A stretch of 64,000 bases of DNA from Pelagicoccus sp. SDUM812005 (lineage in GTDB: Bacteria > Verrucomicrobiota > Verrucomicrobiia > Opitutales > Opitutaceae): contig NZ_JARXIA010000015.1 of NCBI RefSeq assembly GCF_031127875.1, positions 62,001 through 126,000 of the forward strand, read 5' to 3'. Position numbers and translations under genes: made by a program. Positions 1 through 64,000 of the stretch are shown piece by piece (within the stretch, counting starts at the first letter, position 1; each line of letters opens with the position of its first letter). The notes under the pieces were generated by a model. It saw nothing but the letters and a program-made list of their open reading frames with translations, was not told where the DNA came from and searched no databases.

Positions 1-3000
1 TTCCGACAAAGCCATTTTGACCCGTTCGCGCTGACGCTCGTTCTCTCGCTTGAGAGCCAACAGGTTGCCTTCCTCGCGCGCTCGCATCCGATCGATGCGG
101 GCCACGTAGTTCTGGGCCGCTAGCGAATAGTCCTCGTAGACCTTGGCGAACTCGGGCGAATGGATGTCATAAGCATTCTCTCCAAACGCGTACTTGGGAT
201 CGCCTTCCGGCCACTCCAGGTCGCCCTTGTAGCCGCTCACCTTGATCCGTGTGAGAGCCCAGTCATCCGCCTCGCTCTCGCGCTGCAGACCATAAGTCAC
301 CCGCAAAGGAAGCACTTCCTCCTTCTTAGCCGAAATCTCGTAAAGGCGATTCCAGGGACGATCCGGAAAGTGCCCGATCTCCTCCGGAAAATGATCCCGC
401 GCGTAACCGAGCGATTCCATCAGCTTCTCTTCGTCGTAGCCCTTCTCCTCCTTGAGTCGCGACTCCAACACCGGACGGTACAGGTTCTCGCGCAAGCGAG
501 CCCCCACCACCGCGTGCAAGCGAATTTCGTTTTCCGAGACGCGCCTCACTTCGCTGTCCACCCACTGCATGCGATAGAGCCCCTGCTCGTCAAACTTGCT
601 CAAGGCATGTTTTCCGATCTCCTCGATCTCCAGCAACAAGGCCGAACCATCGATATCGCGACCGTCGTAGTACTCGACGATTTGCTGCTTCCAAACCGCC
701 AGCACGCCTGCCAGCCCGACCAAAACCAAACCGGCGGCCACCGCCATCGAGTGGGTGACCCGCCAAAGCAAGCTGCGCTTGGGCATTTCGACGACATTCG
801 CCGCAGCCACCTTCGCGTCGTCGCCATCCTCGGCGCCAATCACCTCTTCGCCGCTGATCTCCTCGGCACCGTCTTCCGCGCCTTCCTCGACATCAAGCTC
901 GGCAAAGCCTTCGCTAAAATCATCTAGCGAGATCTCGCCTGCGAAGGGGTCTTCGATCACCTCCTCCGAATCTTCCACCTCCTCGGAGCCGGTATCGGGT
1001 CCATCGGCAATCACGGCCGCATTGCGGTCCTCTTCCGGCGGCTCGTCGTCGAGGATCTCGACCGGCGCAGGTGGAGGGGGAGGCAAGTCTCCCGCGCGAT
1101 CGGCAACATTGCCCGGAGCCGGAACGTCCTCTTCGTCATCATCCTCGATAACAGCGACCGCTTCACCGTCTTCGGTGATCAGCGAGGAAGGATCCGGCAA
1201 AGCGACAACCTCGTCGTCCTCGTCACCATCCCCTGCCGCATCCGCAATCATCTCGTCCGGGGAAGGCATGGAGATGATCTCGTCGTCGTCATCCTCGAGC
1301 ACATCGAGCAAGGCGCTGGCCCCTTCGGCCGGCTTTTCGGAATTTCCGTTCAGCAAGCTGCCTGCTTGCATCAATAAATCTTCGGCGGAAGGCGTGGATT
1401 TAACAACGCTGCTGGCCGCGGCCGCCTCTTCGGACTCCGCCTCAGGCTCCTCCTCAACTTCCACCAAAGCCGGAACCTCCGGCACTGGCAGCTCGACCAG
1501 CTCCTCCTCGTCATCGTCGAGGATGTCCAAGCCCGGAGAACTCGCCGGAGCCTCAGCGTCCGATTCCTCCCCTTCGCTCGCCTCATCGATCAAACTAGAA
1601 ATATCTTCCTCATCCAGATCTTCGTCGACCTCGACCAAACCAGGAAATTCGGCTCCAGCTGCTGGTTCATCGGAAACGAGGGCCTCCGTTTCGAGTGCAT
1701 CGGATTCTTCCCCGCCAGACACAGCAGGCTCTTCCTCTAGAATTTCCGTCAGGCCGGGAACTTCTTCCTCCTCTACTTCCACCAGCCCGGGAACTTCGGC
1801 TGCGGGCTCCGGCTCCTCCTGCTCCTCGGGATCATCCTCGACCACCGACGCCAAGAGCTCCGACAAATCTTCGTCTTCCTCGTCGTCGCCAAGGGTGGCT
1901 TCGATTTCGGGCGTTTCCGCTTCACCCGCCACGACCGGAACGTCATCGGCACCTTCCGGAGATGCGACTGAAGACTGCTCCGCTTCAGCGCTCTCCGTTT
2001 CATCCAACTTAGCGGAAAGGTCGCCCTCTTCAGCAAGGTCTTCCTCCACCGCGCCTAACAAAGCCGACAAGTCCTCCTCGTCTTCGGCCTCGGCTTCCTC
2101 GAAAGCCGGAGCTTCCATCGCTTCGGGCGCAGCGAGCTCTGGAGTTGCTTCGATGTCGGATTCCGAATCTTCCACCCCTTCCGCTAAGGCTTCTTCGATC
2201 AGCTCATCGCCGCCTGCAGACGCCGAAGCCTCTTCATCCTTCTGCAAAATCGGATCTTCGAGAAGCTCCTCGCTAGGCCCCTCAACCAACGGGTCCGGCA
2301 AAACCTCCTCGTCTTCAGCCGAAAACAAAACCTGCTCGCGCCCTTCGACCGGAGCCGCAGGTTCAACGGCTCCCAAATCCTGATCCAGCGACTCAATCGC
2401 CTTTTCTTCGGCTACTGCAGCAACCTCTTCGGCTTCCTCGACCGACTCCTCCAATCGATCGACTGGCCCTGAATCCGCTGGCGATTCTACCGCGGCAGTC
2501 ACTTGAGGATCGACCGTGAGCTTCGATTCCCCAGAAGACCCAGAAGGCTCTGCCCCCGCCGCTTCTTGACGGCCCGAGGCGCCTATCGTTGCCCCCTCGC
2601 TCGGCTCAGCCGTTTCGGAGGATTTTTTCGAAGGCGGAGACGCAGGAACCTCCGCAGTCGATGGCGCTTCCGCCTGTGGTAAAACCTCAGCTACAACGGG
2701 AACCTCAGGCTCACCATCGGGCGCGACCACCGTGCCAGCCTGCGGAGCTGGTTGCGGCGCCGGCTGCGATGCAACCGCTGGGCTTGGGTCCGCAGGGATC
2801 TCAACGTCGGAAAAATCTGGAATCGTCTTCGCTGCGGGCTGTTCGCGAGGCGAAGCAGGCGGCGGCTGGACAGGCGCCTCCGAAACCGGCGTTTCGGAAC
2901 GGGCAGGTTCACGAGGAGGTTCCGGATCTGCCGGAATCTCAAAATCCGCGGGCGGGCTCGGAAAAGCAGGAGCTTCCTCCAGTTCGTCCCCTTCGATAGC

Positions 3001-3579
3001 GTTCGGATCGACGGAGTTGCGAAGCGAATCGTCCGGATCGGCCATCTTGAACAAATCGTCCGAACTCGCCGAAACCTCGCTGGCCTCGTCTTCGTCGAGA
3101 TCCACGAAACCGCCAGCTTCGTAGTCCTCTACTTCCTCCATCAAATCGTCGATCACGTCATCGAGCCCCATGCCGCCCAATTCCGATTCGATTTCCGCGA
3201 AAACGTCGGCTCCTAGATCGTCATCGCCCAAAACCCGACTCGAGCTCGGCTCGGGCTTGCGCTCCACCTTCTGCACCGGCTGCGCCTCCGGCTCCTCCCG
3301 AGCTGCTTCCGTCGGCTTGGCAGCTGACGCGACTTGAGGCGCCGAACTCGGCAAATCGTCGATTTCAAATACGTCCAATTCCCGATCCGATTCATCAAAA
3401 TCGGCCCGAGGATCAGGCTTAACGTCATCGTCCCCAGCGACTTGCTCAGCAATTCCCTTCAGCTCTTCGTCGCTCGATCCAGACATGGAGCTATCGCTCT
3501 TGGAAGCGGCGCTTTCCTCGCGCTCAACTTCCAAGTCCGATATGTCGAACTCGAAGTCTGGAGAATCCGATTGAGTCAT
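1..3579 (-). CDS. Very long acidic, Pro/Glu-rich single-pass membrane protein (3' end outside window)
   Basis: An uninterrupted minus-strand frame of 1193 codons runs from the ATG at 3579 (MTQSDSPDFEFDISDLE) to the window edge, so the protein is longer still. Residues 1 to about 925 are Asp/Glu/Pro/Ala/Ser-rich and probably disordered. They carry recurring short hydrophobic motifs in acidic context: EEDLSALLGAVEED near 502, EDLSELLASVVEDD near 570, DEEDISSLIDEASE near 656, and 'PGLVEVEEEE'-type boxes near 597, 646 and 700. A basic stretch (MPKRSLLWR, 932-940) precedes one membrane segment (about 942-962). The following approximately 230 residues look folded and, by the positive-inside rule, extracytoplasmic. 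I do not recognise the family; the architecture suggests a cytoplasmic binding or scaffold tail tethered to an envelope domain. The opposite strand is open but Ser-rich and is an antisense shadow. Confidence 0.8.
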   Translation of the reverse strand, partial: MTQSDSPDFEFDISDLEVEREESAASKSDSSMSGSSDEELKGIAEQVAGDDDVKPDPRADFDESDRELDVFEIDDLPSSAPQVASAAKPTEAAREEPEAQPVQKVERKPEPSSSRVLGDDDLGADVFAEIESELGGMGLDDVIDDLMEEVEDYEAGGFVDLDEDEASEVSASSDDLFKMADPDDSLRNSVDPNAIEGDELEEAPAFPSPPADFEIPADPEPPREPARSETPVSEAPVQPPPASPREQPAAKTIPDFSDVEIPADPSPAVASQPAPQPAPQAGTVVAPDGEPEVPVVAEVLPQAEAPSTAEVPASPPSKKSSETAEPSEGATIGASGRQEAAGAEPSGSSGESKLTVDPQVTAAVESPADSGPVDRLEESVEEAEEVAAVAEEKAIESLDQDLGAVEPAAPVEGREQVLFSAEDEEVLPDPLVEGPSEELLEDPILQKDEEASASAGGDELIEEALAEGVEDSESDIEATPELAAPEAMEAPAFEEAEAEDEEDLSALLGAVEEDLAEEGDLSAKLDETESAEAEQSSVASPEGADDVPVVAGEAETPEIEATLGDDEEDEDLSELLASVVEDDPEEQEEPEPAAEVPGLVEVEEEEVPGLTEILEEEPAVSGGEESDALETEALVSDEPAAGAEFPGLVEVDEDLDEEDISSLIDEASEGEESDAEAPASSPGLDILDDDEEELVELPVPEVPALVEVEEEPEAESEEAAAASSVVKSTPSAEDLLMQAGSLLNGNSEKPAEGASALLDVLEDDDDEIISMPSPDEMIADAAGDGDEDDEVVALPDPSSLITEDGEAVAVIEDDDEEDVPAPGNVADRAGDLPPPPPAPVEILDDEPPEEDRNAAVIADGPDTGSEEVEDSEEVIEDPFAGEISLDDFSEGFAELDVEEGAEDGAEEISGEEVIGAEDGDDAKVAAANVVEMPKRSLLWRVTHSMAVAAGLVLVGLAGVLAVWKQQIVEYYDGRDIDGSALLLEIEEIGKHALSKFDEQGLYRMQWVDSEVRRVSENEIRLHAVVGARLRENLYRPVLESRLKEEKGYDEEKLMESLGYARDHFPEEIGHFPDRPWNRLYEISAKKEEVLPLRVTYGLQRESEADDWALTRIKVSGYKGDLEWPEGDPKYAFGENAYDIHSPEFAKVYEDYSLAAQNYVARIDRMRAREEGNLLALKRENERQRERVKMALSE

Positions 3580-3711
3580 TTAGGTTTATTTCGGAAAAAG
3601 CGGTCATAAATAGAAGTGGGGACCGCATATTCCCTTATCGGCTGCGATCCAGTCTTGTTTAAGGCCAATCTCGACTGCATTCCGGTAGCCCAAGCCCTCT
3701 TTCCATTCCAC

Positions 3712-3912
3712 ATGAGCGACTTACAGATCCAAGATCTCCAAATAAAACAAACCTTCCTCGAACGACACATCGAAGAGCAAGATCGCGTCATCTACGCGAT
3801 GCAAGCGGAGCTCGGAAAGCTGGCCAAAGAGATTCAGAACCTCAAGGCCCGGGCCGACTCCAATTCCGACGGCGACGACATGCCAGCCAACGAAAAGCCG
3901 CCTCACTACTGA
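3712..3912 (+). CDS. slyX: SlyX family protein
   Basis: A 66-residue protein beginning MSDLQIQDLQIKQTFLE, almost entirely a charged heptad-patterned coiled coil (residues 5-47), ending in the PPHY tetrapeptide that closes SlyX proteins. Length fits the family, usually about 70 residues. Upstream in-frame sequence is open, but the ATG at 3712 matches the family N-terminus, so the longer reading is rejected. SlyX is a small cytoplasmic protein of unclear function, named from its position beside the prolyl isomerase gene slyD in enterobacteria; no slyD is seen here. It is transcribed divergently from the acidic membrane-protein gene and precedes the glycosyltransferase gene by about 65 bases. 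Confidence 0.8.
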   Translation: MSDLQIQDLQIKQTFLERHIEEQDRVIYAMQAELGKLAKEIQNLKARADSNSDGDDMPANEKPPHY

Positions 3913-3978
3913 CACCTCCAAGCCGCGCTTTTTCTAATCGACTGAGCCCCAACAGCCTTCCAGTAAGAAGCCCTCCCG

Positions 3979-6591
3979 ATGGAAGTTTCCTTTGTCGTAC
4001 CAGTCCACAACCACCTCGACCTGACCCAAGAGTGCCTCGCGTCCCTGCAGGCCACCGTCAAGGGAGTCGACTATGAGGTGATCCTCGTCAACGACGGCAG
4101 CGACGAAGCCACCGCCCAAGGCCTTCGCCAACTGGCAGGAGACCGCGTCAAACTGGTCGAAAACAAAGTCAACCAAGGCTTTGCCCATGCCAACAACCTC
4201 GGCGTCGCCCACGCGCGCGGACGAATTCTAGTACTGGCCAACAACGATCTAAAATTCCGTCCCGGCTGGCTGCCGCCCCTCCTCGCCGGCTTGGATTCCG
4301 AGGAGCGGGTCGGGCTCGTCGGCAACGTGCAGTACAGCGTCTCGACCGGCAAGATCGACCACGCTGGGGTAACGGTAGACCCGAAAGGAAAAGCAAACCA
4401 CGTAAAACGCCCGAACAGAACGCGACTCTGGACTCCCAAATACACTCGGTCAAAAATCGTCACCGGAGCCTGCTGTGCCATAAAAAGAGCCCTCTACAAT
4501 GAAATTGGCGGTTTTGACGAGGCGTTCCTTAACGGCGGTGAGGATATTGACCTATGCTTTCGACTGAAAAAGTTAGGCTATCAAATCCTCGTAGCCAATC
4601 GCAGCATAGTCGACCACCACGTCAGCGCCACCCGAACTGAACCCAACAAAAGCAACGAATGGAACTCGCGACTCCTGCAACGCCGCTGGGGCAAGGAGCT
4701 AGCGCACCTCGCCGCCTCCAGCTGGCCGGACCGCTACCTCGCCCAAGTCGCAGCGACTCGACATCCCAAGGCCATCGACTGGCAACTCCTTAAGGAAGCC
4801 CTTCCCCGCTACCTCACTCTCAAAAAAGGTCCCGCCGAGCCAGCTCTCTACCACGCTTACTGCGAACAAGAGCGCAACGAACGCCACTGGAAGTCCACCC
4901 TCGACGGAATCCCCGACGAGGTGATCAAAAAGGAGGAACGCCAGCGCCACGGATCCCCGCTGCGCGACCAATATACCTGCAAAGGCCTCTACGCCGAAGC
5001 CACCGAGCATGCAGGGGCTTGGATACGCGAAACGGCATCCATCAGCATCCCCCGCGGTACCCTCGTCACGACCCTCAGCATTTCCGGACATGCCCACGAA
5101 GCCAGCTGCCATGAAGACTCCGGCAAGATCGGGCTTTCCCTCAAAGTCAACGACGCCGCCATCAACGCTCGCTACCCCATCGAGCCCGGCCCCTTCAAGG
5201 TCGACTTCGACAACCTCCCCGCCCGAGCCTGCGACAAAACGCGACTTGAGATCACCCTCCTCGGAGTCGAACGCAGCAATGCCTTCGCCTTCCTCGGACG
5301 CAAACTCGCCAAAGCCAGCTACATCCCCCAACGCCTGCGCAACTACCTCGCAAGATTTCGCGAGCAAAAGCTCAACAAGCGACTCGCCATCCACGGGATC
5401 CACCTCAACGGGGAAGACGTTTTCGACTTCAAAAAGGACCCCACTAACCCCCTCAACACCGACTACGTCATCAAGCACGCCCGCATGGGAGTAAACCTCG
5501 TCGGCTGGTTCAAGGCCGAACTCGGAATCGGCGAATCCGCACGCGTCGCCGCCAAAGCCATCAAGCACAGCCAACTCCCCTACTCCCTCGTCGACCTCAA
5601 GGTCAACTGCCTCGCCTCCCAAGGCGACCTTACCTACGCCGACGAACTCAGCGACTCCAACCCCAACCCCATAAACATCTTCCACATCGACGCTCCCCAA
5701 AGCGCCGACATCGACCACCACCACGGAGCCGACTTCCGAAAAAACAAGTACAACATCGCTTACTGGGCCTGGGAACTCCCCGACTTTCCCGACCAATGGA
5801 CCCAATACATGCGCTACTTCGACGAGATTTGGGCCCCTTCGAACTTCGTCCGCGACTCCATCGCCATCAAATCCCCCGAACCGGTACTCACCATTCCCCA
5901 CTGCATCGACTTCTCCATCCCAGACCGCGACTACCGGCAAGAGCTCAAGCTGCCCCGCGACAAGTTCCTCTTCACCTTCGCCTACGACCTCAACAGCTAC
6001 CAAGAACGCAAAAACCCAAAAGCCGCGATCGAAGCATTCCGCCAGGCCTTCGCCGGCAGCGACCGAGCCAATGACGTCGGCCTCGTCATCAAAGTCCACT
6101 CCGCCGCCAACAATCCCAAATCCTACCGCGCCCTACGCGAACTCCTCGACGGGCTCCCCAATATTTACCTCATCGACAAAACCCTCTCCCGCGAAATGAC
6201 CTACGGCCTCATGAAGGCCTGCGACAGCTACATCTCCCTCCACCGCTCCGAAGGCTTCGGCCTCACCGTCGCCGAAAGCATGCTGCTCGGAAAGCCAGTC
6301 GTCTCCACCAACTGGTCCGCCACCAGCGAATTCGTCAACGCCACCAACGGCTGCCCCGTAGACTTCAAACTCATCCCCCTGACTAAAAACCACGGTCCCT
6401 ACAAGGTCGGGCAAATCTGGGCAGACCCAGACCCCGAGCACGCCGCGAACTACATGTACAAGCTCGTATCCGACTCCGACTACGCCGCAACCCTCGGGCA
6501 ACACGCCCAAGCCACGATCAAGGAGCTCTATTCCAAAGAGCGGATCGCCAGCCTTTACCGCAAACGCCTAAGAGCCATTTCCCTTTGGTAG
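3979..6591 (+). CDS. Bifunctional glycosyltransferase: GT2 domain, central beta domain, GT4 domain
   Basis: An 870-residue chimera. Residues 1-240 are a GT-A fold GT2 enzyme: SFVVPVHNHLDLTQECL start, VNDGSD nucleotide loop, and a divalent-metal motif region LANNDLKF. Residues about 320-450 form a non-catalytic, beta-rich stretch. From about residue 500 a GT-B/GT4 part begins (MGVNLVGWFKAELGIGESAR); its donor-binding half has the EGFGLTVAE signature (E-x7-E class) near residue 758. Two active sites in one chain suggest consecutive sugar additions to a polysaccharide or lipid-linked glycan. No signal peptide or membrane segment, so it probably acts on the cytoplasmic face. Third codon positions are strongly C-biased compared with the next glycosyltransferase genes. 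Donor and acceptor cannot be read from sequence. Confidence 0.85.
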   Translation: MEVSFVVPVHNHLDLTQECLASLQATVKGVDYEVILVNDGSDEATAQGLRQLAGDRVKLVENKVNQGFAHANNLGVAHARGRILVLANNDLKFRPGWLPPLLAGLDSEERVGLVGNVQYSVSTGKIDHAGVTVDPKGKANHVKRPNRTRLWTPKYTRSKIVTGACCAIKRALYNEIGGFDEAFLNGGEDIDLCFRLKKLGYQILVANRSIVDHHVSATRTEPNKSNEWNSRLLQRRWGKELAHLAASSWPDRYLAQVAATRHPKAIDWQLLKEALPRYLTLKKGPAEPALYHAYCEQERNERHWKSTLDGIPDEVIKKEERQRHGSPLRDQYTCKGLYAEATEHAGAWIRETASISIPRGTLVTTLSISGHAHEASCHEDSGKIGLSLKVNDAAINARYPIEPGPFKVDFDNLPARACDKTRLEITLLGVERSNAFAFLGRKLAKASYIPQRLRNYLARFREQKLNKRLAIHGIHLNGEDVFDFKKDPTNPLNTDYVIKHARMGVNLVGWFKAELGIGESARVAAKAIKHSQLPYSLVDLKVNCLASQGDLTYADELSDSNPNPINIFHIDAPQSADIDHHHGADFRKNKYNIAYWAWELPDFPDQWTQYMRYFDEIWAPSNFVRDSIAIKSPEPVLTIPHCIDFSIPDRDYRQELKLPRDKFLFTFAYDLNSYQERKNPKAAIEAFRQAFAGSDRANDVGLVIKVHSAANNPKSYRALRELLDGLPNIYLIDKTLSREMTYGLMKACDSYISLHRSEGFGLTVAESMLLGKPVVSTNWSATSEFVNATNGCPVDFKLIPLTKNHGPYKVGQIWADPDPEHAANYMYKLVSDSDYAATLGQHAQATIKELYSKERIASLYRKRLRAISLW

Positions 6592-6607
6592 CCAAAGACT
6601 TCTGCAA

Positions 6608-7297
6608 TCAAACGAAGGCGTACTTGGAAATCACATACAAGGCACGAAAGCCGTCCCGAGCTCCAATCTTCTTCCCCTCCTCAAAGCTACGCCTCGCGTA
6701 GCTGATCGGGACCTCCAAAAATCGCAGATCCATCGCCGCCGCCTTCGCAGTGATCTCCGGCTCCACCCCGAAGCGGTCCTCCGTGAGCTCGATCTTGTCG
6801 AGCACCGCCTTGGGAAACATCTTGTAGCACGTTTCCATGTCAGTCAGTTGTAGACCCGTGAAAAAGTTTGAATACATAGTAAGGCCCTTATTGACAAAAC
6901 GGTGCCAAAACGGGCTAACCGACCTGATCGACGGATGAATAAACCGCGAACCATAGACCACATCAGCAACTCCACTTTCTAAAAGCTCGAGCATGCTCCG
7001 CAATTCTCGAGGGTCGTACTCCAAATCCGCATCCTGAAACACCACAAACGTCCCACTCGACGCCTGAATGCCACTTCGCAATGCAGCACCCTTTCCCCGA
7101 TTCACCTCATGCTTAACAACCACATCAATCTTATCTCCCAATTCCCCGTCCAGAAGCTCTCGCGTACCATCACTTGAGCAGTCATCCACAACCAACAGTT
7201 CCAAGTTTCCGATACCACAGCCTCGAACCGCCGCGACAACCGAGGCTAAAGTCGAAACCTCATTAAAGACAGGGATGATTACAGAAAGCAAAGGCAT
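6608..7297 (-). CDS. GT2 glycosyltransferase, dolichol/polyprenyl-phosphate mannosyltransferase-like
   Basis: A 229-residue single-domain GT2 enzyme. Motifs run in order: SVIIPVFNEVSTL, VVDDCSSDGT, RGKGAALRSG, FQDADLEYDP (DxD metal site) and a conserved acceptor-side VYGSRF. This pattern is typical of Dpm1/ArnC-like enzymes that charge polyprenyl phosphate, although it lacks the C-terminal membrane helices of ArnC. It is the only minus-strand gene between two plus-strand glycosyltransferases, whose ends it faces. A role in supplying lipid-linked sugar for the neighbouring surface-glycan genes is inferred from context. Confidence 0.85.
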   Translation of the reverse strand: MPLLSVIIPVFNEVSTLASVVAAVRGCGIGNLELLVVDDCSSDGTRELLDGELGDKIDVVVKHEVNRGKGAALRSGIQASSGTFVVFQDADLEYDPRELRSMLELLESGVADVVYGSRFIHPSIRSVSPFWHRFVNKGLTMYSNFFTGLQLTDMETCYKMFPKAVLDKIELTEDRFGVEPEITAKAAAMDLRFLEVPISYARRSFEEGKKIGARDGFRALYVISKYAFV

Positions 7298-7482
7298 GTG
7301 GCGAGCATCATTTCATGAGCGAAGAAGTGTCAATTCAACAAAATTAAGCCCGACCAAGACCTCACCATCAGCATCCTACACACAACAAAAGGCTAAACAA
7401 AACAGTCGAGTCCTTTTGGTTAAAGCTCTCATCGAAAGGTACAATCCCAGCTCACAAATTTACACAACAGCCCCTAGCACCT

Positions 7483-10400
7483 GTGAACATACTCTTTGCC
7501 AACTACGGAGACTACTCTACGAACAGCCTAAATCACATCGGACCGTTCGCAAACTACCTCTCCTCAAAGGGCCATGACTGCATTGTAGCAGTTAGATCAA
7601 TAAACGATACCCTACGTTTCCTAGAAGAGAAGCGGTTCAAGACCTTCACCTTCGCTGACATTCTAGCAACTCCCTTCCACTTCCATGACGGAAACCCAGC
7701 CAACATCCTGCACGCATGGACACCCAGAATCAACGTGCACACCTTCACATCCAAATACAAATCCTCCTACCCCAACACCCCCGTAATAATACACTTCGAA
7801 GACAACGAGGAAGCTATCTTAGAAAAGCACTATCGCAAGAACATAGCTGATCTCTCAAACGCTGCATTCACCAATATACACGTCGCATGGGAGGAGTCAC
7901 TTTCGCACCCTATAGACTACAAAGCCTTTACGCGAAGTGCGGACGCGTTCACATACATAATCGACCCTCTAAAAGAATTCCTTCCCACAAACAAACCGTC
8001 TTGCAGGATCTTCCCAGGATTAGCCCCAAGCAGTCCCTTTAAAGCCACTACCATAAGCCTTAAAGAAGAAGCTCTTTTCACAGAATCCGAATTCATCATA
8101 GCATACCCCGGAGGGGTGTCAGCAAGCAACCTTAACGACATACTCGACCTCTACAAAGCAATAAAGAAGCTACAGAACAAGGGGCATTCGATCAAAATAG
8201 CCAAAACAGGCCCAAACAGCAATGCTATCGAAAGTAGCCTACCTTTCAACATAGACGAAGTATCCATCGATCTCGGATTTCTATCAAAAAAGGAACTAAA
8301 CGCCCTCCTAAACAGGGCTTCATTCCACGTACAACCAGGAAAGGATGACGAATTCAACAAATATAGACTCCCGAGTAAACTCCCAGAATTTTTAGCGACA
8401 GGAAAAGCCGTAATAACCGGAAACACAAACATCGGCCCATCCCTTAAGCAAGCAAACGCCTGCCTGCTTCTAAACGAAAGCACCCCAGAAGAAATAGCAG
8501 AAAAAATCGAGTACCTCATCCAGAATCCGACGATTAGAAAGAGAATCGGAACAAACGGGAGGCGATTCTCAGAAGAAAAATTCAACCTCGAAGTGAACGG
8601 AAAAAAACTCGAGCAATTTTACGCAGATGTAATCAAAGAAGCAAAATCAGATACATTTCCGAGCCGAAACAACCCCCTTGCACCATCACGGATCGCACGC
8701 TCTCGCTTCGCCAACACACTAATCAAAACCTTCAAGTCATTGCGATACACAGCACGACCAAATTTCAACATACCACTCCCTAAAAAAACACCAGAACCCG
8801 AACGCAAGCCCCCCCAGCCCCAAAGGGCGATTACCTATGAGGAGTGGATTAAAGAGGAAAAAACGCGAGATAAAGCCTTTGAAAAGGCATTTTCCGAAAC
8901 GTATAAAACCTCTCACTTTAATCCGTTAATCTCAATCGTTCTTCCAACATACAATCCTCATATTCCCTTCCTCGTGCAGACGATCGAATCTGTACTCTCC
9001 CAGACATACAAAAACTGGGAACTCTGCATAGCAGATGACGCAACCCAAAACGTAGAAACCAAACGCCTGCTAACGTCATACGCAGAGACAGACGAAAGAA
9101 TAAAAGTATTATTCAGAAAACAAAACGGAAACATATGCAAGGCAACTAACTCCGCAATCACCCTATCACAAGGCGACTTCATTTCCTTCCTAGACCACGA
9201 CGACACACTCGCTAGAAACGCGCTCGCGCGAATTGTGGACAACGTGAACAGAAGCCCAAACGGGAAACTGTTCTACACTGACGAGGACAAAATAGACGAA
9301 AACAATAATAGACACTCACCCCACTTCAAATCAAACTGGAACCCAAACCTACTGCTTGGTCAAAATTACATTTCACACCTTAGCACATACTCTAAAAGCC
9401 TAATAAACGAGCTAGGAGGGCTAAGGTGCGGAACAGATGGATCCCAAGACTGGGACCTAGCACTGCGAGCTTCCCAAATAATCGACCCCAAAGATATCAT
9501 ACACATTCCTGAGGTACTATACCACTGGAGAGTTCATGAAGGCTCTACGGCACTTTCTCTCGACACAAAGCCCTACATAGAAAAATCAGACCAGAATTGC
9601 CTAGCTCATTATTACCGTTCCCCTCAAACCCCACCCCGCATAACGAAAACAAAATCAGGGCACTGGAAACACACCCACCCGTCCAGCAGTTCCACCCCCA
9701 TATCATTACACTTCCACTTTGAAAACGATTACTCATTCCTAGCCGATTCATTCGAGCTCATCCAAAAATCGAAAAAGTGCATACTAACCAAGCCATTTCT
9801 TTCCTACAATCCCAACACAACAGTCACGCCCTCTCTATTCGCCCCTTTCAAATCAAAACTTCGAACGAACATCTTTCCCGCCCCAACCCAAGCAGAAGCC
9901 CTGAACACAGTCTGCGAAGAGTCTCCCAGCGACGCCATCATAATTAGCCTCCGAGAGAGCACGGTCCCGGCATCCATCGAAGACCTACTCAGAATATCCG
10001 CCCAAGCACACCGACCAGAAATAGGTTCTATTTCAGGAAAAATAATAACAAAAGATGGCAGCCTGTACAGCGTTGGACTCGTAGAGACAAACAAGAGCCT
10101 CATCGAACGGCTGTTCAACGGCTTGAGCATCACAGACGATGGGTACTACCAAAGAGCTTTCCTCCCTAGCAACTACAACTTCTGTGACCCCTATGGCTTC
10201 GCCTTTCGAAAGTCAGTCTGGATGGAAACCTCCGGATTCAATACCAAAATCGCAAACGATAGAAGCATCCTTGATTTCTTTACAAAATCCAGAATATCAG
10301 GATACCAATGTCTCACCGACGCTCACTCGATCCTCTTAACCTCCAACGACCCAATCAAAGAATCTTACATTAGAATTGACGACGAACCTAACTCTCAAAG

Positions 10401-10518
10401 GAGTTACGACCAATCTAGGGATCCATTCCTAAATCCAAACCTCCAGCTAATTGACGGTAAACTCGCCCTGAAGAACAGGCCCCTCCCCCAACGAAAGCAT
10501 TTTGATGTGGAACAGTAA
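7483..10518 (+). CDS. Chimeric glycosyltransferase (GT4-like N-terminal half, GT2 C-terminal half)
   Basis: A 1011-residue protein with a GTG start. The start is chosen because VNILFANYGDYS is the first beta strand of a GT-B fold and no upstream ATG extends it sensibly. Residues 1-395 resemble GT4 enzymes, with a donor-site region near 270-340 (LPSKLPEFLATGKAVITG). A Lys/Pro-rich linker (about 395-480) leads to a GT2 domain (about 482-760) starting SIVLPTYNPHIPFLVQTIES and carrying FLDHDD as the metal motif. The last 250 residues resemble no domain I know, although GDFISFLDHDD-type and DYSFLADSF segments suggest another divergent transferase lobe. The gene is A-rich with codon use unlike the C-rich genes on either side, suggesting horizontal origin. 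The downstream methyltransferase start overlaps its 3' end. Confidence 0.8.
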   Translation: MNILFANYGDYSTNSLNHIGPFANYLSSKGHDCIVAVRSINDTLRFLEEKRFKTFTFADILATPFHFHDGNPANILHAWTPRINVHTFTSKYKSSYPNTPVIIHFEDNEEAILEKHYRKNIADLSNAAFTNIHVAWEESLSHPIDYKAFTRSADAFTYIIDPLKEFLPTNKPSCRIFPGLAPSSPFKATTISLKEEALFTESEFIIAYPGGVSASNLNDILDLYKAIKKLQNKGHSIKIAKTGPNSNAIESSLPFNIDEVSIDLGFLSKKELNALLNRASFHVQPGKDDEFNKYRLPSKLPEFLATGKAVITGNTNIGPSLKQANACLLLNESTPEEIAEKIEYLIQNPTIRKRIGTNGRRFSEEKFNLEVNGKKLEQFYADVIKEAKSDTFPSRNNPLAPSRIARSRFANTLIKTFKSLRYTARPNFNIPLPKKTPEPERKPPQPQRAITYEEWIKEEKTRDKAFEKAFSETYKTSHFNPLISIVLPTYNPHIPFLVQTIESVLSQTYKNWELCIADDATQNVETKRLLTSYAETDERIKVLFRKQNGNICKATNSAITLSQGDFISFLDHDDTLARNALARIVDNVNRSPNGKLFYTDEDKIDENNNRHSPHFKSNWNPNLLLGQNYISHLSTYSKSLINELGGLRCGTDGSQDWDLALRASQIIDPKDIIHIPEVLYHWRVHEGSTALSLDTKPYIEKSDQNCLAHYYRSPQTPPRITKTKSGHWKHTHPSSSSTPISLHFHFENDYSFLADSFELIQKSKKCILTKPFLSYNPNTTVTPSLFAPFKSKLRTNIFPAPTQAEALNTVCEESPSDAIIISLRESTVPASIEDLLRISAQAHRPEIGSISGKIITKDGSLYSVGLVETNKSLIERLFNGLSITDDGYYQRAFLPSNYNFCDPYGFAFRKSVWMETSGFNTKIANDRSILDFFTKSRISGYQCLTDAHSILLTSNDPIKESYIRIDDEPNSQRSYDQSRDPFLNPNLQLIDGKLALKNRPLPQRKHFDVEQ

Positions 10519-11599
10519 GAAGAAGAAACCAAAGGTACATCTAGATAGCCCAAATATACAAATATTCGGAGAGCGCACAACATTTTCTGGCTGGTATGCT
10601 GGCAGCGGCACCATCAAAGACATAAAATGGAACGGCTTCGACGTAGAAAGCTTCGAAACACCAACTCGAAAGGATGCAGCCGAGGAGCATCCACACCACA
10701 ACGTCATATCCGGATTTCACTTTGAAGCAGAAACATCCGAATTCAGTGGAACCTCGGAAATAACAATTGCGATCACGGATTCCAAAGGAAATTCCGACTC
10801 ATTCCAGTTTCAACTCAAAGAGAACCCTTCCTGGCTGATTAAAAAGGAAAAACTGAAAAGGATCCCGAAAATTCTCAAAAGCATAGAAAACAGCGAAAAA
10901 ACCGACACCCTCTACGACTTCCTCGACCAACCACTTAAAGAACTTGCAGGTGTCGTCCCCTCCACAGCAACCTCCTCGCACCCCTACACGGACGAAATGT
11001 GGAAAATGATCGATGAAGTTAACGAGGATGGCTGGATACTCGACTGCGGGGCAGGTTATCGGGAGACACACAAAAAAAACCTCATTCATTTCGAGATAGA
11101 ACCATACGTATCAACTGACGTACGAGGCGTCTGCGAAGCCCTTCCCTTCAAAGACGAATCCTTCGATTTAGTCCTTTCGCTTGTAGTTTTAGAACATGTT
11201 AAAGACCCCGCAAAAGCAGTTCGAGAAATGGAACGCGTCCTCAAACCAGGTGGAAAGATCTGGATAGACGCAGCGTTCATGCAACCATTCCATGGCTACC
11301 CCAGCCACTATTTTAACATGACTCGCCATGGCTTAAGGAGCCTTCTGCCTTACAACGTCCAAGCAATCGAAGAATTCGTTCCTAAATACGGATCACCGAT
11401 TTGGTCACTAACGTGGATCGTTGAAAGATACGCACAAGGACTCGCCGAAGACACGAGAAAAGAGTTTCTCGAGCTAAAGCTGAGAGACCTCATTTGCCAC
11501 CCCGAGAAACTTCTCAACGAAAATTGGGTAACATCCCTATCGCCCGACGCCAGCCAAGCCCTCGCCGCAACGAACACCTACATCGGGGTGAAACGTTAA
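10505..11599 (+). CDS. SAM-dependent methyltransferase with N-terminal beta domain
   Basis: A 364-residue protein starting at the ATG inside the end of the upstream glycosyltransferase gene (14-base overlap, so probably translationally coupled). An alternative TTG one codon earlier is less likely. Residues 1-105 form an Ig-like beta region (GWYAGSGTIKDIKWNG). Residues about 175-270 are a class I Rossmann methyltransferase: motif I ILDCGAGYRE, an acidic residue after the second strand (FEIEPYVSTDVRG), then LVLSLVVLEHVKDP and the post-motif VLKPGGKIWIDA. The fold matches Methyltransf_11. It probably methylates a sugar or glycan end group in the same pathway as the glycosyltransferases. Confidence 0.85.
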   Translation: MWNSKKKKPKVHLDSPNIQIFGERTTFSGWYAGSGTIKDIKWNGFDVESFETPTRKDAAEEHPHHNVISGFHFEAETSEFSGTSEITIAITDSKGNSDSFQFQLKENPSWLIKKEKLKRIPKILKSIENSEKTDTLYDFLDQPLKELAGVVPSTATSSHPYTDEMWKMIDEVNEDGWILDCGAGYRETHKKNLIHFEIEPYVSTDVRGVCEALPFKDESFDLVLSLVVLEHVKDPAKAVREMERVLKPGGKIWIDAAFMQPFHGYPSHYFNMTRHGLRSLLPYNVQAIEEFVPKYGSPIWSLTWIVERYAQGLAEDTRKEFLELKLRDLICHPEKLLNENWVTSLSPDASQALAATNTYIGVKR

Positions 11600-11625
11600 A
11601 CGAGCCGCAACCCTAAAATCGATCG

Positions 11626-12357
11626 CTATTCTAAAACGTGAACACGGACAAGCTCTCCGAACAATTCCTTCCCATAATTATAAAGTTCCACATCAAGGCT
11701 ATTTTTCCGGGCAGCAAATTCCCTAGCACTGTCAGTAAGATCGGAATACTCCGACGGCTGGATCGTTGAGTTTAACCGTCCGAGCCCAGAAACCTCGGGC
11801 CACCCAAAAACCCTAGAGACCAATTTCAAAGTAACATCAAGCTCCTCGGTTAGCCCCACCATCGCCATTTCCCTCAATCGCTTCTTAGCAAGGGAAAGAC
11901 TGGGCGTTTGGCTAGGATCTATTTCAGAAGTCAAAACTCGCGTCTGCCAGTTGTCTACCTCAAGTGAAATATCATTATCAGACCTCAAGTATTCCTCGAA
12001 TGACATTCGCTTGACCACCTCGTGACGCCCATGCGGAAACCTGCTAATATGATCATACGTGGACCTCACCCTCGACAGGGGCTCCCTCAATACAGTAAAG
12101 AAGCGAGTCCCCCTCGGCAGCACATTCTTTATTGAATACCAAAAATGCCCCCGAAACAGGAGAAACTTTGAGATATACGATTTTTCAGCCGCCTCCAATT
12201 CGTCCATCTGCCGCACAGGACAAACGAGCTTCGGTGGTAGCATCTTATCGAAAGCCGATAGCAAAGAAGTACCGCCTGTTTTCCCTATGTGCAAGAAGCA
12301 AACGGGACACTGCCCCCCCCCTTGCTCTGCAGAATAAACATTCCGTTCGGTTTCCAT
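11626..12357 (-). CDS. Sulfotransferase family protein
   Basis: A 243-residue cytosolic-type protein with the two PAPS-binding signatures of sulfotransferases. The 5'-phosphosulfate loop is FLHIGKTGGTSLLSAF near residues 21-36, and the 3'-phosphate motif is TVLREPLSRVRSTYDH near 85-105. It most resembles the Sulfotransfer_2/heparan-type group. Sulfation of a surface polysaccharide or glycolipid is inferred from the adjoining glycosyltransferases and the second sulfotransferase downstream. The gene shares the A/T-rich composition of this block. The acceptor is unknown. Confidence 0.8.
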   Translation of the reverse strand: METERNVYSAEQGGGQCPVCFLHIGKTGGTSLLSAFDKMLPPKLVCPVRQMDELEAAEKSYISKFLLFRGHFWYSIKNVLPRGTRFFTVLREPLSRVRSTYDHISRFPHGRHEVVKRMSFEEYLRSDNDISLEVDNWQTRVLTSEIDPSQTPSLSLAKKRLREMAMVGLTEELDVTLKLVSRVFGWPEVSGLGRLNSTIQPSEYSDLTDSAREFAARKNSLDVELYNYGKELFGELVRVHVLE

Positions 12358-12409
12358 ATATCAAAAACAATCGAAGAATTCGCAAACAAGGATTCCAAGC
12401 CGCCTCAAC

Positions 12410-13051
12410 TCACCCCAACCCCAGGCGAGCGAGTTGAGCGTTATACAGCGCCAGGTCATTTACATTACACCGTTCAATTTCCTCGCGTACCGAAACAGAA
12501 GCCTCAGTCGCACCATAACCACAAATATCACGAGAGGAATTCTCCAATGGCAGGTCAAAAACAGCCCGTCCGAAACCTTGCTCCATCTTTAGCGCAGAAC
12601 ACAGCATCGGCATACACTGCTGCGACTTCTCAAGAATTCCGACAAAACGGAACTCTTGCTCCTTCCCACAAAGATACTTGGTCATACCGTCCCGCATCCA
12701 ATCCAAACGAGCGAAATCCAAAAGCCCCATTTCCTTCTCTAAAACAGTCCTAAAGTAACCGTTTCCCTGATCACCAAATCTTAATATGTGGTTATAATAA
12801 GAAATCACACGATCCACTGGATGCCGCAACCAAGTGACCTTCGTAACGGAAAACGGACAATCGTCCAATGCATCGACAGCGCCGTGCGCATGGAAACAAT
12901 CTTTCCCGAACAAACGCTCCGTCAAAGCGTCGGCATCAGATCTCTCCCACCTTTTCGAATAATCAAACAAAACGGCCCCCGAAAACGAAGACTGAAGCCA
13001 GATCCTAAAACTCGTACCTCCGCACTTGGGAATATGGACACTGTAAACCAT
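12410..13051 (-). CDS. Sulfotransferase family protein
   Basis: A 213-residue protein with a 5'-PSB loop at its very N-terminus (MVYSVHIPKCGGTSFRIWL) and a 3'-PB motif (TWLRHPVDRVISYYNH) near residue 75. It is therefore a compact PAPS-dependent sulfotransferase. It lies 52 bases upstream of the other sulfotransferase on the same strand, and the two probably form one transcript. Sequence similarity between them outside the PAPS motifs is low, so they are unlikely to be recent duplicates and may sulfate different positions. Confidence 0.8.
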   Translation of the reverse strand: MVYSVHIPKCGGTSFRIWLQSSFSGAVLFDYSKRWERSDADALTERLFGKDCFHAHGAVDALDDCPFSVTKVTWLRHPVDRVISYYNHILRFGDQGNGYFRTVLEKEMGLLDFARLDWMRDGMTKYLCGKEQEFRFVGILEKSQQCMPMLCSALKMEQGFGRAVFDLPLENSSRDICGYGATEASVSVREEIERCNVNDLALYNAQLARLGLG

Positions 13052-13081
13052 CTACAAAACGACCCCATCTACAACAAATAG

Positions 13082-13111
13082 AAAACACCGCCTACAAAAA
13101 AGCAGGCGGTG
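13082..13111 (-). terminator. Intrinsic terminator after the FN3/repeat protein gene
   Basis: On the minus strand, CACCGCCT pairs with AGGCGGTG (8 bp) around a 10-base loop containing a T-run, and the stem is followed by TTTTC. It sits 25 bases beyond the stop of the gene at 13136-14854 and should end that operon before the sulfotransferase genes. Confidence 0.7.
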
Positions 13112-13135
13112 CCAATCTAAAGAATTAACTTTCTA

Positions 13136-14854
13136 TCAATTTGGGGAGATTTCGTAAATTTCGATGAGAGCAACTCCTGTCGTATCCCCCACTCCATTTA
13201 CAATTGCAGTATAAATGCCTGGATCAAAATCACCTACAACTACGCAATCTTCAGATCCAGAGTCAAATGGGGCAAGCCCCACAGACAATGCAGCGTCATT
13301 CACTTCCGATGGAGTCAAACCATCGCTTCGAGTTTCCCAATTATCGTTAGAACCATACTCATCCCAGCCACTACCGTTCCAACGAAGAATCTGAAGAAAT
13401 GGATCAGCCAAAGTATTTTCAGCAGTGAAAATGTCGTCAGGTACTTGGTCGCGCAACCCAGGGCCATTAGCACGAATAATAACCTTCATTGGGACCTGCC
13501 CATGTATATTAAAAGACCCTCTCAAAGTCTCAACACCCGTGCCGACAAGTCCGCGAGATGCCAAACCAGTCAATCGCGCGTCAGCTGGAGAATCTTCTAA
13601 GTAATTCAAGTCATACACCTGCACCGAGGCCACTCCACCTCCTTCCATTGGGTTCTGCACACGATTCGTATAACCACCAAGGATCTGTCCGACGCTTGCG
13701 AGCAAGGCCGAATCTCCAGCCCCCGCATTGAGAGCCTGAGCCCCATACTTCGACTGTGCCGCAGAAATCGCAGCAGCCTCCGTCGAGTCAACATCCCAAT
13801 CGTCGTTTTGAGCAATCTGGCGATCGACCCCAGTTGGAGCAATGCCATAAAACAGAGTCAAAAGCGTATCAATAGGCTTCGGCAAAGCACCAGGCATACT
13901 AGGCCCAACAGCCTGTATGAGAACCGGCATTTCCTCCGTTCCCGTTACCGCCAAACCGATACCACGACGAGTGTCAACGTCGTCCCCCATAAAGCCTCGA
14001 GCTGCAAGATTGATAATCTTAGACCTCTCCGAAAACAACTGTTCCAAAGACTCCCATACCGCGTAACCAAATCCATTCTCAGCTACCACGCGATACTGAT
14101 AGGTTGCACCCGGCACAAGCGAGTCATCCACAAATGAATTAACACCACCAGCAACCGAACCAAGCTTTTCCCAAGAAGAAGATCCCACCTCCCTACGCTC
14201 AACCGAGTACCCTTGAGCCCCGCTTGAAACGTCCCATTGAATAGTATTCGACGTAGGACTCGTCTTCGAAGGATCCGGCATAACGTCGGACAACCCCAAG
14301 TCTGCATTTTCATCCAAAGTGGCCGCCGCCACGTACTGGCTCGCAAAGCTCGACTGATTCAAAACAGAGCCCTCGGCAAAAAACTGAAGACTGTAAAGGT
14401 GCGTATTATCCGCCGGCATCGTCCATGCATCTCCGGTCGATTCATCCCTAGGATCTGCAAACACTCCAAATTTCGCAGTACCTGGCTGGGTCGCATCAGT
14501 ATCTAACGCTGGATACCAAAACAGAGCGAGCCGATCGCCTGCTGACCAGTTTGCTGCATCGTAGTTCGCAATCAGCTTAGAAGCTAAAAATTCCCCATCA
14601 AGGCCACCGCCTTCGGAAAAATTCCACCGAGCCACCTCCATATCGTCCGCAGCGGGGAAAAAGCTAGTAGAATTTGGCAAATCGAAACCATCGCCTTCCG
14701 TATCTACAGCCAAAATGACCAAACCACTGTTCAATGCCACTCCAGCGTCATCCCTCAGGGTTCCGGCCGCTATGTTAAAAGAAATGCTCCCGTATCCGAC
14801 GCTCGCCAAAGCTAATGACCCGAGACAGATACCAAATTTTGTTACGTTGTGCAT
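13136..14854 (-). CDS. Secreted protein with fibronectin type III-like domain and two RGFxG-type repeats
   Basis: A 572-residue exported protein with an N-terminal signal peptide (about residues 1-22, MHNVTKFGICLGSLALASVGYG). Residues about 205-275 look like a fibronectin type III domain (IQWDVSSGAQGYSVERRE, then ATYQYRVVAENGFG). Two related repeats of about 135 residues follow, each opening with an INLAARGFMG / TGLASRGLVG motif and containing a VLIQAVGPSM / VIIRANGPGL strand. Paired repeats of this sort are common in secreted Verrucomicrobiota proteins. No enzyme motif is visible; a structural or adhesive surface role is a guess. It lies 18 bases downstream of the other exported-protein gene, so they are probably co-transcribed. 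Confidence 0.75.
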   Translation of the reverse strand: MHNVTKFGICLGSLALASVGYGSISFNIAAGTLRDDAGVALNSGLVILAVDTEGDGFDLPNSTSFFPAADDMEVARWNFSEGGGLDGEFLASKLIANYDAANWSAGDRLALFWYPALDTDATQPGTAKFGVFADPRDESTGDAWTMPADNTHLYSLQFFAEGSVLNQSSFASQYVAAATLDENADLGLSDVMPDPSKTSPTSNTIQWDVSSGAQGYSVERREVGSSSWEKLGSVAGGVNSFVDDSLVPGATYQYRVVAENGFGYAVWESLEQLFSERSKIINLAARGFMGDDVDTRRGIGLAVTGTEEMPVLIQAVGPSMPGALPKPIDTLLTLFYGIAPTGVDRQIAQNDDWDVDSTEAAAISAAQSKYGAQALNAGAGDSALLASVGQILGGYTNRVQNPMEGGGVASVQVYDLNYLEDSPADARLTGLASRGLVGTGVETLRGSFNIHGQVPMKVIIRANGPGLRDQVPDDIFTAENTLADPFLQILRWNGSGWDEYGSNDNWETRSDGLTPSEVNDAALSVGLAPFDSGSEDCVVVGDFDPGIYTAIVNGVGDTTGVALIEIYEISPN

Positions 14855-14872
14855 GATTGTAATCTCTTTTTG

Positions 14873-15973
14873 TTAGCTTTGAGAAGGCAGGCTCCAAGTG
14901 TTCGTCCAGTAGACTACCTCGTCTTCAATTGTCGCGACTTTCCTCACCACCACGGCTGAGGCAGCCGGTACGATGGCACTGTCCAAAACGTCTCCTGAGG
15001 TATCTACGACCCCATCTACGACCTGCCTCCATCCATCGCTGTATAGGCAGTAAATAACATCCGGAGTAGGATTCTTGCCGCTTGGCTCCTCTGGGTAAAT
15101 GCGAACCGTATCTTTCACCGCGTCTGCGGCGCTCGTTACGCTAACCACCGTTTCCAAACCGAGATCGCCAATCGCAATCGCCAATGGACGCGGGACGCCC
15201 ACGAGGTTGTCCGTAGCTCCGGCGCTCTTGGACGCGATCGGAATTTGGACCTGCGAGAGCATCACTTCTCCGAACAGGAAGAAGGAGACGTCCACGCCAC
15301 TGTTGTTCCGCACTACGAACCCTTCTCCAACTGGCAAAACATCGTCGTCATGGGACTCCCACAAGGGAGAGCCTACCTTGCGCCAGCCCGGCTGGCTGAT
15401 GATGTTGCCGCCTTCGTCCTTCGCGATATCGCCGTAGTAGTAAATCGCATCGGGAGCCAAACCTTCTACGCCGGCAGAATTGTCGTTCGAGAAGAGGATC
15501 AAATCGGGATTACCAGGATTGACCTCGACCTTTCCTCCTAGGCCATTGGGGAACATTTCCCCCAAGGTGAGTGCGGGTATGATGGACGCGGTTTCGCTCG
15601 CAGCAGCCCCAAGCTCGGAACCGGGATCGTTGACCGTCAATCCGGTCGCGGTATTGGCGGTTATCTCGAAGACGCGTCCGGACAAGCTTCCGCCCTCAAT
15701 CAATAGGTGGTGCCCCTCCGAGTAGGCGTCAGTCTCGAAGCTCGCTCCGGAGAAGGTGACGCTCCCCGCCGCGGCAGCCGAGACATCGCTCCTGAAAACA
15801 GCGGAATTGTTAAAGCTCGGCGTCACGTAGAGGTCGCTCCCCGCAGGGGCCTTCATTGAAACGGCACCGATTATACTAGAATAAACTTCTTGAGCCGAAA
15901 CAGACGTCACCGCTAGGCAACACACTGAGCCGATCGACAAGAGAGACCGGGTCAAACTTTTCTTTTTGATCAT
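14873..15973 (-). CDS. Exported protein of a Verrucomicrobiota-specific type
   Basis: A 366-residue protein with a clear Sec signal peptide (basic MIKKKSLTRS, hydrophobic core, likely cleavage after VSAQ near residue 28). The mature part is beta-rich, Gly/Ser/Val-rich and cysteine-poor, with repeated TFSGASF, GHHLLIEGGSLSGRVFEI and GEGFVVRNNSGVDVSF segments. The layout recalls the TIGR02597 group of Verrucomicrobiota secreted proteins, but that assignment is from memory of its style only. First gene of a two-gene operon with the fibronectin/repeat protein. Function unknown. Confidence 0.7.
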   Translation of the reverse strand: MIKKKSLTRSLLSIGSVCCLAVTSVSAQEVYSSIIGAVSMKAPAGSDLYVTPSFNNSAVFRSDVSAAAAGSVTFSGASFETDAYSEGHHLLIEGGSLSGRVFEITANTATGLTVNDPGSELGAAASETASIIPALTLGEMFPNGLGGKVEVNPGNPDLILFSNDNSAGVEGLAPDAIYYYGDIAKDEGGNIISQPGWRKVGSPLWESHDDDVLPVGEGFVVRNNSGVDVSFFLFGEVMLSQVQIPIASKSAGATDNLVGVPRPLAIAIGDLGLETVVSVTSAADAVKDTVRIYPEEPSGKNPTPDVIYCLYSDGWRQVVDGVVDTSGDVLDSAIVPAASAVVVRKVATIEDEVVYWTNTWSLPSQS

Positions 15974-16303
15974 AATTGGAGTATTTAGAGCTTCGGGTGG
16001 CGAGGCTTGCCGGGCACGGCAACTGAAAATATGTTAGTGAACTCAGTACGTTGCAAGTTAGCAAGTGGATTCTAAGTACTATCGCTAATACATCAGAATC
16101 GATTGGCAGACACGCTACGCAGTAACTAGTTCGACCCTCCCGCGACATAGTTGAGCACTACCACGAAAATAAGCAAAAGTCCGTAAGAACGAAACGCTCA
16201 ACACCCCACTACAAAGCGCTTCATTCCCCCAGCCCGCCTGCCTGAACGCTCCGCACAGGCAAACGGGAACCTAAAAAGACCGCTAGACAAACTCGTTCCA
16301 GCC
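15974..16303. other. 330-base gene-free stretch between secA and the exported-protein operon
   Basis: No open frame with coding character. It must hold the promoter of the exported-protein operon on the left and the 3' end of secA on the right. An imperfect inverted repeat (16232-16271, GCCTG...CAGGC flanked by CCCG...CGGG) just past the secA stop could be its terminator, but it has no clear T-run. Nothing else recognised. Confidence 0.5.
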
Positions 16304-19225
16304 TCAGCGCCCGCAACACTGCTTGAACTTCTTCCCGCTTCCGCAGGGGCAGGGTTCATTGCGGCCGACCTTCGGCAAGTTCTTCTTGATAGACACCTTA
16401 GGCAGCTGCACCCGACTTCCTTGGGGCGAGCCCCCAGCGGGACGCGCCGCTACCGGACCCGATGTCTCCGCGCCGCCGCCTTGGGCTACCGCCTGGCGGG
16501 CAAGCATGTTCTTCACGTTTTCGATCGCGACCAGATTGGTGGCCGTACGGAACAGACGCGTACAAACTTGGGAACGGACATTGCCCATCAGCTCCTCGAA
16601 ATAGGTGTAGGCCTCGTTCTTGTACTCGTTGAGCGGATCCTTCTGGCCATAGCTGCGGAGCCCCACGTTACGACGCAAGTCCTCCATTTCGGTGAGGTGC
16701 TCCTGCCAGCGTCCGTCGATCGAACTCAGCAGGACATAGCGCTCAAGATGCTCAAGAGCTGCCTCGTTTTCAGCGGTCTTCTTGATCCGGTACGCATCGC
16801 GTATCGCGTCCAACACGAACTGAAGCTGCTGCTCGGCCGACTTTCCAGCCAGGACCTCTTCCTTCAATCCGATAGGGAAGTGAGAGTTCGCCCAAGTGAT
16901 AAACCCGGAAAAATCGCGCTCGGCATCGGCGAGGCGATCCGCGACCTCCTCCTCCACTAGCTCCATCACCGTTTCCAGCGGCGTATCGCTCTGCAGGGCC
17001 TCGTTGCGCAGGGCATAGATGATCTCTCGCTGCTTATTGAGAACGTCGTCATACTGCAGCAAGCGCTTGCGCACCGAATAGTTGCTGCCTTCGACCTTCT
17101 TCTGGGCCGTTTCGATCGAACGGTTCAGCAAGGAGTGCTCGAGCGGCTCCCCTTCCTCCATCGAACCATGCAAGATCTTGGCCATGAAGCCCGAATTCGC
17201 GAAGAGGCGCATCAAGTCGTCCTCCAAGGAGATGTAGAACTTGGAACGCCCTGGGTCGCCCTGACGGGAGCAACGACCACGCAGCTGGCGGTCGATACGA
17301 CGCGATTCGTGGCGCTCGGTGCCGATCACCAGCAAACCGCCAACCTCCTTGACGCCCTCGCCCAGCTTGATATCGGTACCGCGACCGGCCATGTTGGTCG
17401 CGATCGTGACCGCCCCCTTCATGCCCGCGCGAGCGACGATCTCCGCTTCCTGCTGGTGGAACTTAGCGTTGAGAACGTTGTGCGGAATGTTTTTGCGGCG
17501 AAGCATGCGCCCCACCAACTCGGAGGCTTCCACCGAAACCGTACCGACCAAGACCGGCTGCCCCTTCTTATGAGCCGCCTCGACCTCGTCCACCACCGCA
17601 TTGTACTTCTCGCGGCGGGACTTGTAGATGACGTCGTTGTCGTCAATGCGGATACAAGGACGGTTTGTAGGAATAACGGCTACCCCTAGATTATAGATGT
17701 CGTGAAACTCTGTCGCTTCCGTTTCCGCCGTACCAGTCATGCCCGCAAGCTTCTCGTAAAGGCGGAAGTAATTCTGCACCGTAACTGTCGCAAACGTCCG
17801 CGTCTCGCGCTCGATCGTCACGTTTTCCTTGGCTTCCACCGCCTGGTGCAGCCCGTCGCCCCAACGGCGCCCCGCCATGACGCGGCCCGTGTTCTCGTCG
17901 ACGATTACGACCTTGCCGTCTTGCACCACGTACTCGACGTCCCGCTCGTAAAGAGCGTAGGCCCGCAGCAGCTGGCTGATCGCGTGGATATCCTCGCCCA
18001 CAACCTCCAGCGCCTCCTGCTCCTTGAGCTTGATAGCATCCTTTTCCTCGTCGCTTAGCGAAGCGTCCTTGTCCAACTCGCTGAAACGAGTCGCCAAATC
18101 CGGCAGCACGAAAGCATCGGGATTGTCCGGACGCAGCGTCTTGCGCCCCTTTTCCGTCAAGTCCGCCTGGCGTTGCTTTTCATCAATCACGAAGAACAGG
18201 TCTTCCTTCAGGTCGAAGAGCTTGTCCTTGTTCATGTCGCTGTGCATCTCGAGATCCGTCTTGTCGAGAAGCTTGCGGTATTCGCCGTTTTCCAGAAGGC
18301 GAAGCAGTTGCTTGTTCTTAGGCATGCCGAGCTTTACCTGCAGCATCTTCAGGCCCAAATCCCACATGTCGCGGTCGTCCTTCTCGAGGCTTTCCTTCAC
18401 CTCGGCGATCAAGCTATTACAAAACTTGTTCTGGGCGTTCACGAGGCTCTCGATGGAGCCTTTGAGCTTGGTGTAGGGCTGCTCGCGCTGGATGGGGGCC
18501 GGACCCGAGATAATCAGTGGCGTACGCGCCTCGTCCACCAGGATGGAGTCCACTTCGTCGATGATCACGAAGAAGTGGTCGCGCTGGACCTGCTCCTCCT
18601 TGCTGTGAGCCATGCCATTGTCGCGCAGGTAGTCGAAGCCGAACTCAGACGCCGTTCCGTAGGTGACGTCGCAGGAGTACATCTCGCGCTTCACCGGAGG
18701 CGGCTGCTGGTTCTTGATGCAGCCGACAGTCAGACCGAGATACTTGAAAAGGTGCCCCATCCACTCCGAGTCGCGCTGGGCGAGGTACTCGTTCACCGTT
18801 ACCAACTGCACGTTGCGGCTCGCCAAGGCGTTCAAGTAAATCGGGAGCGTCGAAACGAGGGTCTTGCCCTCGCCGGTCGCCATTTCCGCGATTCGACCTT
18901 GGTGCAAGGCCATGCCGCCGATAAGCTGCACGTCGTAGTGCACCATGTCCCAATGCTGCTCGCGTCCGCAGACGATCGCCGACGTTCCGACGAGGCGGCG
19001 GGCCGCGTTCTTGACCGTCGCAAAGGCTTCCGGCAGCAAGTCGTCCAAGGATTCCCCATTCGCGAAACGCTCGCGGAACTTCGCCGTGTGGGACTTCAGC
19101 TCCTCCTCGGAAAGTGATTGGTACGAGACTTCAAGCTCGTTGATTTTGGCGACAGCAGGCTCGCAGGACTTGAGCCACTTCTTGTTGGAGCGGCCCGCGA
19201 ATTTCTTGAAAAATGACGATAGCAT
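16304..19225 (-). CDS. secA: Preprotein translocase ATPase SecA
   Basis: The motor that pushes Sec substrates through SecYEG. 973 residues, longer than the approximately 900 of Escherichia coli. Walker A is MATGEGKT at 115-122 and Walker [14 protein letters not shown]. The nucleotide-binding fold carries extra helical sequence after the GPAPIQ region (about residues 240-390). [14 protein letters not shown] and the [15 protein letters not shown] motif mark NBD2. The C-terminus has the zinc-binding SEC-C motif [13 protein letters not shown], which contacts SecB or lipids. The start is at [11 protein letters not shown], a typical SecA N-terminus. The gene stands alone, with UDP-glucuronate decarboxylase upstream on the same strand. 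It would serve the unusually many Sec-exported proteins in this window. Confidence 0.97.
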
Positions 19226-19316
19226 TAGAGCTTGGGTAAATTAAGGTAGATCCGGCTAGAGAATTCAGGACAGGCTTGCAACGAAAACGTTCGCCCAAGG
19301 CTCGGGCTAGGCCATT

Positions 19317-20249
19317 TTACCCCTGCAAACCATTCCGGAAGTAGGCGATCGTTTCCTTCAATCCCTCCTCCAGCGAAACCTTCGGCTCCCAGCCCAGAGC
19401 GCCTTTCGCGATCGAGATATCGGGCTGGCGCTGCTTCGGATCGTCAGCCGGCAAATCCAGATAGACCAACTTCGACCTAGACCCCACCAGCCGCAACACC
19501 GCTTCCGCGAGCTCTATCATGGTAAACTCGCCCGGATTGCCCAAGTTCACTGGCCCCGTCGTCTCGTCCTGGTTCATCAAGCGGACAAAACCCTCGATCA
19601 AGTCGCTGAAAAAGCAGAAGGAACGCGTCTGGGAACCGTCGCCGTAGATGGTGATATCCTCTCCCCGCAGGGCCTGCACAATGAAGTTGGAAACGACCCG
19701 ACCATCGCTCGCCAGCATGCGCGGCCCATAGGTGTTGAAGATACGAGCGATGCGGATATCCACGCCATTCTGACGGTGGTAGTCGAAAAACAGGGTTTCC
19801 GCGCAGCGCTTTCCCTCGTCGTAGCAGGAGCGAATCCCGATCGGGTTCACGTTCCCCCAATAAGACTCCTGCTGCGGGTGCTGGTCGGGGTCGCCATAGA
19901 TCTCCGAAGTCGAAGCCTGGAAGACGCGCGCCCTCACCCGCTTGGCCAAACCGAGACAGTTGATCGCCCCCATCACCGAAGTCTTGATCGTCTTGATAGC
20001 GTTGTACTGGTAATGCCGCGGGGAGGCCGGACAAGCGAGGTTGTAGATCTGGTCCACCTCGAACTTGAACGGGTCGATCACGTCATGCCGCACGAACTCG
20101 AAATAGGGATTCGAAAGCAGGTGCACGATATTCGCCTTCCGCCCCGTAAAGAGATTGTCCAAGCAAATGACCTCATGACCGTCGCCGAGCAGGCGCTCGC
20201 AAAGGTGACTCCCTAAAAATCCGGCTCCTCCGGTAACTAGAACTCTCAT
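19317..20249 (-). CDS. uxs: UDP-glucuronate decarboxylase (UDP-xylose synthase)
   Basis: A 310-residue extended SDR enzyme converting UDP-glucuronate to UDP-xylose with bound NAD. The Rossmann glycine motif [14 protein letters not shown] is at residues 7-20. The [19 protein letters not shown] segment is diagnostic of UXS; the catalytic serine lies in STSEIYGDP and the YxxxK pair in [22 protein letters not shown] completes the family pattern. No N-terminal membrane anchor, as in other bacterial UXS. Its product would feed xylose into the surface glycan suggested by the glycosyltransferase block 6 kb away. The nearest distractors, dTDP-glucose 4,6-dehydratase and GalE, lack the CPASP motif. Confidence 0.93.
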
Positions 20250-20324
20250 ATTCGTGATCGGCTGCAGCAGTCAGAAAACACGAGAGCACGAAACTCGCGT
20301 CCACCTGTCAAACCAGGACAGCCC

Positions 20325-21725
20325 CTAGGCCTCTTCCTTCTCCTCCTCTGTCGGCTTTCGAAAAAAGCTGTAATTGGCCAAGAACGATACCCCCATCAAG
20401 GTACCCAGCTGCCTCAATGGCCGCATGGCCCCGATCGCCTGCGTCAAGGTCGCCGCCTTCGGCTCCGCGATCCCCAGCAGCAACACTCCCGTAGAAATCA
20501 CCACCGTGTGGTGAACCAAGGACATCACATGGAAAACGCCCACCTGGTCCTCGAAGCGCGACTCCACCCAAGAAAACAGCAACCCGCCCAGGATCGGCGC
20601 CACCGCCGCCGACAAGGAACTCGCCGCCAAGTTGAAGCTGATCGCCGCCGTCTTGGCCTCCGCCGGGATCAACTTCAGGATCATGCTGAAGGAACTGAAC
20701 AAAAAACCAGACCCCGCGATCCCGCCAATTCCCCAGATCAAGTACAGGATCCCCACTCCCGAGGGCGTAGCGAACTGATGCAAGTACCCCGCCCCCATCC
20801 AAACCGTCAGCGAAACCATCAAACTGATCCGACAGCCATACTTGTCGCACACCCGCCCCCAAAACGGCATCATCAAGGCTCCCGTCGTCGTCGCCAGCAT
20901 GGCCAGCCGAGCCACCTCCTCCACGCTCATGCCCAGCACCTTATAATAGAAGACCGGAAAGAAAGGCCCCATCACATTCGCGGCAAAGCCAAAGGTCGCG
21001 CCGAAACCCACGAAACGAAGCAAGGCCCTGTTCTTCAAAATCACCGCAAACTGGGCCGACAGCTTCGCGCTGCGCTCGTCCACGATACGCTTCGTCGGCA
21101 GGATGCGCAGCTGCAGCACGATAGAGACCGCCCGCATCGCTACCGACGCGAAGATGATCATCTGGAATCCGAATATCGCATTCTCCTTCCAGTATCCAAG
21201 GAACCACGACGCGCTCACCAAAAACGCCACAGTGCTGATCTGCAGCAAGCGGTTTCGCCTTCCCAAATACCTCCCGCGCCCCTTCGTCGGCAACCACTCC
21301 TGCACCCAAGACGTCCAGCTCACGTTCACCAACGCGAAGGCCAAGGCCCCCAAGGCGAAAAGACTAACGATCAACACCGGAGAATGCCAATCCCCGCCCG
21401 CCGCGATCCGCGGCAACGCATAGCCCACCGCCACCCAGCAACAGAGGTGGATCCAAGAGAAAATCAGGCAAATCGCCTTTTGCGACAAGCGACGTGTCAG
21501 CCAAGGCAAGGCAAACAGCTGAAAAACGTTCGCCCATGCCGGCAACGAAGCGATCACTCCGTAAACCGACTCCTTCAGCCCGATCGCCCCCGTCGCCATG
21601 CTGGCCAGCAAAAAGTTTCCCGGCATCGCGAAGAAAACCAACGGCATCGCCAGCAAGCCCTCCACTACCGAAAGCCGCATGTTCACCCGCAACTTCGACT
21701 CCGCCCTTTCCGATTCTACGCTCAT
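20325..21725 (-). CDS. MFS transporter
   Basis: A 466-residue protein with about 12 hydrophobic helices and cytoplasmic N- and C-termini; the C-terminus is charged (KPTEEEKEEA). The start is the ATG giving MSVESERAES; a TTG five codons upstream is possible. Helix boundaries include PWLTRRLSQKA after the second helix and DKYGCRISLMV in the second half, the two-fold repeat pattern of the major facilitator superfamily. Substrate is not deducible. It lies between tgt and UDP-glucuronate decarboxylase on the same strand, with short gaps (33 and 75 bases), so it may share their transcript without functional connection. Confidence 0.8.
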   Translation of the reverse strand: MSVESERAESKLRVNMRLSVVEGLLAMPLVFFAMPGNFLLASMATGAIGLKESVYGVIASLPAWANVFQLFALPWLTRRLSQKAICLIFSWIHLCCWVAVGYALPRIAAGGDWHSPVLIVSLFALGALAFALVNVSWTSWVQEWLPTKGRGRYLGRRNRLLQISTVAFLVSASWFLGYWKENAIFGFQMIIFASVAMRAVSIVLQLRILPTKRIVDERSAKLSAQFAVILKNRALLRFVGFGATFGFAANVMGPFFPVFYYKVLGMSVEEVARLAMLATTTGALMMPFWGRVCDKYGCRISLMVSLTVWMGAGYLHQFATPSGVGILYLIWGIGGIAGSGFLFSSFSMILKLIPAEAKTAAISFNLAASSLSAAVAPILGGLLFSWVESRFEDQVGVFHVMSLVHHTVVISTGVLLLGIAEPKAATLTQAIGAMRPLRQLGTLMGVSFLANYSFFRKPTEEEKEEA

Positions 21726-21758
21726 GTCCCCATCCCTCAACTACATGCCCAGACAGCC

Positions 21759-22904
21759 TCAGCCGTCATCCCTTTCGCCCGATTCGTAACGCTCGATCCA
21801 AGCCCTGCTCCAGCTTGCAAAGTCGCCCGCCTCGATATGCGAGCGCACCTGCTCCATCAGATCCAAGTAGAAGTGCAAGTTGTGCAAGGTCAGCAAAGTA
21901 CAGCTCAACATCTCCTTCGCCATGGTCAAATGACGCAGGTAAGCCCGCGTAAAGTTCCGGCAAGTATAGTTGTCCATCCCCTCTACCAAGGGCTTCAAAT
22001 CCGTAGTGAAACGGGAATTACGAATATTCTTCATCCCGTCCGGCGTGAAAAACGCCCCATTCCGAGCCACCCGGCTCGGCAACACGCAGTCAAACATATC
22101 CACGCCCGCCGCGATCATCTTCAGCATCTGCGGAGGCGTCCCTAGCCCCATCGTATAGCGCGGCTTGTCCTCCGGCAAAAACGGAGCCGTAGCCCGCACC
22201 TGCTTCAGCATCTCCGGCTCCGGCTCGCCCACGCTCACCCCACCGATCGCGTACCCTGGAAAATCCAGTTCCGCCAACTCCTCCGCCGAACGCCGACGCA
22301 ATTCCTCGAACTCCGATCCCTGGGCAATCGCAAACACATGATGCCCCGTATCCAAAAATCCATTATCGGTCGCGATCTCCTTGCAGGCCTTCGCCCAACG
22401 CGTCGTACGCTCCACCGCCTTAACGCAATCGTCCTTCTTGCATGGATACGGCGGACACTCGTCGATTACCATTGCGATATCCGAACCAAGGTTCGCCTGG
22501 ATCGTCATCACCTCCTTCGGACCCAGAAAAACCTTCGAGCCGTCCAAGTGCGACTGGAAGGCCACGCCCTCCTCCGTCAGCTTGCTCAGCTTCGCCAAGC
22601 TAAACGCCTGGAAGCCGCCGCTATCGGTCAAGATCGGCCCGTCCCACCCCATGAACTTATGCAACCCGCCCGCATCCCGAATCAGCTCCGAGCCAGGCCG
22701 CAAGTTGAGATGATAGGTATTGCCCAAGATAATCTGAGCGCCCACGTCCTCCTTGATCTGCCGCGGCGTCAAACCCTTCACCGTCGCCTGGGTTCCCACC
22801 GGCATGAAAATCGGCGTTTCGATCGTCCCGTGCAGAGTCTTCAAACGCCCGCGACGCGCCCCCGTCTCGGCATCCTTCTTAATCAACTGGAAATGTTCGC
22901 TCAT
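21759..22904 (-). CDS. tgt: tRNA-guanine transglycosylase
   Basis: Exchanges guanine-34 of GUN tRNAs for a 7-deazaguanine precursor of queuosine. 381 residues with family motifs GTQATVKGLTPRQI, NTYHLNLRPG, ILTDSGGFQAFSLAK, the GGVSVGEP glycine loop and GVDMFDCVLPSR, which holds the nucleophilic aspartate. Oddity: the usual C-x-C-x2-C zinc cluster before RNFTRAYLRHL is reduced to its last cysteine (EGMDNYTCRNF), so two of the four zinc ligands are missing although the rest of the domain is intact. Similar losses may occur in other lineages. The catalytic call remains secure. Confidence 0.94.
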   Translation of the reverse strand: MSEHFQLIKKDAETGARRGRLKTLHGTIETPIFMPVGTQATVKGLTPRQIKEDVGAQIILGNTYHLNLRPGSELIRDAGGLHKFMGWDGPILTDSGGFQAFSLAKLSKLTEEGVAFQSHLDGSKVFLGPKEVMTIQANLGSDIAMVIDECPPYPCKKDDCVKAVERTTRWAKACKEIATDNGFLDTGHHVFAIAQGSEFEELRRRSAEELAELDFPGYAIGGVSVGEPEPEMLKQVRATAPFLPEDKPRYTMGLGTPPQMLKMIAAGVDMFDCVLPSRVARNGAFFTPDGMKNIRNSRFTTDLKPLVEGMDNYTCRNFTRAYLRHLTMAKEMLSCTLLTLHNLHFYLDLMEQVRSHIEAGDFASWSRAWIERYESGERDDG

Positions 22905-23079
22905 AAAAACCGAGCCACCCTAGCCTCCACAAACGCCCGAACAACCTAAATCTTCCGCAAGAGCCCCACGTCGCGAAGGCAAGGTCCACGCCGCCGTTCC
23001 CCGACTTATTCACACTGCCCGCGCCAAGCTTGACCCACCCTAGGCCACCCTATTTAAACCAGCCCTAACACTGCCCATC

Positions 23080-23643
23080 ATGCTGCTTGTCATCGACAAC
23101 TACGACTCCTTCACCTTCAACCTCGTCCAGTACTTCGGTACCCTCGGCGTCGAGCAGCGCGTCTTCCGCAACGACCAAATCACCGTCGAAGAAGCCCTCG
23201 CCCTCACCCCCGAGCGCGTCCTCATCTCCCCCGGCCCCTGCTCCCCCACCGAAGCCGGCGTCTCCATCGCCATGATCGAAGCCTTCGCCGGCAAGGTTCC
23301 CCTCTTCGGCGTCTGCCTCGGACACCAGTCCATCGGCCAGCACTTCGGAGGCAAAGTCGTCCGCGCCGACCGCCTCATGCACGGCAAGACCTCCCCCATC
23401 TCCCACAACGGCAAAGACCTCTTCCGCGGACTCCCCCAAGGCCTCGCCGCCACCCGCTACCACTCCCTCATCGTCGAACGCCAGAGCTTCCCCGCCTGCC
23501 TCGAGATCACCGCCGAAACCGCCGAAGGCGAAATCATGGGCCTGCGTCACCGCGAACTCCCCATCTGGGGCGTACAATTCCACCCAGAATCCATCGCCAC
23601 AGAAAACGGGATGGAAATCCTCAAAAACTTCCTTACCCTCTGA
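23080..23643 (+). CDS. pabA: Anthranilate/aminodeoxychorismate synthase glutaminase subunit
   Basis: A 187-residue class I glutamine amidotransferase that supplies ammonia to TrpE or PabB. Starts [19 protein letters not shown], the diagnostic N-terminus of the TrpG/PabA group. The oxyanion strand is [12 protein letters not shown], the nucleophile Cys79 lies in [12 protein letters not shown], and the His-Glu pair in WGVQFHPES. No synthase subunit lies nearby, so one glutaminase may serve both tryptophan and folate routes; trpG would be an equally valid name. Six bases separate it from nrdR downstream, so they are co-transcribed. Third codon positions are almost always C. Confidence 0.92.
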
Positions 23644-23649
23644 TCTACC

Positions 23650-24111
23650 ATGAGATGCCCCAAGTGCGGATCTGAGCTAGACAAAGTCATCGACTCCCGA
23701 GCCTCCAAAGACGGCTCCACCATCCGCCGCCGGCGCGAATGCCTCGACTGCTCGCACCGCTTCTCCACCACCGAGCAAATCCTCCGCGAAAACCTCTACG
23801 TCACCAAGCGCGACGGACGCCGGGAAGACTTCGACAAAGCCAAGATCATCTACTCCCTGCGCCGCGCCTGCCAAAAGCGCCCCGTCGACGCCGAGCAAAT
23901 CAACATGCTCGTCGAAGACATGATCGACTCCCTCGAATCCGAATACGGCATGGAATTCCCCTCCTCCGTCATCGGCGAAAAAGTCCTCTCCAACCTCAAG
24001 GCCATCGACCCCATCGCCTACATCCGCTTCGCCTCCGTCTACAAAGACTTCAAGAACCTCGACGAATTCCTCGACGAGATCGGCGACCTCAACACTCCCA
24101 AAATCCTCTAG
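23650..24111 (+). CDS. nrdR: Transcriptional repressor NrdR
   Basis: A 153-residue regulator of ribonucleotide reductase genes. An N-terminal zinc ribbon uses Cys3, Cys6, Cys31 and Cys34 (CPKCG, ECLDCSHRF). An ATP-cone domain (about residues 49-139) begins YVTKRDGRREDFDKAKI and ends IDPIAYIRFASVYKDF. It binds NrdR boxes near nrd operons in response to ATP/dATP; no such box or nrd gene is visible in this window. Length and motifs are canonical. Confidence 0.95.
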   Translation: MRCPKCGSELDKVIDSRASKDGSTIRRRRECLDCSHRFSTTEQILRENLYVTKRDGRREDFDKAKIIYSLRRACQKRPVDAEQINMLVEDMIDSLESEYGMEFPSSVIGEKVLSNLKAIDPIAYIRFASVYKDFKNLDEFLDEIGDLNTPKIL

Positions 24112-24140
24112 TCCCACCCCTCAAAACCTTTCCTTTCCCC

Positions 24141-24614
24141 TTGAAACGCGGCGCCCACAAAGACTTCTCCAAGCTCCAGATCATCTGCGCCCTCTTCGCC
24201 GACGACATCGGCGACGACCTCTACTTCGCCCGCCAAATCAAAGAATCCATCGAAGCCACCCTGCCCGAAGACCAGCGCGACACGCCCGAAGCCTTCCTCG
24301 CCGCCGCCCAAACCCTCGTCGAGCAAACCGCTCGCAACCCCGGCCGCGCCATCATCGACCTCATCCCCGCCCCCGACGCCCAAGGATTCTCCGAGCTCGC
24401 CCTCCGCGCCCGCCTGCTCGAAGCCATCAAGCGCACCTGCCGCTTCGAAAACCCCCTGCTCGTCCTCACCGGCCTCAAAGAAGCCATTTGCCCCCAAGGC
24501 AAACGCTGGACCGCACGCCGCTCCGTCGAATACCAAAACGCCATCGCCTACGCCCGCGACTTCTGCCAATCCCGCACCCGCCCCTCCAGCCACCTCAACC
24601 TCATCATCTACTAG
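24141..24614 (+). CDS. Hypothetical protein with no internal methionine, non-ATG start
   Basis: A frame of 157 codons from a TTG at 24141 (LKRGAHKDFSKLQIICALFADDIGDD) with no methionine codon anywhere, so a TTG or other non-ATG start is obligatory. Composition and C-rich third positions match the real genes around it. It continues the same strand 29 bases after nrdR. Predicted mostly helical, soluble, with two cysteines and a C-terminal SSHLNLIIY. I do not recognise it. A shine-dalgarno is not obvious, so translational coupling to nrdR is possible. Confidence 0.55.
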   Translation: MKRGAHKDFSKLQIICALFADDIGDDLYFARQIKESIEATLPEDQRDTPEAFLAAAQTLVEQTARNPGRAIIDLIPAPDAQGFSELALRARLLEAIKRTCRFENPLLVLTGLKEAICPQGKRWTARRSVEYQNAIAYARDFCQSRTRPSSHLNLIIY

Positions 24615-24618
24615 GCAG

Positions 24619-24639
24619 GGCGGTCTGGCCCAGACCGCC
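24619..24639. repeat. Short perfect inverted repeat (hairpin)
   Basis: GGCGGTCTGG-C-CCAGACCGCC, a 10-base inverted repeat with a one-base centre (realistically an 8-bp stem and 5-base loop). No T-run follows, so it is a poor terminator and is better read as part of a small repetitive element immediately after the hypothetical gene. Confidence 0.6.
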
Positions 24640-24650
24640 GCCACAACCCG

Positions 24651-24738
24651 GTCCGTAGGAGCGTCCTTGTCACGCGATTCCACCACTCGCCACATCCAAC
24701 CAAAACAATCCGCGTCCATTTGCGTGAATCTGCGGTCC
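24651..24738. repeat. Two REP-like short repeats stacked upstream of the HIT gene
   Basis: 24651-24680 reads GTAGGAGCGTCCTTGTCACGCGA-like, the same style as REP elements known from pseudomonads (GTAGGAGCG...CGCGA). 24708-24738 reads ATCCGCGTCCATTTGCG...ATCTGCGG, resembling dispersed short repeats I recall from several bacterial phyla. Assignment to named families is from memory. A diverged relative of the first is at 40384-40437. Confidence 0.45.
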
Positions 24739-24750
24739 AGCAACAAACCA

Positions 24751-25095
24751 ATGTCCGAAAAAACCATCTTCCAAAAAATCATCGACCGCGAGATCCCCGC
24801 CACTATCGAGCACGAGGACGAACACTGCATCGTCATCCACGACATCGCCGCCCAAGCCCCCACCCACCTCCTGCTCATACCCAAGAAACTCATCCCCCGC
24901 ATCGGCGAAGCCACCCCCGACGACGCCCCCTTGCTCGGCCACATGATGACCCTCATCCCCCAGCTCGCCGCCAAGCTCGGCTGGAGCGACGGCTTCCGCA
25001 CCGTCATCAACAACGGCCCCCACGGCGGCGAAGCCGTCCCCCACCTCCACATCCACCTCCTCGCCGGCCGCCAAATGGCCTGGCCCCCCGGCTGA
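24751..25095 (+). CDS. HIT family (HINT-like) nucleotide-binding protein
   Basis: A 114-residue protein starting MSEKTIFQKIIDREIPATI, the standard start of bacterial HINT-type purine nucleoside phosphoramidases. The HxHxH triad (His98, His100, His102 in HLHIH) lies near the end, preceded by NNGPHGGEAV. Length fits the branch. The upstream 136 bases contain small repeats and no other gene, so the ATG at 24751 is the natural start; a longer in-frame extension encodes repeat sequence and is rejected. Substrate in vivo unknown. Confidence 0.93.
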   Translation: MSEKTIFQKIIDREIPATIEHEDEHCIVIHDIAAQAPTHLLLIPKKLIPRIGEATPDDAPLLGHMMTLIPQLAAKLGWSDGFRTVINNGPHGGEAVPHLHIHLLAGRQMAWPPG

Positions 25096-25185
25096 TCCCA
25101 TCAAGCAAACCCACTCCCCATCCCGCTCGGCCACCCGCCGAGCTTTTCCATCTCCACTTAACGACTAGCACCCCCTCCAACTCCC

Positions 25186-26061
25186 ATGCCAACCATCGCA
25201 ATCATCGGCCCCGGCGCCATCGGCGGCACCCTCGCCTCCCTCCTTCTCGAAACCCCGCAGAACACCGTTTCCATCTGCGCCCGCACCCCCTTCGAGCAAC
25301 TCCAAGTCACCGCCGGCGGGAAGACCATCCACCGCACCGTCACCGTACACACCGACTCCGACGCCACCGCCCCCGTCGACTGGATCCTGCTCGCCACCAA
25401 AACCTACCAAGTCCCCCAAGCCGCCAGCTGGTTCCCCAGCCTCTCCGGCCCCCAAACCCAAATCGCCGTCGTGCAAAACGGCGTCGAACACCTCGCCAAT
25501 CTCGCCCCCTACTTTCCAGCCGAACGCACCGTCCCCGTCATCATCGACTGCCCCGCCGAACGCAAAAGCCACGGGCAAATCGTCCGTCACGGAAACGTCC
25601 GCATGGACATCCCCAACACCCCAAACTCCGCCGCCTTCGCCCAACTCTTCACCGACCCCGCCGTCACCGTAAACCTCACCGACGACTGGACCACCGCCGC
25701 CTGGCGAAAGCTCTGCACCAACGCCGCCGGAGCCATTTCCGCCCTCGTCAACCAACCCGCCAACATCGCCGCCGCTCCCCAAGCCGCCGCCATCATGGAA
25801 GCCCTCATCCGCGAAACCATCGCCGTCGGCCGCGCCGAAGGAGCCGCCCTCGACGACTCCCTCATCCCCGCCATCATTGCCAACGCAGCCGCCGCCCCCG
25901 AAGGCTCCATGAATTCCCTGCACGCCGACCTCGTCGCCCGCCGCCCCATGGAATGGGACGCCCGCAACGGCGTCATCGCCCGCCTAGGCCAAAAGCACCG
26001 CATCGCCACCCCCTATAACCAAATGGCCGCCCAACTCCTCTCCCTCCTAGAATCCCAGTAA
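25186..26061 (+). CDS. 2-dehydropantoate 2-reductase family protein (ketopantoate reductase-like)
   Basis: A 291-residue NADPH-dependent reductase of the ApbA/PanE family, which reduces ketopantoate to pantoate in pantothenate synthesis. N-terminal Rossmann motif IAIIGPGAIGGTLASLL (residues 4-20); ATKTYQVPQA follows the third strand with the family lysine; VVQNGVEHL is the conserved loop; the C-terminal helical domain has WRKLCTNAAGAISAL with the catalytic lysine. Length matches PanE. Family members also reduce other 2-keto acids, so panE is likely but not certain. Confidence 0.82.
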   Translation: MPTIAIIGPGAIGGTLASLLLETPQNTVSICARTPFEQLQVTAGGKTIHRTVTVHTDSDATAPVDWILLATKTYQVPQAASWFPSLSGPQTQIAVVQNGVEHLANLAPYFPAERTVPVIIDCPAERKSHGQIVRHGNVRMDIPNTPNSAAFAQLFTDPAVTVNLTDDWTTAAWRKLCTNAAGAISALVNQPANIAAAPQAAAIMEALIRETIAVGRAEGAALDDSLIPAIIANAAAAPEGSMNSLHADLVARRPMEWDARNGVIARLGQKHRIATPYNQMAAQLLSLLESQ

Positions 26062-26124
26062 GCGCCCCTCGCTCGCCCCCACCAAAACAAAAGAAATCCC
26101 CTCCAATACCCCGTGCAAAAAACA

Positions 26125-26138
26125 TATCAACGTTGATA
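26125..26138. promoter_or_regulatory. Perfect 14-bp palindrome with central CG, candidate LacI-family operator
   Basis: TATCAACGTTGATA, perfectly self-complementary with a CG centre, 47 bases before the glycerophosphodiesterase start. LacI/GalR-type regulators bind such sites. No LacI-type gene lies in this window, so the regulator is unidentified. Confidence 0.45.
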
Positions 26139-26184
26139 CGAAAACTGCACAACCCCCGCTCCGCCGCCCGCCCCCTCTGGTTCC

Positions 26185-26964
26185 ATGACCGCCAAGCTCC
26201 TTCTCCAGATGCCACTCCTAAACGTAGCCGCCGCCTCCCCCCTCATCGTCGCCCACCGCGGAGCCTCCGCCGACGCCCCCGAAAACACCCTTCCCGCCTT
26301 CCAGCTCGCATGGGAGCAAGGAGCCGACGCCATCGAAGGCGACTTCCATCTCACCCGCGACCGTCAGATCGTCTGCATCCACAATCCCACTACAGGCAAA
26401 TACGCCAACAAGAACCTCACCGTCCGCAAAACGAAGCTCGCCGACCTCCAAGCCCTCAATCCAAGCCCCAATCACTTTCCCACCTTCGCCGAAGTCGTCG
26501 CCACCGTACCATCCGGCAAAAAGCTCTACATCGAGATCAAGAGCAGTCCCCAGATAATCCGCCACCTCCTCAAAGAAATCGACGCCTCCGGCATCGACCC
26601 CGATCAGCTCGTCGTCATTGCCTTCTCCGGCCGCGTCATAAAAAAGATCAAGCGAGAACGCCCCTCCCTCAAAGCCATCCTGCTCGCCACGCCGCGCGAC
26701 CGCTCCAAGGCCCGCACCCTCGAGCCCACCCCGCAGCAGCTCCTCGCCGAGCTCAAACGCACCGGAGCCGACGGCATCAGCCTCTACGCCAATCCCGACA
26801 TCGACGCCGCCTACCTCGCCCCCATTCACGCCGCTGGCTACGAGCTGCACACCTGGACCATCGACGACCCCGAAACCGCCCGAAAATGGCTAGACCTCGG
26901 AGCCCTCTCCCTCACCACCAACACCCCCGCCCCCCTGCGAGCGCTCATTCAGCAAAATCGATGA
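26185..26964 (+). CDS. Glycerophosphodiester phosphodiesterase
   Basis: A 259-residue GDPD-fold enzyme that hydrolyses glycerophosphodiesters to glycerol 3-phosphate and an alcohol. Catalytic signatures: VAHRGASADAPENTLPAF (first histidine and metal-binding Glu), AIEGDFHLTRD (metal-binding E-x-D), VCIHNP (second histidine), LYIEIK, and HTWTIDD near the end. The start could also be the internal ATG at 26209 (MPLLNVAAASPLIVAHRG). The N-terminus is only weakly hydrophobic, so it is probably cytoplasmic. A palindromic operator candidate lies just upstream. Confidence 0.88.
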   Translation: MTAKLLLQMPLLNVAAASPLIVAHRGASADAPENTLPAFQLAWEQGADAIEGDFHLTRDRQIVCIHNPTTGKYANKNLTVRKTKLADLQALNPSPNHFPTFAEVVATVPSGKKLYIEIKSSPQIIRHLLKEIDASGIDPDQLVVIAFSGRVIKKIKRERPSLKAILLATPRDRSKARTLEPTPQQLLAELKRTGADGISLYANPDIDAAYLAPIHAAGYELHTWTIDDPETARKWLDLGALSLTTNTPAPLRALIQQNR

Positions 26965-27009
26965 CGAAGAGGCACCCATCGATGCCTCCGAATCAAGTCA
27001 CTTTGTATT

Positions 27010-27816
27010 CTACGAACAATTACACAATGGAAGCCCCACGTCGCTTCGATGCAAATTGATCATCCGAAGCACGTACTCAAACGAAGTATCCCTGGAAATA
27101 GTAGGCTCAACATCCATCTCTAAATTTGCGGAATAGACAGGGAAGGATGTGAAGTACTCTCTCCAGCGAGTCTCCAAGGAAATACGATCCTCCTCGAGAA
27201 ACCATTTTTTCCAGTCGCCGCTGCCACCGCTCCGATTCACTCTCTCGAATCCTGCAGGCACGGAAAGTTCCTGCTTCAACTGAATCCCCAAATAGCGCTC
27301 CAACCCCTCGCGCCGACCGGCAATCAAATCTTCGTAGGATAGCGTAAAGAACTCATCCCCGTATTGAGCGGAAAACTCACAGTGACACCTAAGCTCCTCT
27401 CCCACGAAGTGGAGGACATCGAACCCACCCAATTCCCGAAACCGCTCGCAAATAGAAAGGAATGAGACCGATTTCGGCGAAGCTACTTTCCGTTCAAGCA
27501 ATTCCAGAAACGAGCATGCATTTTCATCCTTCTCAAAACCACCACCGTTATAGGGAGCGTACAACAAAGCGCTCACCAAACGGTCGAACGGATGCCGAGT
27601 CAGGAAGATCCGCTTATCGTAGCTGGGGAACTTGTGGACCTCCGTTCCATAGTGCAGTGCAGCAAGCGACTTCACGATGAGATTCGGCTTTTCATCTGAA
27701 ATCGTCTCCAGTCTCGCTGGCTCAAAGACCAGCTCATGATCAGGCAAGGACTTTTGCAAGGTACCTGCCAAAGCGCTAGAGCCCGTCTTGCCTGAAGTAA
27801 AAATGAGAATTCGCAT
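27010..27816 (-). CDS. Sulfotransferase family protein
   Basis: A 268-residue protein starting at the ATG that gives MRILIFTSGKTGSSALAGTL, a 5'-phosphosulfate-binding loop. The 3'-phosphate motif FLTRHPFDRLVSAL follows near residue 73. The frame is open far upstream over gpmI, but that part is antisense and lacks coding character. It sits alone between a glycerophosphodiesterase and gpmI, divergent from gpmI, away from the sulfotransferase pair at 11.6-13 kb. Acceptor unknown; a role in the same sulfated surface product is possible. Confidence 0.8.
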   Translation of the reverse strand: MRILIFTSGKTGSSALAGTLQKSLPDHELVFEPARLETISDEKPNLIVKSLAALHYGTEVHKFPSYDKRIFLTRHPFDRLVSALLYAPYNGGGFEKDENACSFLELLERKVASPKSVSFLSICERFRELGGFDVLHFVGEELRCHCEFSAQYGDEFFTLSYEDLIAGRREGLERYLGIQLKQELSVPAGFERVNRSGGSGDWKKWFLEEDRISLETRWREYFTSFPVYSANLEMDVEPTISRDTSFEYVLRMINLHRSDVGLPLCNCS

Positions 27817-27945
27817 TGCGGGAATGCTGCCAGAAAAGCCACCTCGATTGGAATCCCTAAAAACCCTCTCGCCCCTCCGACAAAGTACACCCTTGTCATC
27901 ATTCCGCTCCGGCCCCATTAGGGACCCCGACAATCTCCAATTATC

Positions 27946-29523
27946 ATGAGCGAAGCGAAAAAACCTGTACTCCTCGTCATCCGTGACGGATGGGGAGCCA
28001 ACCACAACGCCGCCCAAGACGGCTACAACGCGGTCAAGCTCGCGGACACCCCCGTCTCCGACATGCTCTCCGCCAAGTGGCCCCGCACCGAGCTCGCCGC
28101 CTGCGGACTCGACGTCGGCGTACCCGAAGGCATCATGGGCAACTCCGAAGTCGGCCACCAAAACATCGGCGCCGGCCGCATTGTCGACCAAGAGATCGTC
28201 CGCATCACCAAAGCCTTCAAGGACGGGACCGTCACCGGCAACAAAGCCCTCGAAGGCGCCTTCGCCAAGGCCAAGTCCGGCGGCAAGCTCCACTACATGG
28301 GCATCGCCTCCGACGCCGGCGTGCACGGCCTGCTCGAGCACCTCTACGGCCTCCTCGAAGAAGCCAAGAAGGCAGGCGTAGAGCAGGTCTACATCCACCT
28401 CTTCACCGACGGCCGCGACACCCCGCCGCACTCCGGCAAGGCCTTCGCCGAACAGTGCGAAGCCAAGTGCAAGGAGCTCGGCATCGGCCAAATCGCCTCC
28501 GTTTGCGGACGCTTCTGGTGCATGGACCGCGACGAACGCTGGGACCGCGTCGGCAAGGCCTACAACATGCTCACCGGTAAGGAAGCCGAGCGCACCGCCG
28601 CCTCCGCCCCCGAAGCCATCCAGTACTACTACGACAATCCGACCTCCTCCTCCAACGTGGGCGACGAGTTCGTAGCCCCCACCTGGATCGTCGACGCTGA
28701 CGGCAAGCCGCTTGCCACCATCGGCAACGGCGACGCCGTCGTCTTCTACAACTACCGCGGAGACCGCCCGCGCGAGCTCGCCAAAGCGTTCATCCAGGAC
28801 GACTTCGACGGCTTCGACCGCGGCGAAAAGCTCGACCTCTTCTTCGTCGCCATGACCGAATGGCAAAAGGGCCTCTGCGAAAACGTGGTCTTCTTCAAGC
28901 CGGAGAAAATGAAAAACGTGCTCGGCGCCTACCTCGCCGAAAAGGGCCTCACCCAGTTCCGCTCCGCCGAAACCGAAAAGTTTCCGCACGTCACCTTCTT
29001 CTTCAACGACTACCGCGAAGAACCGTTCCCCGGCGAAGACCGCGGCATGGCCAAGTCCCCCAAGGTCCCGACCTACGACCTGCAGCCCGAAATGTCCGCC
29101 GACGAAGTCACCGAGCTCGTCAAGAACGCCATCCTCTCCGGCAAGTACGACTTCGTCCTCGTCAACTACGCCAACCCCGACATGGTCGGCCACACCGGCA
29201 ACCTCGAAGCCGTCAAGAAGGCCTGCGCCAAGGTCGACGAAGGCATCGGCATCCTGCTCGAAGCCATCGACAAGATGGGCGGCAAGGCTCTCGTGACCGC
29301 CGACCACGGCAACGCCGACCAGCTTTGGGATCCCACCGTCGACGGCCCGCACACCGCCCACACCCTCAACAAGGTGGAAGCCGTCGTCTACGGCGCCGGA
29401 CTCGAAGGCAAGGAGCTCGTCAACGACGGCGACCGTCGCCTCGCCGACATCGCTCCCACCATCCTCGCCATGATGGGCCTCGAAAAGCCGGCCGAAATGA
29501 CCGGCATCAACCTCATCAAGTAA
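27946..29523 (+). CDS. gpmI: 2,3-bisphosphoglycerate-independent phosphoglycerate mutase
   Basis: Interconverts 2- and 3-phosphoglycerate in glycolysis using two manganese ions. 525 residues, typical length. [10 protein letters not shown] near the start holds a metal aspartate, [16 protein letters not shown] carries the catalytic Ser67 that is phosphorylated, [11 protein letters not shown] and [14 protein letters not shown] line the transferase domain, and [12 protein letters not shown] and [10 protein letters not shown] hold the remaining metal ligands. One oddity is RDGWG where LDGWG is usual. It is followed by a strong terminator and stands as a single transcription unit. Confidence 0.96.
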
Positions 29524-29569
29524 GCGATTCCGGGCAAGCGGCCCGAAGCCGCGGCCTACACCGTTTTCC

Positions 29570-29602
29570 AGCGGCGCCGAGCACCAGCTCGCGCCGCTTT
29601 TT
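29570..29602 (+). terminator. Intrinsic terminator after gpmI
   Basis: AGCGGCGCCGAG pairs with CTCGCGCCGCT (one bulged base) across a short CACCAG loop, and TTTTT follows. It lies 47 bases after the gpmI stop and also separates the convergent hypothetical gene. Confidence 0.8.
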
Positions 29603-29620
29603 CACGTAACCAAACTTCAA

Positions 29621-30514
29621 CTACAACGCCGTCAGTTGGTATCCGCCTCGCGAATCGAAGCGCACTTTCAGCAACAAGTCCTTGCGGGCATAGAAGCCGT
29701 TTTCGCTTCCCGGGCGAAAGCGAGACTTCTTCACCAAGTCGAGAGCCAGCTTCGCAGCCGAAGGGTTCGTTTCCGACAGAAGCGTATGGTCCACACTGAA
29801 CCCGCTGTCGTTCACTCCGACTGCCACCAGCACCTCCTCGTCGGAAACCATCCAAGCCATGGACGCGGGCAACGGCTGCTGCGGCGCCGCCACCAGCTCC
29901 GGTTCGCGGCATCCCGCATTGCGCAACGGCAGCGGACGATGGTTCCGCTTCCCCAGAGCCATGGAAGTCGGAGCGAAGTAGATCTCATTGCCACCTGAAA
30001 AGAAATGGTAGTGGTAGATGCCCCTATCCAAATCGGTAATCGCCAGCTCAGGCGCGATCCTCACCTGCTGGGCCTTGCCGGCCTGCAAGTCGTCGATCTC
30101 GAACGGCAACAAGAACTCCCTACCGTCCTGGGCAAACAGCTGCAACACCACGAAACAGTCCGTGTAGTCGCGACTGGGCCTCACCTTGGCGCTAAACTCG
30201 AAGCTCACCTTCTTGTTCCCCTCCACGACGCGCCCGACCGGCCGGTTCAATTCCAGATAGCCGTCCGCGAACGAAGCCGCCGACTCGAAGAAATAGGACC
30301 TAGCCGCGATGCGTTCGACGCCAGCTCCCAGGTCCACCACGCAAAGCGACTCCTCGAAAGCCAGTACCTCTAGCTTCGATTCCAAGTCGAAAGGGTTGGG
30401 AACCATCAACTGCCGCTGCGCGGAAAGAGACGCCGCTGCAGCAACGAGCAACGCCAAGGCAAACGAGAAACGGAAAAGCCGCCGAAACGGCAGCTCATTG
30501 GGGTATGAGAGCAT
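29621..30514 (-). CDS. Exported hypothetical protein
   Basis: A 297-residue protein with a signal peptide (RRLFRFSFALALLVAAAASLSAQ, cut near residue 33). The mature part is beta-rich, with an Ig-like stretch (KVSFEFSAKVRPSRDYTDCF) and a C-terminal segment (KKSRFRPGSENGFYARKDLLLKVRF) that resembles the last strands of TonB C-terminal-like domains. I do not recognise a family. It is convergent with gpmI and lies downstream of the exported aminotransferase on the same strand, but a terminator-like hairpin separates them. Confidence 0.65.
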   Translation of the reverse strand: MLSYPNELPFRRLFRFSFALALLVAAAASLSAQRQLMVPNPFDLESKLEVLAFEESLCVVDLGAGVERIAARSYFFESAASFADGYLELNRPVGRVVEGNKKVSFEFSAKVRPSRDYTDCFVVLQLFAQDGREFLLPFEIDDLQAGKAQQVRIAPELAITDLDRGIYHYHFFSGGNEIYFAPTSMALGKRNHRPLPLRNAGCREPELVAAPQQPLPASMAWMVSDEEVLVAVGVNDSGFSVDHTLLSETNPSAAKLALDLVKKSRFRPGSENGFYARKDLLLKVRFDSRGGYQLTAL

Positions 30515-30674
30515 TTAAACAATCTCCTGGTTATTGGGGTTTCGGAGAGAGTTTGATAAGTTGTGCGAGTAAGGAAGCGCCCTTCGTCAAATTCAGCAAG
30601 CGCGGAAATCAAATCGGATGCGTCGCTTGGAAAACCAATTCAAGCGGCGCGACGCTCCAGCCCGCGCTACAAAC

Positions 30675-30710
30675 GAAGAAAGGCGGAGAAGCCCGAAGGC
30701 CTCTCCGCCT
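30675..30710 (-). terminator. Probable terminator after the exported aminotransferase gene
   Basis: On the minus strand AGGCGGAGA pairs with TCTCCGCCT around a GGCCTTCGGGCT loop, followed by the pyrimidine-rich TTCTTC. It lies 40 bases past the aminotransferase stop. The T-run is broken, so efficiency may be moderate. Confidence 0.6.
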
Positions 30711-30749
30711 CTATTAGGAGGGCGGGAAATTCGTTTTTGTCGCCGGCGG

Positions 30750-31880
30750 CTACTTCTTCGCCACCAATCCGCTGAGCAAGGTCAGGAACTCGTCCATCTG
30801 CGGCTTGGTCCCGATGCTCACGCGAGCCCAGTCCGCATACTTGCTTTCCGGAGCTCCGGAAACGCGGGATCCGCTAATCAGGATACCGTTCTCCCGCATC
30901 GTGTCCCGCAGCAGCTGCTGGTCGATGCCGGAGTGGAAGTAAACGAAAGCTCCATCTGGCTTGGCGTACTCGATGCCCATCTTGTCGAAGGCATCCGTCA
31001 CGTACTTGCGCACCGTCTGGTAGTTCTTGATGTTCACCGCCAAGTGCTCGGAGTCCTTGATCGCCTCGCAGGCCGCAATGGCTGCGATGTAGCTAGGAGC
31101 CCCCATGTGGAAGACGCTGATCTTCTCGAGGATGTCGGGATGAGCCACCGCGTAACCGATACGGAATCCTGCCAGACCATAGCCCTTGGAGAAGGTGCGT
31201 GTCACGATCACGTTCTTCTTCAACCGAGCCAAAGGAGCGCAGGTCGCCATGGCAAAGCTGGAGCTGGTCAACTCCAAGTACGCTTCGTCCACGAAAACCA
31301 GGATGTCGTCGGGAATGCTCATCACGAACTGCTTCAGCTCCGCAGAGTCAGCGAGCACGCCAGTCGGGTTGTTCGGATTGCAGATGTAGACGATCTTCGT
31401 GTTTTCGTCGATCGCCGCCTTCAGAGCCTTGAAGTCGTAGCCCATGTCCTCGCTAAGAGGAGCAAACTTGACGTCGCCGCCGCGCTGCTCGAACTTGCGA
31501 ACGAGCTGCGTATAGCCCATCTCCGTGGTCACGACGTTTACTCCCGGCTCCGCGTAGGCGAGCGCCGTCATCATCAGCAACGGGCCAGAACCTGCGGTCG
31601 TAAGTATGTAGTCCGTGGATACACCTTCTTTCTTAGCGCAGAGCTCTTCCAACTCCGATACGTTGTTGCGATTGTAGTAGCTCCCGCCATCGAGAGCCTT
31701 CATCATCGCCATCTTGGCCTTTGGCGTGTAGCCAAAAGCGTTTTCGTTACTGCTGAGACGCACTGGGCTATCCTCAAGCGTCGGAGCGGCTTGCCCCACA
31801 AGCGAGCTTGTGAGCAAGGTTCCGGCAAGCGCAGCAGGGACAACCCAGCCGCGGATACGTCTTTCGACGAGAGTAGACAT
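30750..31880 (-). CDS. Exported PLP-dependent aminotransferase, HisC-like (paralogue 1)
   Basis: A 376-residue fold-type I aminotransferase with an N-terminal export signal. The start is set at the second of two ATGs (MSTLVERRIRGWVV) because AAAAAG-ATGTCT there matches the starts of several neighbours; the upstream ATG would add MKK. The signal has an Arg-Arg pair (ERRIRG) but not a textbook Tat motif. Mature part: NENAFGY, TTAGSGPLLMM, CNPNNPTG, FVDEAYLEL and the PLP lysine in RTFSKGYGLAGFRIGYA. These match the histidinol-phosphate aminotransferase subfamily, which is normally cytoplasmic, so a different substrate is expected. It follows the TonB-module genes on the same strand (72 bases). 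Close relative: 45808-46959. Confidence 0.85.
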   Translation of the reverse strand: MSTLVERRIRGWVVPAALAGTLLTSSLVGQAAPTLEDSPVRLSSNENAFGYTPKAKMAMMKALDGGSYYNRNNVSELEELCAKKEGVSTDYILTTAGSGPLLMMTALAYAEPGVNVVTTEMGYTQLVRKFEQRGGDVKFAPLSEDMGYDFKALKAAIDENTKIVYICNPNNPTGVLADSAELKQFVMSIPDDILVFVDEAYLELTSSSFAMATCAPLARLKKNVIVTRTFSKGYGLAGFRIGYAVAHPDILEKISVFHMGAPSYIAAIAACEAIKDSEHLAVNIKNYQTVRKYVTDAFDKMGIEYAKPDGAFVYFHSGIDQQLLRDTMRENGILISGSRVSGAPESKYADWARVSIGTKPQMDEFLTLLSGLVAKK

Positions 31881-31886
31881 CTTTTT
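31875..31886 (-). promoter_or_regulatory. Start-site module AAAAAGATGTCT (aminotransferase 1)
   Basis: Purine-rich ribosome-binding stretch fused directly to ATG-TCT. One of six copies in 30.7-53.5 kb; used here to choose the start. Confidence 0.55.
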
Positions 31887-31952
31887 CATAGTGTGGTGGT
31901 TGTTAATTCGAACCGCCCTCGAATCTTATACCAAATTGTATCCAACGTGTCG

Positions 31953-33314
31953 CTACATACGTAGAGCGGCCTGCTCGATGCGGAGCAGGTAGTCTGCCAC
32001 GTAGTCCTTCGGATCGATCTGTTGGGCCTCGCGCAAATACTTGGCGGCGGCGGCATAGTCGCGCTTGCCTACGTTGAGCTGGGCAAGGGCGATGTAGGCC
32101 TGGTGGGAGTAGCCTTTAAGCTTGGTCGCGTTTTCCGCATAGTATTCCGCCTTGGCGAGATCTCCGCGCTTTTTCTCGAGTTCGCTCAGGGAGAGCAGCG
32201 CCCCCCCGTTGAGAGGATCCTTCTTGACTAAGGTGGCTAGGAAACCGGCAGCTCCATCGGTGTCGTCTTCCTGCATGGCGAGGCGAGCCTTCACGTTGAG
32301 CACGCTCATCTCCTGAGACTCGGTCAATTGCGCGGACATGACGGACTCCAGGTTCGACAGCAAAGTCTTCGCATTGCCGAGCTGGTCCATGTAGATAAGG
32401 GAGTTGACCACTTCGATGATTCGCGCCGGACGAGCCCCGCCCAGCTTCATGGCCTCGGTATAGCTATCAACCGCAGGCTCGACCAATCCTTCGTTAACGA
32501 ACAGATCGCCTAGCAAGGCCAAGGACGGCCCGTCCGCCTTGCCGAGGTCTTTAACCACAGTCAGGTTCGCGGCAGCCTTGGAACGCTCGTTGACCGCCAG
32601 AAACTGATTCGCTTGCAGCTTCCACCAATCCGCCTTGTTGGGCTCGGCTTTGATGAACTCATAGAGCAATCCAATGGCCTCTTGCGAACGCTCGAGGGCG
32701 ATCAAGCACTGCAGCTGACCCAGCTTCCAGTCCTTGCTGTCCGGAGCGAGCATGATCGCGACCTTGTAGGCGTCCAACGCAGTGGATGGCATATCCATGT
32801 TCAGGTAGCAGTATCCAATCAGTCCATACATCGTACCGTCTCCCGTTTCGATCGAGAGCGACTTCTGCAGCCCTTTCAATGCATTTTGGTAATCATTCTC
32901 GGCCACGAAGGCGCGACCCATGTTGTAGTAGGCCTGCGCATAGTTCGGGAATTTCTTGATAGCCGTTTGGTAGGAAGCGACCGACTTCTTAGTCTGGCCT
33001 TCCTGGTAATAAAGGTTTCCCAAAATGTAGTCGAATGCCGCGCTGCTGTCAGGGCCCACCGAGGATTCCAGTCTGGCGATCGCCGCCTTCGGGTCGGATC
33101 CGATCAACGGAACGATCTCGTCGAACAAGCCCTTTTCCTCGGCCGTGATGTTGGGATTCGTTTCCGACTTGGCTACGTAGCTTTCGGCAAAGTAGGCCCG
33201 GAACTCGGGGTTATCGAAGGATTGCTCAGTCAAGTCGTAGACCTGAGCGTGAAGCGACGAGGTAAGCAGACCCGCCGAAATTGCTAACGTTTTAAGATAC
33301 GAACGTGTATTCAT
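31953..33314 (-). CDS. Periplasmic TPR protein of the TonB2-type module
   Basis: A 453-residue protein with a Sec signal peptide (cut near SLHAQ, residue 24) and about ten tetratricopeptide repeats, for example AAFDYILGNLYYQEGQTKKS, AQAYYNMGRAFVAENDYQNA and HQAYIALAQLNVGKRDYAAA. Last gene of the operon DUF3450-ttpC-exbB-exbD-tonB-TPR, the same order as the TonB2-associated clusters of marine gammaproteobacteria. TPR proteins there are thought to scaffold or modulate the motor. Twenty-one bases from the tonB gene. Confidence 0.88.
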   Translation of the reverse strand: MNTRSYLKTLAISAGLLTSSLHAQVYDLTEQSFDNPEFRAYFAESYVAKSETNPNITAEEKGLFDEIVPLIGSDPKAAIARLESSVGPDSSAAFDYILGNLYYQEGQTKKSVASYQTAIKKFPNYAQAYYNMGRAFVAENDYQNALKGLQKSLSIETGDGTMYGLIGYCYLNMDMPSTALDAYKVAIMLAPDSKDWKLGQLQCLIALERSQEAIGLLYEFIKAEPNKADWWKLQANQFLAVNERSKAAANLTVVKDLGKADGPSLALLGDLFVNEGLVEPAVDSYTEAMKLGGARPARIIEVVNSLIYMDQLGNAKTLLSNLESVMSAQLTESQEMSVLNVKARLAMQEDDTDGAAGFLATLVKKDPLNGGALLSLSELEKKRGDLAKAEYYAENATKLKGYSHQAYIALAQLNVGKRDYAAAAKYLREAQQIDPKDYVADYLLRIEQAALRM

Positions 33315-33335
33315 CGTGATAAAGTTTGTAGAAAG

Positions 33336-34010
33336 TTACTGCCAAGTGATTTTGATATTCTCGAAAACGACGCGAGCCTGCACAGGCTTCCCCGCGACCG
33401 TCGGCTTTTGATAGACCCAGCCTTCGAAATGCTCGCGGAAAAGACGCGTATAGTCCTCGTCGATCGTTTGCTTAACCGAAGAGATAGTGACCGATCCGTC
33501 CGCATTGATAACACCTTCCATGGTGATAAAGCCTTCCTTCTTCTCGCGCTTCATGCGTGGGCTGAACTGGAAAGGCGGCTTGCGGATAACCGATACAGGA
33601 CTGTCCAGATCGCTGATCTCGAAGAGGCTGATCGCGTCCATCGTTTCCGATGCGCTGACTCCGACCTCACCTAGCGAGAAACCGCCCGCCAGGGCATTTC
33701 CAACGCCGGGATTCAAGGCCATGTTCAGCTGCGAGAGCGAGAGCTGCGGCGGCGGAGGCTGCATCTCCGGCGGCGGATCCTGCTCGGGCGGCGGCTCGGG
33801 CGGCGGCGGCTCGGGCGGGGTGAACGCCGGAGGCGGAACCGTCACGTCGAACTCGCGCACCTGCAGGTCCGGCTTCTTCAAGCCAGCCAGGAACTGGGTG
33901 AACGGCAACATGCCGAACATCGCCAATACCGCGAGGGCTGCCAAGGCTCCAGAGCCCAGAGGCACCTTCTTGAATATCGGCCCTTTGTAGATTTTGTAGG
34001 GTGATCCCAT
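33336..34010 (-). CDS. tonB: TonB family energy transducer
   Basis: A 224-residue TonB. A cytoplasmic N-terminus (MGSPYKIYKGPIFKKV), one membrane helix (about residues 20-40), then a Pro/Glu-rich spacer (PPPAFTPPEPPPPEPPP, about 58-90) spanning the periplasm, and a C-terminal domain from about 140 to the end (FQFSPRMKREKKEGFITMEG, ARVVFENIKITWQ) that contacts receptor TonB boxes. The spacer is short, as in TonB2 proteins, which cooperate with TtpC and accessory proteins. Located between exbD and the TPR gene. Confidence 0.9.
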   Translation of the reverse strand: MGSPYKIYKGPIFKKVPLGSGALAALAVLAMFGMLPFTQFLAGLKKPDLQVREFDVTVPPPAFTPPEPPPPEPPPEQDPPPEMQPPPPQLSLSQLNMALNPGVGNALAGGFSLGEVGVSASETMDAISLFEISDLDSPVSVIRKPPFQFSPRMKREKKEGFITMEGVINADGSVTISSVKQTIDEDYTRLFREHFEGWVYQKPTVAGKPVQARVVFENIKITWQ

Positions 34011-34036
34011 GGTAAATTAAGAGGTCTCCTCGTCCC

Positions 34037-34441
34037 CTATCCGTCTGTGGCCAAGTTCACCGTGTTCGCCCCGGCCAGCTTGCACTCGTCGTGCACGCGA
34101 GTGTAGAGATCGATCGAGGCAGTTTTGTCGGCTTGGATGATCACCGGCATCTGATCCTTGGATACGAGCTGGCGCACGATGGAACGAACGCCGGACAAAC
34201 CGACCTCCTTGCCGCCGTACACGATCTTGCCCTTATCCGTAATGGCGATCAGGATACTGTTTTTCTCCAAGTCCGATGCGGAAGCCGCTTGCGGCTTGTT
34301 TACCTCGACCCCTGTTTCTTCAACGAAAACGGTAGTTACGATGAAGAAGATCAGGAGGATGAAGACCATGTCGATCAAGGGAGAGATATTGATCTCATCG
34401 CTTTCTGCTTCGCCCTCTAAAATGGAACGTCTTGCTTTCAT
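34037..34441 (-). CDS. exbD: ExbD/TolR family proton-channel protein
   Basis: A 134-residue protein with one membrane helix ([20 protein letters not shown], residues about 18-37) that carries the essential aspartate of the ExbD/TolR family in PLIDMVF. A periplasmic domain follows, with [22 protein letters not shown]-type strands. Forms the proton-conducting motor with the adjacent ExbB proteins and energises TonB. Six bases separate it from exbB upstream. Confidence 0.93.
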
Positions 34442-34447
34442 AATACC

Positions 34448-35053
34448 CTAACTTGCTAAATTGTGTTTCTCTAATTTGAGGATGGTGAGGATCTCCATTC
34501 GATTGAAGAAGGAGTCCAACTCGCCGATCTGCTTCTTGACCACCGTCATCATCACGTAGGCGGGGATCGCTAGCACGAGTCCGGTCTGCGTAGTGATGAG
34601 GGCCTCGGAAATCCCGCCTGCGACCAAGTCGATCGTGTTGCCACCGGCGCTAACCGACAGGCCGAAGAAAGTACCGAGCATACCCATGACCGTGCCGAGC
34701 AATCCGGTAAGCGGAGCCGCGCCCACGAGTATGTTGCAGAAGTAGAGGCGGCGCTGCAGCACCGGCAGGTGAGCCACGCGAACTTCGTCGAAACGGGCTC
34801 GAGCTCCGTCCAGATCCTTAACCCCTCCCTGAGTGTATTCGATAATCTCTGCCACGTCACCCTTGGCATCGCCTGGAACATCGATCCAGTGACCGAGTTC
34901 GTTGGCGTCCATCAGGTAGAATTTCTTCTTCTTCATGTAGAGATAGAGCTCGAAGATGGCGAAGTAGATCACCCCTCCGAGTATGGCTAACGGGATCATC
35001 AAGGCGCCCCCCGCCATCCATAGATCTATCGTTTCCTGAATGATCCCGTTCAT
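34448..35053 (-). CDS. exbB: ExbB/TolQ/MotA family proton-channel protein
   Basis: A 201-residue three-helix membrane protein. Helix 1 is near residues 13-36, and helices 2 and 3 hold the family signature GAAPLTGLLGTVMGMLGTFF followed by GGISEALITTQTGLVLAIPA, which includes the conserved Thr pore residues. It starts one base after the stop of the TtpC-like gene, so the two are translationally coupled. This is the short, canonical ExbB of the pair (ExbB2 type). Confidence 0.93.
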   Translation of the reverse strand: MNGIIQETIDLWMAGGALMIPLAILGGVIYFAIFELYLYMKKKKFYLMDANELGHWIDVPGDAKGDVAEIIEYTQGGVKDLDGARARFDEVRVAHLPVLQRRLYFCNILVGAAPLTGLLGTVMGMLGTFFGLSVSAGGNTIDLVAGGISEALITTQTGLVLAIPAYVMMTVVKKQIGELDSFFNRMEILTILKLEKHNLAS

Positions 35054-35054
35054 G

Positions 35055-36437
35055 CTAGGCGATGGTCTTGATGCCGTTCACGAAGCTGATGGACATCTTC
35101 TCCATTCGGGAGAGGTACCCCTTCGCCTTTCGTGAAAGAATCGCGTACAGGAGCAAGGCGGGGATCGCTACGATGAGTCCGAACTCCGTAGTGATCAAGG
35201 CCTCCGAGATACCGCCCGAGAGGGACTTAGCGTCGCCCGTACCGAATATTTTAATACGGTTAAAGGTGTTGATCATACCCGTCACCGTTCCTAGCAGTCC
35301 GAGTAGCGGTGCAACCGCAGCCGTGACCGAGATGAATGGCAGCAGTCGCATGACCTTCGGCTGCGTTTCGACCATGGACTCGTAAAGGATCTCTTCGACC
35401 AGCTCAGGGTTGTGGTCGCTGTACTTCACCCCTTGCTGAATCATCTTGCCCATTGGACCTGAAGTGCTGTTCGCGACGTGGGCGGCGCCTTCCTTGTCCT
35501 TATTGGCAAGCTTGGCGAGAACCTCGGCGAGGAAACCTTCCTTAGGCTTGGGCAATGACATTAGCTCGAAGGCCTTGAAGGCTGCAACCGCAAGAGATAC
35601 AAAGGCGAAACCAAGAATCGGATACACCCAGATACCACCCTTTCCGATGTGCTCTCCGATGCTTTCCTTCGTGGCTTCGATAGCCATGGCATTGTCCAAG
35701 GTCGCGTCGATCGGGAGCGAACCCTCTTGGCCCGATGCGATCGCCAGAAGGCCTGCATCGAATTCGCCTGCCATAATCGGCATGACGAGCGGCTCAGTCG
35801 AATTGCCCTGCTCGACGAGTCCAGCAGTGCCGCTCTTGCCGGCGAAGTAGGTGATCGGTCCGAAGCGAACGAAAGTACCATCCTCCAACAAGCCATCACT
35901 CGTTATCGCCTTGCCTGCGTAAGTCGCGCCGCCGGAGAGGCTTTCCATGCGAGCGAGCCCCGCTTCGATAATCGTCTTCTGCGCTTCAAGCTTTTCGACC
36001 GGCGAAATGTGCGGGTCTTCCGCGGCAATTTCGCTGGCGGTGATCTTCTCGCCGTAAAACTCGTACTCGGAAGGATCGAGCTGCGAGCCGAAGGTGCGGC
36101 CGAACTCTGCCGAGAGGTTGATCAAATAGTCGACCATCTCGCCCTGAGCCTTGATGCTTTCCTCGTAGCTCGACAAGTCGGAGCTTTGATTGTCGCTGAT
36201 GCGCTGAGCGCGATTCGCATCCCGACGCAGATCCCTGAGTTCCGCGAAGAGCGCGTCCCTCTCCTTCGTCAACGGGATCTTCTCCTTCCCGATCGATTCC
36301 CGAAGGTCGGATAGCTTCTCGAGCGAAGCGTCCAACTTCTTTTGAGCGTTGGCAGATGCCGTATCCAGGGCGCTTTGTCCCATCAGCGGCATTGCAGATA
36401 CCAGTAGCGCTACGGCTAGCTTTGAAAACTTGTTCAT
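35055..36437 (-). CDS. TtpC-like long ExbB with periplasmic coiled-coil domain
   Basis: A 460-residue MotA/TolQ/ExbB-family protein with a Sec signal peptide (cut near MGQS, residue 21), a long coiled coil (about residues 28-100, KLSDLRESIGKEKIPLTKE), a periplasmic domain to about 265, and then the three membrane helices with VAPLLGLLGTVTGMINTF and SGGISEALITTEFGLIVAIP. This extended architecture is that of TtpC, described in Vibrio as necessary for TonB2-dependent transport. A strong AGGAGG Shine-Dalgarno lies before the ATG. Upstream is the DUF3450 gene, the usual partner. Confidence 0.9.
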   Translation of the reverse strand: MNKFSKLAVALLVSAMPLMGQSALDTASANAQKKLDASLEKLSDLRESIGKEKIPLTKERDALFAELRDLRRDANRAQRISDNQSSDLSSYEESIKAQGEMVDYLINLSAEFGRTFGSQLDPSEYEFYGEKITASEIAAEDPHISPVEKLEAQKTIIEAGLARMESLSGGATYAGKAITSDGLLEDGTFVRFGPITYFAGKSGTAGLVEQGNSTEPLVMPIMAGEFDAGLLAIASGQEGSLPIDATLDNAMAIEATKESIGEHIGKGGIWVYPILGFAFVSLAVAAFKAFELMSLPKPKEGFLAEVLAKLANKDKEGAAHVANSTSGPMGKMIQQGVKYSDHNPELVEEILYESMVETQPKVMRLLPFISVTAAVAPLLGLLGTVTGMINTFNRIKIFGTGDAKSLSGGISEALITTEFGLIVAIPALLLYAILSRKAKGYLSRMEKMSISFVNGIKTIA

Positions 36438-36466
36438 GTAAATTGTCCTCCTAGAAATTTTTAAAT

Positions 36467-37249
36467 TTATGGCGTTACGATCTTGGCAGGCATCCCGAGG
36501 AAGCTTGCGTCCACCGAGCGGTCGTAAATGGCGACGAGCTGAGAAACTTTTTCGGCAATCGCTGGCTCAGGCTTCCAGTCCCATCCCTCTCCGGTGGAGG
36601 GATGTCCGTACCCGGCGTATTCGCCCGTTCCGTCGACGAAGTAAGCGTATGCAAATCCGAAATACAGCGTGGTCACTTCCCGCGACTCTCCGCCTACATC
36701 TTGAATTCCGGTGTCCTTGGTGACGACGCTTTGGAACTTCTCGAACTGCGACATGATCGCGACCACGTTCTGGAGGCGAATGGTGATCGGCGTGGTCTCT
36801 TTTTGCTCCTCGCTAGGGATGCGCTTGAGGAAGGTCGCTATTGATTTCCGGAAGGCATCGGGCCAAGTGAGCGCCTGTTCCTTGATTTGAGATTCGTAGG
36901 TTTCGACGGCGGCGGTCATTACCTTGGTCGCTTCGTCGAGGTTTTCCTTTTTCTCGTCGAGCTCGGCCCGCTTCTTTTCTCCCGCGGAAGCGGTTTCCTC
37001 GGCCGTCTTTATGATGTCCTTCAAGCTAGCGATCTCAGTCTCCATGAACTCGATCGAGTTCTCGATAACTTCCTTCTGCTCGACCCAGGCAAACTTCTCT
37101 TCCGAGATTTGCTTTTCGAGGGAGATCCACTCGCTAAGCACGTTTTGAGTATCTTTGACGACGTCTGCAGATACTGAATACGTGAATGAAATAGATAGCG
37201 TGGCGGCTGCGGCCATGCATTTGAAAGTCTTAATGTGTAAACCTAGCAT
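36467..37249 (-). CDS. DUF3450 family periplasmic coiled-coil protein
   Basis: A 260-residue exported protein: signal peptide ending near VSADV (residue 30), a long charged coiled coil from about 35 to 115 (EKQISEEKFAWVEQKEVIEN), and a C-terminal globular part with LYFGFAYAYFVDG and GWDWKPEPAIA, which is the typical DUF3450 ending where a Trp-rich tail stands before the final helix. DUF3450 genes are consistently first in TonB2-type clusters, as here. Function unknown; a partner of the TtpC periplasmic domain is likely. A terminator separates it from the receptor gene upstream. Confidence 0.85.
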   Translation of the reverse strand: MLGLHIKTFKCMAAAATLSISFTYSVSADVVKDTQNVLSEWISLEKQISEEKFAWVEQKEVIENSIEFMETEIASLKDIIKTAEETASAGEKKRAELDEKKENLDEATKVMTAAVETYESQIKEQALTWPDAFRKSIATFLKRIPSEEQKETTPITIRLQNVVAIMSQFEKFQSVVTKDTGIQDVGGESREVTTLYFGFAYAYFVDGTGEYAGYGHPSTGEGWDWKPEPAIAEKVSQLVAIYDRSVDASFLGMPAKIVTP

Positions 37250-37290
37250 GTTGTTTGTTGCTTAAAGCTTTGGGTAGGGGGTTATTTTGG

Positions 37291-37325
37291 AAAAACCGCG
37301 GCGGGACTACCCGGCACCGCCGCGG
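37291..37325 (-). terminator. Intrinsic terminator after the TonB-dependent receptor gene
   Basis: On the minus strand CCGCGGCGG pairs with CCGCCGCGG (9 bp, loop of 12) and is followed by TTTTT. It lies 46 bases beyond the receptor stop and 42 bases before the DUF3450 start. It may allow partial read-through, giving much more receptor than motor. Confidence 0.85.
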
Positions 37326-37370
37326 CTGAGTTTCCTATTATTTCAGATCAAATGACTTGCGTCAGGAGAG

Positions 37371-40001
37371 CTAGAACTTGGTCTCCATGCGCAGGACGAA
37401 GTTACGACCACGGTCCGCGAGGACCTGACCATCTTCGTCATTGTAAGAGCGAGCGTACCAGATGTACTGATCGAAGAGGTTCGATACGTTGAGCGAAACC
37501 TTCCAGCCCTCGAGCGGAGTGTCGGAGCGACCCGTGTAGGCGATGCCGCCGTCGAATATGGTGTAGGAATCAAGCTGCTGCGTGTTCAACGTGTTGACGT
37601 AAACGTCGTCGTAGAACTTGCCGCCGAAGTTGAAGCGCCAGTCTCCCTTAGTGTAGATCGCGTCGAAGTTAGCAGTAAGGAACGGTGTATTGCCCAGGTC
37701 GTTGCCGCCAATAGCTTCGTAGATTTCGTAAGCGAGAGGGTCGCTGGTCGCCTCCACTCTGTAACCTTCAGCTGCGGTCGGCACTGGATCGCCTTCGGCG
37801 ATGAATACGACGGAGTCGAGCAGATCCTCTTGGAAGGTCGTTTCCTGGATCGCGATGGATCCACTGAGCTTCAGCCCTTCGATACCTGTCGCGATGTCGC
37901 CAGAGGCTTCAACACCCCAAGAGTCAACACCACCCACATTCTGGTAAACGCTGTTACCGGCGGCACCTGCGTTTGCAGAGTCGATCGGTACCGCAGAAGC
38001 GAGGATTCTGTCCGTATAGCTAACATGATAGGCCTGAACCGTATAGCTGCTGCTACCGATGTTGCCGCGGATACCGATGTCGAAGTTCTCGGAGTACTCT
38101 GGCTTCAGGATATCCGGATTGAAGGTATCACCCGCTGTAGTGATCGTACCCGACGTAGGCGTTGCCATATTTTCGGAGTAGTTGAAGAAGACTTCAGAGC
38201 TGTCGTTGAGCGTGTAGAGAAGTCCGAACTGCGGCAGGAACATATCCTCGTACTTGGTAGAACGGAAGGTCTCTTCATTCTTGAGCCACTCACCGATAGA
38301 GAGGAAACCATTGGCATCGCGATCGAGCGTGAGAGCCTTCGCACCGATGATAACTTCGAGGTCACCGTCCATCGTCGTCCAAGTATCTTGTACCCAGAAC
38401 TGCATTACATCCTGGTCGATATAGCGAGTATAGTTGGTGAAGTTGAACTGGTCGTAACGGAAGTCCCCAAGGATCGAACCACCGTCAAGGTTGTAGTTCG
38501 GACGCTCAGTGCCATGGTGGTCGAACTCGTACCAGCCACCCACGATCAGCTTGTTGTTCTCCGTTTCCCAAGTATAGGAAGCCGTTAGGCCGTAACGATG
38601 GCCACCGAAGTTTTCATCACGCGCAGTACGTCCTGGGACACCTGGTACGAAATCGACACCCGGAGCGTAGGTTGGAGTTCCAGGAGCAACGATGGCATGG
38701 TCCTCACCATACTCGGTAACAATGGTGCCATCTTCGCCGATAGCGTTGCCATCCGCGTCATACCAAAGCTGACCCCAGATATCGGTACGGCTTGGATCAT
38801 TCATGTACGCAGCGCGCACCTGAGTCTGAGCGTAAGCCTGGTCACGTCCCCAGAGACCGTAGTTATTCTTGTCCTGGTAGTAGGTGACGACTTCCATCGA
38901 CTTTCCGTCTTCGAAATCGAAATCGAAGTTAAAGCGCTGCAACGTATCCATACGTCCATTACGCCATTTGTCGTAGTAGATCGCATTCGTTCCTTCACCT
39001 GCTCCCACCGACGAATCGATGTAGGCAACCGGACCCAAGTTACGACCTTGGTCGCTCAAATCGCCATAATTGAAGTCACCCAAACCTGGGTAGTCCCAAG
39101 GAGTGTACTCGATGTAGCCCTGGCCGGTACCGCGATAGTTTCCAGCTTCCGCATCCTGCCATTCCCCAAAATCGAGGCCGGCCGTGTCGAAGTCGTCACG
39201 ATCGTTGTAGGTGATGGCGTAAGTGATGTCCAACTTGTCGGACGGCAACTCGTACTTGAACTTCGCCTCATAGCGTCGAGCCATACCCTTGCCAAGCCCA
39301 TCTAGGCCACGAGGGGTGAACTCGAAATGAGAACCGCTGACGTACCCCGTGAAACCAGGAGCGATTTCGCCCATCTCGTACTTCGCGAAGAGACTGATGT
39401 GATCGAAGCTACCATAAGCCGCGCTGACATACGCACCTTGCTCCTTGGAGGGATCCTTGGTGAAGTACTGGAGCGATCCGCCGAGAGCCTGGTAGGCTGG
39501 AGTCGTCACGTCACCCGCACCCTGGGAAACCTTGATCGTGGTCAAATTCTGGGAATCGACCAAACGGCCGATCGGGCTCCCGTAGCGTGGGTCGGAGGTA
39601 CCAACCGGCACGCCGTCGAGCGTGACGCCCAGGTTCGCGATGTTGAAAGCGCGGACGCGGACGTCGTTGCCAAACTCGTAGAAGCCGAAAGGGTCACGCG
39701 TTACCACGTTCACCCCAGGGATCTTATCGACCATCTTTTCAGGCAAGGCGCCTGGCATTGCGATCTCGAGGGCCTCGAGGTCGAGGGAGTTGTTCGCACG
39801 GCTCTCGCCCTGGCCAACCGCCGTGAAGGTTTCGAAGACTTCCATTCCGGAGCCGGAATCCTGGGCAACAGACTCGAAGGAGAGTCCTGCAAGCAGGAGA
39901 GCTGCTGCTGCCTTTGCGAGGGTACTTTTTGACCTCTCGCCGCTGGAGGGATGCGAGCACATAGCTACGCCATCCGCGTTTAACGGTGTTGATTTAGACA
40001 T
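37371..40001 (-). CDS. TonB-dependent outer-membrane receptor (with plug)
   Basis: An 876-residue receptor. An unusually long N-terminus (about 30 polar residues, MSKSTPLNADGVAMCSHPSS) precedes the hydrophobic signal core (LAKAAAALLLAGLSFESVAQ, cut near residue 47). A plug domain (about 75-200) includes MVDKIPGVNVVTRDPFGFYE and RAFNIANLGVTLDGVPVGTSD; the rest is a 22-stranded barrel with aromatic-rich strands, ending in a terminal phenylalanine (FVLRMETKF) for BAM insertion. Energised presumably by the adjacent Ton module. Nothing in the sequence names the ligand; siderophores, peptides and glycans all remain possible. The start carries the AAAAAGATGTCT module. Confidence 0.92.
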   Translation of the reverse strand: MSKSTPLNADGVAMCSHPSSGERSKSTLAKAAAALLLAGLSFESVAQDSGSGMEVFETFTAVGQGESRANNSLDLEALEIAMPGALPEKMVDKIPGVNVVTRDPFGFYEFGNDVRVRAFNIANLGVTLDGVPVGTSDPRYGSPIGRLVDSQNLTTIKVSQGAGDVTTPAYQALGGSLQYFTKDPSKEQGAYVSAAYGSFDHISLFAKYEMGEIAPGFTGYVSGSHFEFTPRGLDGLGKGMARRYEAKFKYELPSDKLDITYAITYNDRDDFDTAGLDFGEWQDAEAGNYRGTGQGYIEYTPWDYPGLGDFNYGDLSDQGRNLGPVAYIDSSVGAGEGTNAIYYDKWRNGRMDTLQRFNFDFDFEDGKSMEVVTYYQDKNNYGLWGRDQAYAQTQVRAAYMNDPSRTDIWGQLWYDADGNAIGEDGTIVTEYGEDHAIVAPGTPTYAPGVDFVPGVPGRTARDENFGGHRYGLTASYTWETENNKLIVGGWYEFDHHGTERPNYNLDGGSILGDFRYDQFNFTNYTRYIDQDVMQFWVQDTWTTMDGDLEVIIGAKALTLDRDANGFLSIGEWLKNEETFRSTKYEDMFLPQFGLLYTLNDSSEVFFNYSENMATPTSGTITTAGDTFNPDILKPEYSENFDIGIRGNIGSSSYTVQAYHVSYTDRILASAVPIDSANAGAAGNSVYQNVGGVDSWGVEASGDIATGIEGLKLSGSIAIQETTFQEDLLDSVVFIAEGDPVPTAAEGYRVEATSDPLAYEIYEAIGGNDLGNTPFLTANFDAIYTKGDWRFNFGGKFYDDVYVNTLNTQQLDSYTIFDGGIAYTGRSDTPLEGWKVSLNVSNLFDQYIWYARSYNDEDGQVLADRGRNFVLRMETKF

Positions 40002-40007
40002 CTTTTT
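39996..40007 (-). promoter_or_regulatory. Start-site module AAAAAGATGTCT (TonB-dependent receptor 1)
   Basis: Same 12-base module as at the other five starts. On this copy the upstream ATGCTAAACC element is 38 bases away. Confidence 0.55.
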
Positions 40008-40039
40008 GTATGGTTTGAGTTTAGCTTAAAACCAAGTGG

Positions 40040-40049
40040 GGTTTAGCAT
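40040..40049 (-). promoter_or_regulatory. Shared upstream element ATGCTAAACC
   Basis: Read on the minus strand, ATGCTAAACC lies 38 bases before the receptor ATG, and an identical decamer lies 36 bases before the aminotransferase ATG at 46959. Identical sequence at near-identical distance suggests a leader or operator element, although chance is not excluded. Confidence 0.4.
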
Positions 40050-40248
40050 CATCGATGCCAAAACAGCTCCAAAGCCACCGTTGTGGAACTTATTCGGAAC
40101 AAATCCTCAATTTACCGCATCGAATGGCATTTTTCCGCCTAGCTGCATCCACAAGTCCTATTAATATCTAGTCGTATTACTTTTATAACTACAGAGTATG
40201 TACGGATACCAAGGCTAGCCCAAGAGCTCGCCTAGCCAGCCGCGCTCC

Positions 40249-40264
40249 CCTTATATACTATAGT
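40249..40264 (-). promoter_or_regulatory. Candidate promoter element ACTATAGTATATAAGG
   Basis: On the minus strand ACTATAG-TATATAAGG, to be compared with ACTATAG-ATAAGG before the aminotransferase gene (47067-47079). TATA-rich and able to contain a -10 box. About 250 bases from the receptor start. No -35 partner is assigned. Confidence 0.35.
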
Positions 40265-40383
40265 TGCGCCCGCTCCTCAGAGCTGAACCTGCCAGCTCGA
40301 GCGCCTCACGATCAAAATAGAGCAGATCGGATTTTCGCCCCCTTTGCTCAATTGCCAGCGCTTAAAACAAATGGCTCCCCCGC

Positions 40384-40437
40384 CCCGCTTGTGGCGCAAA
40401 GCCTGCTCGCGGCGTGACCAGAAGGGCGTCCCTGCCC
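40384..40437 (-). repeat. REP-like repeat upstream of second receptor
   Basis: On the minus strand GCAGGGACGCCCTTCTGGTC then ACGCCGCGA, which aligns with GTAGGAGCGTCCTTG-TCACGCGA at 24651-24680, followed by a GC-rich arm (GCAGGC...GCGCCAC). It sits immediately before the start-site module of the second receptor and may have inserted between its promoter and start. Confidence 0.4.
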
Positions 40438-40442
40438 CTCGC

Positions 40443-40460
40443 AAAAAGATGTCTAAATGA
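40443..40460 (+). promoter_or_regulatory. AAAAAGATGTCT module forming the three-codon leader ORF M-S-K
   Basis: AAAAAG followed by ATG-TCT-AAA-TGA. The TGA (40458-40460) overlaps the ATG of the receptor gene (40457-40459) in the ATGA arrangement, so ribosomes finishing the tripeptide could restart on the receptor. Confidence 0.55.
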
Positions 40461-42895
40461 AACCTTCCATAAGCAACCCCTCACTGGTTGCGGGAGCGCT
40501 GCTATGCTCGTGCCTTTGGGCCCCTGCCGCGCATTCGCAAACCACCGCGCCAACTCTCAGCCAGAGCCTCTCGGCTCCCTCCGCAGCTCCCGCGACCAGC
40601 GGACAGACGGACGAGACCAATTCCAGCCCCCGCGAACGCGGTCGCATTCTGGTCAAGAGAAACCCGATCGCTTCCGAGTATCAAGTTTTTGGCGACATCG
40701 GAACCAGCCCCGGGGCCGACGCAGACGGCGAAGGCGTAGACTTCCGCGCTTTCTTCCCCAGGAAAAACCCAGCAGCCACCCCCTCCGATTCGCTTACCCT
40801 GGGCTACAGCTTAAACTTCAACGACCAGTCTGGCATCGGTAAAAGTGGATACAACGCTGCCCTCACCAAAGTCCTCGACCCGGAAGGCAAATGGGTCCTC
40901 GCCGCCCAATACCGGGACAGCGCCTCGGACCGACTCATCGAGCACTACGAATCCGTATGGCTGCAAACCGGAGACCAAGACACCTACTACCTGGACCGTC
41001 CTCGCTTTTCCTTCGACGAAATCCTCACCGAAAACGCCGTAGCCACCGCCCAAATCGGCTTTCGCCCCAACGACAGGCACGAATTCTACTTCAAAACCTC
41101 CTACCAGGACTACGCCGACGACTCCTACCGCAACCGCATCGAATTGCAAACCGGAGCCGGCACCATCGTCGAAGGGACCCAGATCCTCGCAGAGGACAAC
41201 TCGACGATCACAGCCGCTTCCTTCACCGACGCCCGCACCCGCCGCTACTTCGGCGACACCCAAAACCAAAGGACGCGCCTGCACAACACCTTCGGCGGCA
41301 CCTACACCGGCAGCGACTGGACCATCGACTACTCCCTCTACACCCAAAAGTGGGACCTTAACACCCTCTGGCGAAACTGGAACTTCCGAGACACCGGCAT
41401 CGACCTAAGCTACCAAATAGACGACCCCTACCTGCCCACCATCACCTTCGACAACGATATTGACCTACAAGACACCAGCGGGGCAGCTTTCTCCAACCTT
41501 CGTATTCACAACACCTATACACGCGATCGCGACGCAGCCGCCCGAATCGACGCAGAACGACAACTATCCATCGCTGGAGGCGACTACTGGATACAAACCG
41601 GAATACTCCATCGAGAAAAGGAACGCAACACCTGGGAAGACCGGAAGGTATACCTCCCCGTCGACGGAAACAGCTTCACCCTCGAGCAAGTCGCCTTCGA
41701 ATCGAACGGCAGCCCGATCCTTTCGGGAGCCTTCACACCGCCGGCGGGCCTTTCCCCCGCTAAAAGTCGCGCGTTCATCGACAACAATCCCGACATCTTC
41801 GTTAGCAACACCTTCAGCGAGAAAGTCGAAAGCGCGCCCCAGTCCTACACCGCGGAGGAAGCCGTCAGCTCCGCCTACCTTCTCGGCACCCGCAAAGTCG
41901 GCGAGTGGACCTACGAGCTGGGTGGGCGACTCGAACGAACCGAAACCGCGACCCGTGGCACCGTCGTCATACCGGAAGCTGTGAACGATCCAGACGAAGG
42001 CGACACGCTCGAAATCGTGCGGAACCCTTCAAGCGATACGGATCTGATCATCAAAGACCTGTACTCGCAAAACTCATACACAAACTTCATCCCAAGCGCG
42101 GAGGTTTCCTACGAAGCCTCGTCCGAAGTCACCTGGCGAGCGGCCTGGTTCCAGCTCCTCATGCGCCCCCAATACTACAACATCGTAGACTATCGCCGCA
42201 TCAGCATTCCCACACGCAGTATTTCTGAAGGAAATCCCGAACTCAGTCCAACCGAGATCGACAAGCTCCGTCTCTCCTGGACCAAAACCAACCCCACGCT
42301 CGGCTCCCTTTCCATCGAAGGCTACCTCATCAACATCGAGAACTTCTTCTACGGATCCGTATCCGAGGATACCATACTCGAAGAGGGCGACCCTGTGATC
42401 TACAGGGTGAGCCGCGTAGAAAACGGAGATACCGCAAATATTAAGGGCGTCGAAATCCAGTGGCAGAAGACAGTCAAGGACTTTGCCCTGTTCGACTCCG
42501 CTACCGCCAGCATCGCCTACACTTACTCCGACTCGGAAGCGAGCGTGCAATCGCGGCCCGACGACGTGCTCCCCACTCCCGAACGTTCAGAACACCTCGC
42601 GAAATTGAGCCTGAGCGGCACCGCCGGAAGGTTCACCTCAGGCATCGAGCTTAGCTACCAAAGCGAGGCGCTCGACGACCTCGGCAGCTCGTATTCCCAA
42701 GACAAATACAGAGAAGCGGTCATCAACTTGAACGCCCGCAGCAGCTACCGGATGGACGAAAAAACGAGCCTCGGCATCAGCCTCTCCAACCTCACCGACC
42801 ACCCAGAACGCTCCTACGAAGGCTCGCCACTTAGAGTCACCCGAAACCAGTACAGCTCCTGGTTCGGCACCTTCAACGTGACCCGATCTTTCTAG
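40457..42895 (+). CDS. TonB-dependent receptor-like barrel, apparently without a plug
   Basis: An 812-residue outer-membrane protein: signal peptide (about 1-27, PSLVAGALLCSCLWAPAAHS), a low-complexity Ser/Ala/Pro-rich stretch (28-60), about 55 residues without any plug signature, then barrel strands from about residue 112 (LTLGYSLNFNDQSGIGKSGY) to a terminal phenylalanine (FGTFNVTRSF). C-terminal strands such as LRLSWTKTNPTLGSLSIEGY and INLNARSSYRMDEKTSLGIS are typical of TonB-dependent receptors. The roughly 120-residue plug expected before the barrel is missing or unrecognisable. It may be an open porin-like derivative or a decaying receptor. Twelve bases before the MFS gene, so probably an operon moving the product on across the inner membrane. 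Confidence 0.75.
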   Translation: MKPSISNPSLVAGALLCSCLWAPAAHSQTTAPTLSQSLSAPSAAPATSGQTDETNSSPRERGRILVKRNPIASEYQVFGDIGTSPGADADGEGVDFRAFFPRKNPAATPSDSLTLGYSLNFNDQSGIGKSGYNAALTKVLDPEGKWVLAAQYRDSASDRLIEHYESVWLQTGDQDTYYLDRPRFSFDEILTENAVATAQIGFRPNDRHEFYFKTSYQDYADDSYRNRIELQTGAGTIVEGTQILAEDNSTITAASFTDARTRRYFGDTQNQRTRLHNTFGGTYTGSDWTIDYSLYTQKWDLNTLWRNWNFRDTGIDLSYQIDDPYLPTITFDNDIDLQDTSGAAFSNLRIHNTYTRDRDAAARIDAERQLSIAGGDYWIQTGILHREKERNTWEDRKVYLPVDGNSFTLEQVAFESNGSPILSGAFTPPAGLSPAKSRAFIDNNPDIFVSNTFSEKVESAPQSYTAEEAVSSAYLLGTRKVGEWTYELGGRLERTETATRGTVVIPEAVNDPDEGDTLEIVRNPSSDTDLIIKDLYSQNSYTNFIPSAEVSYEASSEVTWRAAWFQLLMRPQYYNIVDYRRISIPTRSISEGNPELSPTEIDKLRLSWTKTNPTLGSLSIEGYLINIENFFYGSVSEDTILEEGDPVIYRVSRVENGDTANIKGVEIQWQKTVKDFALFDSATASIAYTYSDSEASVQSRPDDVLPTPERSEHLAKLSLSGTAGRFTSGIELSYQSEALDDLGSSYSQDKYREAVINLNARSSYRMDEKTSLGISLSNLTDHPERSYEGSPLRVTRNQYSSWFGTFNVTRSF

Positions 42896-42907
42896 TCGAG
42901 CGGCTGC

Positions 42908-44212
42908 ATGACCGCTCTAGAAAAAGAGAGAAGCAACGAATCGAGAGCGTGGAAAACGCTCTTTTTCGTCAGCCTGATCAACTCCGCTCAAGCCGCAATC
43001 GCCGTGGTCGGGATTCCCTCCCTCGCGAGCGACGGCCTGCTTAGCGGCGCCCAGGCTACCTCCCTGCTCGCTGCCTTGCCCATCTGCGCCGGCGTCGCTG
43101 CCGCCCTGGCCGGACCGATTTCGGACCGCTTCGGACGAAAGCGAACCTTGCTCGCTGGACTCTCCCTGCTGGGCCTCTCCCTGCTTCCCCACGCCTTAGC
43201 CACCCATTACCTAGGCCTACTCGCGCTGAGGTGCCTCGCCGGAGTCGCCACCGGCGTCCTCATGGGGCTCCCCTCCACCCTGCTCAGCGACAGCTTTCGT
43301 AAAGACCGGCAGCTCGCCCTCTCCGGCAAGACGCTCTGCGGCTACGCGATCGGGCAAACCGTCGGCGTGCCGCTCGGGATCTGGCTCATGGACTGGAGCA
43401 GCTTTCTCTGGGTCTGCAGCCTCTACGGCGCCCTCGCCCTCTGCAGCATCCCCTTCGCCAAAGCCTTCCTCCCCAACGCCCGCCGCGAAGCGCGCAAACC
43501 GGAAGTTGCCTCCTGGCTGCGCAACTACGCGAAACGCTCCAAGGAAACGCTAAAGGACAAGGACTTCAACCTGATCGCCGCCGCATCCTTCCTCAGCTTC
43601 ACAGCCCTCTCGGCCTTCTACGTCAGCTTCGCCCTCTGGCTTTTCAACACCGCCCAGCTCAGACCCTCGGAAATCGCCCCCATGTACCTCGCAGGCGGCA
43701 TCCTCCAGGTAATCGTATTCACCGCAGTCCTACGCCTGCTCACCAAGCTCCGCCCCCAACTGACCATAGCGATCTCCCTGATCCTCAACACCATCATCTT
43801 CTCATCCGTCCATCCCGGCCTCGCCAACCTCAGCTCCGCTACCCTCTTCTTCGCCCTCACGCTCGCAGCCGTTTCCCTCCGCATCCCCGGCCTGCAGTAC
43901 CTGATCAACAATCGGGGCGACCCGCTGCAGAAAGGGCTACGCGTCAGCCTCAACCAGACCAGCAGCCACCTCGGCAAAGCGTTCGGCTCCATTTTGGGCG
44001 GCAGCCTGCTCCCTATCCTGGGAATGCATCAAATTGCGCTTTCATGTGGGGTCATCACCCTGGCTTGCAGCTTACTTTTTCTAAGGGATCTATTCAGCGA
44101 GCTTAATGCTGAACAAATACGACCCAAAGCTGACGGCAACCAGAGGGGCGAAAATTTCAAAAACCAAAAATTTGAAAAATGGGGTAGCTCTGGCACGCAC
44201 GTTGCTAACTGA
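42908..44212 (+). CDS. MFS transporter downstream of the receptor-like barrel
   Basis: A 434-residue protein with about 12 membrane helices. The family signature between helices 2 and 3 is present as GPISDRFGRKRTLLAG; helix 4 contains RCLAGVATGVLMGLPS. The profile fits drug/metabolite or nutrient MFS carriers. Its last approximately 30 residues (RPKADGNQRGENFKNQKFEKW) are hydrophilic and of low complexity, lying over an A-rich inverted repeat in the DNA, and may be a recent extension past an older stop. Co-transcribed with the upstream receptor-like gene (12-base gap). Convergent with the aminotransferase gene. Substrate unknown; amino acid or keto-acid import would fit the neighbourhood. Confidence 0.82.
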   Translation: MTALEKERSNESRAWKTLFFVSLINSAQAAIAVVGIPSLASDGLLSGAQATSLLAALPICAGVAAALAGPISDRFGRKRTLLAGLSLLGLSLLPHALATHYLGLLALRCLAGVATGVLMGLPSTLLSDSFRKDRQLALSGKTLCGYAIGQTVGVPLGIWLMDWSSFLWVCSLYGALALCSIPFAKAFLPNARREARKPEVASWLRNYAKRSKETLKDKDFNLIAAASFLSFTALSAFYVSFALWLFNTAQLRPSEIAPMYLAGGILQVIVFTAVLRLLTKLRPQLTIAISLILNTIIFSSVHPGLANLSSATLFFALTLAAVSLRIPGLQYLINNRGDPLQKGLRVSLNQTSSHLGKAFGSILGGSLLPILGMHQIALSCGVITLACSLLFLRDLFSELNAEQIRPKADGNQRGENFKNQKFEKWGSSGTHVAN

Positions 44213-44393
44213 AGATGTCTAGTAAACAGGTAACAAGTGCGAACCAAAGCTGAATCGAAAAGTTAAGTTCAGTCTCTATAAGATCAATTCTATTTTGATG
44301 GGATAGGGGAGAATTTTCTTCATGCACAAACGCCAACACGTTCACGCATTGTAATTGATCGACCACTACAGTTGCCTGGGATCCAACTCTAGA

Positions 44394-44421
44394 GCGCCCG
44401 ACCTAACAGTCGGGCGCTTTT
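44394..44421 (+). terminator. Strong intrinsic terminator
   Basis: GCGCCCGAC pairs with GTCGGGCGC (9 bp) around CTAACA, followed by TTTT. It lies 182 bases after the MFS stop. The intervening 44213-44393 is otherwise unexplained and is either a long 3' untranslated region or a small RNA ending here. Confidence 0.85.
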
Positions 44422-44497
44422 GTGTGTACAGAGTTCGTGCTCGTTGAAACGAAACGGGACGCGGAGCGAGCGTCACCCTCGCCCCGCTGGCCAGGCG

Positions 44498-45655
44498 CTA
44501 TCCGCCGAAAACATCCAGCATCGCTGCCTTGTAGGATTCCATTTCCTTCTGCGTACCGATGCTGATCCGGCACCAATCCTCGTAGGGCGGAAACGGGCGC
44601 CCTACCAAGAAGCCCCGTTCCTTCATCATCTTCTGAAAGGAGCGTATCTCGATGCCTGTCTTGTGAAACACGAAGTTCCCAACCGAAGGCGTGTAGTGAA
44701 GCCCCAAGGTGTCGAGCAACTCGCAATACTGCTCCCGACCTTCGGCGATCAGGCGCTTCGACTGAGCATGGAACCGATCGTCGTCCACACTCGCGATCGC
44801 GGCGATCACTCCCAGATAGCTCGGGCTCGACATCTTATGGCGGCCCATCTTTTCGAGAATCTTAGGATCCCCGATCGCGTAGCCAATCCGGTGCCCAGCC
44901 AGTCCATGCATCTTTGAGAAAGACCGGCCAATGACCACCGGATATCCCTGCTTCACCAAGTCGACCTGGGTCTGGGCCTCGAAGTCGGGCAAAAGCTCCA
45001 AATAGACTTCATCCAAGAAAACAACGCCCGTATTGCTGGCCTTGATACAGTATTCCCGGATCTCCGCTGGAGTACGAATCGTGCCCGTCGGCGTATCAGG
45101 ATTGCAAACGTAGCTCAAGGCCGCCTCCTGCTTCTCGACCGCATCCAGCATCGCGTCCAAGTCGTGCTGCATGCTTTTCGTATGGGAAACCCACTCCACA
45201 TGAGCCCCGCGCTTCTCCGCATGCTCCCCCAGCTGCAAATAGGTTGGCTTGGCAGATACCACTGTCTTGCCAGGAGCCGCGTAAGCCGCCGCCGCGAGGG
45301 CTAAGATCTCGTCGCAACCGTTGCCAAGCAAGATATGGTCTGGCGTCACCCCTTCCCGCGCCGCGATGCGATCCTTGAGGATCTCCTCTTCCCGAAAGGG
45401 GTAGCGGCAGCTATTCCCCACTTCCCTCATGATCGCCATGCTCACCTTCTGCGACGGACCGAACGGATTCTCGTTCCCCGCCAGATTAATGTATTTTAGT
45501 TCCGGATACCGAGCCGCCTGGCTTTGGGCGTCAGGAATAGCCTGGCCTAAGGCCCGGCCTCCCAACGCAAGCCCCAGGGACATGATCCCCGCGTTCCGAA
45601 TCCAATTGCGACGGCTGATCGCCCCGCTTCCTCGATTTTCAGATAATGCTTCCAC
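44498..45655 (-). CDS. Tat-exported PLP-dependent aminotransferase, HisC-like (paralogue 2)
   Basis: A 385-residue enzyme with a canonical Tat signal (SRRNWIRNAG at residues about 14-23, then a GIMSLGLALGGRALGQA hydrophobic stretch), so it is exported folded with cofactor. Mature motifs: GNENPFGPS, LGNGCDEILALA, CNPDTPTG (Asn-Pro of the PLP-binding turn), FLDEVYLEL, and the PLP lysine in RSFSKMHGLAGHRIGYA. Closest to histidinol-phosphate aminotransferases. More diverged than the pair at 30750 and 45808, which resemble each other. AAGGTGG gives the ribosome-binding site. About 150 bases downstream of aminotransferase 3, same strand, so probably one transcript. Substrate unknown. Confidence 0.87.
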   Translation of the reverse strand: MEALSENRGSGAISRRNWIRNAGIMSLGLALGGRALGQAIPDAQSQAARYPELKYINLAGNENPFGPSQKVSMAIMREVGNSCRYPFREEEILKDRIAAREGVTPDHILLGNGCDEILALAAAAYAAPGKTVVSAKPTYLQLGEHAEKRGAHVEWVSHTKSMQHDLDAMLDAVEKQEAALSYVCNPDTPTGTIRTPAEIREYCIKASNTGVVFLDEVYLELLPDFEAQTQVDLVKQGYPVVIGRSFSKMHGLAGHRIGYAIGDPKILEKMGRHKMSSPSYLGVIAAIASVDDDRFHAQSKRLIAEGREQYCELLDTLGLHYTPSVGNFVFHKTGIEIRSFQKMMKERGFLVGRPFPPYEDWCRISIGTQKEMESYKAAMLDVFGG

Positions 45656-45807
45656 CTTTTAAATACCTCCTAATAAAAAGGCCGGCCTTTGCCGTTGGCG
45701 GGAGACGCTTTCACGAATTCCACCAACGCCACAGACCGGCTCAACTGAACGAATCGCTGAAATTCAGATGGCTGGCTGAACTTCAAACGATGCAACTGAC
45801 TATAACC

Positions 45808-46959
45808 TTAGAGTTTTCCTTGGCCCTTCATCACTTCTTCAAAGACAGTGAGGAAGGTGCTCATTTCGTCTTCGGTGCCGATACTTACGCGGCACCAGTC
45901 GAGCATTGGCGGGAACGGACGACCGACCATGATCTGGCGGCTCTCCATCAACGCCTGAAATTCCTTGATTGGCACTCCTGTCTTCATGAAGACGAAGCTG
46001 CCCTGCGGGTAAGCGTACTCGATGCCGAGCTCGTCCAAACGATCGGTAACCATCTTGCGGACGCTGCGATAGCTGCCAACGCTCTGCTCGAAGAAAGCGG
46101 CATCCTGCAAGGAAGCCACAGCCGCGACGCAACCGAGCTTGTTCGGTCCGCCCATGCTGTACTTGCGGAGCTTCGCCTTCGTATCAGGTTTCATGATACC
46201 ATAACCGACGCGCAAGCCTGCCATGCCATAAACCTTGGAGAAAGTACGAGCCAAAATGATGTTCTCCCCTTCGCGAACGAGAGGAATCATGCTGTGCTTG
46301 GCGAGACCGCCGTCAGCCAATTCGAGGTAAGCTTCGTCCACGAACGCTACGATATTCTCCGGCAATTCGCGGATGAACGCCTTGAGGGCTTCAGGATCCG
46401 TAACCGTACCGGTCGGATTGTTCGGATTGCAGAGGTAAACCATCACCGTGTTCTCGTCGATGGCAGCTTTGACAGCATCTAGATCGTACTCGAGCTTGTC
46501 GTTCAGCGGCACCAGCTTCGTCTCGCCGCCGAAAGCGTCGAAAGTACGCACCAGCTGCGTGTAGCCCGGCTCAACCGAAACCACGTTCTTGCCGGGAGCA
46601 GCGTAGGCCATCGCAGCCATCTGCAAGACTGGGCCCGAACCCGCGGTAGGCACGACATAGTCAGCCGGTACCATTTCCTTCATGGCGATCGCTTCGATCA
46701 GGGCCTGGGTCTCCTCCCCGGCATACCGGTTGATGTCCGGCAGTTCCTGCATGATGGCCATCATCGCCATCTGCGAGTAGCCAAACGCGTTTTCGTTTCC
46801 GCTGATCTTGATCGGGCCCTGGCTTCCTTCGCTCGAGTCAACCTCGTGCTGGCCAAAGGCTACCTGCGGCGTGAGCGCAAAGGTCGCTGCCGCGAGCAGC
46901 GAGGTTATTAGAGACGCGGAGCCTTGCCCCGACTTCTTCGGTACCGTTGTAGTAGACAT
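45808..46959 (-). CDS. Exported PLP-dependent aminotransferase, HisC-like (paralogue 3)
   Basis: A 383-residue enzyme close to the one at 30750-31880: ISGNENAFGYSQ, VPTAGSGPVLQMAA, EPGYTQLVR, CNPNNPTGT, FVDEAYLEL and the lysine in RTFSKVYGMAGLRVGYG. The N-terminus is a signal peptide (MSTTTVPKKSGQGSASLITS then LLAAATFALTPQVAFGQ) lacking twin arginines, having a Lys-Lys pair instead. How it acquires PLP outside the cytoplasm is therefore open: Sec export followed by folding, or Tat with a degenerate motif. The start carries the AAAAAGATGTCT module. It is divergent from the flavin amine oxidase operon across a 251-base gap. Confidence 0.86.
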   Translation of the reverse strand: MSTTTVPKKSGQGSASLITSLLAAATFALTPQVAFGQHEVDSSEGSQGPIKISGNENAFGYSQMAMMAIMQELPDINRYAGEETQALIEAIAMKEMVPADYVVPTAGSGPVLQMAAMAYAAPGKNVVSVEPGYTQLVRTFDAFGGETKLVPLNDKLEYDLDAVKAAIDENTVMVYLCNPNNPTGTVTDPEALKAFIRELPENIVAFVDEAYLELADGGLAKHSMIPLVREGENIILARTFSKVYGMAGLRVGYGIMKPDTKAKLRKYSMGGPNKLGCVAAVASLQDAAFFEQSVGSYRSVRKMVTDRLDELGIEYAYPQGSFVFMKTGVPIKEFQALMESRQIMVGRPFPPMLDWCRVSIGTEDEMSTFLTVFEEVMKGQGKL

Positions 46960-46965
46960 CTTTTT
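46954..46965 (-). promoter_or_regulatory. Start-site module AAAAAGATGTCT (aminotransferase 3)
   Basis: Reads AAAAAGATGTCTAC on the minus strand, identical over 14 bases to the copies at 31875 and 47205. Confidence 0.55.
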
Positions 46966-46995
46966 AATTGTTTTAGGTTAAATCGAAACACCGTC

Positions 46996-47005
46996 GGTTT
47001 AGCAT
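46996..47005 (-). promoter_or_regulatory. Shared upstream element ATGCTAAACC
   Basis: Second copy of the decamer also found before the TonB-dependent receptor, at nearly the same distance from the start codon (36 against 38 bases). Confidence 0.4.
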
Positions 47006-47066
47006 GCCCCGCGCCCAACCAGCACCAAACGCGGAAAAACAGTGAATTCATTTCGCCCCTGCCCTG

Positions 47067-47079
47067 CCTTATCTATAGT
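47067..47079 (-). promoter_or_regulatory. Candidate promoter element ACTATAGATAAGG
   Basis: On the minus strand, about 108 bases before the aminotransferase start. Similar to the element at 40249-40264. It could supply a -10 hexamer. The 251-base gap 46960-47210 must also hold the promoter of the plus-strand amine oxidase operon, not located. Confidence 0.35.
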
Positions 47080-47204
47080 GTACGCCTGTCTGGGAAGAAG
47101 CTGCGAATACTGCTTAGACAATCGCCTGTATCGACATTTCTCGGACAAATAGGCACGCGCTTTGCTCATGCCCAACAAAAGGCGCTCAGCGCACTATTTT
47201 ATAC

Positions 47205-47216
47205 AAAAAGATGTCT
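47205..47216 (+). promoter_or_regulatory. Start-site module AAAAAGATGTCT (flavin amine oxidase)
   Basis: TACAAAAAGATGTCT; the flank TAC is shared with the receptor 1 copy. It initiates the seven-gene operon. Confidence 0.55.
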
Positions 47217-48788
47217 ACCAAAGCGAAACTCACTCGCCGGAACTTTATCCGGCAAGTCGGGGCGTACGGCGGTTGTGCCTTCACAACTATGACCGCGCTC
47301 GGACTCATGACCCAAGCTACTGGCCACGGAGCAGAGCTCACTGGCCTCACGCACATCGGCGGCAAGTCGAAGAAGCGCGTACTGATCCTAGGAGCAGGCA
47401 TAGCGGGCCTCACCGCCGCCTACGAGCTGGGCAAGCTGGGCTTCGACTGCGTCATCCTCGAGCCTCGTCCCATCCCGGGCGGCCGCAGCATGACCCTCCG
47501 TCGCGGGGATACCATCAAAGAGACCACCGGAGCCTCCCAAACCTGCGAGTTCGACGAAGGCCTCTACTTCAACCCCGGCCCGTCCCGCTTCCCCCAATGG
47601 CACGTGACCATGGACTACTGCCGCGAACTGGGAGTCGAAGTCCAACCTTTCGTCAATCTCAACGAAAACGCCTTCTACTACGGCGAAGGCGATATCGGCC
47701 CCATGTCGGGCAAGCGAGCTCGTATCCGAGAAGTGAAGACAGACCTTCGCGGCTACACGGCGGAACTCTTGGCCAAGGTCGCCGACGACGAAGCGCTCGA
47801 CACGGAGCTAACCGCCGCCGACAAGGAAGCCCTCCTGGACTTCCTCCACTACGAAGGCGGACTGAGCGGATCGCAAAACGAATACAAAGGCCACAACCGC
47901 CGCGGCTACAAGGTCTGGCCCGGAGGCGGCTTGCAGGAAGGCGAGCTGGACAAGCCCTACGAATTCTCGGAGCTCCTCCAGTCCGGCTTCGGAAATCTCT
48001 TCCACCGTGCCAACGAGTACCAATACCAGTCTCAAATGTTCACGCCCACCGGCGGCATGGACAAGCTCCCCATGGCCCTCGCCGAACGAGTCAAGGACCA
48101 GATCATCTACGGAGCCCAGGTGAAGGAGATCCGCCGTACCAATCCCGGCTCTCGCGTCGTCTACACCGTAAATGGCGAAGACAAGGAGCTCACCGGCGAC
48201 TACTGCATCTGCACCATTCCACCCACGATCCTCAGGCGCTTGCAAACGGACTTTTCTCCCATGCTCAAGAACACGCTCAACATCGTGCCCTTCCAGAATT
48301 CCGGAAAGATCGGCATGCAGTTCAAGCGGCGCTTCTGGGAAGAGGACGACCGGATCTACGGCGGCATTTCATGGACCAACCTGCCCGTATCGGAAATCTG
48401 GTATCCATCGTCTGGATTCATGGGCAAGAAGGGAATCATGGGCGGATACTACCTTTTCGGACCGACCTCCGACCAGCTCGGACGCATGAGCCCAGCGGAG
48501 CGCCTCGAGTTCGCCCTTTCCCACGGCGAAAAGCTACACCCTCAATACCGTGCCGAATTCGAGAACGCCTTCTCGGTAAACTGGTCGACCATCCCGCACA
48601 TCGAAGGCTGCTTGGCCCACTTCCCGCAAGCCATGCTCAAAACCTTCTACCCGCTTCTCATCAAGCCAGAAGGCGAGCTATACCTCGCCGCGAGCTGGGC
48701 CAGCCACCTCGGCGGTTGGCAAGCCGGCGCCTTCGAAGCCGCTCGAATCGCCGTCAAAAGCATTCACGAACGTACCATGGCGTCATGA
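47211..48788 (+). CDS. Tat-exported flavin amine oxidase/dehydrogenase
   Basis: A 525-residue FAD enzyme of the monoamine oxidase/L-amino acid oxidase superfamily. A Tat signal (LTRRNFIRQVG, residues 7-17) precedes the dinucleotide fold RVLILGAGIAGLTAAYELGK (56-75) and PGGRSMTLRRGD. FNPGPSRFPQWH and GGMDKLPMALAERV follow the family layout; the C-terminal FAD-site segment reads LYLAASWASHLGGWQAGAFE where the family has a GEH-type motif. It oxidises an amine or amino acid to an imine. The stop overlaps the start of a cytochrome c gene, so electrons probably go to cytochrome c rather than oxygen, as shown for nicotine oxidoreductase NicA2 with its cytochrome partner. Substrate not readable. Confidence 0.88.
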   Translation: MSTKAKLTRRNFIRQVGAYGGCAFTTMTALGLMTQATGHGAELTGLTHIGGKSKKRVLILGAGIAGLTAAYELGKLGFDCVILEPRPIPGGRSMTLRRGDTIKETTGASQTCEFDEGLYFNPGPSRFPQWHVTMDYCRELGVEVQPFVNLNENAFYYGEGDIGPMSGKRARIREVKTDLRGYTAELLAKVADDEALDTELTAADKEALLDFLHYEGGLSGSQNEYKGHNRRGYKVWPGGGLQEGELDKPYEFSELLQSGFGNLFHRANEYQYQSQMFTPTGGMDKLPMALAERVKDQIIYGAQVKEIRRTNPGSRVVYTVNGEDKELTGDYCICTIPPTILRRLQTDFSPMLKNTLNIVPFQNSGKIGMQFKRRFWEEDDRIYGGISWTNLPVSEIWYPSSGFMGKKGIMGGYYLFGPTSDQLGRMSPAERLEFALSHGEKLHPQYRAEFENAFSVNWSTIPHIEGCLAHFPQAMLKTFYPLLIKPEGELYLAASWASHLGGWQAGAFEAARIAVKSIHERTMAS

Positions 48789-49162
48789 AACTCCTTTCCC
48801 AAGCAATCGCCGGAGCCTGCCTCGCTGCAAGCTTCGGCTTCTCCAGCGCCTGCGCCAATCCTCCTGCCGACGCTCCCGTGCAGCTAGATCCGGCCTCCGT
48901 CGAAAAAGGCAAGCAGACCTACGCCATGTTCTGCCAAGCCTGCCACGGCCCGGAGGACCCAAGCATCGATTCGCCTAGTAACCTCTTCGACAAGAAGTGG
49001 TTCCACGGTTCGGGACGGGACGGCGTGGAAAAGACCATTCGCGATGGCATCGTCGACAAAGGCATGCCGGGCTGGGGTCCCATGATCCCAAGCGAGGACA
49101 TCGACGCCCTCCTCGACTACCTCTTCAGCTTCCAAACAACAGAAACATCTACCGATGAATAA
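48785..49162 (+). CDS. Periplasmic c-type cytochrome
   Basis: A 125-residue monohaem cytochrome with signal peptide (1-24, cut near SACA-N), the haem motif CQACH at residues 50-54 and a methionine ligand likely in GMPGW (93-97), followed by the C-terminal helix SEDIDALLDYLFSF. Class I fold. The ATG overlaps the amine oxidase stop (ATGA) and its own end overlaps the ammonium transporter start by 8 bases, tying the three into one translational unit. It should accept electrons from the flavoenzyme and pass them to a terminal oxidase. A lipid-modified cysteine at residue 23 is possible but the lipobox is poor. Confidence 0.92.
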   Translation: MKLLSQAIAGACLAASFGFSSACANPPADAPVQLDPASVEKGKQTYAMFCQACHGPEDPSIDSPSNLFDKKWFHGSGRDGVEKTIRDGIVDKGMPGWGPMIPSEDIDALLDYLFSFQTTETSTDE

Positions 49163-50510
49163 CGTATCCACTTTCTCCCGACTCCTCCGACCGGGACTCT
49201 TCTTGCTGCTAACAGCTTTCGATCTATCGTTCGGCGGCGAGCTCTTTGCCCAACACCGGGTGACCGAAGGCAACTACGGTGAGTACATCGACACCATTAC
49301 CGCCGAAGAGTCGTTCTTCACCATCGGCAACATGTGGCTGATCGTCTGCGCCGTGCTCGTCTTTATGATGCACCTTGGATTCGCCACCCTCGAGTCGGGG
49401 CTCACCCGCTCGAAGAATACCATCAACATCATCTTCAAAAACCTCTTCGTTATCAGCTCCGGCCTGCTGCTCTACGCGCTCTTCGGGTTTCGCACCATGT
49501 ATCCGGGTTCTGAATTCAACGGAATAATGTCCCTCGGTTTCTGGATCGGAGTAAATCCTGCGGACTACCTCGATATCATGAGCGCCAAGTACGCGAACTA
49601 CACCTGGTGGACCGACTTCATCTTCCAGGCCATGTTCGCCGCCACTGCCGCGACCATCGTTTCGGGAGCCGTAGCGGAACGCGTAAAGCTGAGCAGCTTC
49701 ATGGTATTCACGGTGCTGATCGTCGGCTTTGCCTATCCCGTAGCCGGGTCCTGGGAATGGGGTACGGGCTGGCTCGACCGCAACGGTTTCCACGACTTCG
49801 CCGGTTCTTCCGTTGTACACGCCTTTGGCGGTTTCGCAGCCCTCGCCTGCGTGCTCATCCTCGGCCCAAGAAGAGGTAAGTACGGAACCGACGGCCCCAA
49901 GAAACCGATCATCGGCCACAGCATGCCGCTCGCCTCGGTCGGCGTATTCTTGCTCTGGTTTGGCTGGTTCGGCTTCAACGGAGGCTCGGTCCTCAGCGCC
50001 CATCCTGAGATGATTGGCCTAGTGGTGACCAACACCGCCCTCGCCGGCGCCGCCGGTTGCCTAGCGAGCATGATCACCACCCAATTCATGCTGAAGAAGC
50101 CCGATGTATCCATGGCCCTCAACGGCGTGCTCGCCGGCCTCGTAGGAATCACCGCGGGCGCCGATTCCATGATGCCCGCTCCCGCCATCCTCGTAGGAGC
50201 CATCGCTGGCGTCCTTGTCGTCTTCGCCATTCTCGGCTTCGAGAAGATCAAGGTCGACGACCCTGTAGGCGCCACTTCCGTACACGGCGTTTGCGGCGTT
50301 TGGGGAACCCTAGCGGTCGGCATCTTTGGTGAAGCCCCCTTCCTCTGGCAATTGATCGGCACCCTCTCCTACGCCTTGTTCGCTTTCGTCTTCTCCTTCG
50401 CAGTCTTCTACTTGATCAAGCTCGTCATGGGCATCCGCGTCACAGCGGAAGAGGAGGATATCGGACTCGACATATCCGAGCACGGCCAAGAGGCCTACTC
50501 GATCGACTAA
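49155..50510 (+). CDS. amt: Ammonium transporter (Amt family)
   Basis: A 451-residue channel-type ammonium transporter with an N-terminal signal-like helix (FSRLLRPGLFLLLTAFDL) and about 11 further membrane helices. Conserved features: GNMWLIVCAVLVFMMHLGFA, ERVKLSSFMVF, the twin histidines in SSVVHAFGG and TSVHGVCGVWGT, and PIIGHSMPLASVGVFLLWFG. No glnK partner gene is near, unusual for amt loci and in keeping with recovering ammonium released by deamination in the periplasm rather than with nitrogen-starvation control. It overlaps the cytochrome gene and precedes the RidA gene by 21 bases. Confidence 0.92.
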   Translation: MNNVSTFSRLLRPGLFLLLTAFDLSFGGELFAQHRVTEGNYGEYIDTITAEESFFTIGNMWLIVCAVLVFMMHLGFATLESGLTRSKNTINIIFKNLFVISSGLLLYALFGFRTMYPGSEFNGIMSLGFWIGVNPADYLDIMSAKYANYTWWTDFIFQAMFAATAATIVSGAVAERVKLSSFMVFTVLIVGFAYPVAGSWEWGTGWLDRNGFHDFAGSSVVHAFGGFAALACVLILGPRRGKYGTDGPKKPIIGHSMPLASVGVFLLWFGWFGFNGGSVLSAHPEMIGLVVTNTALAGAAGCLASMITTQFMLKKPDVSMALNGVLAGLVGITAGADSMMPAPAILVGAIAGVLVVFAILGFEKIKVDDPVGATSVHGVCGVWGTLAVGIFGEAPFLWQLIGTLSYALFAFVFSFAVFYLIKLVMGIRVTAEEEDIGLDISEHGQEAYSID

Positions 50511-50531
50511 GGAAACGCCAACGTATCCATA

Positions 50532-51962
50532 ATGTCTTTACTTCCACAGCATAAGTTTCGCTACGTGGCTGGGCTCTTCGTGCTCGCCGCGCTAGCGTAC
50601 CTCGGCCTGCGTTTCATTGGAACCAACACCAACCAGCGCATCCACGCCTACAAGCAGGCCGCCCTTCCATACGCGGATGCCGTAGTGGTGGAACCGGGCT
50701 CCGAGTACTTCTACACTTGGGGCGTCACCGCTAGCCCTCGCATGAAGGAGATCGCCAAGAACAGCGTGGAAAACCGCTACGGCGATACCTACGAGCAAAC
50801 CTTCAGCGTACTCGCCCAATTGACCAAGGACCTCGCCGAAGTCGGCCTCACCCTCAGGGACGTCGTCAACGTGCGTGCCTATATCGTAGCGGATCCGGAG
50901 CCGGACTTCGACGGATGGAACCGCGCCTTCAAGCAATTCTTCGGTACCGCCACCAACCCGCACAAGCCGGCCCGCACCACCGTCGGAATCTCTCGCCTCT
51001 TCCACTCCGACTACCGCGTCGAGGTGGAGTTCGTAGCAGTCTTTCCAGACGGACGCGGGCCGCACACCGTCGGCACGCGGCAACACGAACGCTACAGCCG
51101 CCTGAGCCGTACCGAGACGAGCGAACGCTGGAAATCCTACGGACGCCCCATCTGGCCCATGAGCACCGGCAAGGCGACCGTCGCCGATACTAGCATGTTC
51201 TTCTCCTCCTCCGTGCGGCCTGCCTCCCTCATGCCGAACCCACCTCCCGGGTTCTTCATGTACGGGAACATAAGCCAACAGTCTGCCTCCCTCTTCAAGC
51301 AGATGGGCAGCCAGCTCAAGGAAGCGGGCCTCGGATTCGAGGACGTCTTCTTCATCAGAGCTTGCGTCTATCCGGGCAAGGATTCGATCAGCAAGAACTT
51401 CGCCGCCTTCAACCAGGAATACAGCAAGTTCTTCAACAACGCTCGCAATCCCAACCAGCCCACTCGTACCGTCATGTCGACCCCCGGTTTCAACTACCGG
51501 AACCAGAGCATATCGATCGAGTACTACGCCGCGTATCCAGAGGATAGCGACAGGGAATTCGCAGCGGCTCGCGAGTCCATCGGCTCCAGCCTTGCCGTAG
51601 TCGATTCCAAGCCGATCGCTCCCGCTGGCGTATCCGTTGCCTCGGACGCAAAGATGGTCTTTCTAGCGGGCAGCATTCCCTCCGTCGAAGGGGACATGAA
51701 AGCTCAAGCCACCTCCGCGCTCCAGGCCCTCCAAGCCCGAGTCGAGTTGGCCGGAGGAACCCTTGACGATCTCGTGCACATCCGCGCCTACATCGCGGAA
51801 GGGGACACCAAAACCTTGGACAAGCGGATCGCCGAATGGGAAGCGCTCTATCGCGAAACCTTCAGCGGAGACCAAGCCCCCGCTATCACTACCTTGCCGG
51901 TCGATTCAATCGTGGGGAACGGAATGATTGAACTCGAGGGAGCCGCCGCCATACGTCCTTGA
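50532..51962 (+). CDS. Membrane-anchored protein with three tandem RidA (YjgF) domains
   Basis: A 476-residue protein with one N-terminal membrane helix (residues 8-28, RYVAGLFVLAALAYLGLRF), so it faces the periplasm. Three RidA domains follow: about 42-172, 200-336 and 358-475. The active-site arginine that follows a Pro-Ala or Pro-Thr is kept as Arg148 (PHKPARTTVG) and Arg312 (NQPTRTVMST) but replaced in the third domain by Ile452 (APAITTLP). RidA normally is a cytosolic homotrimer of single domains with active sites between subunits, hydrolysing reactive imines and enamines; three covalent copies would make a pseudo-trimer. The upstream flavoenzyme would make such imines. The gene is in the middle of the operon, and its stop lies 50 bases before the chosen ALDH start. 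Confidence 0.88.
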   Translation: MSLLPQHKFRYVAGLFVLAALAYLGLRFIGTNTNQRIHAYKQAALPYADAVVVEPGSEYFYTWGVTASPRMKEIAKNSVENRYGDTYEQTFSVLAQLTKDLAEVGLTLRDVVNVRAYIVADPEPDFDGWNRAFKQFFGTATNPHKPARTTVGISRLFHSDYRVEVEFVAVFPDGRGPHTVGTRQHERYSRLSRTETSERWKSYGRPIWPMSTGKATVADTSMFFSSSVRPASLMPNPPPGFFMYGNISQQSASLFKQMGSQLKEAGLGFEDVFFIRACVYPGKDSISKNFAAFNQEYSKFFNNARNPNQPTRTVMSTPGFNYRNQSISIEYYAAYPEDSDREFAAARESIGSSLAVVDSKPIAPAGVSVASDAKMVFLAGSIPSVEGDMKAQATSALQALQARVELAGGTLDDLVHIRAYIAEGDTKTLDKRIAEWEALYRETFSGDQAPAITTLPVDSIVGNGMIELEGAAAIRP

Positions 51963-52011
51963 TGTGCCAATACTCGAAGCCACCTTTCCTGAAGAGGATC
52001 TAGAATCGGAG

Positions 52012-53424
52012 ATGCCAAAATCGCTACTCAGCATGGCCACTATCGGTGGGCGTACCCAAGACACCGAGGAGCGATTCGAAGTCATCAACCCCGCCACCGG
52101 ATGCCCTTTCGCCACGGCGCCGCTCTGCGGAGCTCCAGAGCTCGCGGCCGCCGTCACCTTCTCCAAGCGAGCCCAACCTCAATGGACTCAATCGGAGCGC
52201 AACCGCCGGGGCGCCCTCCTCGCTTGCTCCCACGCCATCGCGCGGAAGCAGGAGGAGCTGGCCAAGCTCATTACCCTCGAGCAGGGCAAGCCCATCGCCG
52301 AGGCGCGCAGCGAGGTCGCCTACGCAGCGGAAGTCTTCGAGGCCTACTCAAAGATGGAAGTCCCGAGCAAAGACCTCACCAACGGCGAGAAAAACCGAAC
52401 CCTCCTGCTCAACCGCCCCTACGGAATCGTCGGCCTCATCACCCCCTGGAACTTTCCCATCGGCACCGCAGCCGTAAAGATCGCCCCCGCCCTCCTTGCC
52501 GGCAATGCCGTCATCCTAAAACCGTCCCCCGTCGCCCCCCTCTCCCCGCTCCTGCTCGGAAGAATCCTCAAGGACCTCTTGCCCGCTGGGATTCTGAATA
52601 CGCTATCCGGCGACAAGAGCTTGGGCGAACAAATCACGCGTCACCCGGAGATCAGGAAACTTTCCGTAACCGGTTCCATTCCCACCGGCCAAGCGATCCT
52701 CGCGGAAGCCGCCACGGAACTTAAGTCCGTTACCCTGGAGCTGGGCGGGAACGATCCTGCCATCCTCCTTCCCGACTGCGACCCGCAAAAGATCGCCAAG
52801 GACATTCTCGAATCAGCCTGGCGAAACGCCGGCCAAGTCTGCAGCGCCATCAAGCGAGTCTACGTTCACGAATCCATCTACCAAGCCACCGTATCCGCCC
52901 TTTGCTTACGCATGGCCGACTACCCTGTCGGCTCCGGAAACGAGCCAGGGGCCCGCATCGGCCCCCTCACTACGGAGTACTCGAAGGAACGCCTGACCGA
53001 CCTCGTCAAAAACGCCCAAACGGAGGGGGCCAAAATAACTCGCAGTTCGAGCCCGCTCCCCGAACCTGGCTATTTCTTCGCTCCCGCCATCGTTTCGGAG
53101 ATCCGGCCCGACCACCCGCTCGTGCTCGAAGAGCAATTCGGGCCGGTGCTGCCCGTCGTCCCCTATCGCAATATCGACCAAGCCATCGAATGGTCGAATG
53201 CTACCAACTACGGCCTTTCCGCATCCGTTTGGACTACGTGCCCAAGCGTTGGATACGATATCGCATCAAAACTCGAGTGTGGGCGGGTGGGCGTGAACGG
53301 ACACCGACGGGCCAAAGCCTCCGCCCCTTTCGGCGGATTCAAGCACTCAGGACTCGGCCGGGAGCTCGGCCAATGGGGACTGGCCGAAATGTGCGAGTCT
53401 CAGGTCGTCAATATCTTCGAATAA
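52012..53424 (+). CDS. NAD(P)-dependent aldehyde dehydrogenase
   Basis: A 470-residue aldehyde dehydrogenase of the succinate-semialdehyde/aminoaldehyde type, without signal peptide, so cytoplasmic. FNPATG-like INPATGCPF start, LLNRPYGIVGLITPWNFPIG, ILKPSPVAPLSPLLLG, LELGGNDPAILL with the general-base glutamate, and the catalytic Cys277 in NAGQVCSAIK; C-terminus FGGFKHSGLGRELGQWG. The ATG at 52012 is preferred; a GTG at 51964 directly after the RidA stop would add 16 residues. It would oxidise an aldehyde formed from amine oxidation once transported inward. Exact substrate unknown. Confidence 0.9.
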   Translation: MPKSLLSMATIGGRTQDTEERFEVINPATGCPFATAPLCGAPELAAAVTFSKRAQPQWTQSERNRRGALLACSHAIARKQEELAKLITLEQGKPIAEARSEVAYAAEVFEAYSKMEVPSKDLTNGEKNRTLLLNRPYGIVGLITPWNFPIGTAAVKIAPALLAGNAVILKPSPVAPLSPLLLGRILKDLLPAGILNTLSGDKSLGEQITRHPEIRKLSVTGSIPTGQAILAEAATELKSVTLELGGNDPAILLPDCDPQKIAKDILESAWRNAGQVCSAIKRVYVHESIYQATVSALCLRMADYPVGSGNEPGARIGPLTTEYSKERLTDLVKNAQTEGAKITRSSSPLPEPGYFFAPAIVSEIRPDHPLVLEEQFGPVLPVVPYRNIDQAIEWSNATNYGLSASVWTTCPSVGYDIASKLECGRVGVNGHRRAKASAPFGGFKHSGLGRELGQWGLAEMCESQVVNIFE

Positions 53425-53458
53425 TTCCACCACCACTCGCAAACCGCCAACACCACAG

Positions 53459-53470
53459 AAAAAGATGTCT
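53459..53470 (+). promoter_or_regulatory. Start-site module AAAAAGATGTCT (gamma-glutamyltransferase)
   Basis: Sixth copy; here within an operon, 40 bases after the ALDH stop, which argues for a translational rather than a promoter function. Confidence 0.55.
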
Positions 53471-55186
53471 ACTCGTTCATGTGTCGCCGCCCTTGGCGCC
53501 ATCAGCTTCGCTGCGTCCCTGCTCGCAGCTCCCGAACCGCCGATCTACAACAGCGCCTCCACGTCCCATCCTGAATCCGCCCTGCACGGCATGGTTTCCA
53601 GCCGAGAAAAGCTCGCCAGCGAAGCCGCATTGGAAGTTCTCAAAAACGGAGGAAACGCGATCGACGCCGCCGTAACCCTCGGCTTCGCCATGGCAGTCAC
53701 CACGCCTCAAGCAGGCAATATCGGAGGCGGCGGGTTCATGATGATCCACTCTGCGGATACGAACACAACCGTAGCGATCGACTACCGGGAAAAAGCGCCA
53801 CTCGCCGCCACCCGAGATATGTTTCTCGACGCGAACGGGGACGTGGACAAGGAACGCTCGCGCTACAGCCACCTCTCCGCTGGGGTGCCGGGAACGGTAG
53901 CCGGCTTCGCCCTCGCCCTCGAAAAGTACGGAACCATCACCCTAGCCGAAGCCTTGGCTCCAGCCATCGATCTCGCCCAAAACGGTTTCCCCGTAAACGA
54001 AGACCTCTACCAATCGCTCAAGACCGCGAAGCCGCGTGTAGAAAAGCACGCGCCGCACGCCCTGAAGGACTTCTACGACGAAGACGGCATCCCCTATCCT
54101 CCCGGGCACATCATCACCCTGCCGAACCTTGCCAAAAGCCTGGGCCTCATTGCCGAACAGGGAGCCGACGCATTCTACAAAGGGCCGATCGCCGACCTCA
54201 TCGTCGAAGACATGAAGGAAAACGGAGGCATCATCACCAAACAAGATCTCGAACAATACCAGGCTGTAGTGAGAACTCCAGTACGCGGCACCTACAAAGG
54301 ATACGAGATCGTTTCCATGCCGCCGCCGAGCTCCGGGGGCGTGCACATCGTGCAGATCCTAAACATCCTGGAAGCCTTCGACCTAAAGGCCAGCGGACAC
54401 AACAGCGCCCAAACCATCCACCTCATGGCGGAAGCGATGAAGTTCGCCTATGCCGACCGCTCCAAGCACCTCGGCGACAGCGACTTCAACCCAATCCCCG
54501 TCGACTGGCTCACCTCCAAGGAATACGCCGCCGACATTCGCTCTCGCATGAACACTGAAAAGGCGACCCCGAGCACGGAAATCCTTCCCGGCGAACCGAT
54601 CCACGAAGGCCTCGACACCACGAACTACACCGTGATGGACAAGTACGGGAACGCCGTGGCCAACACTTATACCATCAACTTCACCTTCGGCTCGAAGATC
54701 ATGCCGCCCGGTACCGGATTCTTCCTCAACAACGAGATGGACGACTTCTCCTCCAAGCCCGGCGTCCCCAACGCCTACGGTCTCATCGGCGGCGAGTACA
54801 ACTCCATCGAATCCGAAAAGCGCATGCTGAGCTCCATGTCCCCCACCCTCGTGCTCAAAGACGGAAAGCCCTTCCTTCTCACCGGCAGCCGCGGCGGCAG
54901 CCAAATCATAACCGTAAGCCTTCAGGTCATCCTCAACGTCCTAGAGCACGGGATGAATCTATCCGAAGCAGTATCCGCATCACGCATACACCACCAGTGG
55001 CTTCCGGACGTACTGCGCCTGGAGCGCGGCATCAGCGCCGACACCCAGGCCAAGCTGAAAGAGATGGGCTACGAACTGAACGAAGGCGGAGCCATGGGTA
55101 CCGCCAACTCCGTATCCCTCCAGGACGAAGTCTTCTATGGCGCAGCGGATCCTCGCCGCCCGGACACCTTTGCAATCGGCTTCTAA
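53465..55186 (+). CDS. ggt: Gamma-glutamyltransferase, periplasmic
   Basis: A 573-residue Ntn-hydrolase that releases or transfers the gamma-glutamyl group of glutathione and related compounds. Signal peptide 1-22 (cut at LLAAP). Family signatures: GMVSSREKLASEAALEVL, GNAIDAAVTLGFA, GNIGGGGFMM, and the autocleavage site at DTTNYTVMD, where Thr385 becomes the N-terminal nucleophile of the small subunit. GSRGGSQIITVSLQV and the C-terminal GTANSVSLQDEVFYGAADPR complete it. Length fits. Directly upstream of a membrane-dipeptidase gene; the pair recalls renal breakdown of glutathione to its amino acids. Confidence 0.94.
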   Translation: MSTRSCVAALGAISFAASLLAAPEPPIYNSASTSHPESALHGMVSSREKLASEAALEVLKNGGNAIDAAVTLGFAMAVTTPQAGNIGGGGFMMIHSADTNTTVAIDYREKAPLAATRDMFLDANGDVDKERSRYSHLSAGVPGTVAGFALALEKYGTITLAEALAPAIDLAQNGFPVNEDLYQSLKTAKPRVEKHAPHALKDFYDEDGIPYPPGHIITLPNLAKSLGLIAEQGADAFYKGPIADLIVEDMKENGGIITKQDLEQYQAVVRTPVRGTYKGYEIVSMPPPSSGGVHIVQILNILEAFDLKASGHNSAQTIHLMAEAMKFAYADRSKHLGDSDFNPIPVDWLTSKEYAADIRSRMNTEKATPSTEILPGEPIHEGLDTTNYTVMDKYGNAVANTYTINFTFGSKIMPPGTGFFLNNEMDDFSSKPGVPNAYGLIGGEYNSIESEKRMLSSMSPTLVLKDGKPFLLTGSRGGSQIITVSLQVILNVLEHGMNLSEAVSASRIHHQWLPDVLRLERGISADTQAKLKEMGYELNEGGAMGTANSVSLQDEVFYGAADPRRPDTFAIGF

Positions 55187-55206
55187 GCTAAAAGAAACTC
55201 ATAGAT

Positions 55207-56490
55207 ATGAATAGCACGATTCGCGCTCTCGCACTCGCGTCCGTCCTCGCATTTTCCCTCCAGGCAAAGGACCAGGAACGCACGCCGCGTACTGACTGGA
55301 CGGATACGCAACTGGAAGAACTCGCCTGGAAGATCCATCAGAATTGCCTGACGCTCGATACGCACATGGACGTGCCAATCGTCCTCAAACGCCCCGGTTT
55401 CGACATTTCCGAGGAGCACAGCTGGCACGAGCATGCGAGCCAGGTCGACTTCCCCAGAATGAAAAAAGGCGGCATGGACGGCGGCTTCTTCGTGGTCTAC
55501 GTCGGCCAGGGCCCGCTCACCCACGAAGGCCGCCAAAAGGCCATCGCTTCCGGATTCGAAATAGCCGACTTGATTCACAAAACAGTCGAGGAACATTCGG
55601 ATCTCGCCGCTATCGCCACCACTCCGGCGGAAGCCTACGCCATTCGGGAGGAAGGCAAACGAGTCGTCTTCATCGGCATCGAAAACGGATACACCATCGG
55701 GCGAAACATCGACCTGCTAAAAGACTATTACGACAAGGGCGTGCGCTACTTCGGCGTCACCCACAGCAAGAACAACGACCTCGCCGATTCCTCGACCGAC
55801 CCTGAAGGCAACCTCCACATGGGGCTCTCCGATCTCGGTCGGGCCGCCATCGAGGAATGCAACCGCCTCGGCATCATGGTCGACATCTCCCACTCCTCCG
55901 ACAAAACGGTCTGGGACATCCTCGAGCTCTCCAAGACACCCCTACTCGCCTCCCACAGCGGCTGCTACGCCTGCTACCCGCACCCGCGCAACCTCAACGA
56001 CGCCCTCCTCAAAGAAATCGCCGCCCGCGACGGCGTGGTGCAGATGAACATGTTCAGCGCCTACATGATGGACGTCGAACCGAACGAGGAACGCTCCCAA
56101 GCAATGAAAGCCTGGTTCGAAAAATACCGAAGCGGCCGGGAGCTCAGCGAAGCCGAGCAGGTCGAGGCCACCGAGCAATACGTCGCCTTGCAGAAGAAGT
56201 TCCCGAAACCGCTCTCTACGGTATCCGCCGTGGTCGACCATATCGACCACATGGTGAAGGTGATGGGGATCGATCACCTCGGCTTGAGCGGCGACTTCGA
56301 CGGAGGCGGTGGAGTCGAAAACTCCATGGACATCGGCCAGATGATGCCCATCACCATCGAAATGCTCAGACGCGGCTACAGCGAGGAGGACCTCGAAAAG
56401 TTCTGGGGAGCCAACGTCATGCGCGTCTTGCAAGCCTCCCTGGACTACGCGGCCAGCCTAGCGGAATCTGCCGAGCCGCAGGACAGCTGA
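55207..56490 (+). CDS. Membrane (renal-type) dipeptidase, exported
   Basis: A 427-residue peptidase M19 enzyme with signal peptide (1-20, ending SLQAK). Zinc ligands in order: His-x-Asp in TLDTHMDVPI, the bridging Glu in GIENGYTI, and histidines in MVDISHSSDK and LASHSGCYAC. GLSGDFDGGGGVE and GANVMRVLQ are late family motifs. Substrates of the family are L- and D-terminal dipeptides, cysteinylglycine, and in bacteria other small amides. It follows ggt by 20 bases and ends the operon. PvdM, required for pyoverdine maturation, is a paralogue in the same family, so a modifying role is an alternative. Confidence 0.92.
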   Translation: MNSTIRALALASVLAFSLQAKDQERTPRTDWTDTQLEELAWKIHQNCLTLDTHMDVPIVLKRPGFDISEEHSWHEHASQVDFPRMKKGGMDGGFFVVYVGQGPLTHEGRQKAIASGFEIADLIHKTVEEHSDLAAIATTPAEAYAIREEGKRVVFIGIENGYTIGRNIDLLKDYYDKGVRYFGVTHSKNNDLADSSTDPEGNLHMGLSDLGRAAIEECNRLGIMVDISHSSDKTVWDILELSKTPLLASHSGCYACYPHPRNLNDALLKEIAARDGVVQMNMFSAYMMDVEPNEERSQAMKAWFEKYRSGRELSEAEQVEATEQYVALQKKFPKPLSTVSAVVDHIDHMVKVMGIDHLGLSGDFDGGGGVENSMDIGQMMPITIEMLRRGYSEEDLEKFWGANVMRVLQASLDYAASLAESAEPQDS

Positions 56491-56594
56491 AACGCCGCGT
56501 CACCAGATCGTTACAACTTTCAGATTTCAATCGCCAAGGACCTGCTCTAGCTCAAGCGTATCCGTGCCCACTCTCTTAGGACACCGTACGTATC

Positions 56595-57731
56595 GTGAAA
56601 CTAGCGCTCGTCACCGAAACCTACCCTCCGGAAATCAACGGAGTTGCCATGACTCTCAGCCAGCTCGTCGGAGGGCTGAGAGACAAGGGTCACCTCGTTC
56701 AAGTGGTTCGCCCCATCCAATGCTCCGAGCAAGGCGAACCCAGCGTAAGCTCCGATACCATTACCGTATTCGGACTTCCAATACCACGTTACCCTGACCT
56801 GCGATTCGGACTCCCTTCCCGCAACCGCCTCATCCACGCTTGGCAAACTAATCGCCCCGACATCGTTCACGTCGCCACCGAAGGCCCTCTCGGGCTCTCG
56901 GCCATTCGCGCCGCCAAAGTCCTAGGAATACCCACCACTTCCACCTTTCACACCAACTTCCACAGCTACAGCGAGCACTACAACGCGAAGTTCGCCACCC
57001 GCATCGTCCTGGCCTTCCTCCGCTGGATACACAACCAAACGCGCTGCACCATGGCTCCCACGCAAGAGCTCGCCCAAGAGCTCGCAGCGGAGGGATTCAA
57101 GAACATGGACGTTTTTGGACGCGGCGTTAACCTAAAAGTGTTCACCCCAAAAGCTCGCGACGAGAACCTGCGAAAGTCCTGGAACGCCGCGACCGATTCG
57201 CCCGTATTTATCCACGTCAGCCGACTCGCCGCCGAAAAGAACTACGAGCTCCTAAACAAGGCGTATTCAAAGATCAGAGACACTCGGCCTGACGCTCGCT
57301 TCGTTATCATCGGCAGCGGCCCGATGGAAAAGCAACTGCGGCGAAAAATGCCCTATGCCTATTTTCCAGGCGCCATCCCACTCGAAAATCGTCCCGAGCT
57401 CGCCCGCTACTACGCTTCCGCCGACACCTTTCTCTACCCGAGCAAAACAGAGACATACGGAAATGTCGCAACCGAGGCCATGGCTTGCGGCAACGCCTTG
57501 CTCGGCTTCGACTACGCTGCCCCCGCCCAGCACGTGCGCCACGGTGCAAACGGCCTGCTCGCAGCCCTCGACGACGACGACAGCTTCCTTCGCAGCTCCG
57601 TCGAAATCGCTCGCAACGACGCGCTGCGCAAAAGGTTGGGCCAAGCTGCGGCAGCCTACTCGCCCGCCTTCGACTGGCAACCGATCGTCGATCGCTTCGA
57701 AAGCATTCTGCGCAGAACGATCACCAGCTAG
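56595..57731 (+). CDS. GT4 glycosyltransferase (mannosyl/sulfoquinovosyl-type)
   Basis: A 378-residue GT-B enzyme with a GTG start (VKLALVTETYPPEINGVAMT), chosen because this is the exact N-terminus of the family and no ATG lies upstream. Acceptor domain motifs PSRNRLIHAWQTNRPDIVHV and TSTFHTNFHSYSEHY; the donor domain has FVIIGSGPMEKQLRR and the E-x7-E signature SKTETYGNVATEAMACG. Resembles diacylglycerol or phosphatidylinositol glycosyltransferases that build glycolipids. It ends against the histidine kinase gene, with a 4-base overlap of the converging stops. Confidence 0.85.
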   Translation: MKLALVTETYPPEINGVAMTLSQLVGGLRDKGHLVQVVRPIQCSEQGEPSVSSDTITVFGLPIPRYPDLRFGLPSRNRLIHAWQTNRPDIVHVATEGPLGLSAIRAAKVLGIPTTSTFHTNFHSYSEHYNAKFATRIVLAFLRWIHNQTRCTMAPTQELAQELAAEGFKNMDVFGRGVNLKVFTPKARDENLRKSWNAATDSPVFIHVSRLAAEKNYELLNKAYSKIRDTRPDARFVIIGSGPMEKQLRRKMPYAYFPGAIPLENRPELARYYASADTFLYPSKTETYGNVATEAMACGNALLGFDYAAPAQHVRHGANGLLAALDDDDSFLRSSVEIARNDALRKRLGQAAAAYSPAFDWQPIVDRFESILRRTITS

Positions 57732-60700
57732 AGCAACGGTTCTACCGTCGATGAATCGCCGCTGCTCTCTTGGAGCAGGCGATAGGTCTTAGCGATCGTA
57801 TCCTTTAGGTCGTCCGGCTTGAAAGGCTTGGTCAGGTATCCATCCATTCCCGCTCCGAAGCAATTCTCGCGGTCCTCGCGCATCGCGTTCGCGGTAAGTG
57901 CGATGATCCGCGGACGCTTCTCGCCCCAGCGCTTGATGATCTCGCGAGTCGCTTCCAGTCCGTCCATTTCCGGCATCTGGATATCCATGAACACCAGATC
58001 GAAATCTCCCTCGCCAATCATATGGACCGCTTCCAATCCATTCTGGGCGACTGCGATTTCATAGCCCATCTTCTTGAAGAGTCGATTCGCGACCTTCTGG
58101 TTGATCGCATTGTCCTCGGCTAGCAAGATGCGGAGAGGCATTTGTTCGCCAAACTTCGTGCCTTCGTTCAAAACCTTTTTCACCCGCGGCGCCGCTCTGC
58201 CTCCCGCTTCCAGCATACGAGACTTTACGTTCTCCAGCTTGTATGGCTTCAGCAACGACAAGGTGTTGCCATCCGCATTCTCTCCGAGGTGCATGCTACC
58301 GAGACGCCCGGTGAAAACGATCGTAAGGTTCTCGTTGCCCAGCACGCTCCGTATCCGCGTCTTCAGCTCCTGATACTCCAAGCCGCCCAGTCCCGCTTCG
58401 ATGAATACGACGTCCACGTCCGGAAATGCCTGAACGATGGTCTCGAGTTCGTCGATCCTCGTTCCAGACCGGACCGTCACGCCGAACAATTCGAGCTGGC
58501 TCGTCAATGACTCGCAACTGAATCCATGATGATCGAGCACGATCGCCTTGCGCCCTTCCAAAAGGCTAGGAGCGCGAGAGCTGCCAATGTCGAAGCTGAG
58601 TGCAGCCCGATTAAACGACACCGTAAAGTGGAAGGTCGATCCCACACCTTCGTCGCTCTCGACCCACATCGAACCACCCATCAGCTCCGCAAGGTTCTTG
58701 CTGATGGCAAGGCCCAGACCCGTGCCGCCATACTTGCGCGTGGTCGACGCGTCGACCTGGCTGAAGGATCCAAAGAGTCTGTCAATGCGATCGGCAGGGA
58801 TTCCGATTCCCGTATCGCTTACCTGGAAATGCAAGATGACATCGTCGTCCTTCACATGGAACGGGTCCACTCGAACCACGACGCCGCCCTTCGCAGTAAA
58901 TTTCACCGCATTTCCGATCAAGTTGACGATCACCTGGCGTAGACGTGTCGGGTCGCCCAACAGGGATCCCGGTATTCCCTTTCCAAATACATAGGAAATA
59001 TCCAAGCCCTTCTCAGTCGCCTGGATCGCAAGCGTATCGATCGCTTCCTCGATCGTATCGCGAAGGTCGAACATGATGTTCTCCAACTCCAGCTTTCCTG
59101 ATTCGATCTTCGAAAAGTCGAGGATATCGTTGATCACAACCAGCAGCGCCTCGCTACTAGCCCGGATCGTATCCACATAGTCCTGCTGCTCGTTCTCGAG
59201 CGACGTCTCCGCCAAAAGCCCCGTCATGCCAATGATACCATTCATCGGCGTGCGGATCTCATGCGACATATTCGCGAGGAAGAAACTCTTCGCCCGGTTC
59301 GCCTCTTCCGCCTCCCGCATCGTCGCCCGCAAGCGCTCCTCGGAACGTTTCTGCTCCGTCACTTCGTGGAAGAACCAAACCCGGCCGTACGATTCGCCCA
59401 AAGGCGAGGAGATAGGAATCGAGGTTCGCTCAAAGGTACGTCCATCCGCAAACTCCAAGACGTCCTTAAACGTCTCGCTTTCGTTCTTCGAGATCATCAT
59501 GGCGCGCTCGAAGAAGGATTCCGAGTCCTCGACCTGCTTGGACGCGACGCTCCAGATCTTCTCCGGACGCCCCACATCCATCAAGTTCGTAGACAAGCCC
59601 CAGATTTTGCAGAAGCGTCGGTTAAAATTGGATACGATGCCGCGTTCGTTGACGACGAGGATACCGTCGGTCGCCGCCTCGCTCTGCGCCTTCAATACCG
59701 AGTTGTAGCGCTTGAGCAGGTTCTGGCGACGCTTGTTGTGCGTCACGTCCGTTCCCGTTACGACCAAAGCGGATACCCGCCCCTTCTCGTCCTTCACGGA
59801 AACCGAACGGAAATAGATATCGAGCTGGCGTCCAGACTCGGTCATGACCTGCACGTCCCCTTGCCAATGTCCGTACTCGAGCGTCTCCTGCAGGATCTTG
59901 TCGTAGACATGCTTCTCGCCGAAAAGAGCCTTTACTCCGCCCTTGTCATTAAGCACGTCAATCGTCTGGTAGCCGACGATATTGACGAAGGAATTGTTGC
60001 GATACAATGCTTCGCCCTCTCGATCGACCATGAGGACGAAGTCACTCGACGCTTCGACCGCTGCCGACACCATGCGAAGCCGCTCTTCCGACTCCTTGCG
60101 CATGGTGATGTCTTCAAAAATCCCATACCAAACAACGTTCTTGCCCGAACGCTTCTCAGGAACCGCCTTCGTGGCGACCCACTTCTGCCGACCGCTGGGA
60201 GTATTGATTCGATACTCGATATGAAGCGGCGTAAGGTGCTGGCTCGAAACTGCGAGCGACTCGTAGACCCGCTCCAAATCTTCGATACATACCGCGCCCA
60301 TCGCAACCGACGCATCCTCCATCACGGACGCTGCTTGCACCCCTAGCAGCTCTTGAACCTTTTCGCTGATGTACGGGAAGCTTGGAGTGCCCGTCTCATC
60401 CATCGAAAGGTGGAAGTAAACGCCGGGAACCTGATTGGAAAGGCGATCCAGCTCGTGGGTGCTCTTCTCAAGCTTGCTCTGCACCCGCACCTCTTCCGTA
60501 ACGTCACGCATGCAAATCACGAAGTCGCCATCCTGTGACGAGAAAATGGATACGGAAAGTTCCGTGCTCACGCCATCCGAAGATTCAACCGACTGCTGAA
60601 AAACGGAAGGAGCGCCCTCCAGCGCCTCCTCGAAGTGAAGATCGAGATCGAGGTCTCCGAAAAACGGAAATACGCTCTGCAATTGCCGACCGGCGGTTTC

Positions 60701-61183
60701 CCCTTGGCCGACCCCCAAGAACGACTCCGCCGCCCGATTCGCAAATCGAACCACAAAGTCGCGATCAGTCCCCTCGTCGTTTCGCCCGCTAACGCAAATC
60801 ACCGCATCCGCAGTGGCGTGCAAGGCCCGCTCCAACGAAAGGGTCGAACCATTGGACTCGATCTGGTCGCGCCAAATCGGCTCCAGGCTCCAAAGCCTGC
60901 TTCCCCCGCTGATCCCAGTGACCACTACATTGCAAACGATCGGTCCCGCCTCCAAAGGCGAGCGCAAGGTGAGCATTCCCGTTCCCCTCTCCAAATCGAG
61001 ACACTTTTCCGCGTCCCTAAAGATCGCGTCCAAGGGAGCCTCCTCAAGAGCCGAGGTATCCGGATCGCCCGCCAGCAAACTGCACGCCGCATGGTTCGCC
61101 CGAGAAATTTTGTAACCCGTAACGATTACTTGGGCTTGGGGCGACTGGAGAAATGCGTCTTGGAAAATGTTGGACAGGCTCAT
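57728..61183 (-). CDS. Hybrid sensor histidine kinase with multiple PAS domains and two receivers
   Basis: An 1151-residue kinase with no membrane helix. At least four PAS/PAC units are spread over residues 1-620 (for example EYRINTPSGRQKWVATKAVP, EGEALYRNNSFVNIVGYQT, VVNERGIVSNFNRRFCKIWG). A HisKA dimer domain has the phosphoacceptor near residue 641 (FLANMSHEIRTPMNGIIG), then HATPase_c with DTGIGIPADRIDRLFGSF and GGTGLGLAISKNLAELMGG. A first receiver (about 885-1010) lacks the acceptor aspartate (VDVVFIEAGLGG); the second (about 1018-1135) has RILLAEDNAINQ and the acceptor near 1067 (LVFMDIQMPEMDG). A TTG eight codons upstream of the ATG is an alternative start. The signal is unknown; no partner regulator is adjacent. 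Confidence 0.9.
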   Translation of the reverse strand: MSLSNIFQDAFLQSPQAQVIVTGYKISRANHAACSLLAGDPDTSALEEAPLDAIFRDAEKCLDLERGTGMLTLRSPLEAGPIVCNVVVTGISGGSRLWSLEPIWRDQIESNGSTLSLERALHATADAVICVSGRNDEGTDRDFVVRFANRAAESFLGVGQGETAGRQLQSVFPFFGDLDLDLHFEEALEGAPSVFQQSVESSDGVSTELSVSIFSSQDGDFVICMRDVTEEVRVQSKLEKSTHELDRLSNQVPGVYFHLSMDETGTPSFPYISEKVQELLGVQAASVMEDASVAMGAVCIEDLERVYESLAVSSQHLTPLHIEYRINTPSGRQKWVATKAVPEKRSGKNVVWYGIFEDITMRKESEERLRMVSAAVEASSDFVLMVDREGEALYRNNSFVNIVGYQTIDVLNDKGGVKALFGEKHVYDKILQETLEYGHWQGDVQVMTESGRQLDIYFRSVSVKDEKGRVSALVVTGTDVTHNKRRQNLLKRYNSVLKAQSEAATDGILVVNERGIVSNFNRRFCKIWGLSTNLMDVGRPEKIWSVASKQVEDSESFFERAMMISKNESETFKDVLEFADGRTFERTSIPISSPLGESYGRVWFFHEVTEQKRSEERLRATMREAEEANRAKSFFLANMSHEIRTPMNGIIGMTGLLAETSLENEQQDYVDTIRASSEALLVVINDILDFSKIESGKLELENIMFDLRDTIEEAIDTLAIQATEKGLDISYVFGKGIPGSLLGDPTRLRQVIVNLIGNAVKFTAKGGVVVRVDPFHVKDDDVILHFQVSDTGIGIPADRIDRLFGSFSQVDASTTRKYGGTGLGLAISKNLAELMGGSMWVESDEGVGSTFHFTVSFNRAALSFDIGSSRAPSLLEGRKAIVLDHHGFSCESLTSQLELFGVTVRSGTRIDELETIVQAFPDVDVVFIEAGLGGLEYQELKTRIRSVLGNENLTIVFTGRLGSMHLGENADGNTLSLLKPYKLENVKSRMLEAGGRAAPRVKKVLNEGTKFGEQMPLRILLAEDNAINQKVANRLFKKMGYEIAVAQNGLEAVHMIGEGDFDLVFMDIQMPEMDGLEATREIIKRWGEKRPRIIALTANAMREDRENCFGAGMDGYLTKPFKPDDLKDTIAKTYRLLQESSGDSSTVEPLL

Positions 61184-61422
61184 GGAATCGGATTCTGACA
61201 GAAGCAAGCCCCGCGTAAGTTGCTGTTGGACTTTAACTTCAACAGACTTTCGCGTTGCGGGTTACAAACGATACTGTGCATGGAGGAAAACATGAACTAA
61301 TCGAGAGCGTCGCTTCGATGCTTCCCCATCGGCAAAATCCCCCGCAACTTTACTCAAGCGGCCAAATCTCTACAGAGAGTCTCCTCCACCCATGGAGTAG
61401 GGACATTACCTCACCCGTCCCT

Positions 61423-62769
61423 TCAGCGAGCTTCGCGAAACCGAAAACGCAGGCGCCCCCACAGCAAGACCGCCGCCAAAAGCAGCCCCAGGGCCAGTCC
61501 CGACCAAACCCCGACCGCGTCGTACCCGAGGACGAAACCGAACACGTAGCCCGCCGGCAAAGCCACCACCCAATAGGTCCCGAAGGTTATCCACATCGGA
61601 ATCGTCACGTCGGACATTCCACGCAAGGCCCCGAGACAGGCCACCTGAGCCCCGTCGAAGATCTGAAACAAGCCAACCACCACGAAAATGGCCGCCGCCG
61701 CCGCGATCACCGTCTCGCTGTCGACGAACTGCCGGGCCAGCCACTCGCCGCCTACCAAGAAAACCGCCGCCGAACCGATGGTTTGCAGCAGGGTGAACCA
61801 AAACGTCGTCGCGTAGATCCGCTGCATCCCCACCCAATCGCCGCCGCCCATCGCCGCGCCGACGCGAATCCCGCAGGCAATCGACACCCCCAGCGGAATC
61901 ATGAACGACATCGCCGCGCAAGACATCGCGATCTGGTGAGCCGCCAGCGCTTCCTTGCCGAGCCAGCCCACCATGATACCCGCTCCCGCAAAAGCTCCTA
62001 CCTCGAACAGATGCTGGGCGCCCATCGGCAAGCCCAGCTTAAGCATCCCGCGAAACTCCGGCCACTCGTAGCCGCTCAGCCAGCGCCGCGGCAGCAAGCC
62101 CTCAAAACGCTTCGCCCTCAAAGTCAGGGCAAACATCACCGCCGCCACCAGGCAGCGCGAGATCAAGGTCGCCCAACCAGCTCCCAGCAAGCCCAACTCC
62201 GGAAAGCCGAGCGCCCCAAAGATCAGCAACCAATTCAGCAGCACGTTCAAACCAATGCCGCCCAACAATACCACCATAGGAGCCTGCGACCAACCCAAGC
62301 CTTCCCAAACGCTCTTCATGCAATGATAGAAAAGCGCCGGCAACAAGGACAGGACGACCAGCCAATAATAGCCCCGTGCCGCTTCCACCACCACGCTCTC
62401 CTGGCCGTAGCGATCCAAGAAAAGCGCGTTCGCCCCCAGCAAGCCCATCGCGACGAGCGAAACCACCACCGTCATGGCCAAGCCGTGGCGGATATGCCGT
62501 CCTACCTGCCTCCGATCGCCCGCTCCCTTAGACTGGGAAACCAAAACCGTCACGGACGCCAACACTCCCATCAAGGCGACCAAGGGGATGACGAAAATAT
62601 TGTTCACGAAAGCCGCCGCTCCCAACGGAGCCACGCCTACCTGCCCGATCATCAAGGTGTCCACCACCCCGATCAGGATCTGGCCCAGATTCCCTAGCAC
62701 GATCGGCCCCGCCAGCCAAAGCGTAGCCTTCAGTTCCGAAGCCCAATTCCCTTTCGTATCGCCCCCCAT
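61423..62769 (-). CDS. MATE family efflux transporter
   Basis: A 448-residue protein with 12 membrane helices in two similar six-helix halves, as in NorM/YdhE exporters that use sodium or protons to expel cationic compounds. Helix 1 is LKATLWLAGPIVLGNLGQI; the GVVDTLMIGQVG motif follows, with the family LGAAAFVNN; the second half opens with LKLGLPMGAQHLFEVGAFA. Upstream lie 101 bases to the STAS gene on the same strand. Downstream, the 215 bases to the histidine kinase gene show nothing identifiable. Confidence 0.92.
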   Translation of the reverse strand: MGGDTKGNWASELKATLWLAGPIVLGNLGQILIGVVDTLMIGQVGVAPLGAAAFVNNIFVIPLVALMGVLASVTVLVSQSKGAGDRRQVGRHIRHGLAMTVVVSLVAMGLLGANALFLDRYGQESVVVEAARGYYWLVVLSLLPALFYHCMKSVWEGLGWSQAPMVVLLGGIGLNVLLNWLLIFGALGFPELGLLGAGWATLISRCLVAAVMFALTLRAKRFEGLLPRRWLSGYEWPEFRGMLKLGLPMGAQHLFEVGAFAGAGIMVGWLGKEALAAHQIAMSCAAMSFMIPLGVSIACGIRVGAAMGGGDWVGMQRIYATTFWFTLLQTIGSAAVFLVGGEWLARQFVDSETVIAAAAAIFVVVGLFQIFDGAQVACLGALRGMSDVTIPMWITFGTYWVVALPAGYVFGFVLGYDAVGVWSGLALGLLLAAVLLWGRLRFRFREAR

Positions 62770-62870
62770 AAAAACAAGGGCGTACAGCTAGCCCGCCGCT
62801 TCAGACCGAGCAACGCTAAACAACGCAGCGCCCAAAACTCAGCCTACGGCGTATCCAAAAAGCGGAACGC

Positions 62871-63185
62871 CTAGCTCGCGATCTCGAAGATTCGATGCAA
62901 GCGCAAGAGCTCGATCACCGACTGTACCGGCGCCTTCACATTCTTGAGACGCACGCTAGCGGTGCCCTGAGGCAAACGCTTGTATACTCCCAGCAAGGCG
63001 CCTACGCCCGAGCTGTCGATAAAGTCTACCTTCGAGAAGTCCAGCTCGACAGCCACGACGCCATCGCTCCAAAGGGAGTCGACCTCCTTCTTGAAATCGC
63101 GGGAGGAAGCGGCGTCCAAACGGGCCACCCCAACTTCAGCGCGAAGCGTTCCTTCTACAGTTTGTCCTTCAAGTACGATACTCAT
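62871..63185 (-). CDS. STAS domain protein, anti-sigma factor antagonist-like
   Basis: A 104-residue single STAS domain of the SpoIIAA/RsbV type. Conserved elements: VAVELDFSKVDFIDSSGVGALL with the phosphorylatable serine in DSSGVG, and ENVKAPVQSVIELLRLHRIF at the C-terminal helix. Such proteins release an anti-sigma kinase when dephosphorylated; no RsbW-like kinase or phosphatase is nearby, so the partner is unknown. It also could act in lipid-asymmetry systems (MlaB type), but no mla genes are seen. Confidence 0.88.
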   Translation of the reverse strand: MSIVLEGQTVEGTLRAEVGVARLDAASSRDFKKEVDSLWSDGVVAVELDFSKVDFIDSSGVGALLGVYKRLPQGTASVRLKNVKAPVQSVIELLRLHRIFEIAS

Positions 63186-63310
63186 TTTAGCGGGAATGTT
63201 GGAAATAGGAATGTGTCGATAATCAGGAACGCAGAGGCTCCTCCCCTATAGAACGACGCCGCGCCCCAGCTCTTGAGCTCACCCTAAAAATTCGCCTATC
63301 ATCACCCTAC

Positions 63311-63949
63311 ATGCGAAAACCCACTCTTCTCGGCATCACCGGCGGCAGCGGCTCCGGAAAAAGCTGGCTCGCCAAGCACCTCCAAGAACAGCTCGGCAGC
63401 CACCAGCTCGTAGCCATCCAACAAGATTGGTACTACCGCGACCTCAGCCACCTGCCCGCCGACGAAGCAGCCAAGACCGACTTCGACGACCCCGCCGCCT
63501 TAGAGCTCGACCTGCTCGAATCCCAGCTGCAACAGCTCTCCCAAGGCCACCCCGTCGACGCTCCCCAATACGACTTCTCCACCTTCTCCCGCAAAACGCA
63601 GCCCCACCCCATCCAGCCCCGCCCCGTCATCCTCGTCGAGGGACTCTTCGTCCTGCACCGACAGAGCCTCGCCCGCCGCCTCGACCTCAGCGTCTACGTC
63701 GACACCCCCAGCGACCTTCGGCTCCTGCGACGCATCCGCCGCGACCTCAGCGAACGGGGCTACCAGCTCGAGCGAATCCTCGATTTCTGGGAGCACGACC
63801 AAATCCCAAGTTTTACCAAATTCGTACAACCCCAGCGCGAACGCGCCTCACTAATATGGGACTCATTGCAAGATACTGCTTTGGTACCTGCGCTTCTGGC
63901 CGATCTAAAGAATCGAATATCCAGATATGCAGACCAACCCACAACTTGA
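63311..63949 (+). CDS. udk: Uridine kinase-like P-loop protein
   Basis: A 212-residue P-loop NTPase: Walker A GGSGSGKS at residues 11-18, the substrate-binding QQDWYYRDLSHLP, DDPAALELDLLESQL, the VILVEGLFVLH strand and RLLRRIRRDLSERG, all in the order of bacterial uridine/cytidine kinases, which phosphorylate uridine and cytidine in pyrimidine salvage. Length matches Udk. Related phosphoribulokinase-like proteins are the main alternative. The last 23 bases overlap the start of the next gene. Confidence 0.85.
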   Translation: MRKPTLLGITGGSGSGKSWLAKHLQEQLGSHQLVAIQQDWYYRDLSHLPADEAAKTDFDDPAALELDLLESQLQQLSQGHPVDAPQYDFSTFSRKTQPHPIQPRPVILVEGLFVLHRQSLARRLDLSVYVDTPSDLRLLRRIRRDLSERGYQLERILDFWEHDQIPSFTKFVQPQRERASLIWDSLQDTALVPALLADLKNRISRYADQPTT

Positions 63950-64000
63950 AGACGAAGAACTCGTCGACTACTGGTCGAAGGCTGGGACTCCTGTCGGAAA
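63927..64000 (+). CDS. Start of a downstream gene (truncated by the window edge)
   Basis: An ATG opens MQTNPQLEDEELVDYWSKAG and runs on to the end of the window without a stop. It overlaps the uridine-kinase-like gene by 23 bases. The acidic N-terminus gives no family clue. Reading it as a real gene rests on the absence of stops and the overlap, so confidence is limited. Confidence 0.4.
   Translation, partial: MQTNPQLEDEELVDYWSKAGTPVG

Follow-up and report, generated by a model that had tools for sequence, protein, structure and literature searches.

A conserved Pelagicoccus locus with a possible role in stripping nitrogen from amino acids outside the cytoplasm

Genes for an L-amino acid oxidase (LAAO), a cytochrome c and a Rid protein are adjacent in the lao-cccA-ridA operon of Gluconacetobacter diazotrophicus. 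The authors report the same arrangement in Caulobacter and Xanthomonas, and they suggest that the LAAO is periplasmic and that the cytochrome c takes part in electron transfer (PMC5053998). In Chlamydomonas, LAO1 and LAO2/RIDA serve in the deamination of amino acids in the periplasm (PMC10805672), and imines produced by LAAO are hydrolysed by RidA and Rid2 (PMC4433059). Among exported aminotransferases, PtaA acts in pyoverdine maturation, and other periplasmic roles have been suggested for such transaminases in a review (PMC6206403). Antimicrobial amino acid oxidases of the H2O2-forming type have been reviewed as well (PMC4699246).

The window, a stretch of 64,000 nucleotides from the marine verrucomicrobial bacterium Pelagicoccus sp. 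SDUM812005, had been given an initial annotation that described a seven-gene envelope operon for the breakdown of nitrogen compounds. The coordinates confirm seven ORFs on the forward strand, separated by small overlaps or by gaps of at most 49 bp, with families above the Pfam cut-off. These encode the LAAO (47211-48788), an exported c-type cytochrome (48785-49162; Cytochrome_CBB3; 4-bp overlap with LAAO), the ammonium transporter Amt (49155-50510; PF00909, 374 bits; 8-bp overlap with the cytochrome), a membrane-tethered triple Rid protein, by family an imine hydrolase (Rid3, 50532-51962; PF01042; 21 bp after Amt), an aldehyde dehydrogenase (ALDH, 52012-53424, ATG at 52012; PF00171, 455 bits; 49 bp after Rid3), an exported gamma-glutamyltransferase (GGT, 53465-55186; TIGR00066; 40 bp after ALDH) and an exported M19 membrane dipeptidase (55207-56490; PF01244, 316 bits; 20 bp after GGT). 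The next gene downstream is 104 bp off.

The seven genes form the right half of a larger cluster of about 20 genes at 30.7-56.5 kb, which reaches far to the left and has genes on both strands; the seven-gene stretch does not include the three exported aminotransferases, the TonB2-like system or the majority of the promoters that the locus shares. Next to LAAO, on the reverse strand, are two HisC/PtaA-like aminotransferases of family PF00155, the exported AT2 (45808-46959) and the Tat-exported AT1 (44498-45655, N-terminal SRRNWIR). They are followed to the left by an MFS permease (42908-44212, forward strand; PF07690) and the TonB-dependent receptors TBDR2 (40457-42895, forward; PF14905) and TBDR1 (37371-40001, reverse; PF00593, PF07715). 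The remaining genes, all on the reverse strand, encode a DUF3450 protein of the TonB2-like system (36467-37249; PF11932), a long ExbB-like protein (35055-36437; PF01618), ExbB (34448-35053; PF01618), ExbD (34037-34441; PF02472), a probable TonB assigned by position, with no Pfam match (33336-34010), an exported protein with TPR families (31953-33314) and a third exported, HisC-like aminotransferase, AT3 (30750-31889).

This LAAO was found in 12 distinct genomes (the window, G019 and L050-L059, with P. mobilis KCTC 13126 as L051), and the gene order proved to be conserved among them. LAAO, cytochrome c and Amt are in the same order in 12/12 genomes, and Rid3 follows Amt in 11/12, the contig of L058 ending inside Amt. 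The larger locus is conserved in Pelagicoccus and largely so in another genus, there with GGT and the dipeptidase at the opposite end. The likeness to lao-cccA-ridA, drawn for the LAAO from family and gene arrangement, is that an LAAO-family flavoenzyme, an adjacent c-type cytochrome and a Rid gene stand in one row (11/12); here, however, Rid is triple and placed after Amt. The account of that operon, part of a study of auxin production, makes no mention in its passages on these genes of Amt, aminotransferases, a TonB system, GGT or M19 (PMC5053998). The Chlamydomonas case likewise combines an extracytoplasmic LAAO with Rid and releases ammonium under nitrogen limitation, but it is eukaryotic, makes H2O2 and is drawn in the published scheme without cytochrome or aminotransferase (PMC10805672). 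The initial annotation knew of no described system of this composition. That holds for the composition as a whole, for which no match was found in the open-access literature, but not for the LAAO-cytochrome c-RidA core or for periplasmic LAAO/RidA. To a known three-enzyme core the locus appears to add aminotransferases that are exported, a channel for ammonium and an uptake system of its own.

The flavoenzyme had been described as a flavin amine oxidase. In phmmer searches its best PDB match was the Rhodococcus opacus LAAO 2jae (RoLAAO; E = 1.1e-101), while the highest-ranking monoamine oxidase reached 1e-14; amine oxidase identity was rejected, and by sequence the enzyme belongs with the L-amino acid oxidases. 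Its residues R126 and Y414, which we take to be carboxylate binders, are matched in the 2jae chain by an Arg at position 83 and a Tyr at position 370 and are invariant in a seven-sequence LAAO alignment (A1). The N-terminus carries the Tat motif TRRNFI, and of the 67 LAAOs with a start readable by script 66 have such a motif (13 of 80 starts could not be read); partners of the LAAOs also carry export motifs. A CxxCH motif is found at the cytochrome position beside LAAO in 12/12 Opitutae genomes, and the exported cytochrome c is, judging from adjacency, the probable electron acceptor; the use of oxygen by LAAO relatives speaks against this. Outside Opitutae no CxxCH ORF was detected near LAAO at 70 loci, which says little since the same scan recovered just 4 of 10 Opitutae loci with a certain cytochrome.

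In the AF2 model of Rid3 (mean pLDDT 84.7), a helix at residues 6-30 precedes Rid-like domains. Three Rid domains are present, as in the 3x-RidA proteins with their three tandem domains (PMC4433059), from which Rid3 differs by its N-terminal membrane helix and its place beside LAAO. The key Arg is found in domain 1 of 9/10 aligned sequences and domain 2 of 10/10, against 0/10 for domain 3, and the match to the RidA subfamily TIGR00004 (71 bits) is below the cut-off of 106. A pseudo-trimer geometry was considered and dropped: the top Foldseek matches were chorismatases, but with TM scores of only 0.2-0.3. Amt has an N-terminal signal and no GlnK beside it, and is one of five Amt proteins encoded in the genome. 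Together these genes support the general idea, already put forward from the annotation, of nitrogen release in the envelope, with a tethered triple Rid clearing imines and Amt recovering ammonium.

The locus has sigma-54-type promoters. A -24/-12 site, AGGCACGCGCTTTGCT, precedes LAAO (47151-47166, forward strand), and a site of this type lies 59-80 bp upstream of LAAO in 12/12 genomes, scoring at least 9 of 11 in 10/12 compared with 3/113 other ORF starts. A perfect site, GAAGATGTCTAGTAAACAG (44191-44206, forward), is followed by a conserved short element. Only these two are conspicuous; the remaining sites have scores of 7-10, and a score of at least 8 is reached by 21/113 control ORFs. The others include a weaker site towards AT2-AT1 (47002-47016, reverse; 8 of 11) and sites before TBDR2 (40392-40406, forward) and TBDR1 (40046-40060, reverse), each scoring 8. 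With the conserved GG-N10-GC site, rpoN in the genome and the same type of site upstream of amtB-glnK, the promoter class is shown at the level of sequence; nitrogen limitation would be the condition. No sigma-70 site was found in a consensus scan of 42800-57900 (3.8 expected by shuffling).

The 12-nt start-codon motif AAAAAGATGTCT occurs 11 times in the genome and 6 times in the locus: on the reverse strand at AT3 (31875-31886, with the ATG at codon four of the ORF as listed), TBDR1 (39996-40007) and AT2 (46954-46965), and on the forward strand at a 3-codon ORF overlapping the TBDR2 start (40443-40454), LAAO (47205-47216) and GGT (53459-53470). A hairpin with a short T-run (44393-44422, forward) may terminate a short transcript; it is not among the 14 terminator-like sites of the consensus scan (16 expected). 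The short element (44209-44470) contains an ORF of 12-29 codons whose conservation stops after the first codons, and a conserved fold was not upheld, only a 5-pair hairpin without real support being obtained. No Rfam family reached its gathering score over 40000-57800.

We infer that the locus serves, under control by nitrogen limitation, to deaminate in the periplasm the amino acids of imported, perhaps gamma-glutamyl, peptides, and that the aminotransferases contribute by transdeamination. As an extracytoplasmic nitrogen-stripping pathway driven by sigma-54 under nitrogen limitation and including an aminotransferase cycle, this reading has in our estimate a probability of about 0.6. Nitrogen limitation would switch on the locus through sigma-54. 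Material that is peptide-like and perhaps gamma-glutamylated would pass through the TonB receptors, driven by the TonB2-like motor of the locus, into the periplasm, where GGT and the M19 dipeptidase, going by their families, would release amino acids. The Tat-exported LAAO-family dehydrogenase would convert these to imino acids, with the neighbouring cytochrome c taking up the electrons. To judge from protein families and from activities in the literature, the tethered triple Rid would hydrolyse the imino acids, giving keto acids and ammonium, and the ammonium would enter the cell through Amt. The exported aminotransferases might move amino groups from poor oxidase substrates to a keto acid whose amino acid LAAO re-oxidises. 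The weakest step is the last, in which the MFS permease and ALDH might process carbon products inside.

The aminotransferases could instead have a separate tailoring task on a molecule that is imported or exported, comparable to the part of PtaA in pyoverdine maturation, while LAAO, cytochrome c, Rid and Amt yield ammonium by a plain periplasmic route. We consider this rather unlikely. It is in line with Sulfitobacter and Comamonas, which have LAAO-cytochrome c-Rid without an annotated adjoining aminotransferase, with the LAAO-Rid loci of Bacillota, and with the NCBIfam ranking, in which PtaA comes third among the matches of AT1 and second among those of AT2. The likeness is that of an exported PLP aminotransferase of a similar family (PMC6206403), but the partners differ, and the locus aminotransferases score 204, 214 and 176 bits against the 500-bit equivalog cut-off of the PtaA profile NF051461. 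The PLP residues are intact in 55/55 aminotransferases, those of AT2 being invariant, and one further Arg is present in 54/55.

Genomic association also argues against separate roles. An aminotransferase lies within 1.6 kb of LAAO in 12/12 Opitutae genomes, and the two share a divergent region in 11/12. In a wider survey of 80 LAAO loci, drawn from several phyla and covering 1.52 Mb in all, an aminotransferase was located within 1.6 kb in 45 and a Rid gene downstream in 40; 30 loci had Rid only, 35 the aminotransferase only, 10 both and 5 neither. All 54 relatives of the aminotransferases in these loci lay no more than 2.8 kb from LAAO; for Rid the numbers were 40 within this distance and 2 beyond it. 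What is new is this association of LAAO with an aminotransferase or with Rid across phyla, and the joining of both with Amt in Opitutae. In Bacteroidota, 34/38 loci have the aminotransferase beside LAAO without Rid by the criterion used, which likewise speaks against separate roles; no Amt match was seen there, so that the full cycle is seen only in Opitutae, a point against the preferred nitrogen-stripping pathway. Also counting against that pathway, AT2 has no twin arginine in the window, where its signal is Sec-like, or in 8/10 relatives; L058 and L059 have a Tat motif. Nothing fitting was found in the open-access literature on LAAO with an exported aminotransferase or on transdeamination. 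We tentatively propose periplasmic transdeamination in which amino groups of many amino acids are gathered on one keto acid and nitrogen passes the inner membrane only as ammonium; the enzyme pair is common in Bacteroidota, and Opitutae would add Amt, TonB uptake, sigma-54 control, a short sigma-54-driven transcript and a start-codon motif that perhaps co-ordinates translation.

Salvage of glutathione or gamma-glutamyl peptides, the first reading of the initial annotation, here with LAAO treating the released amino acids, is improbable as the main purpose. GGT and M19 are at the locus in 7 genomes, in two different positions; the GGT is well assigned (600 bits for TIGR00066, cut-off 358) and carries the start-codon motif in the window, L050 and L019. 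K14 at first seemed to be without the two genes, and the idea that they are unlinked was considered, but both proved to lie at the opposite end of its locus, adjoining AT3, which bears out their proposed involvement. Against salvage, L055-L057 retain LAAO-cytochrome c-Amt-Rid3 with no GGT or M19 match in up to 10 kb of sequence on either side, and the pair therefore looks like an added feeder, although it may lie farther off, as in K14.

The analogy with the Puu route drawn in the initial annotation was rejected, since the flavin enzyme is an LAAO by sequence and ALDH, at 223 bits, is far below the 850 required for PuuC; PuuA, PuuB and PuuD were absent among the locus genes scanned. ALDH lacks a signal sequence and is predicted to be cytoplasmic; hence the seven products are not all envelope enzymes. 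An ALDH adjoins Rid3 in 10 of the 11 genomes whose sequence extends to this point, in one case on the opposite strand, and its subfamily varies, being another one outside Pelagicoccus. The pathway does not account for ALDH, as keto acids and not aldehydes are the expected products.

The uptake genes recall the TonB2 system of Vibrio vulnificus, with TonB, ExbB, ExbD and three extra proteins, one with TPR motifs, but that system serves siderophore uptake (PMC6957404), and the components here are likened to it through Pfam families. TBDR2 scores 198 bits for TIGR01782, under the cut-off of 310, and the MFS permease has the same place in Pelagicoccus and K14. A locus for siderophore- or metallophore-like uptake and periplasmic processing is very improbable: the combination of TonB receptors, a TonB2-like motor and PLP enzymes that are exported is reminiscent of how pyoverdine is matured and taken up, and the M19 protein may resemble PvdM, but such a locus offers no obvious role for Amt, LAAO and Rid, and the promoters are sigma-54-like.

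If the nitrogen-stripping pathway is correct, some bacteria remove the nitrogen from its carbon skeletons before it reaches the cytoplasm and take it up as ammonium, and they have an uptake machinery dedicated to this. Exported aminotransferases would gain a partner and a reason, and the recurrent LAAO-aminotransferase pair in Bacteroidota would become directly testable. In marine nitrogen cycling, the pathway would be what amino acid oxidases on the cell surface are in phytoplankton (PMC10980195), in a bacterial version. In Bacillota, TatC is found near LAAO-Rid at 19/23 loci, one TatC being confirmed by Pfam.

The initial annotation described seven genes in a row on one strand, and this arrangement was recovered as seven plus-strand ORFs (47211-56490), in which neighbours overlap (by 4 and 8 bp) or stand 20-49 bp apart; the family of each gene was confirmed by Pfam. 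The first ORF (47211-48788), previously called a flavin amine oxidase, is by its sequence far likelier to encode an L-amino acid oxidase (LAAO) or dehydrogenase. In a phmmer search against the PDB, its top match was the R. opacus LAAO (E = 1.1e-101, residues 52-522 of 525), with vertebrate-type LAAOs next (about 1e-31 or weaker), whereas monoamine oxidases matched only at 1e-14 or worse. Residues R126 and Y414 were aligned with chain positions 83 (Arg) and 370 (Tyr) of the R. opacus structure (2jae) and were invariant in an alignment of seven LAAOs (A1). We take these two residues to bind the substrate carboxylate; a literature search on this role of the Arg and Tyr found no supporting paper. 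The proposal that the entire operon serves the envelope held for most of its products: LAAO carries a Tat motif and the cytochrome c, gamma-glutamyltransferase (GGT) and membrane dipeptidase (M19) have signal-peptide-like starts, as read from the sequences, and the structure model of the triple Rid protein (Rid3) contains an N-terminal helix (residues 6-30), but the aldehyde dehydrogenase (ALDH) has no export signal.

To follow the gene order in relatives, as had been suggested, we compared LAAO loci, among the best 80 of 477 of which the closest named relatives are Pelagicoccus. The genes for LAAO, cytochrome c and the ammonium transporter (Amt) occur together in twelve distinct genomes, namely those of the window, G019 and the Opitutae loci L050-L059 (L052, L053 and L054 correspond to G089, G063 and G008, respectively, being identical over the 100 bases compared), and all twelve retain the CxxCH of the cytochrome. 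Rid3 comes next after Amt in 11 of them, the sequence of L058 stopping within Amt, and ALDH follows Rid3 in 10 of the 11 genomes that reach that far (on the opposite strand in L054; none in L059). Ahead of LAAO, 11 of the 12 genomes have two divergent genes for exported HisC-like aminotransferases, the exception being L055, with a single plus-strand aminotransferase gene and the gene for an MFS permease between it and LAAO. The left part of the locus (TBDR2-MFS, the second TonB-dependent receptor gene TBDR1, DUF3450, two ExbB-like genes, a TPR gene and the third aminotransferase gene, AT3) was retained in 4/4 relatives examined, in a comparison limited to those genes; the L151 sequence stops short of the aminotransferase gene AT1. 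The counterpart of the permease (42908-44212) in K14, a locus from another genus, is a weak match (28%). GGT and M19 close the operon in the window and in five genomes of the same genus, of which L052 has a 2.9-kb gene in between; in K14 they adjoin AT3 at the other end of the locus (65 and 67% identical). The gene inserted between ALDH and GGT in L052 (16251-19142; DG1235) encodes a protein of 963 aa that combines DUF6797 with a cupredoxin domain.

In an LAAO tree inferred with a quick method, the window groups with L050-L059 on one side of a branch with full support, and the LAAO-Rid pair of G025 (L048), from the same family, falls outside this group. Within the family such loci are uncommon: of 100 genomes, the window's among them, 5 contain a full-length triple Rid (>50% identity) and 7 a full-length LAAO (>40% identity). 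Among the aminotransferases, the catalytic Lys, Asp, Tyr, two Asn and one Arg were invariant in 55/55 sequences and a second Arg was found in 54, with one gap. Ten aligned Rid proteins contained Arg148 in nine cases (Ile in L055), Arg312 in all and the corresponding Arg of domain 3 in none. Elsewhere in the genome, outside the window (G000, C107, 171774-173090), another ORF has several matches to Rid and shares 26-36% identity with the protein of the locus.

According to published work, imines produced by LAAO are hydrolysed by Rid proteins (PMC4433059), LAAO acts together with RidA in the periplasm of Chlamydomonas to deaminate amino acids (PMC10805672), and exported PLP transaminases are active in the periplasm (PMC6206403). 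In Gluconacetobacter, lao, cccA and ridA are clustered, lao mutants lose tryptophan deamination products and cytochrome c is the proposed electron carrier (PMC5053998). Both 3x-RidA proteins and the LAAO-cytochrome c-Rid core are already known, and the claim that no such system had been described survives for the full composition: no paper was found in the open-access literature in which this core is combined with exported aminotransferases, Amt, TonB uptake and GGT/M19. Our analyses establish the gene content, conservation, families and promoter type of the locus; the evidence allows, without proving, a bolder reading as transdeamination. In the proposed mechanism, the TonB receptors would import peptide-like substrates, cytochrome c would accept electrons from LAAO, the exported aminotransferases would take part in transdeamination, the MFS permease may handle keto acids and nitrogen limitation would control the locus. 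ALDH is not accounted for by this mechanism; its best models, all below cut-off, were of the aminobutyraldehyde type in the window (354 of 615 bits) and of the succinic semialdehyde type in L054-L056 (353-405 of 730 bits).

In 12/12 genomes, which are related and represent about five independent lineages, a GG-N10-GC site similar to the sigma-54 consensus is located 59-80 bp upstream of LAAO. Its score was at least 9 of 11 in ten genomes and 8 in L051 and L053; a score of 9 was reached by 3/113 other ORF starts in L050-L059 and 1.3% of random 120-bp stretches, and a score of 8 by 21/113 and 4.9%, respectively. Sites before the aminotransferase gene AT2 (score 7-10, ten genomes) and TBDR1/2 (8-10, eight genomes) are only suggestive of real promoters. 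The genome contains rpoN and four copies of the strict pattern TGGCAYGNNNNTTGCW (reversed control, one): one lies before an amtB with a P-II gene behind it, one at 44191 in the locus, and two elsewhere. The LAAO site is one base off this pattern.

The segment at 44191-44422, in the gap between the MFS and AT1 genes, combines a sigma-54-like site with a hairpin and a short conserved element, either non-coding or a leader, and recurs in L019, L050-L054, L056 and L057. The site is perfect in the window and L050 and scores 8-10 in the others; GAAGATGTCYAGWAAACA is found downstream in all nine genomes, and in the window, L050 and L057, the three that were tested, a strong hairpin with a T-run comes after it. 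The window hairpin was not among the sites listed by a terminator scan. From its sequence features the element looks like a short sigma-54 transcript, possibly a sigma-54-driven small RNA.

The 12-mer AAAAAGATGTCY has 11 copies in the 6.65 Mb genome (reversed control, 0), six of them on the starts of AT3, TBDR1, TBDR2, AT2, LAAO and GGT; the start motif AAAAAGATGTCT lies on six locus genes at 31875, 39996, 40443, 46954, 47205 and 53459. Two of the remaining copies mark the starts of a TonB_C protein and a 229-codon ORF, and three lack an ORF of 20 codons. The TonB_C protein is encoded elsewhere in the genome (L146, 1507-2046). In relatives, the motif reappears at LAAO, AT2 and TBDR1 as far as L054, L056 and L057 (in the latter two 13 bp upstream of the assigned LAAO start) and at GGT in L050 and L019 only, besides the window; it is absent from L055, L058 and L059.

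Beyond Opitutae, we surveyed partners of LAAO in the best 80 of 477 loci, counting Rid on the same strand up to 3.6 kb downstream and aminotransferases within 1.6 kb on either side. Rid was present in 40/80 and an aminotransferase in 45/80; both occurred in ten (nine Opitutae and L124) and neither in five. Rid accompanied LAAO in 23/23 Bacillota loci and an aminotransferase in 35/38 Bacteroidota loci; in two more Bacteroidota loci, L119 and L127, LAAO is divergent from a Rid ORF that looks exported and falls outside the counting rule, one of these ORFs being Pfam-confirmed. Across the 1.52 Mb of these 80 loci, 54 aminotransferase relatives were located within 2.8 kb of LAAO and none beyond, and Rid 40 times within that distance and twice farther away. 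A Tat motif was seen in 66 of 67 LAAOs with a readable start (13 unread), in 28/29 Bacteroidota aminotransferases (six unread) and in 9/19 Opitutae aminotransferases, where AT2 accounts for most without it and AT1 starts called too far upstream in L056 and L057 add to the number. Rid proteins were mostly Sec-like, as judged by eye. TatC genes lie near LAAO in 19/23 Bacillota loci (one TatC and one TatA tested), and the TatA/TatC genes that go with LAAO-Rid in this phylum (e.g. L095, 12199-12489; L097, 12646-13419) perhaps encode a dedicated Tat translocase. Four plasmid regions out of 71 matching records were compared, one of them unannotated; the annotation gives LAAO-cytochrome c-RidA for Sulfitobacter and Comamonas, and for Deinococcus cytochrome c-LAAO. 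Another protein family occurs near LAAO in 33/38 of the Bacteroidota loci surveyed (e.g. L076, 11685-12686), and the one member tested contains a Hint module.
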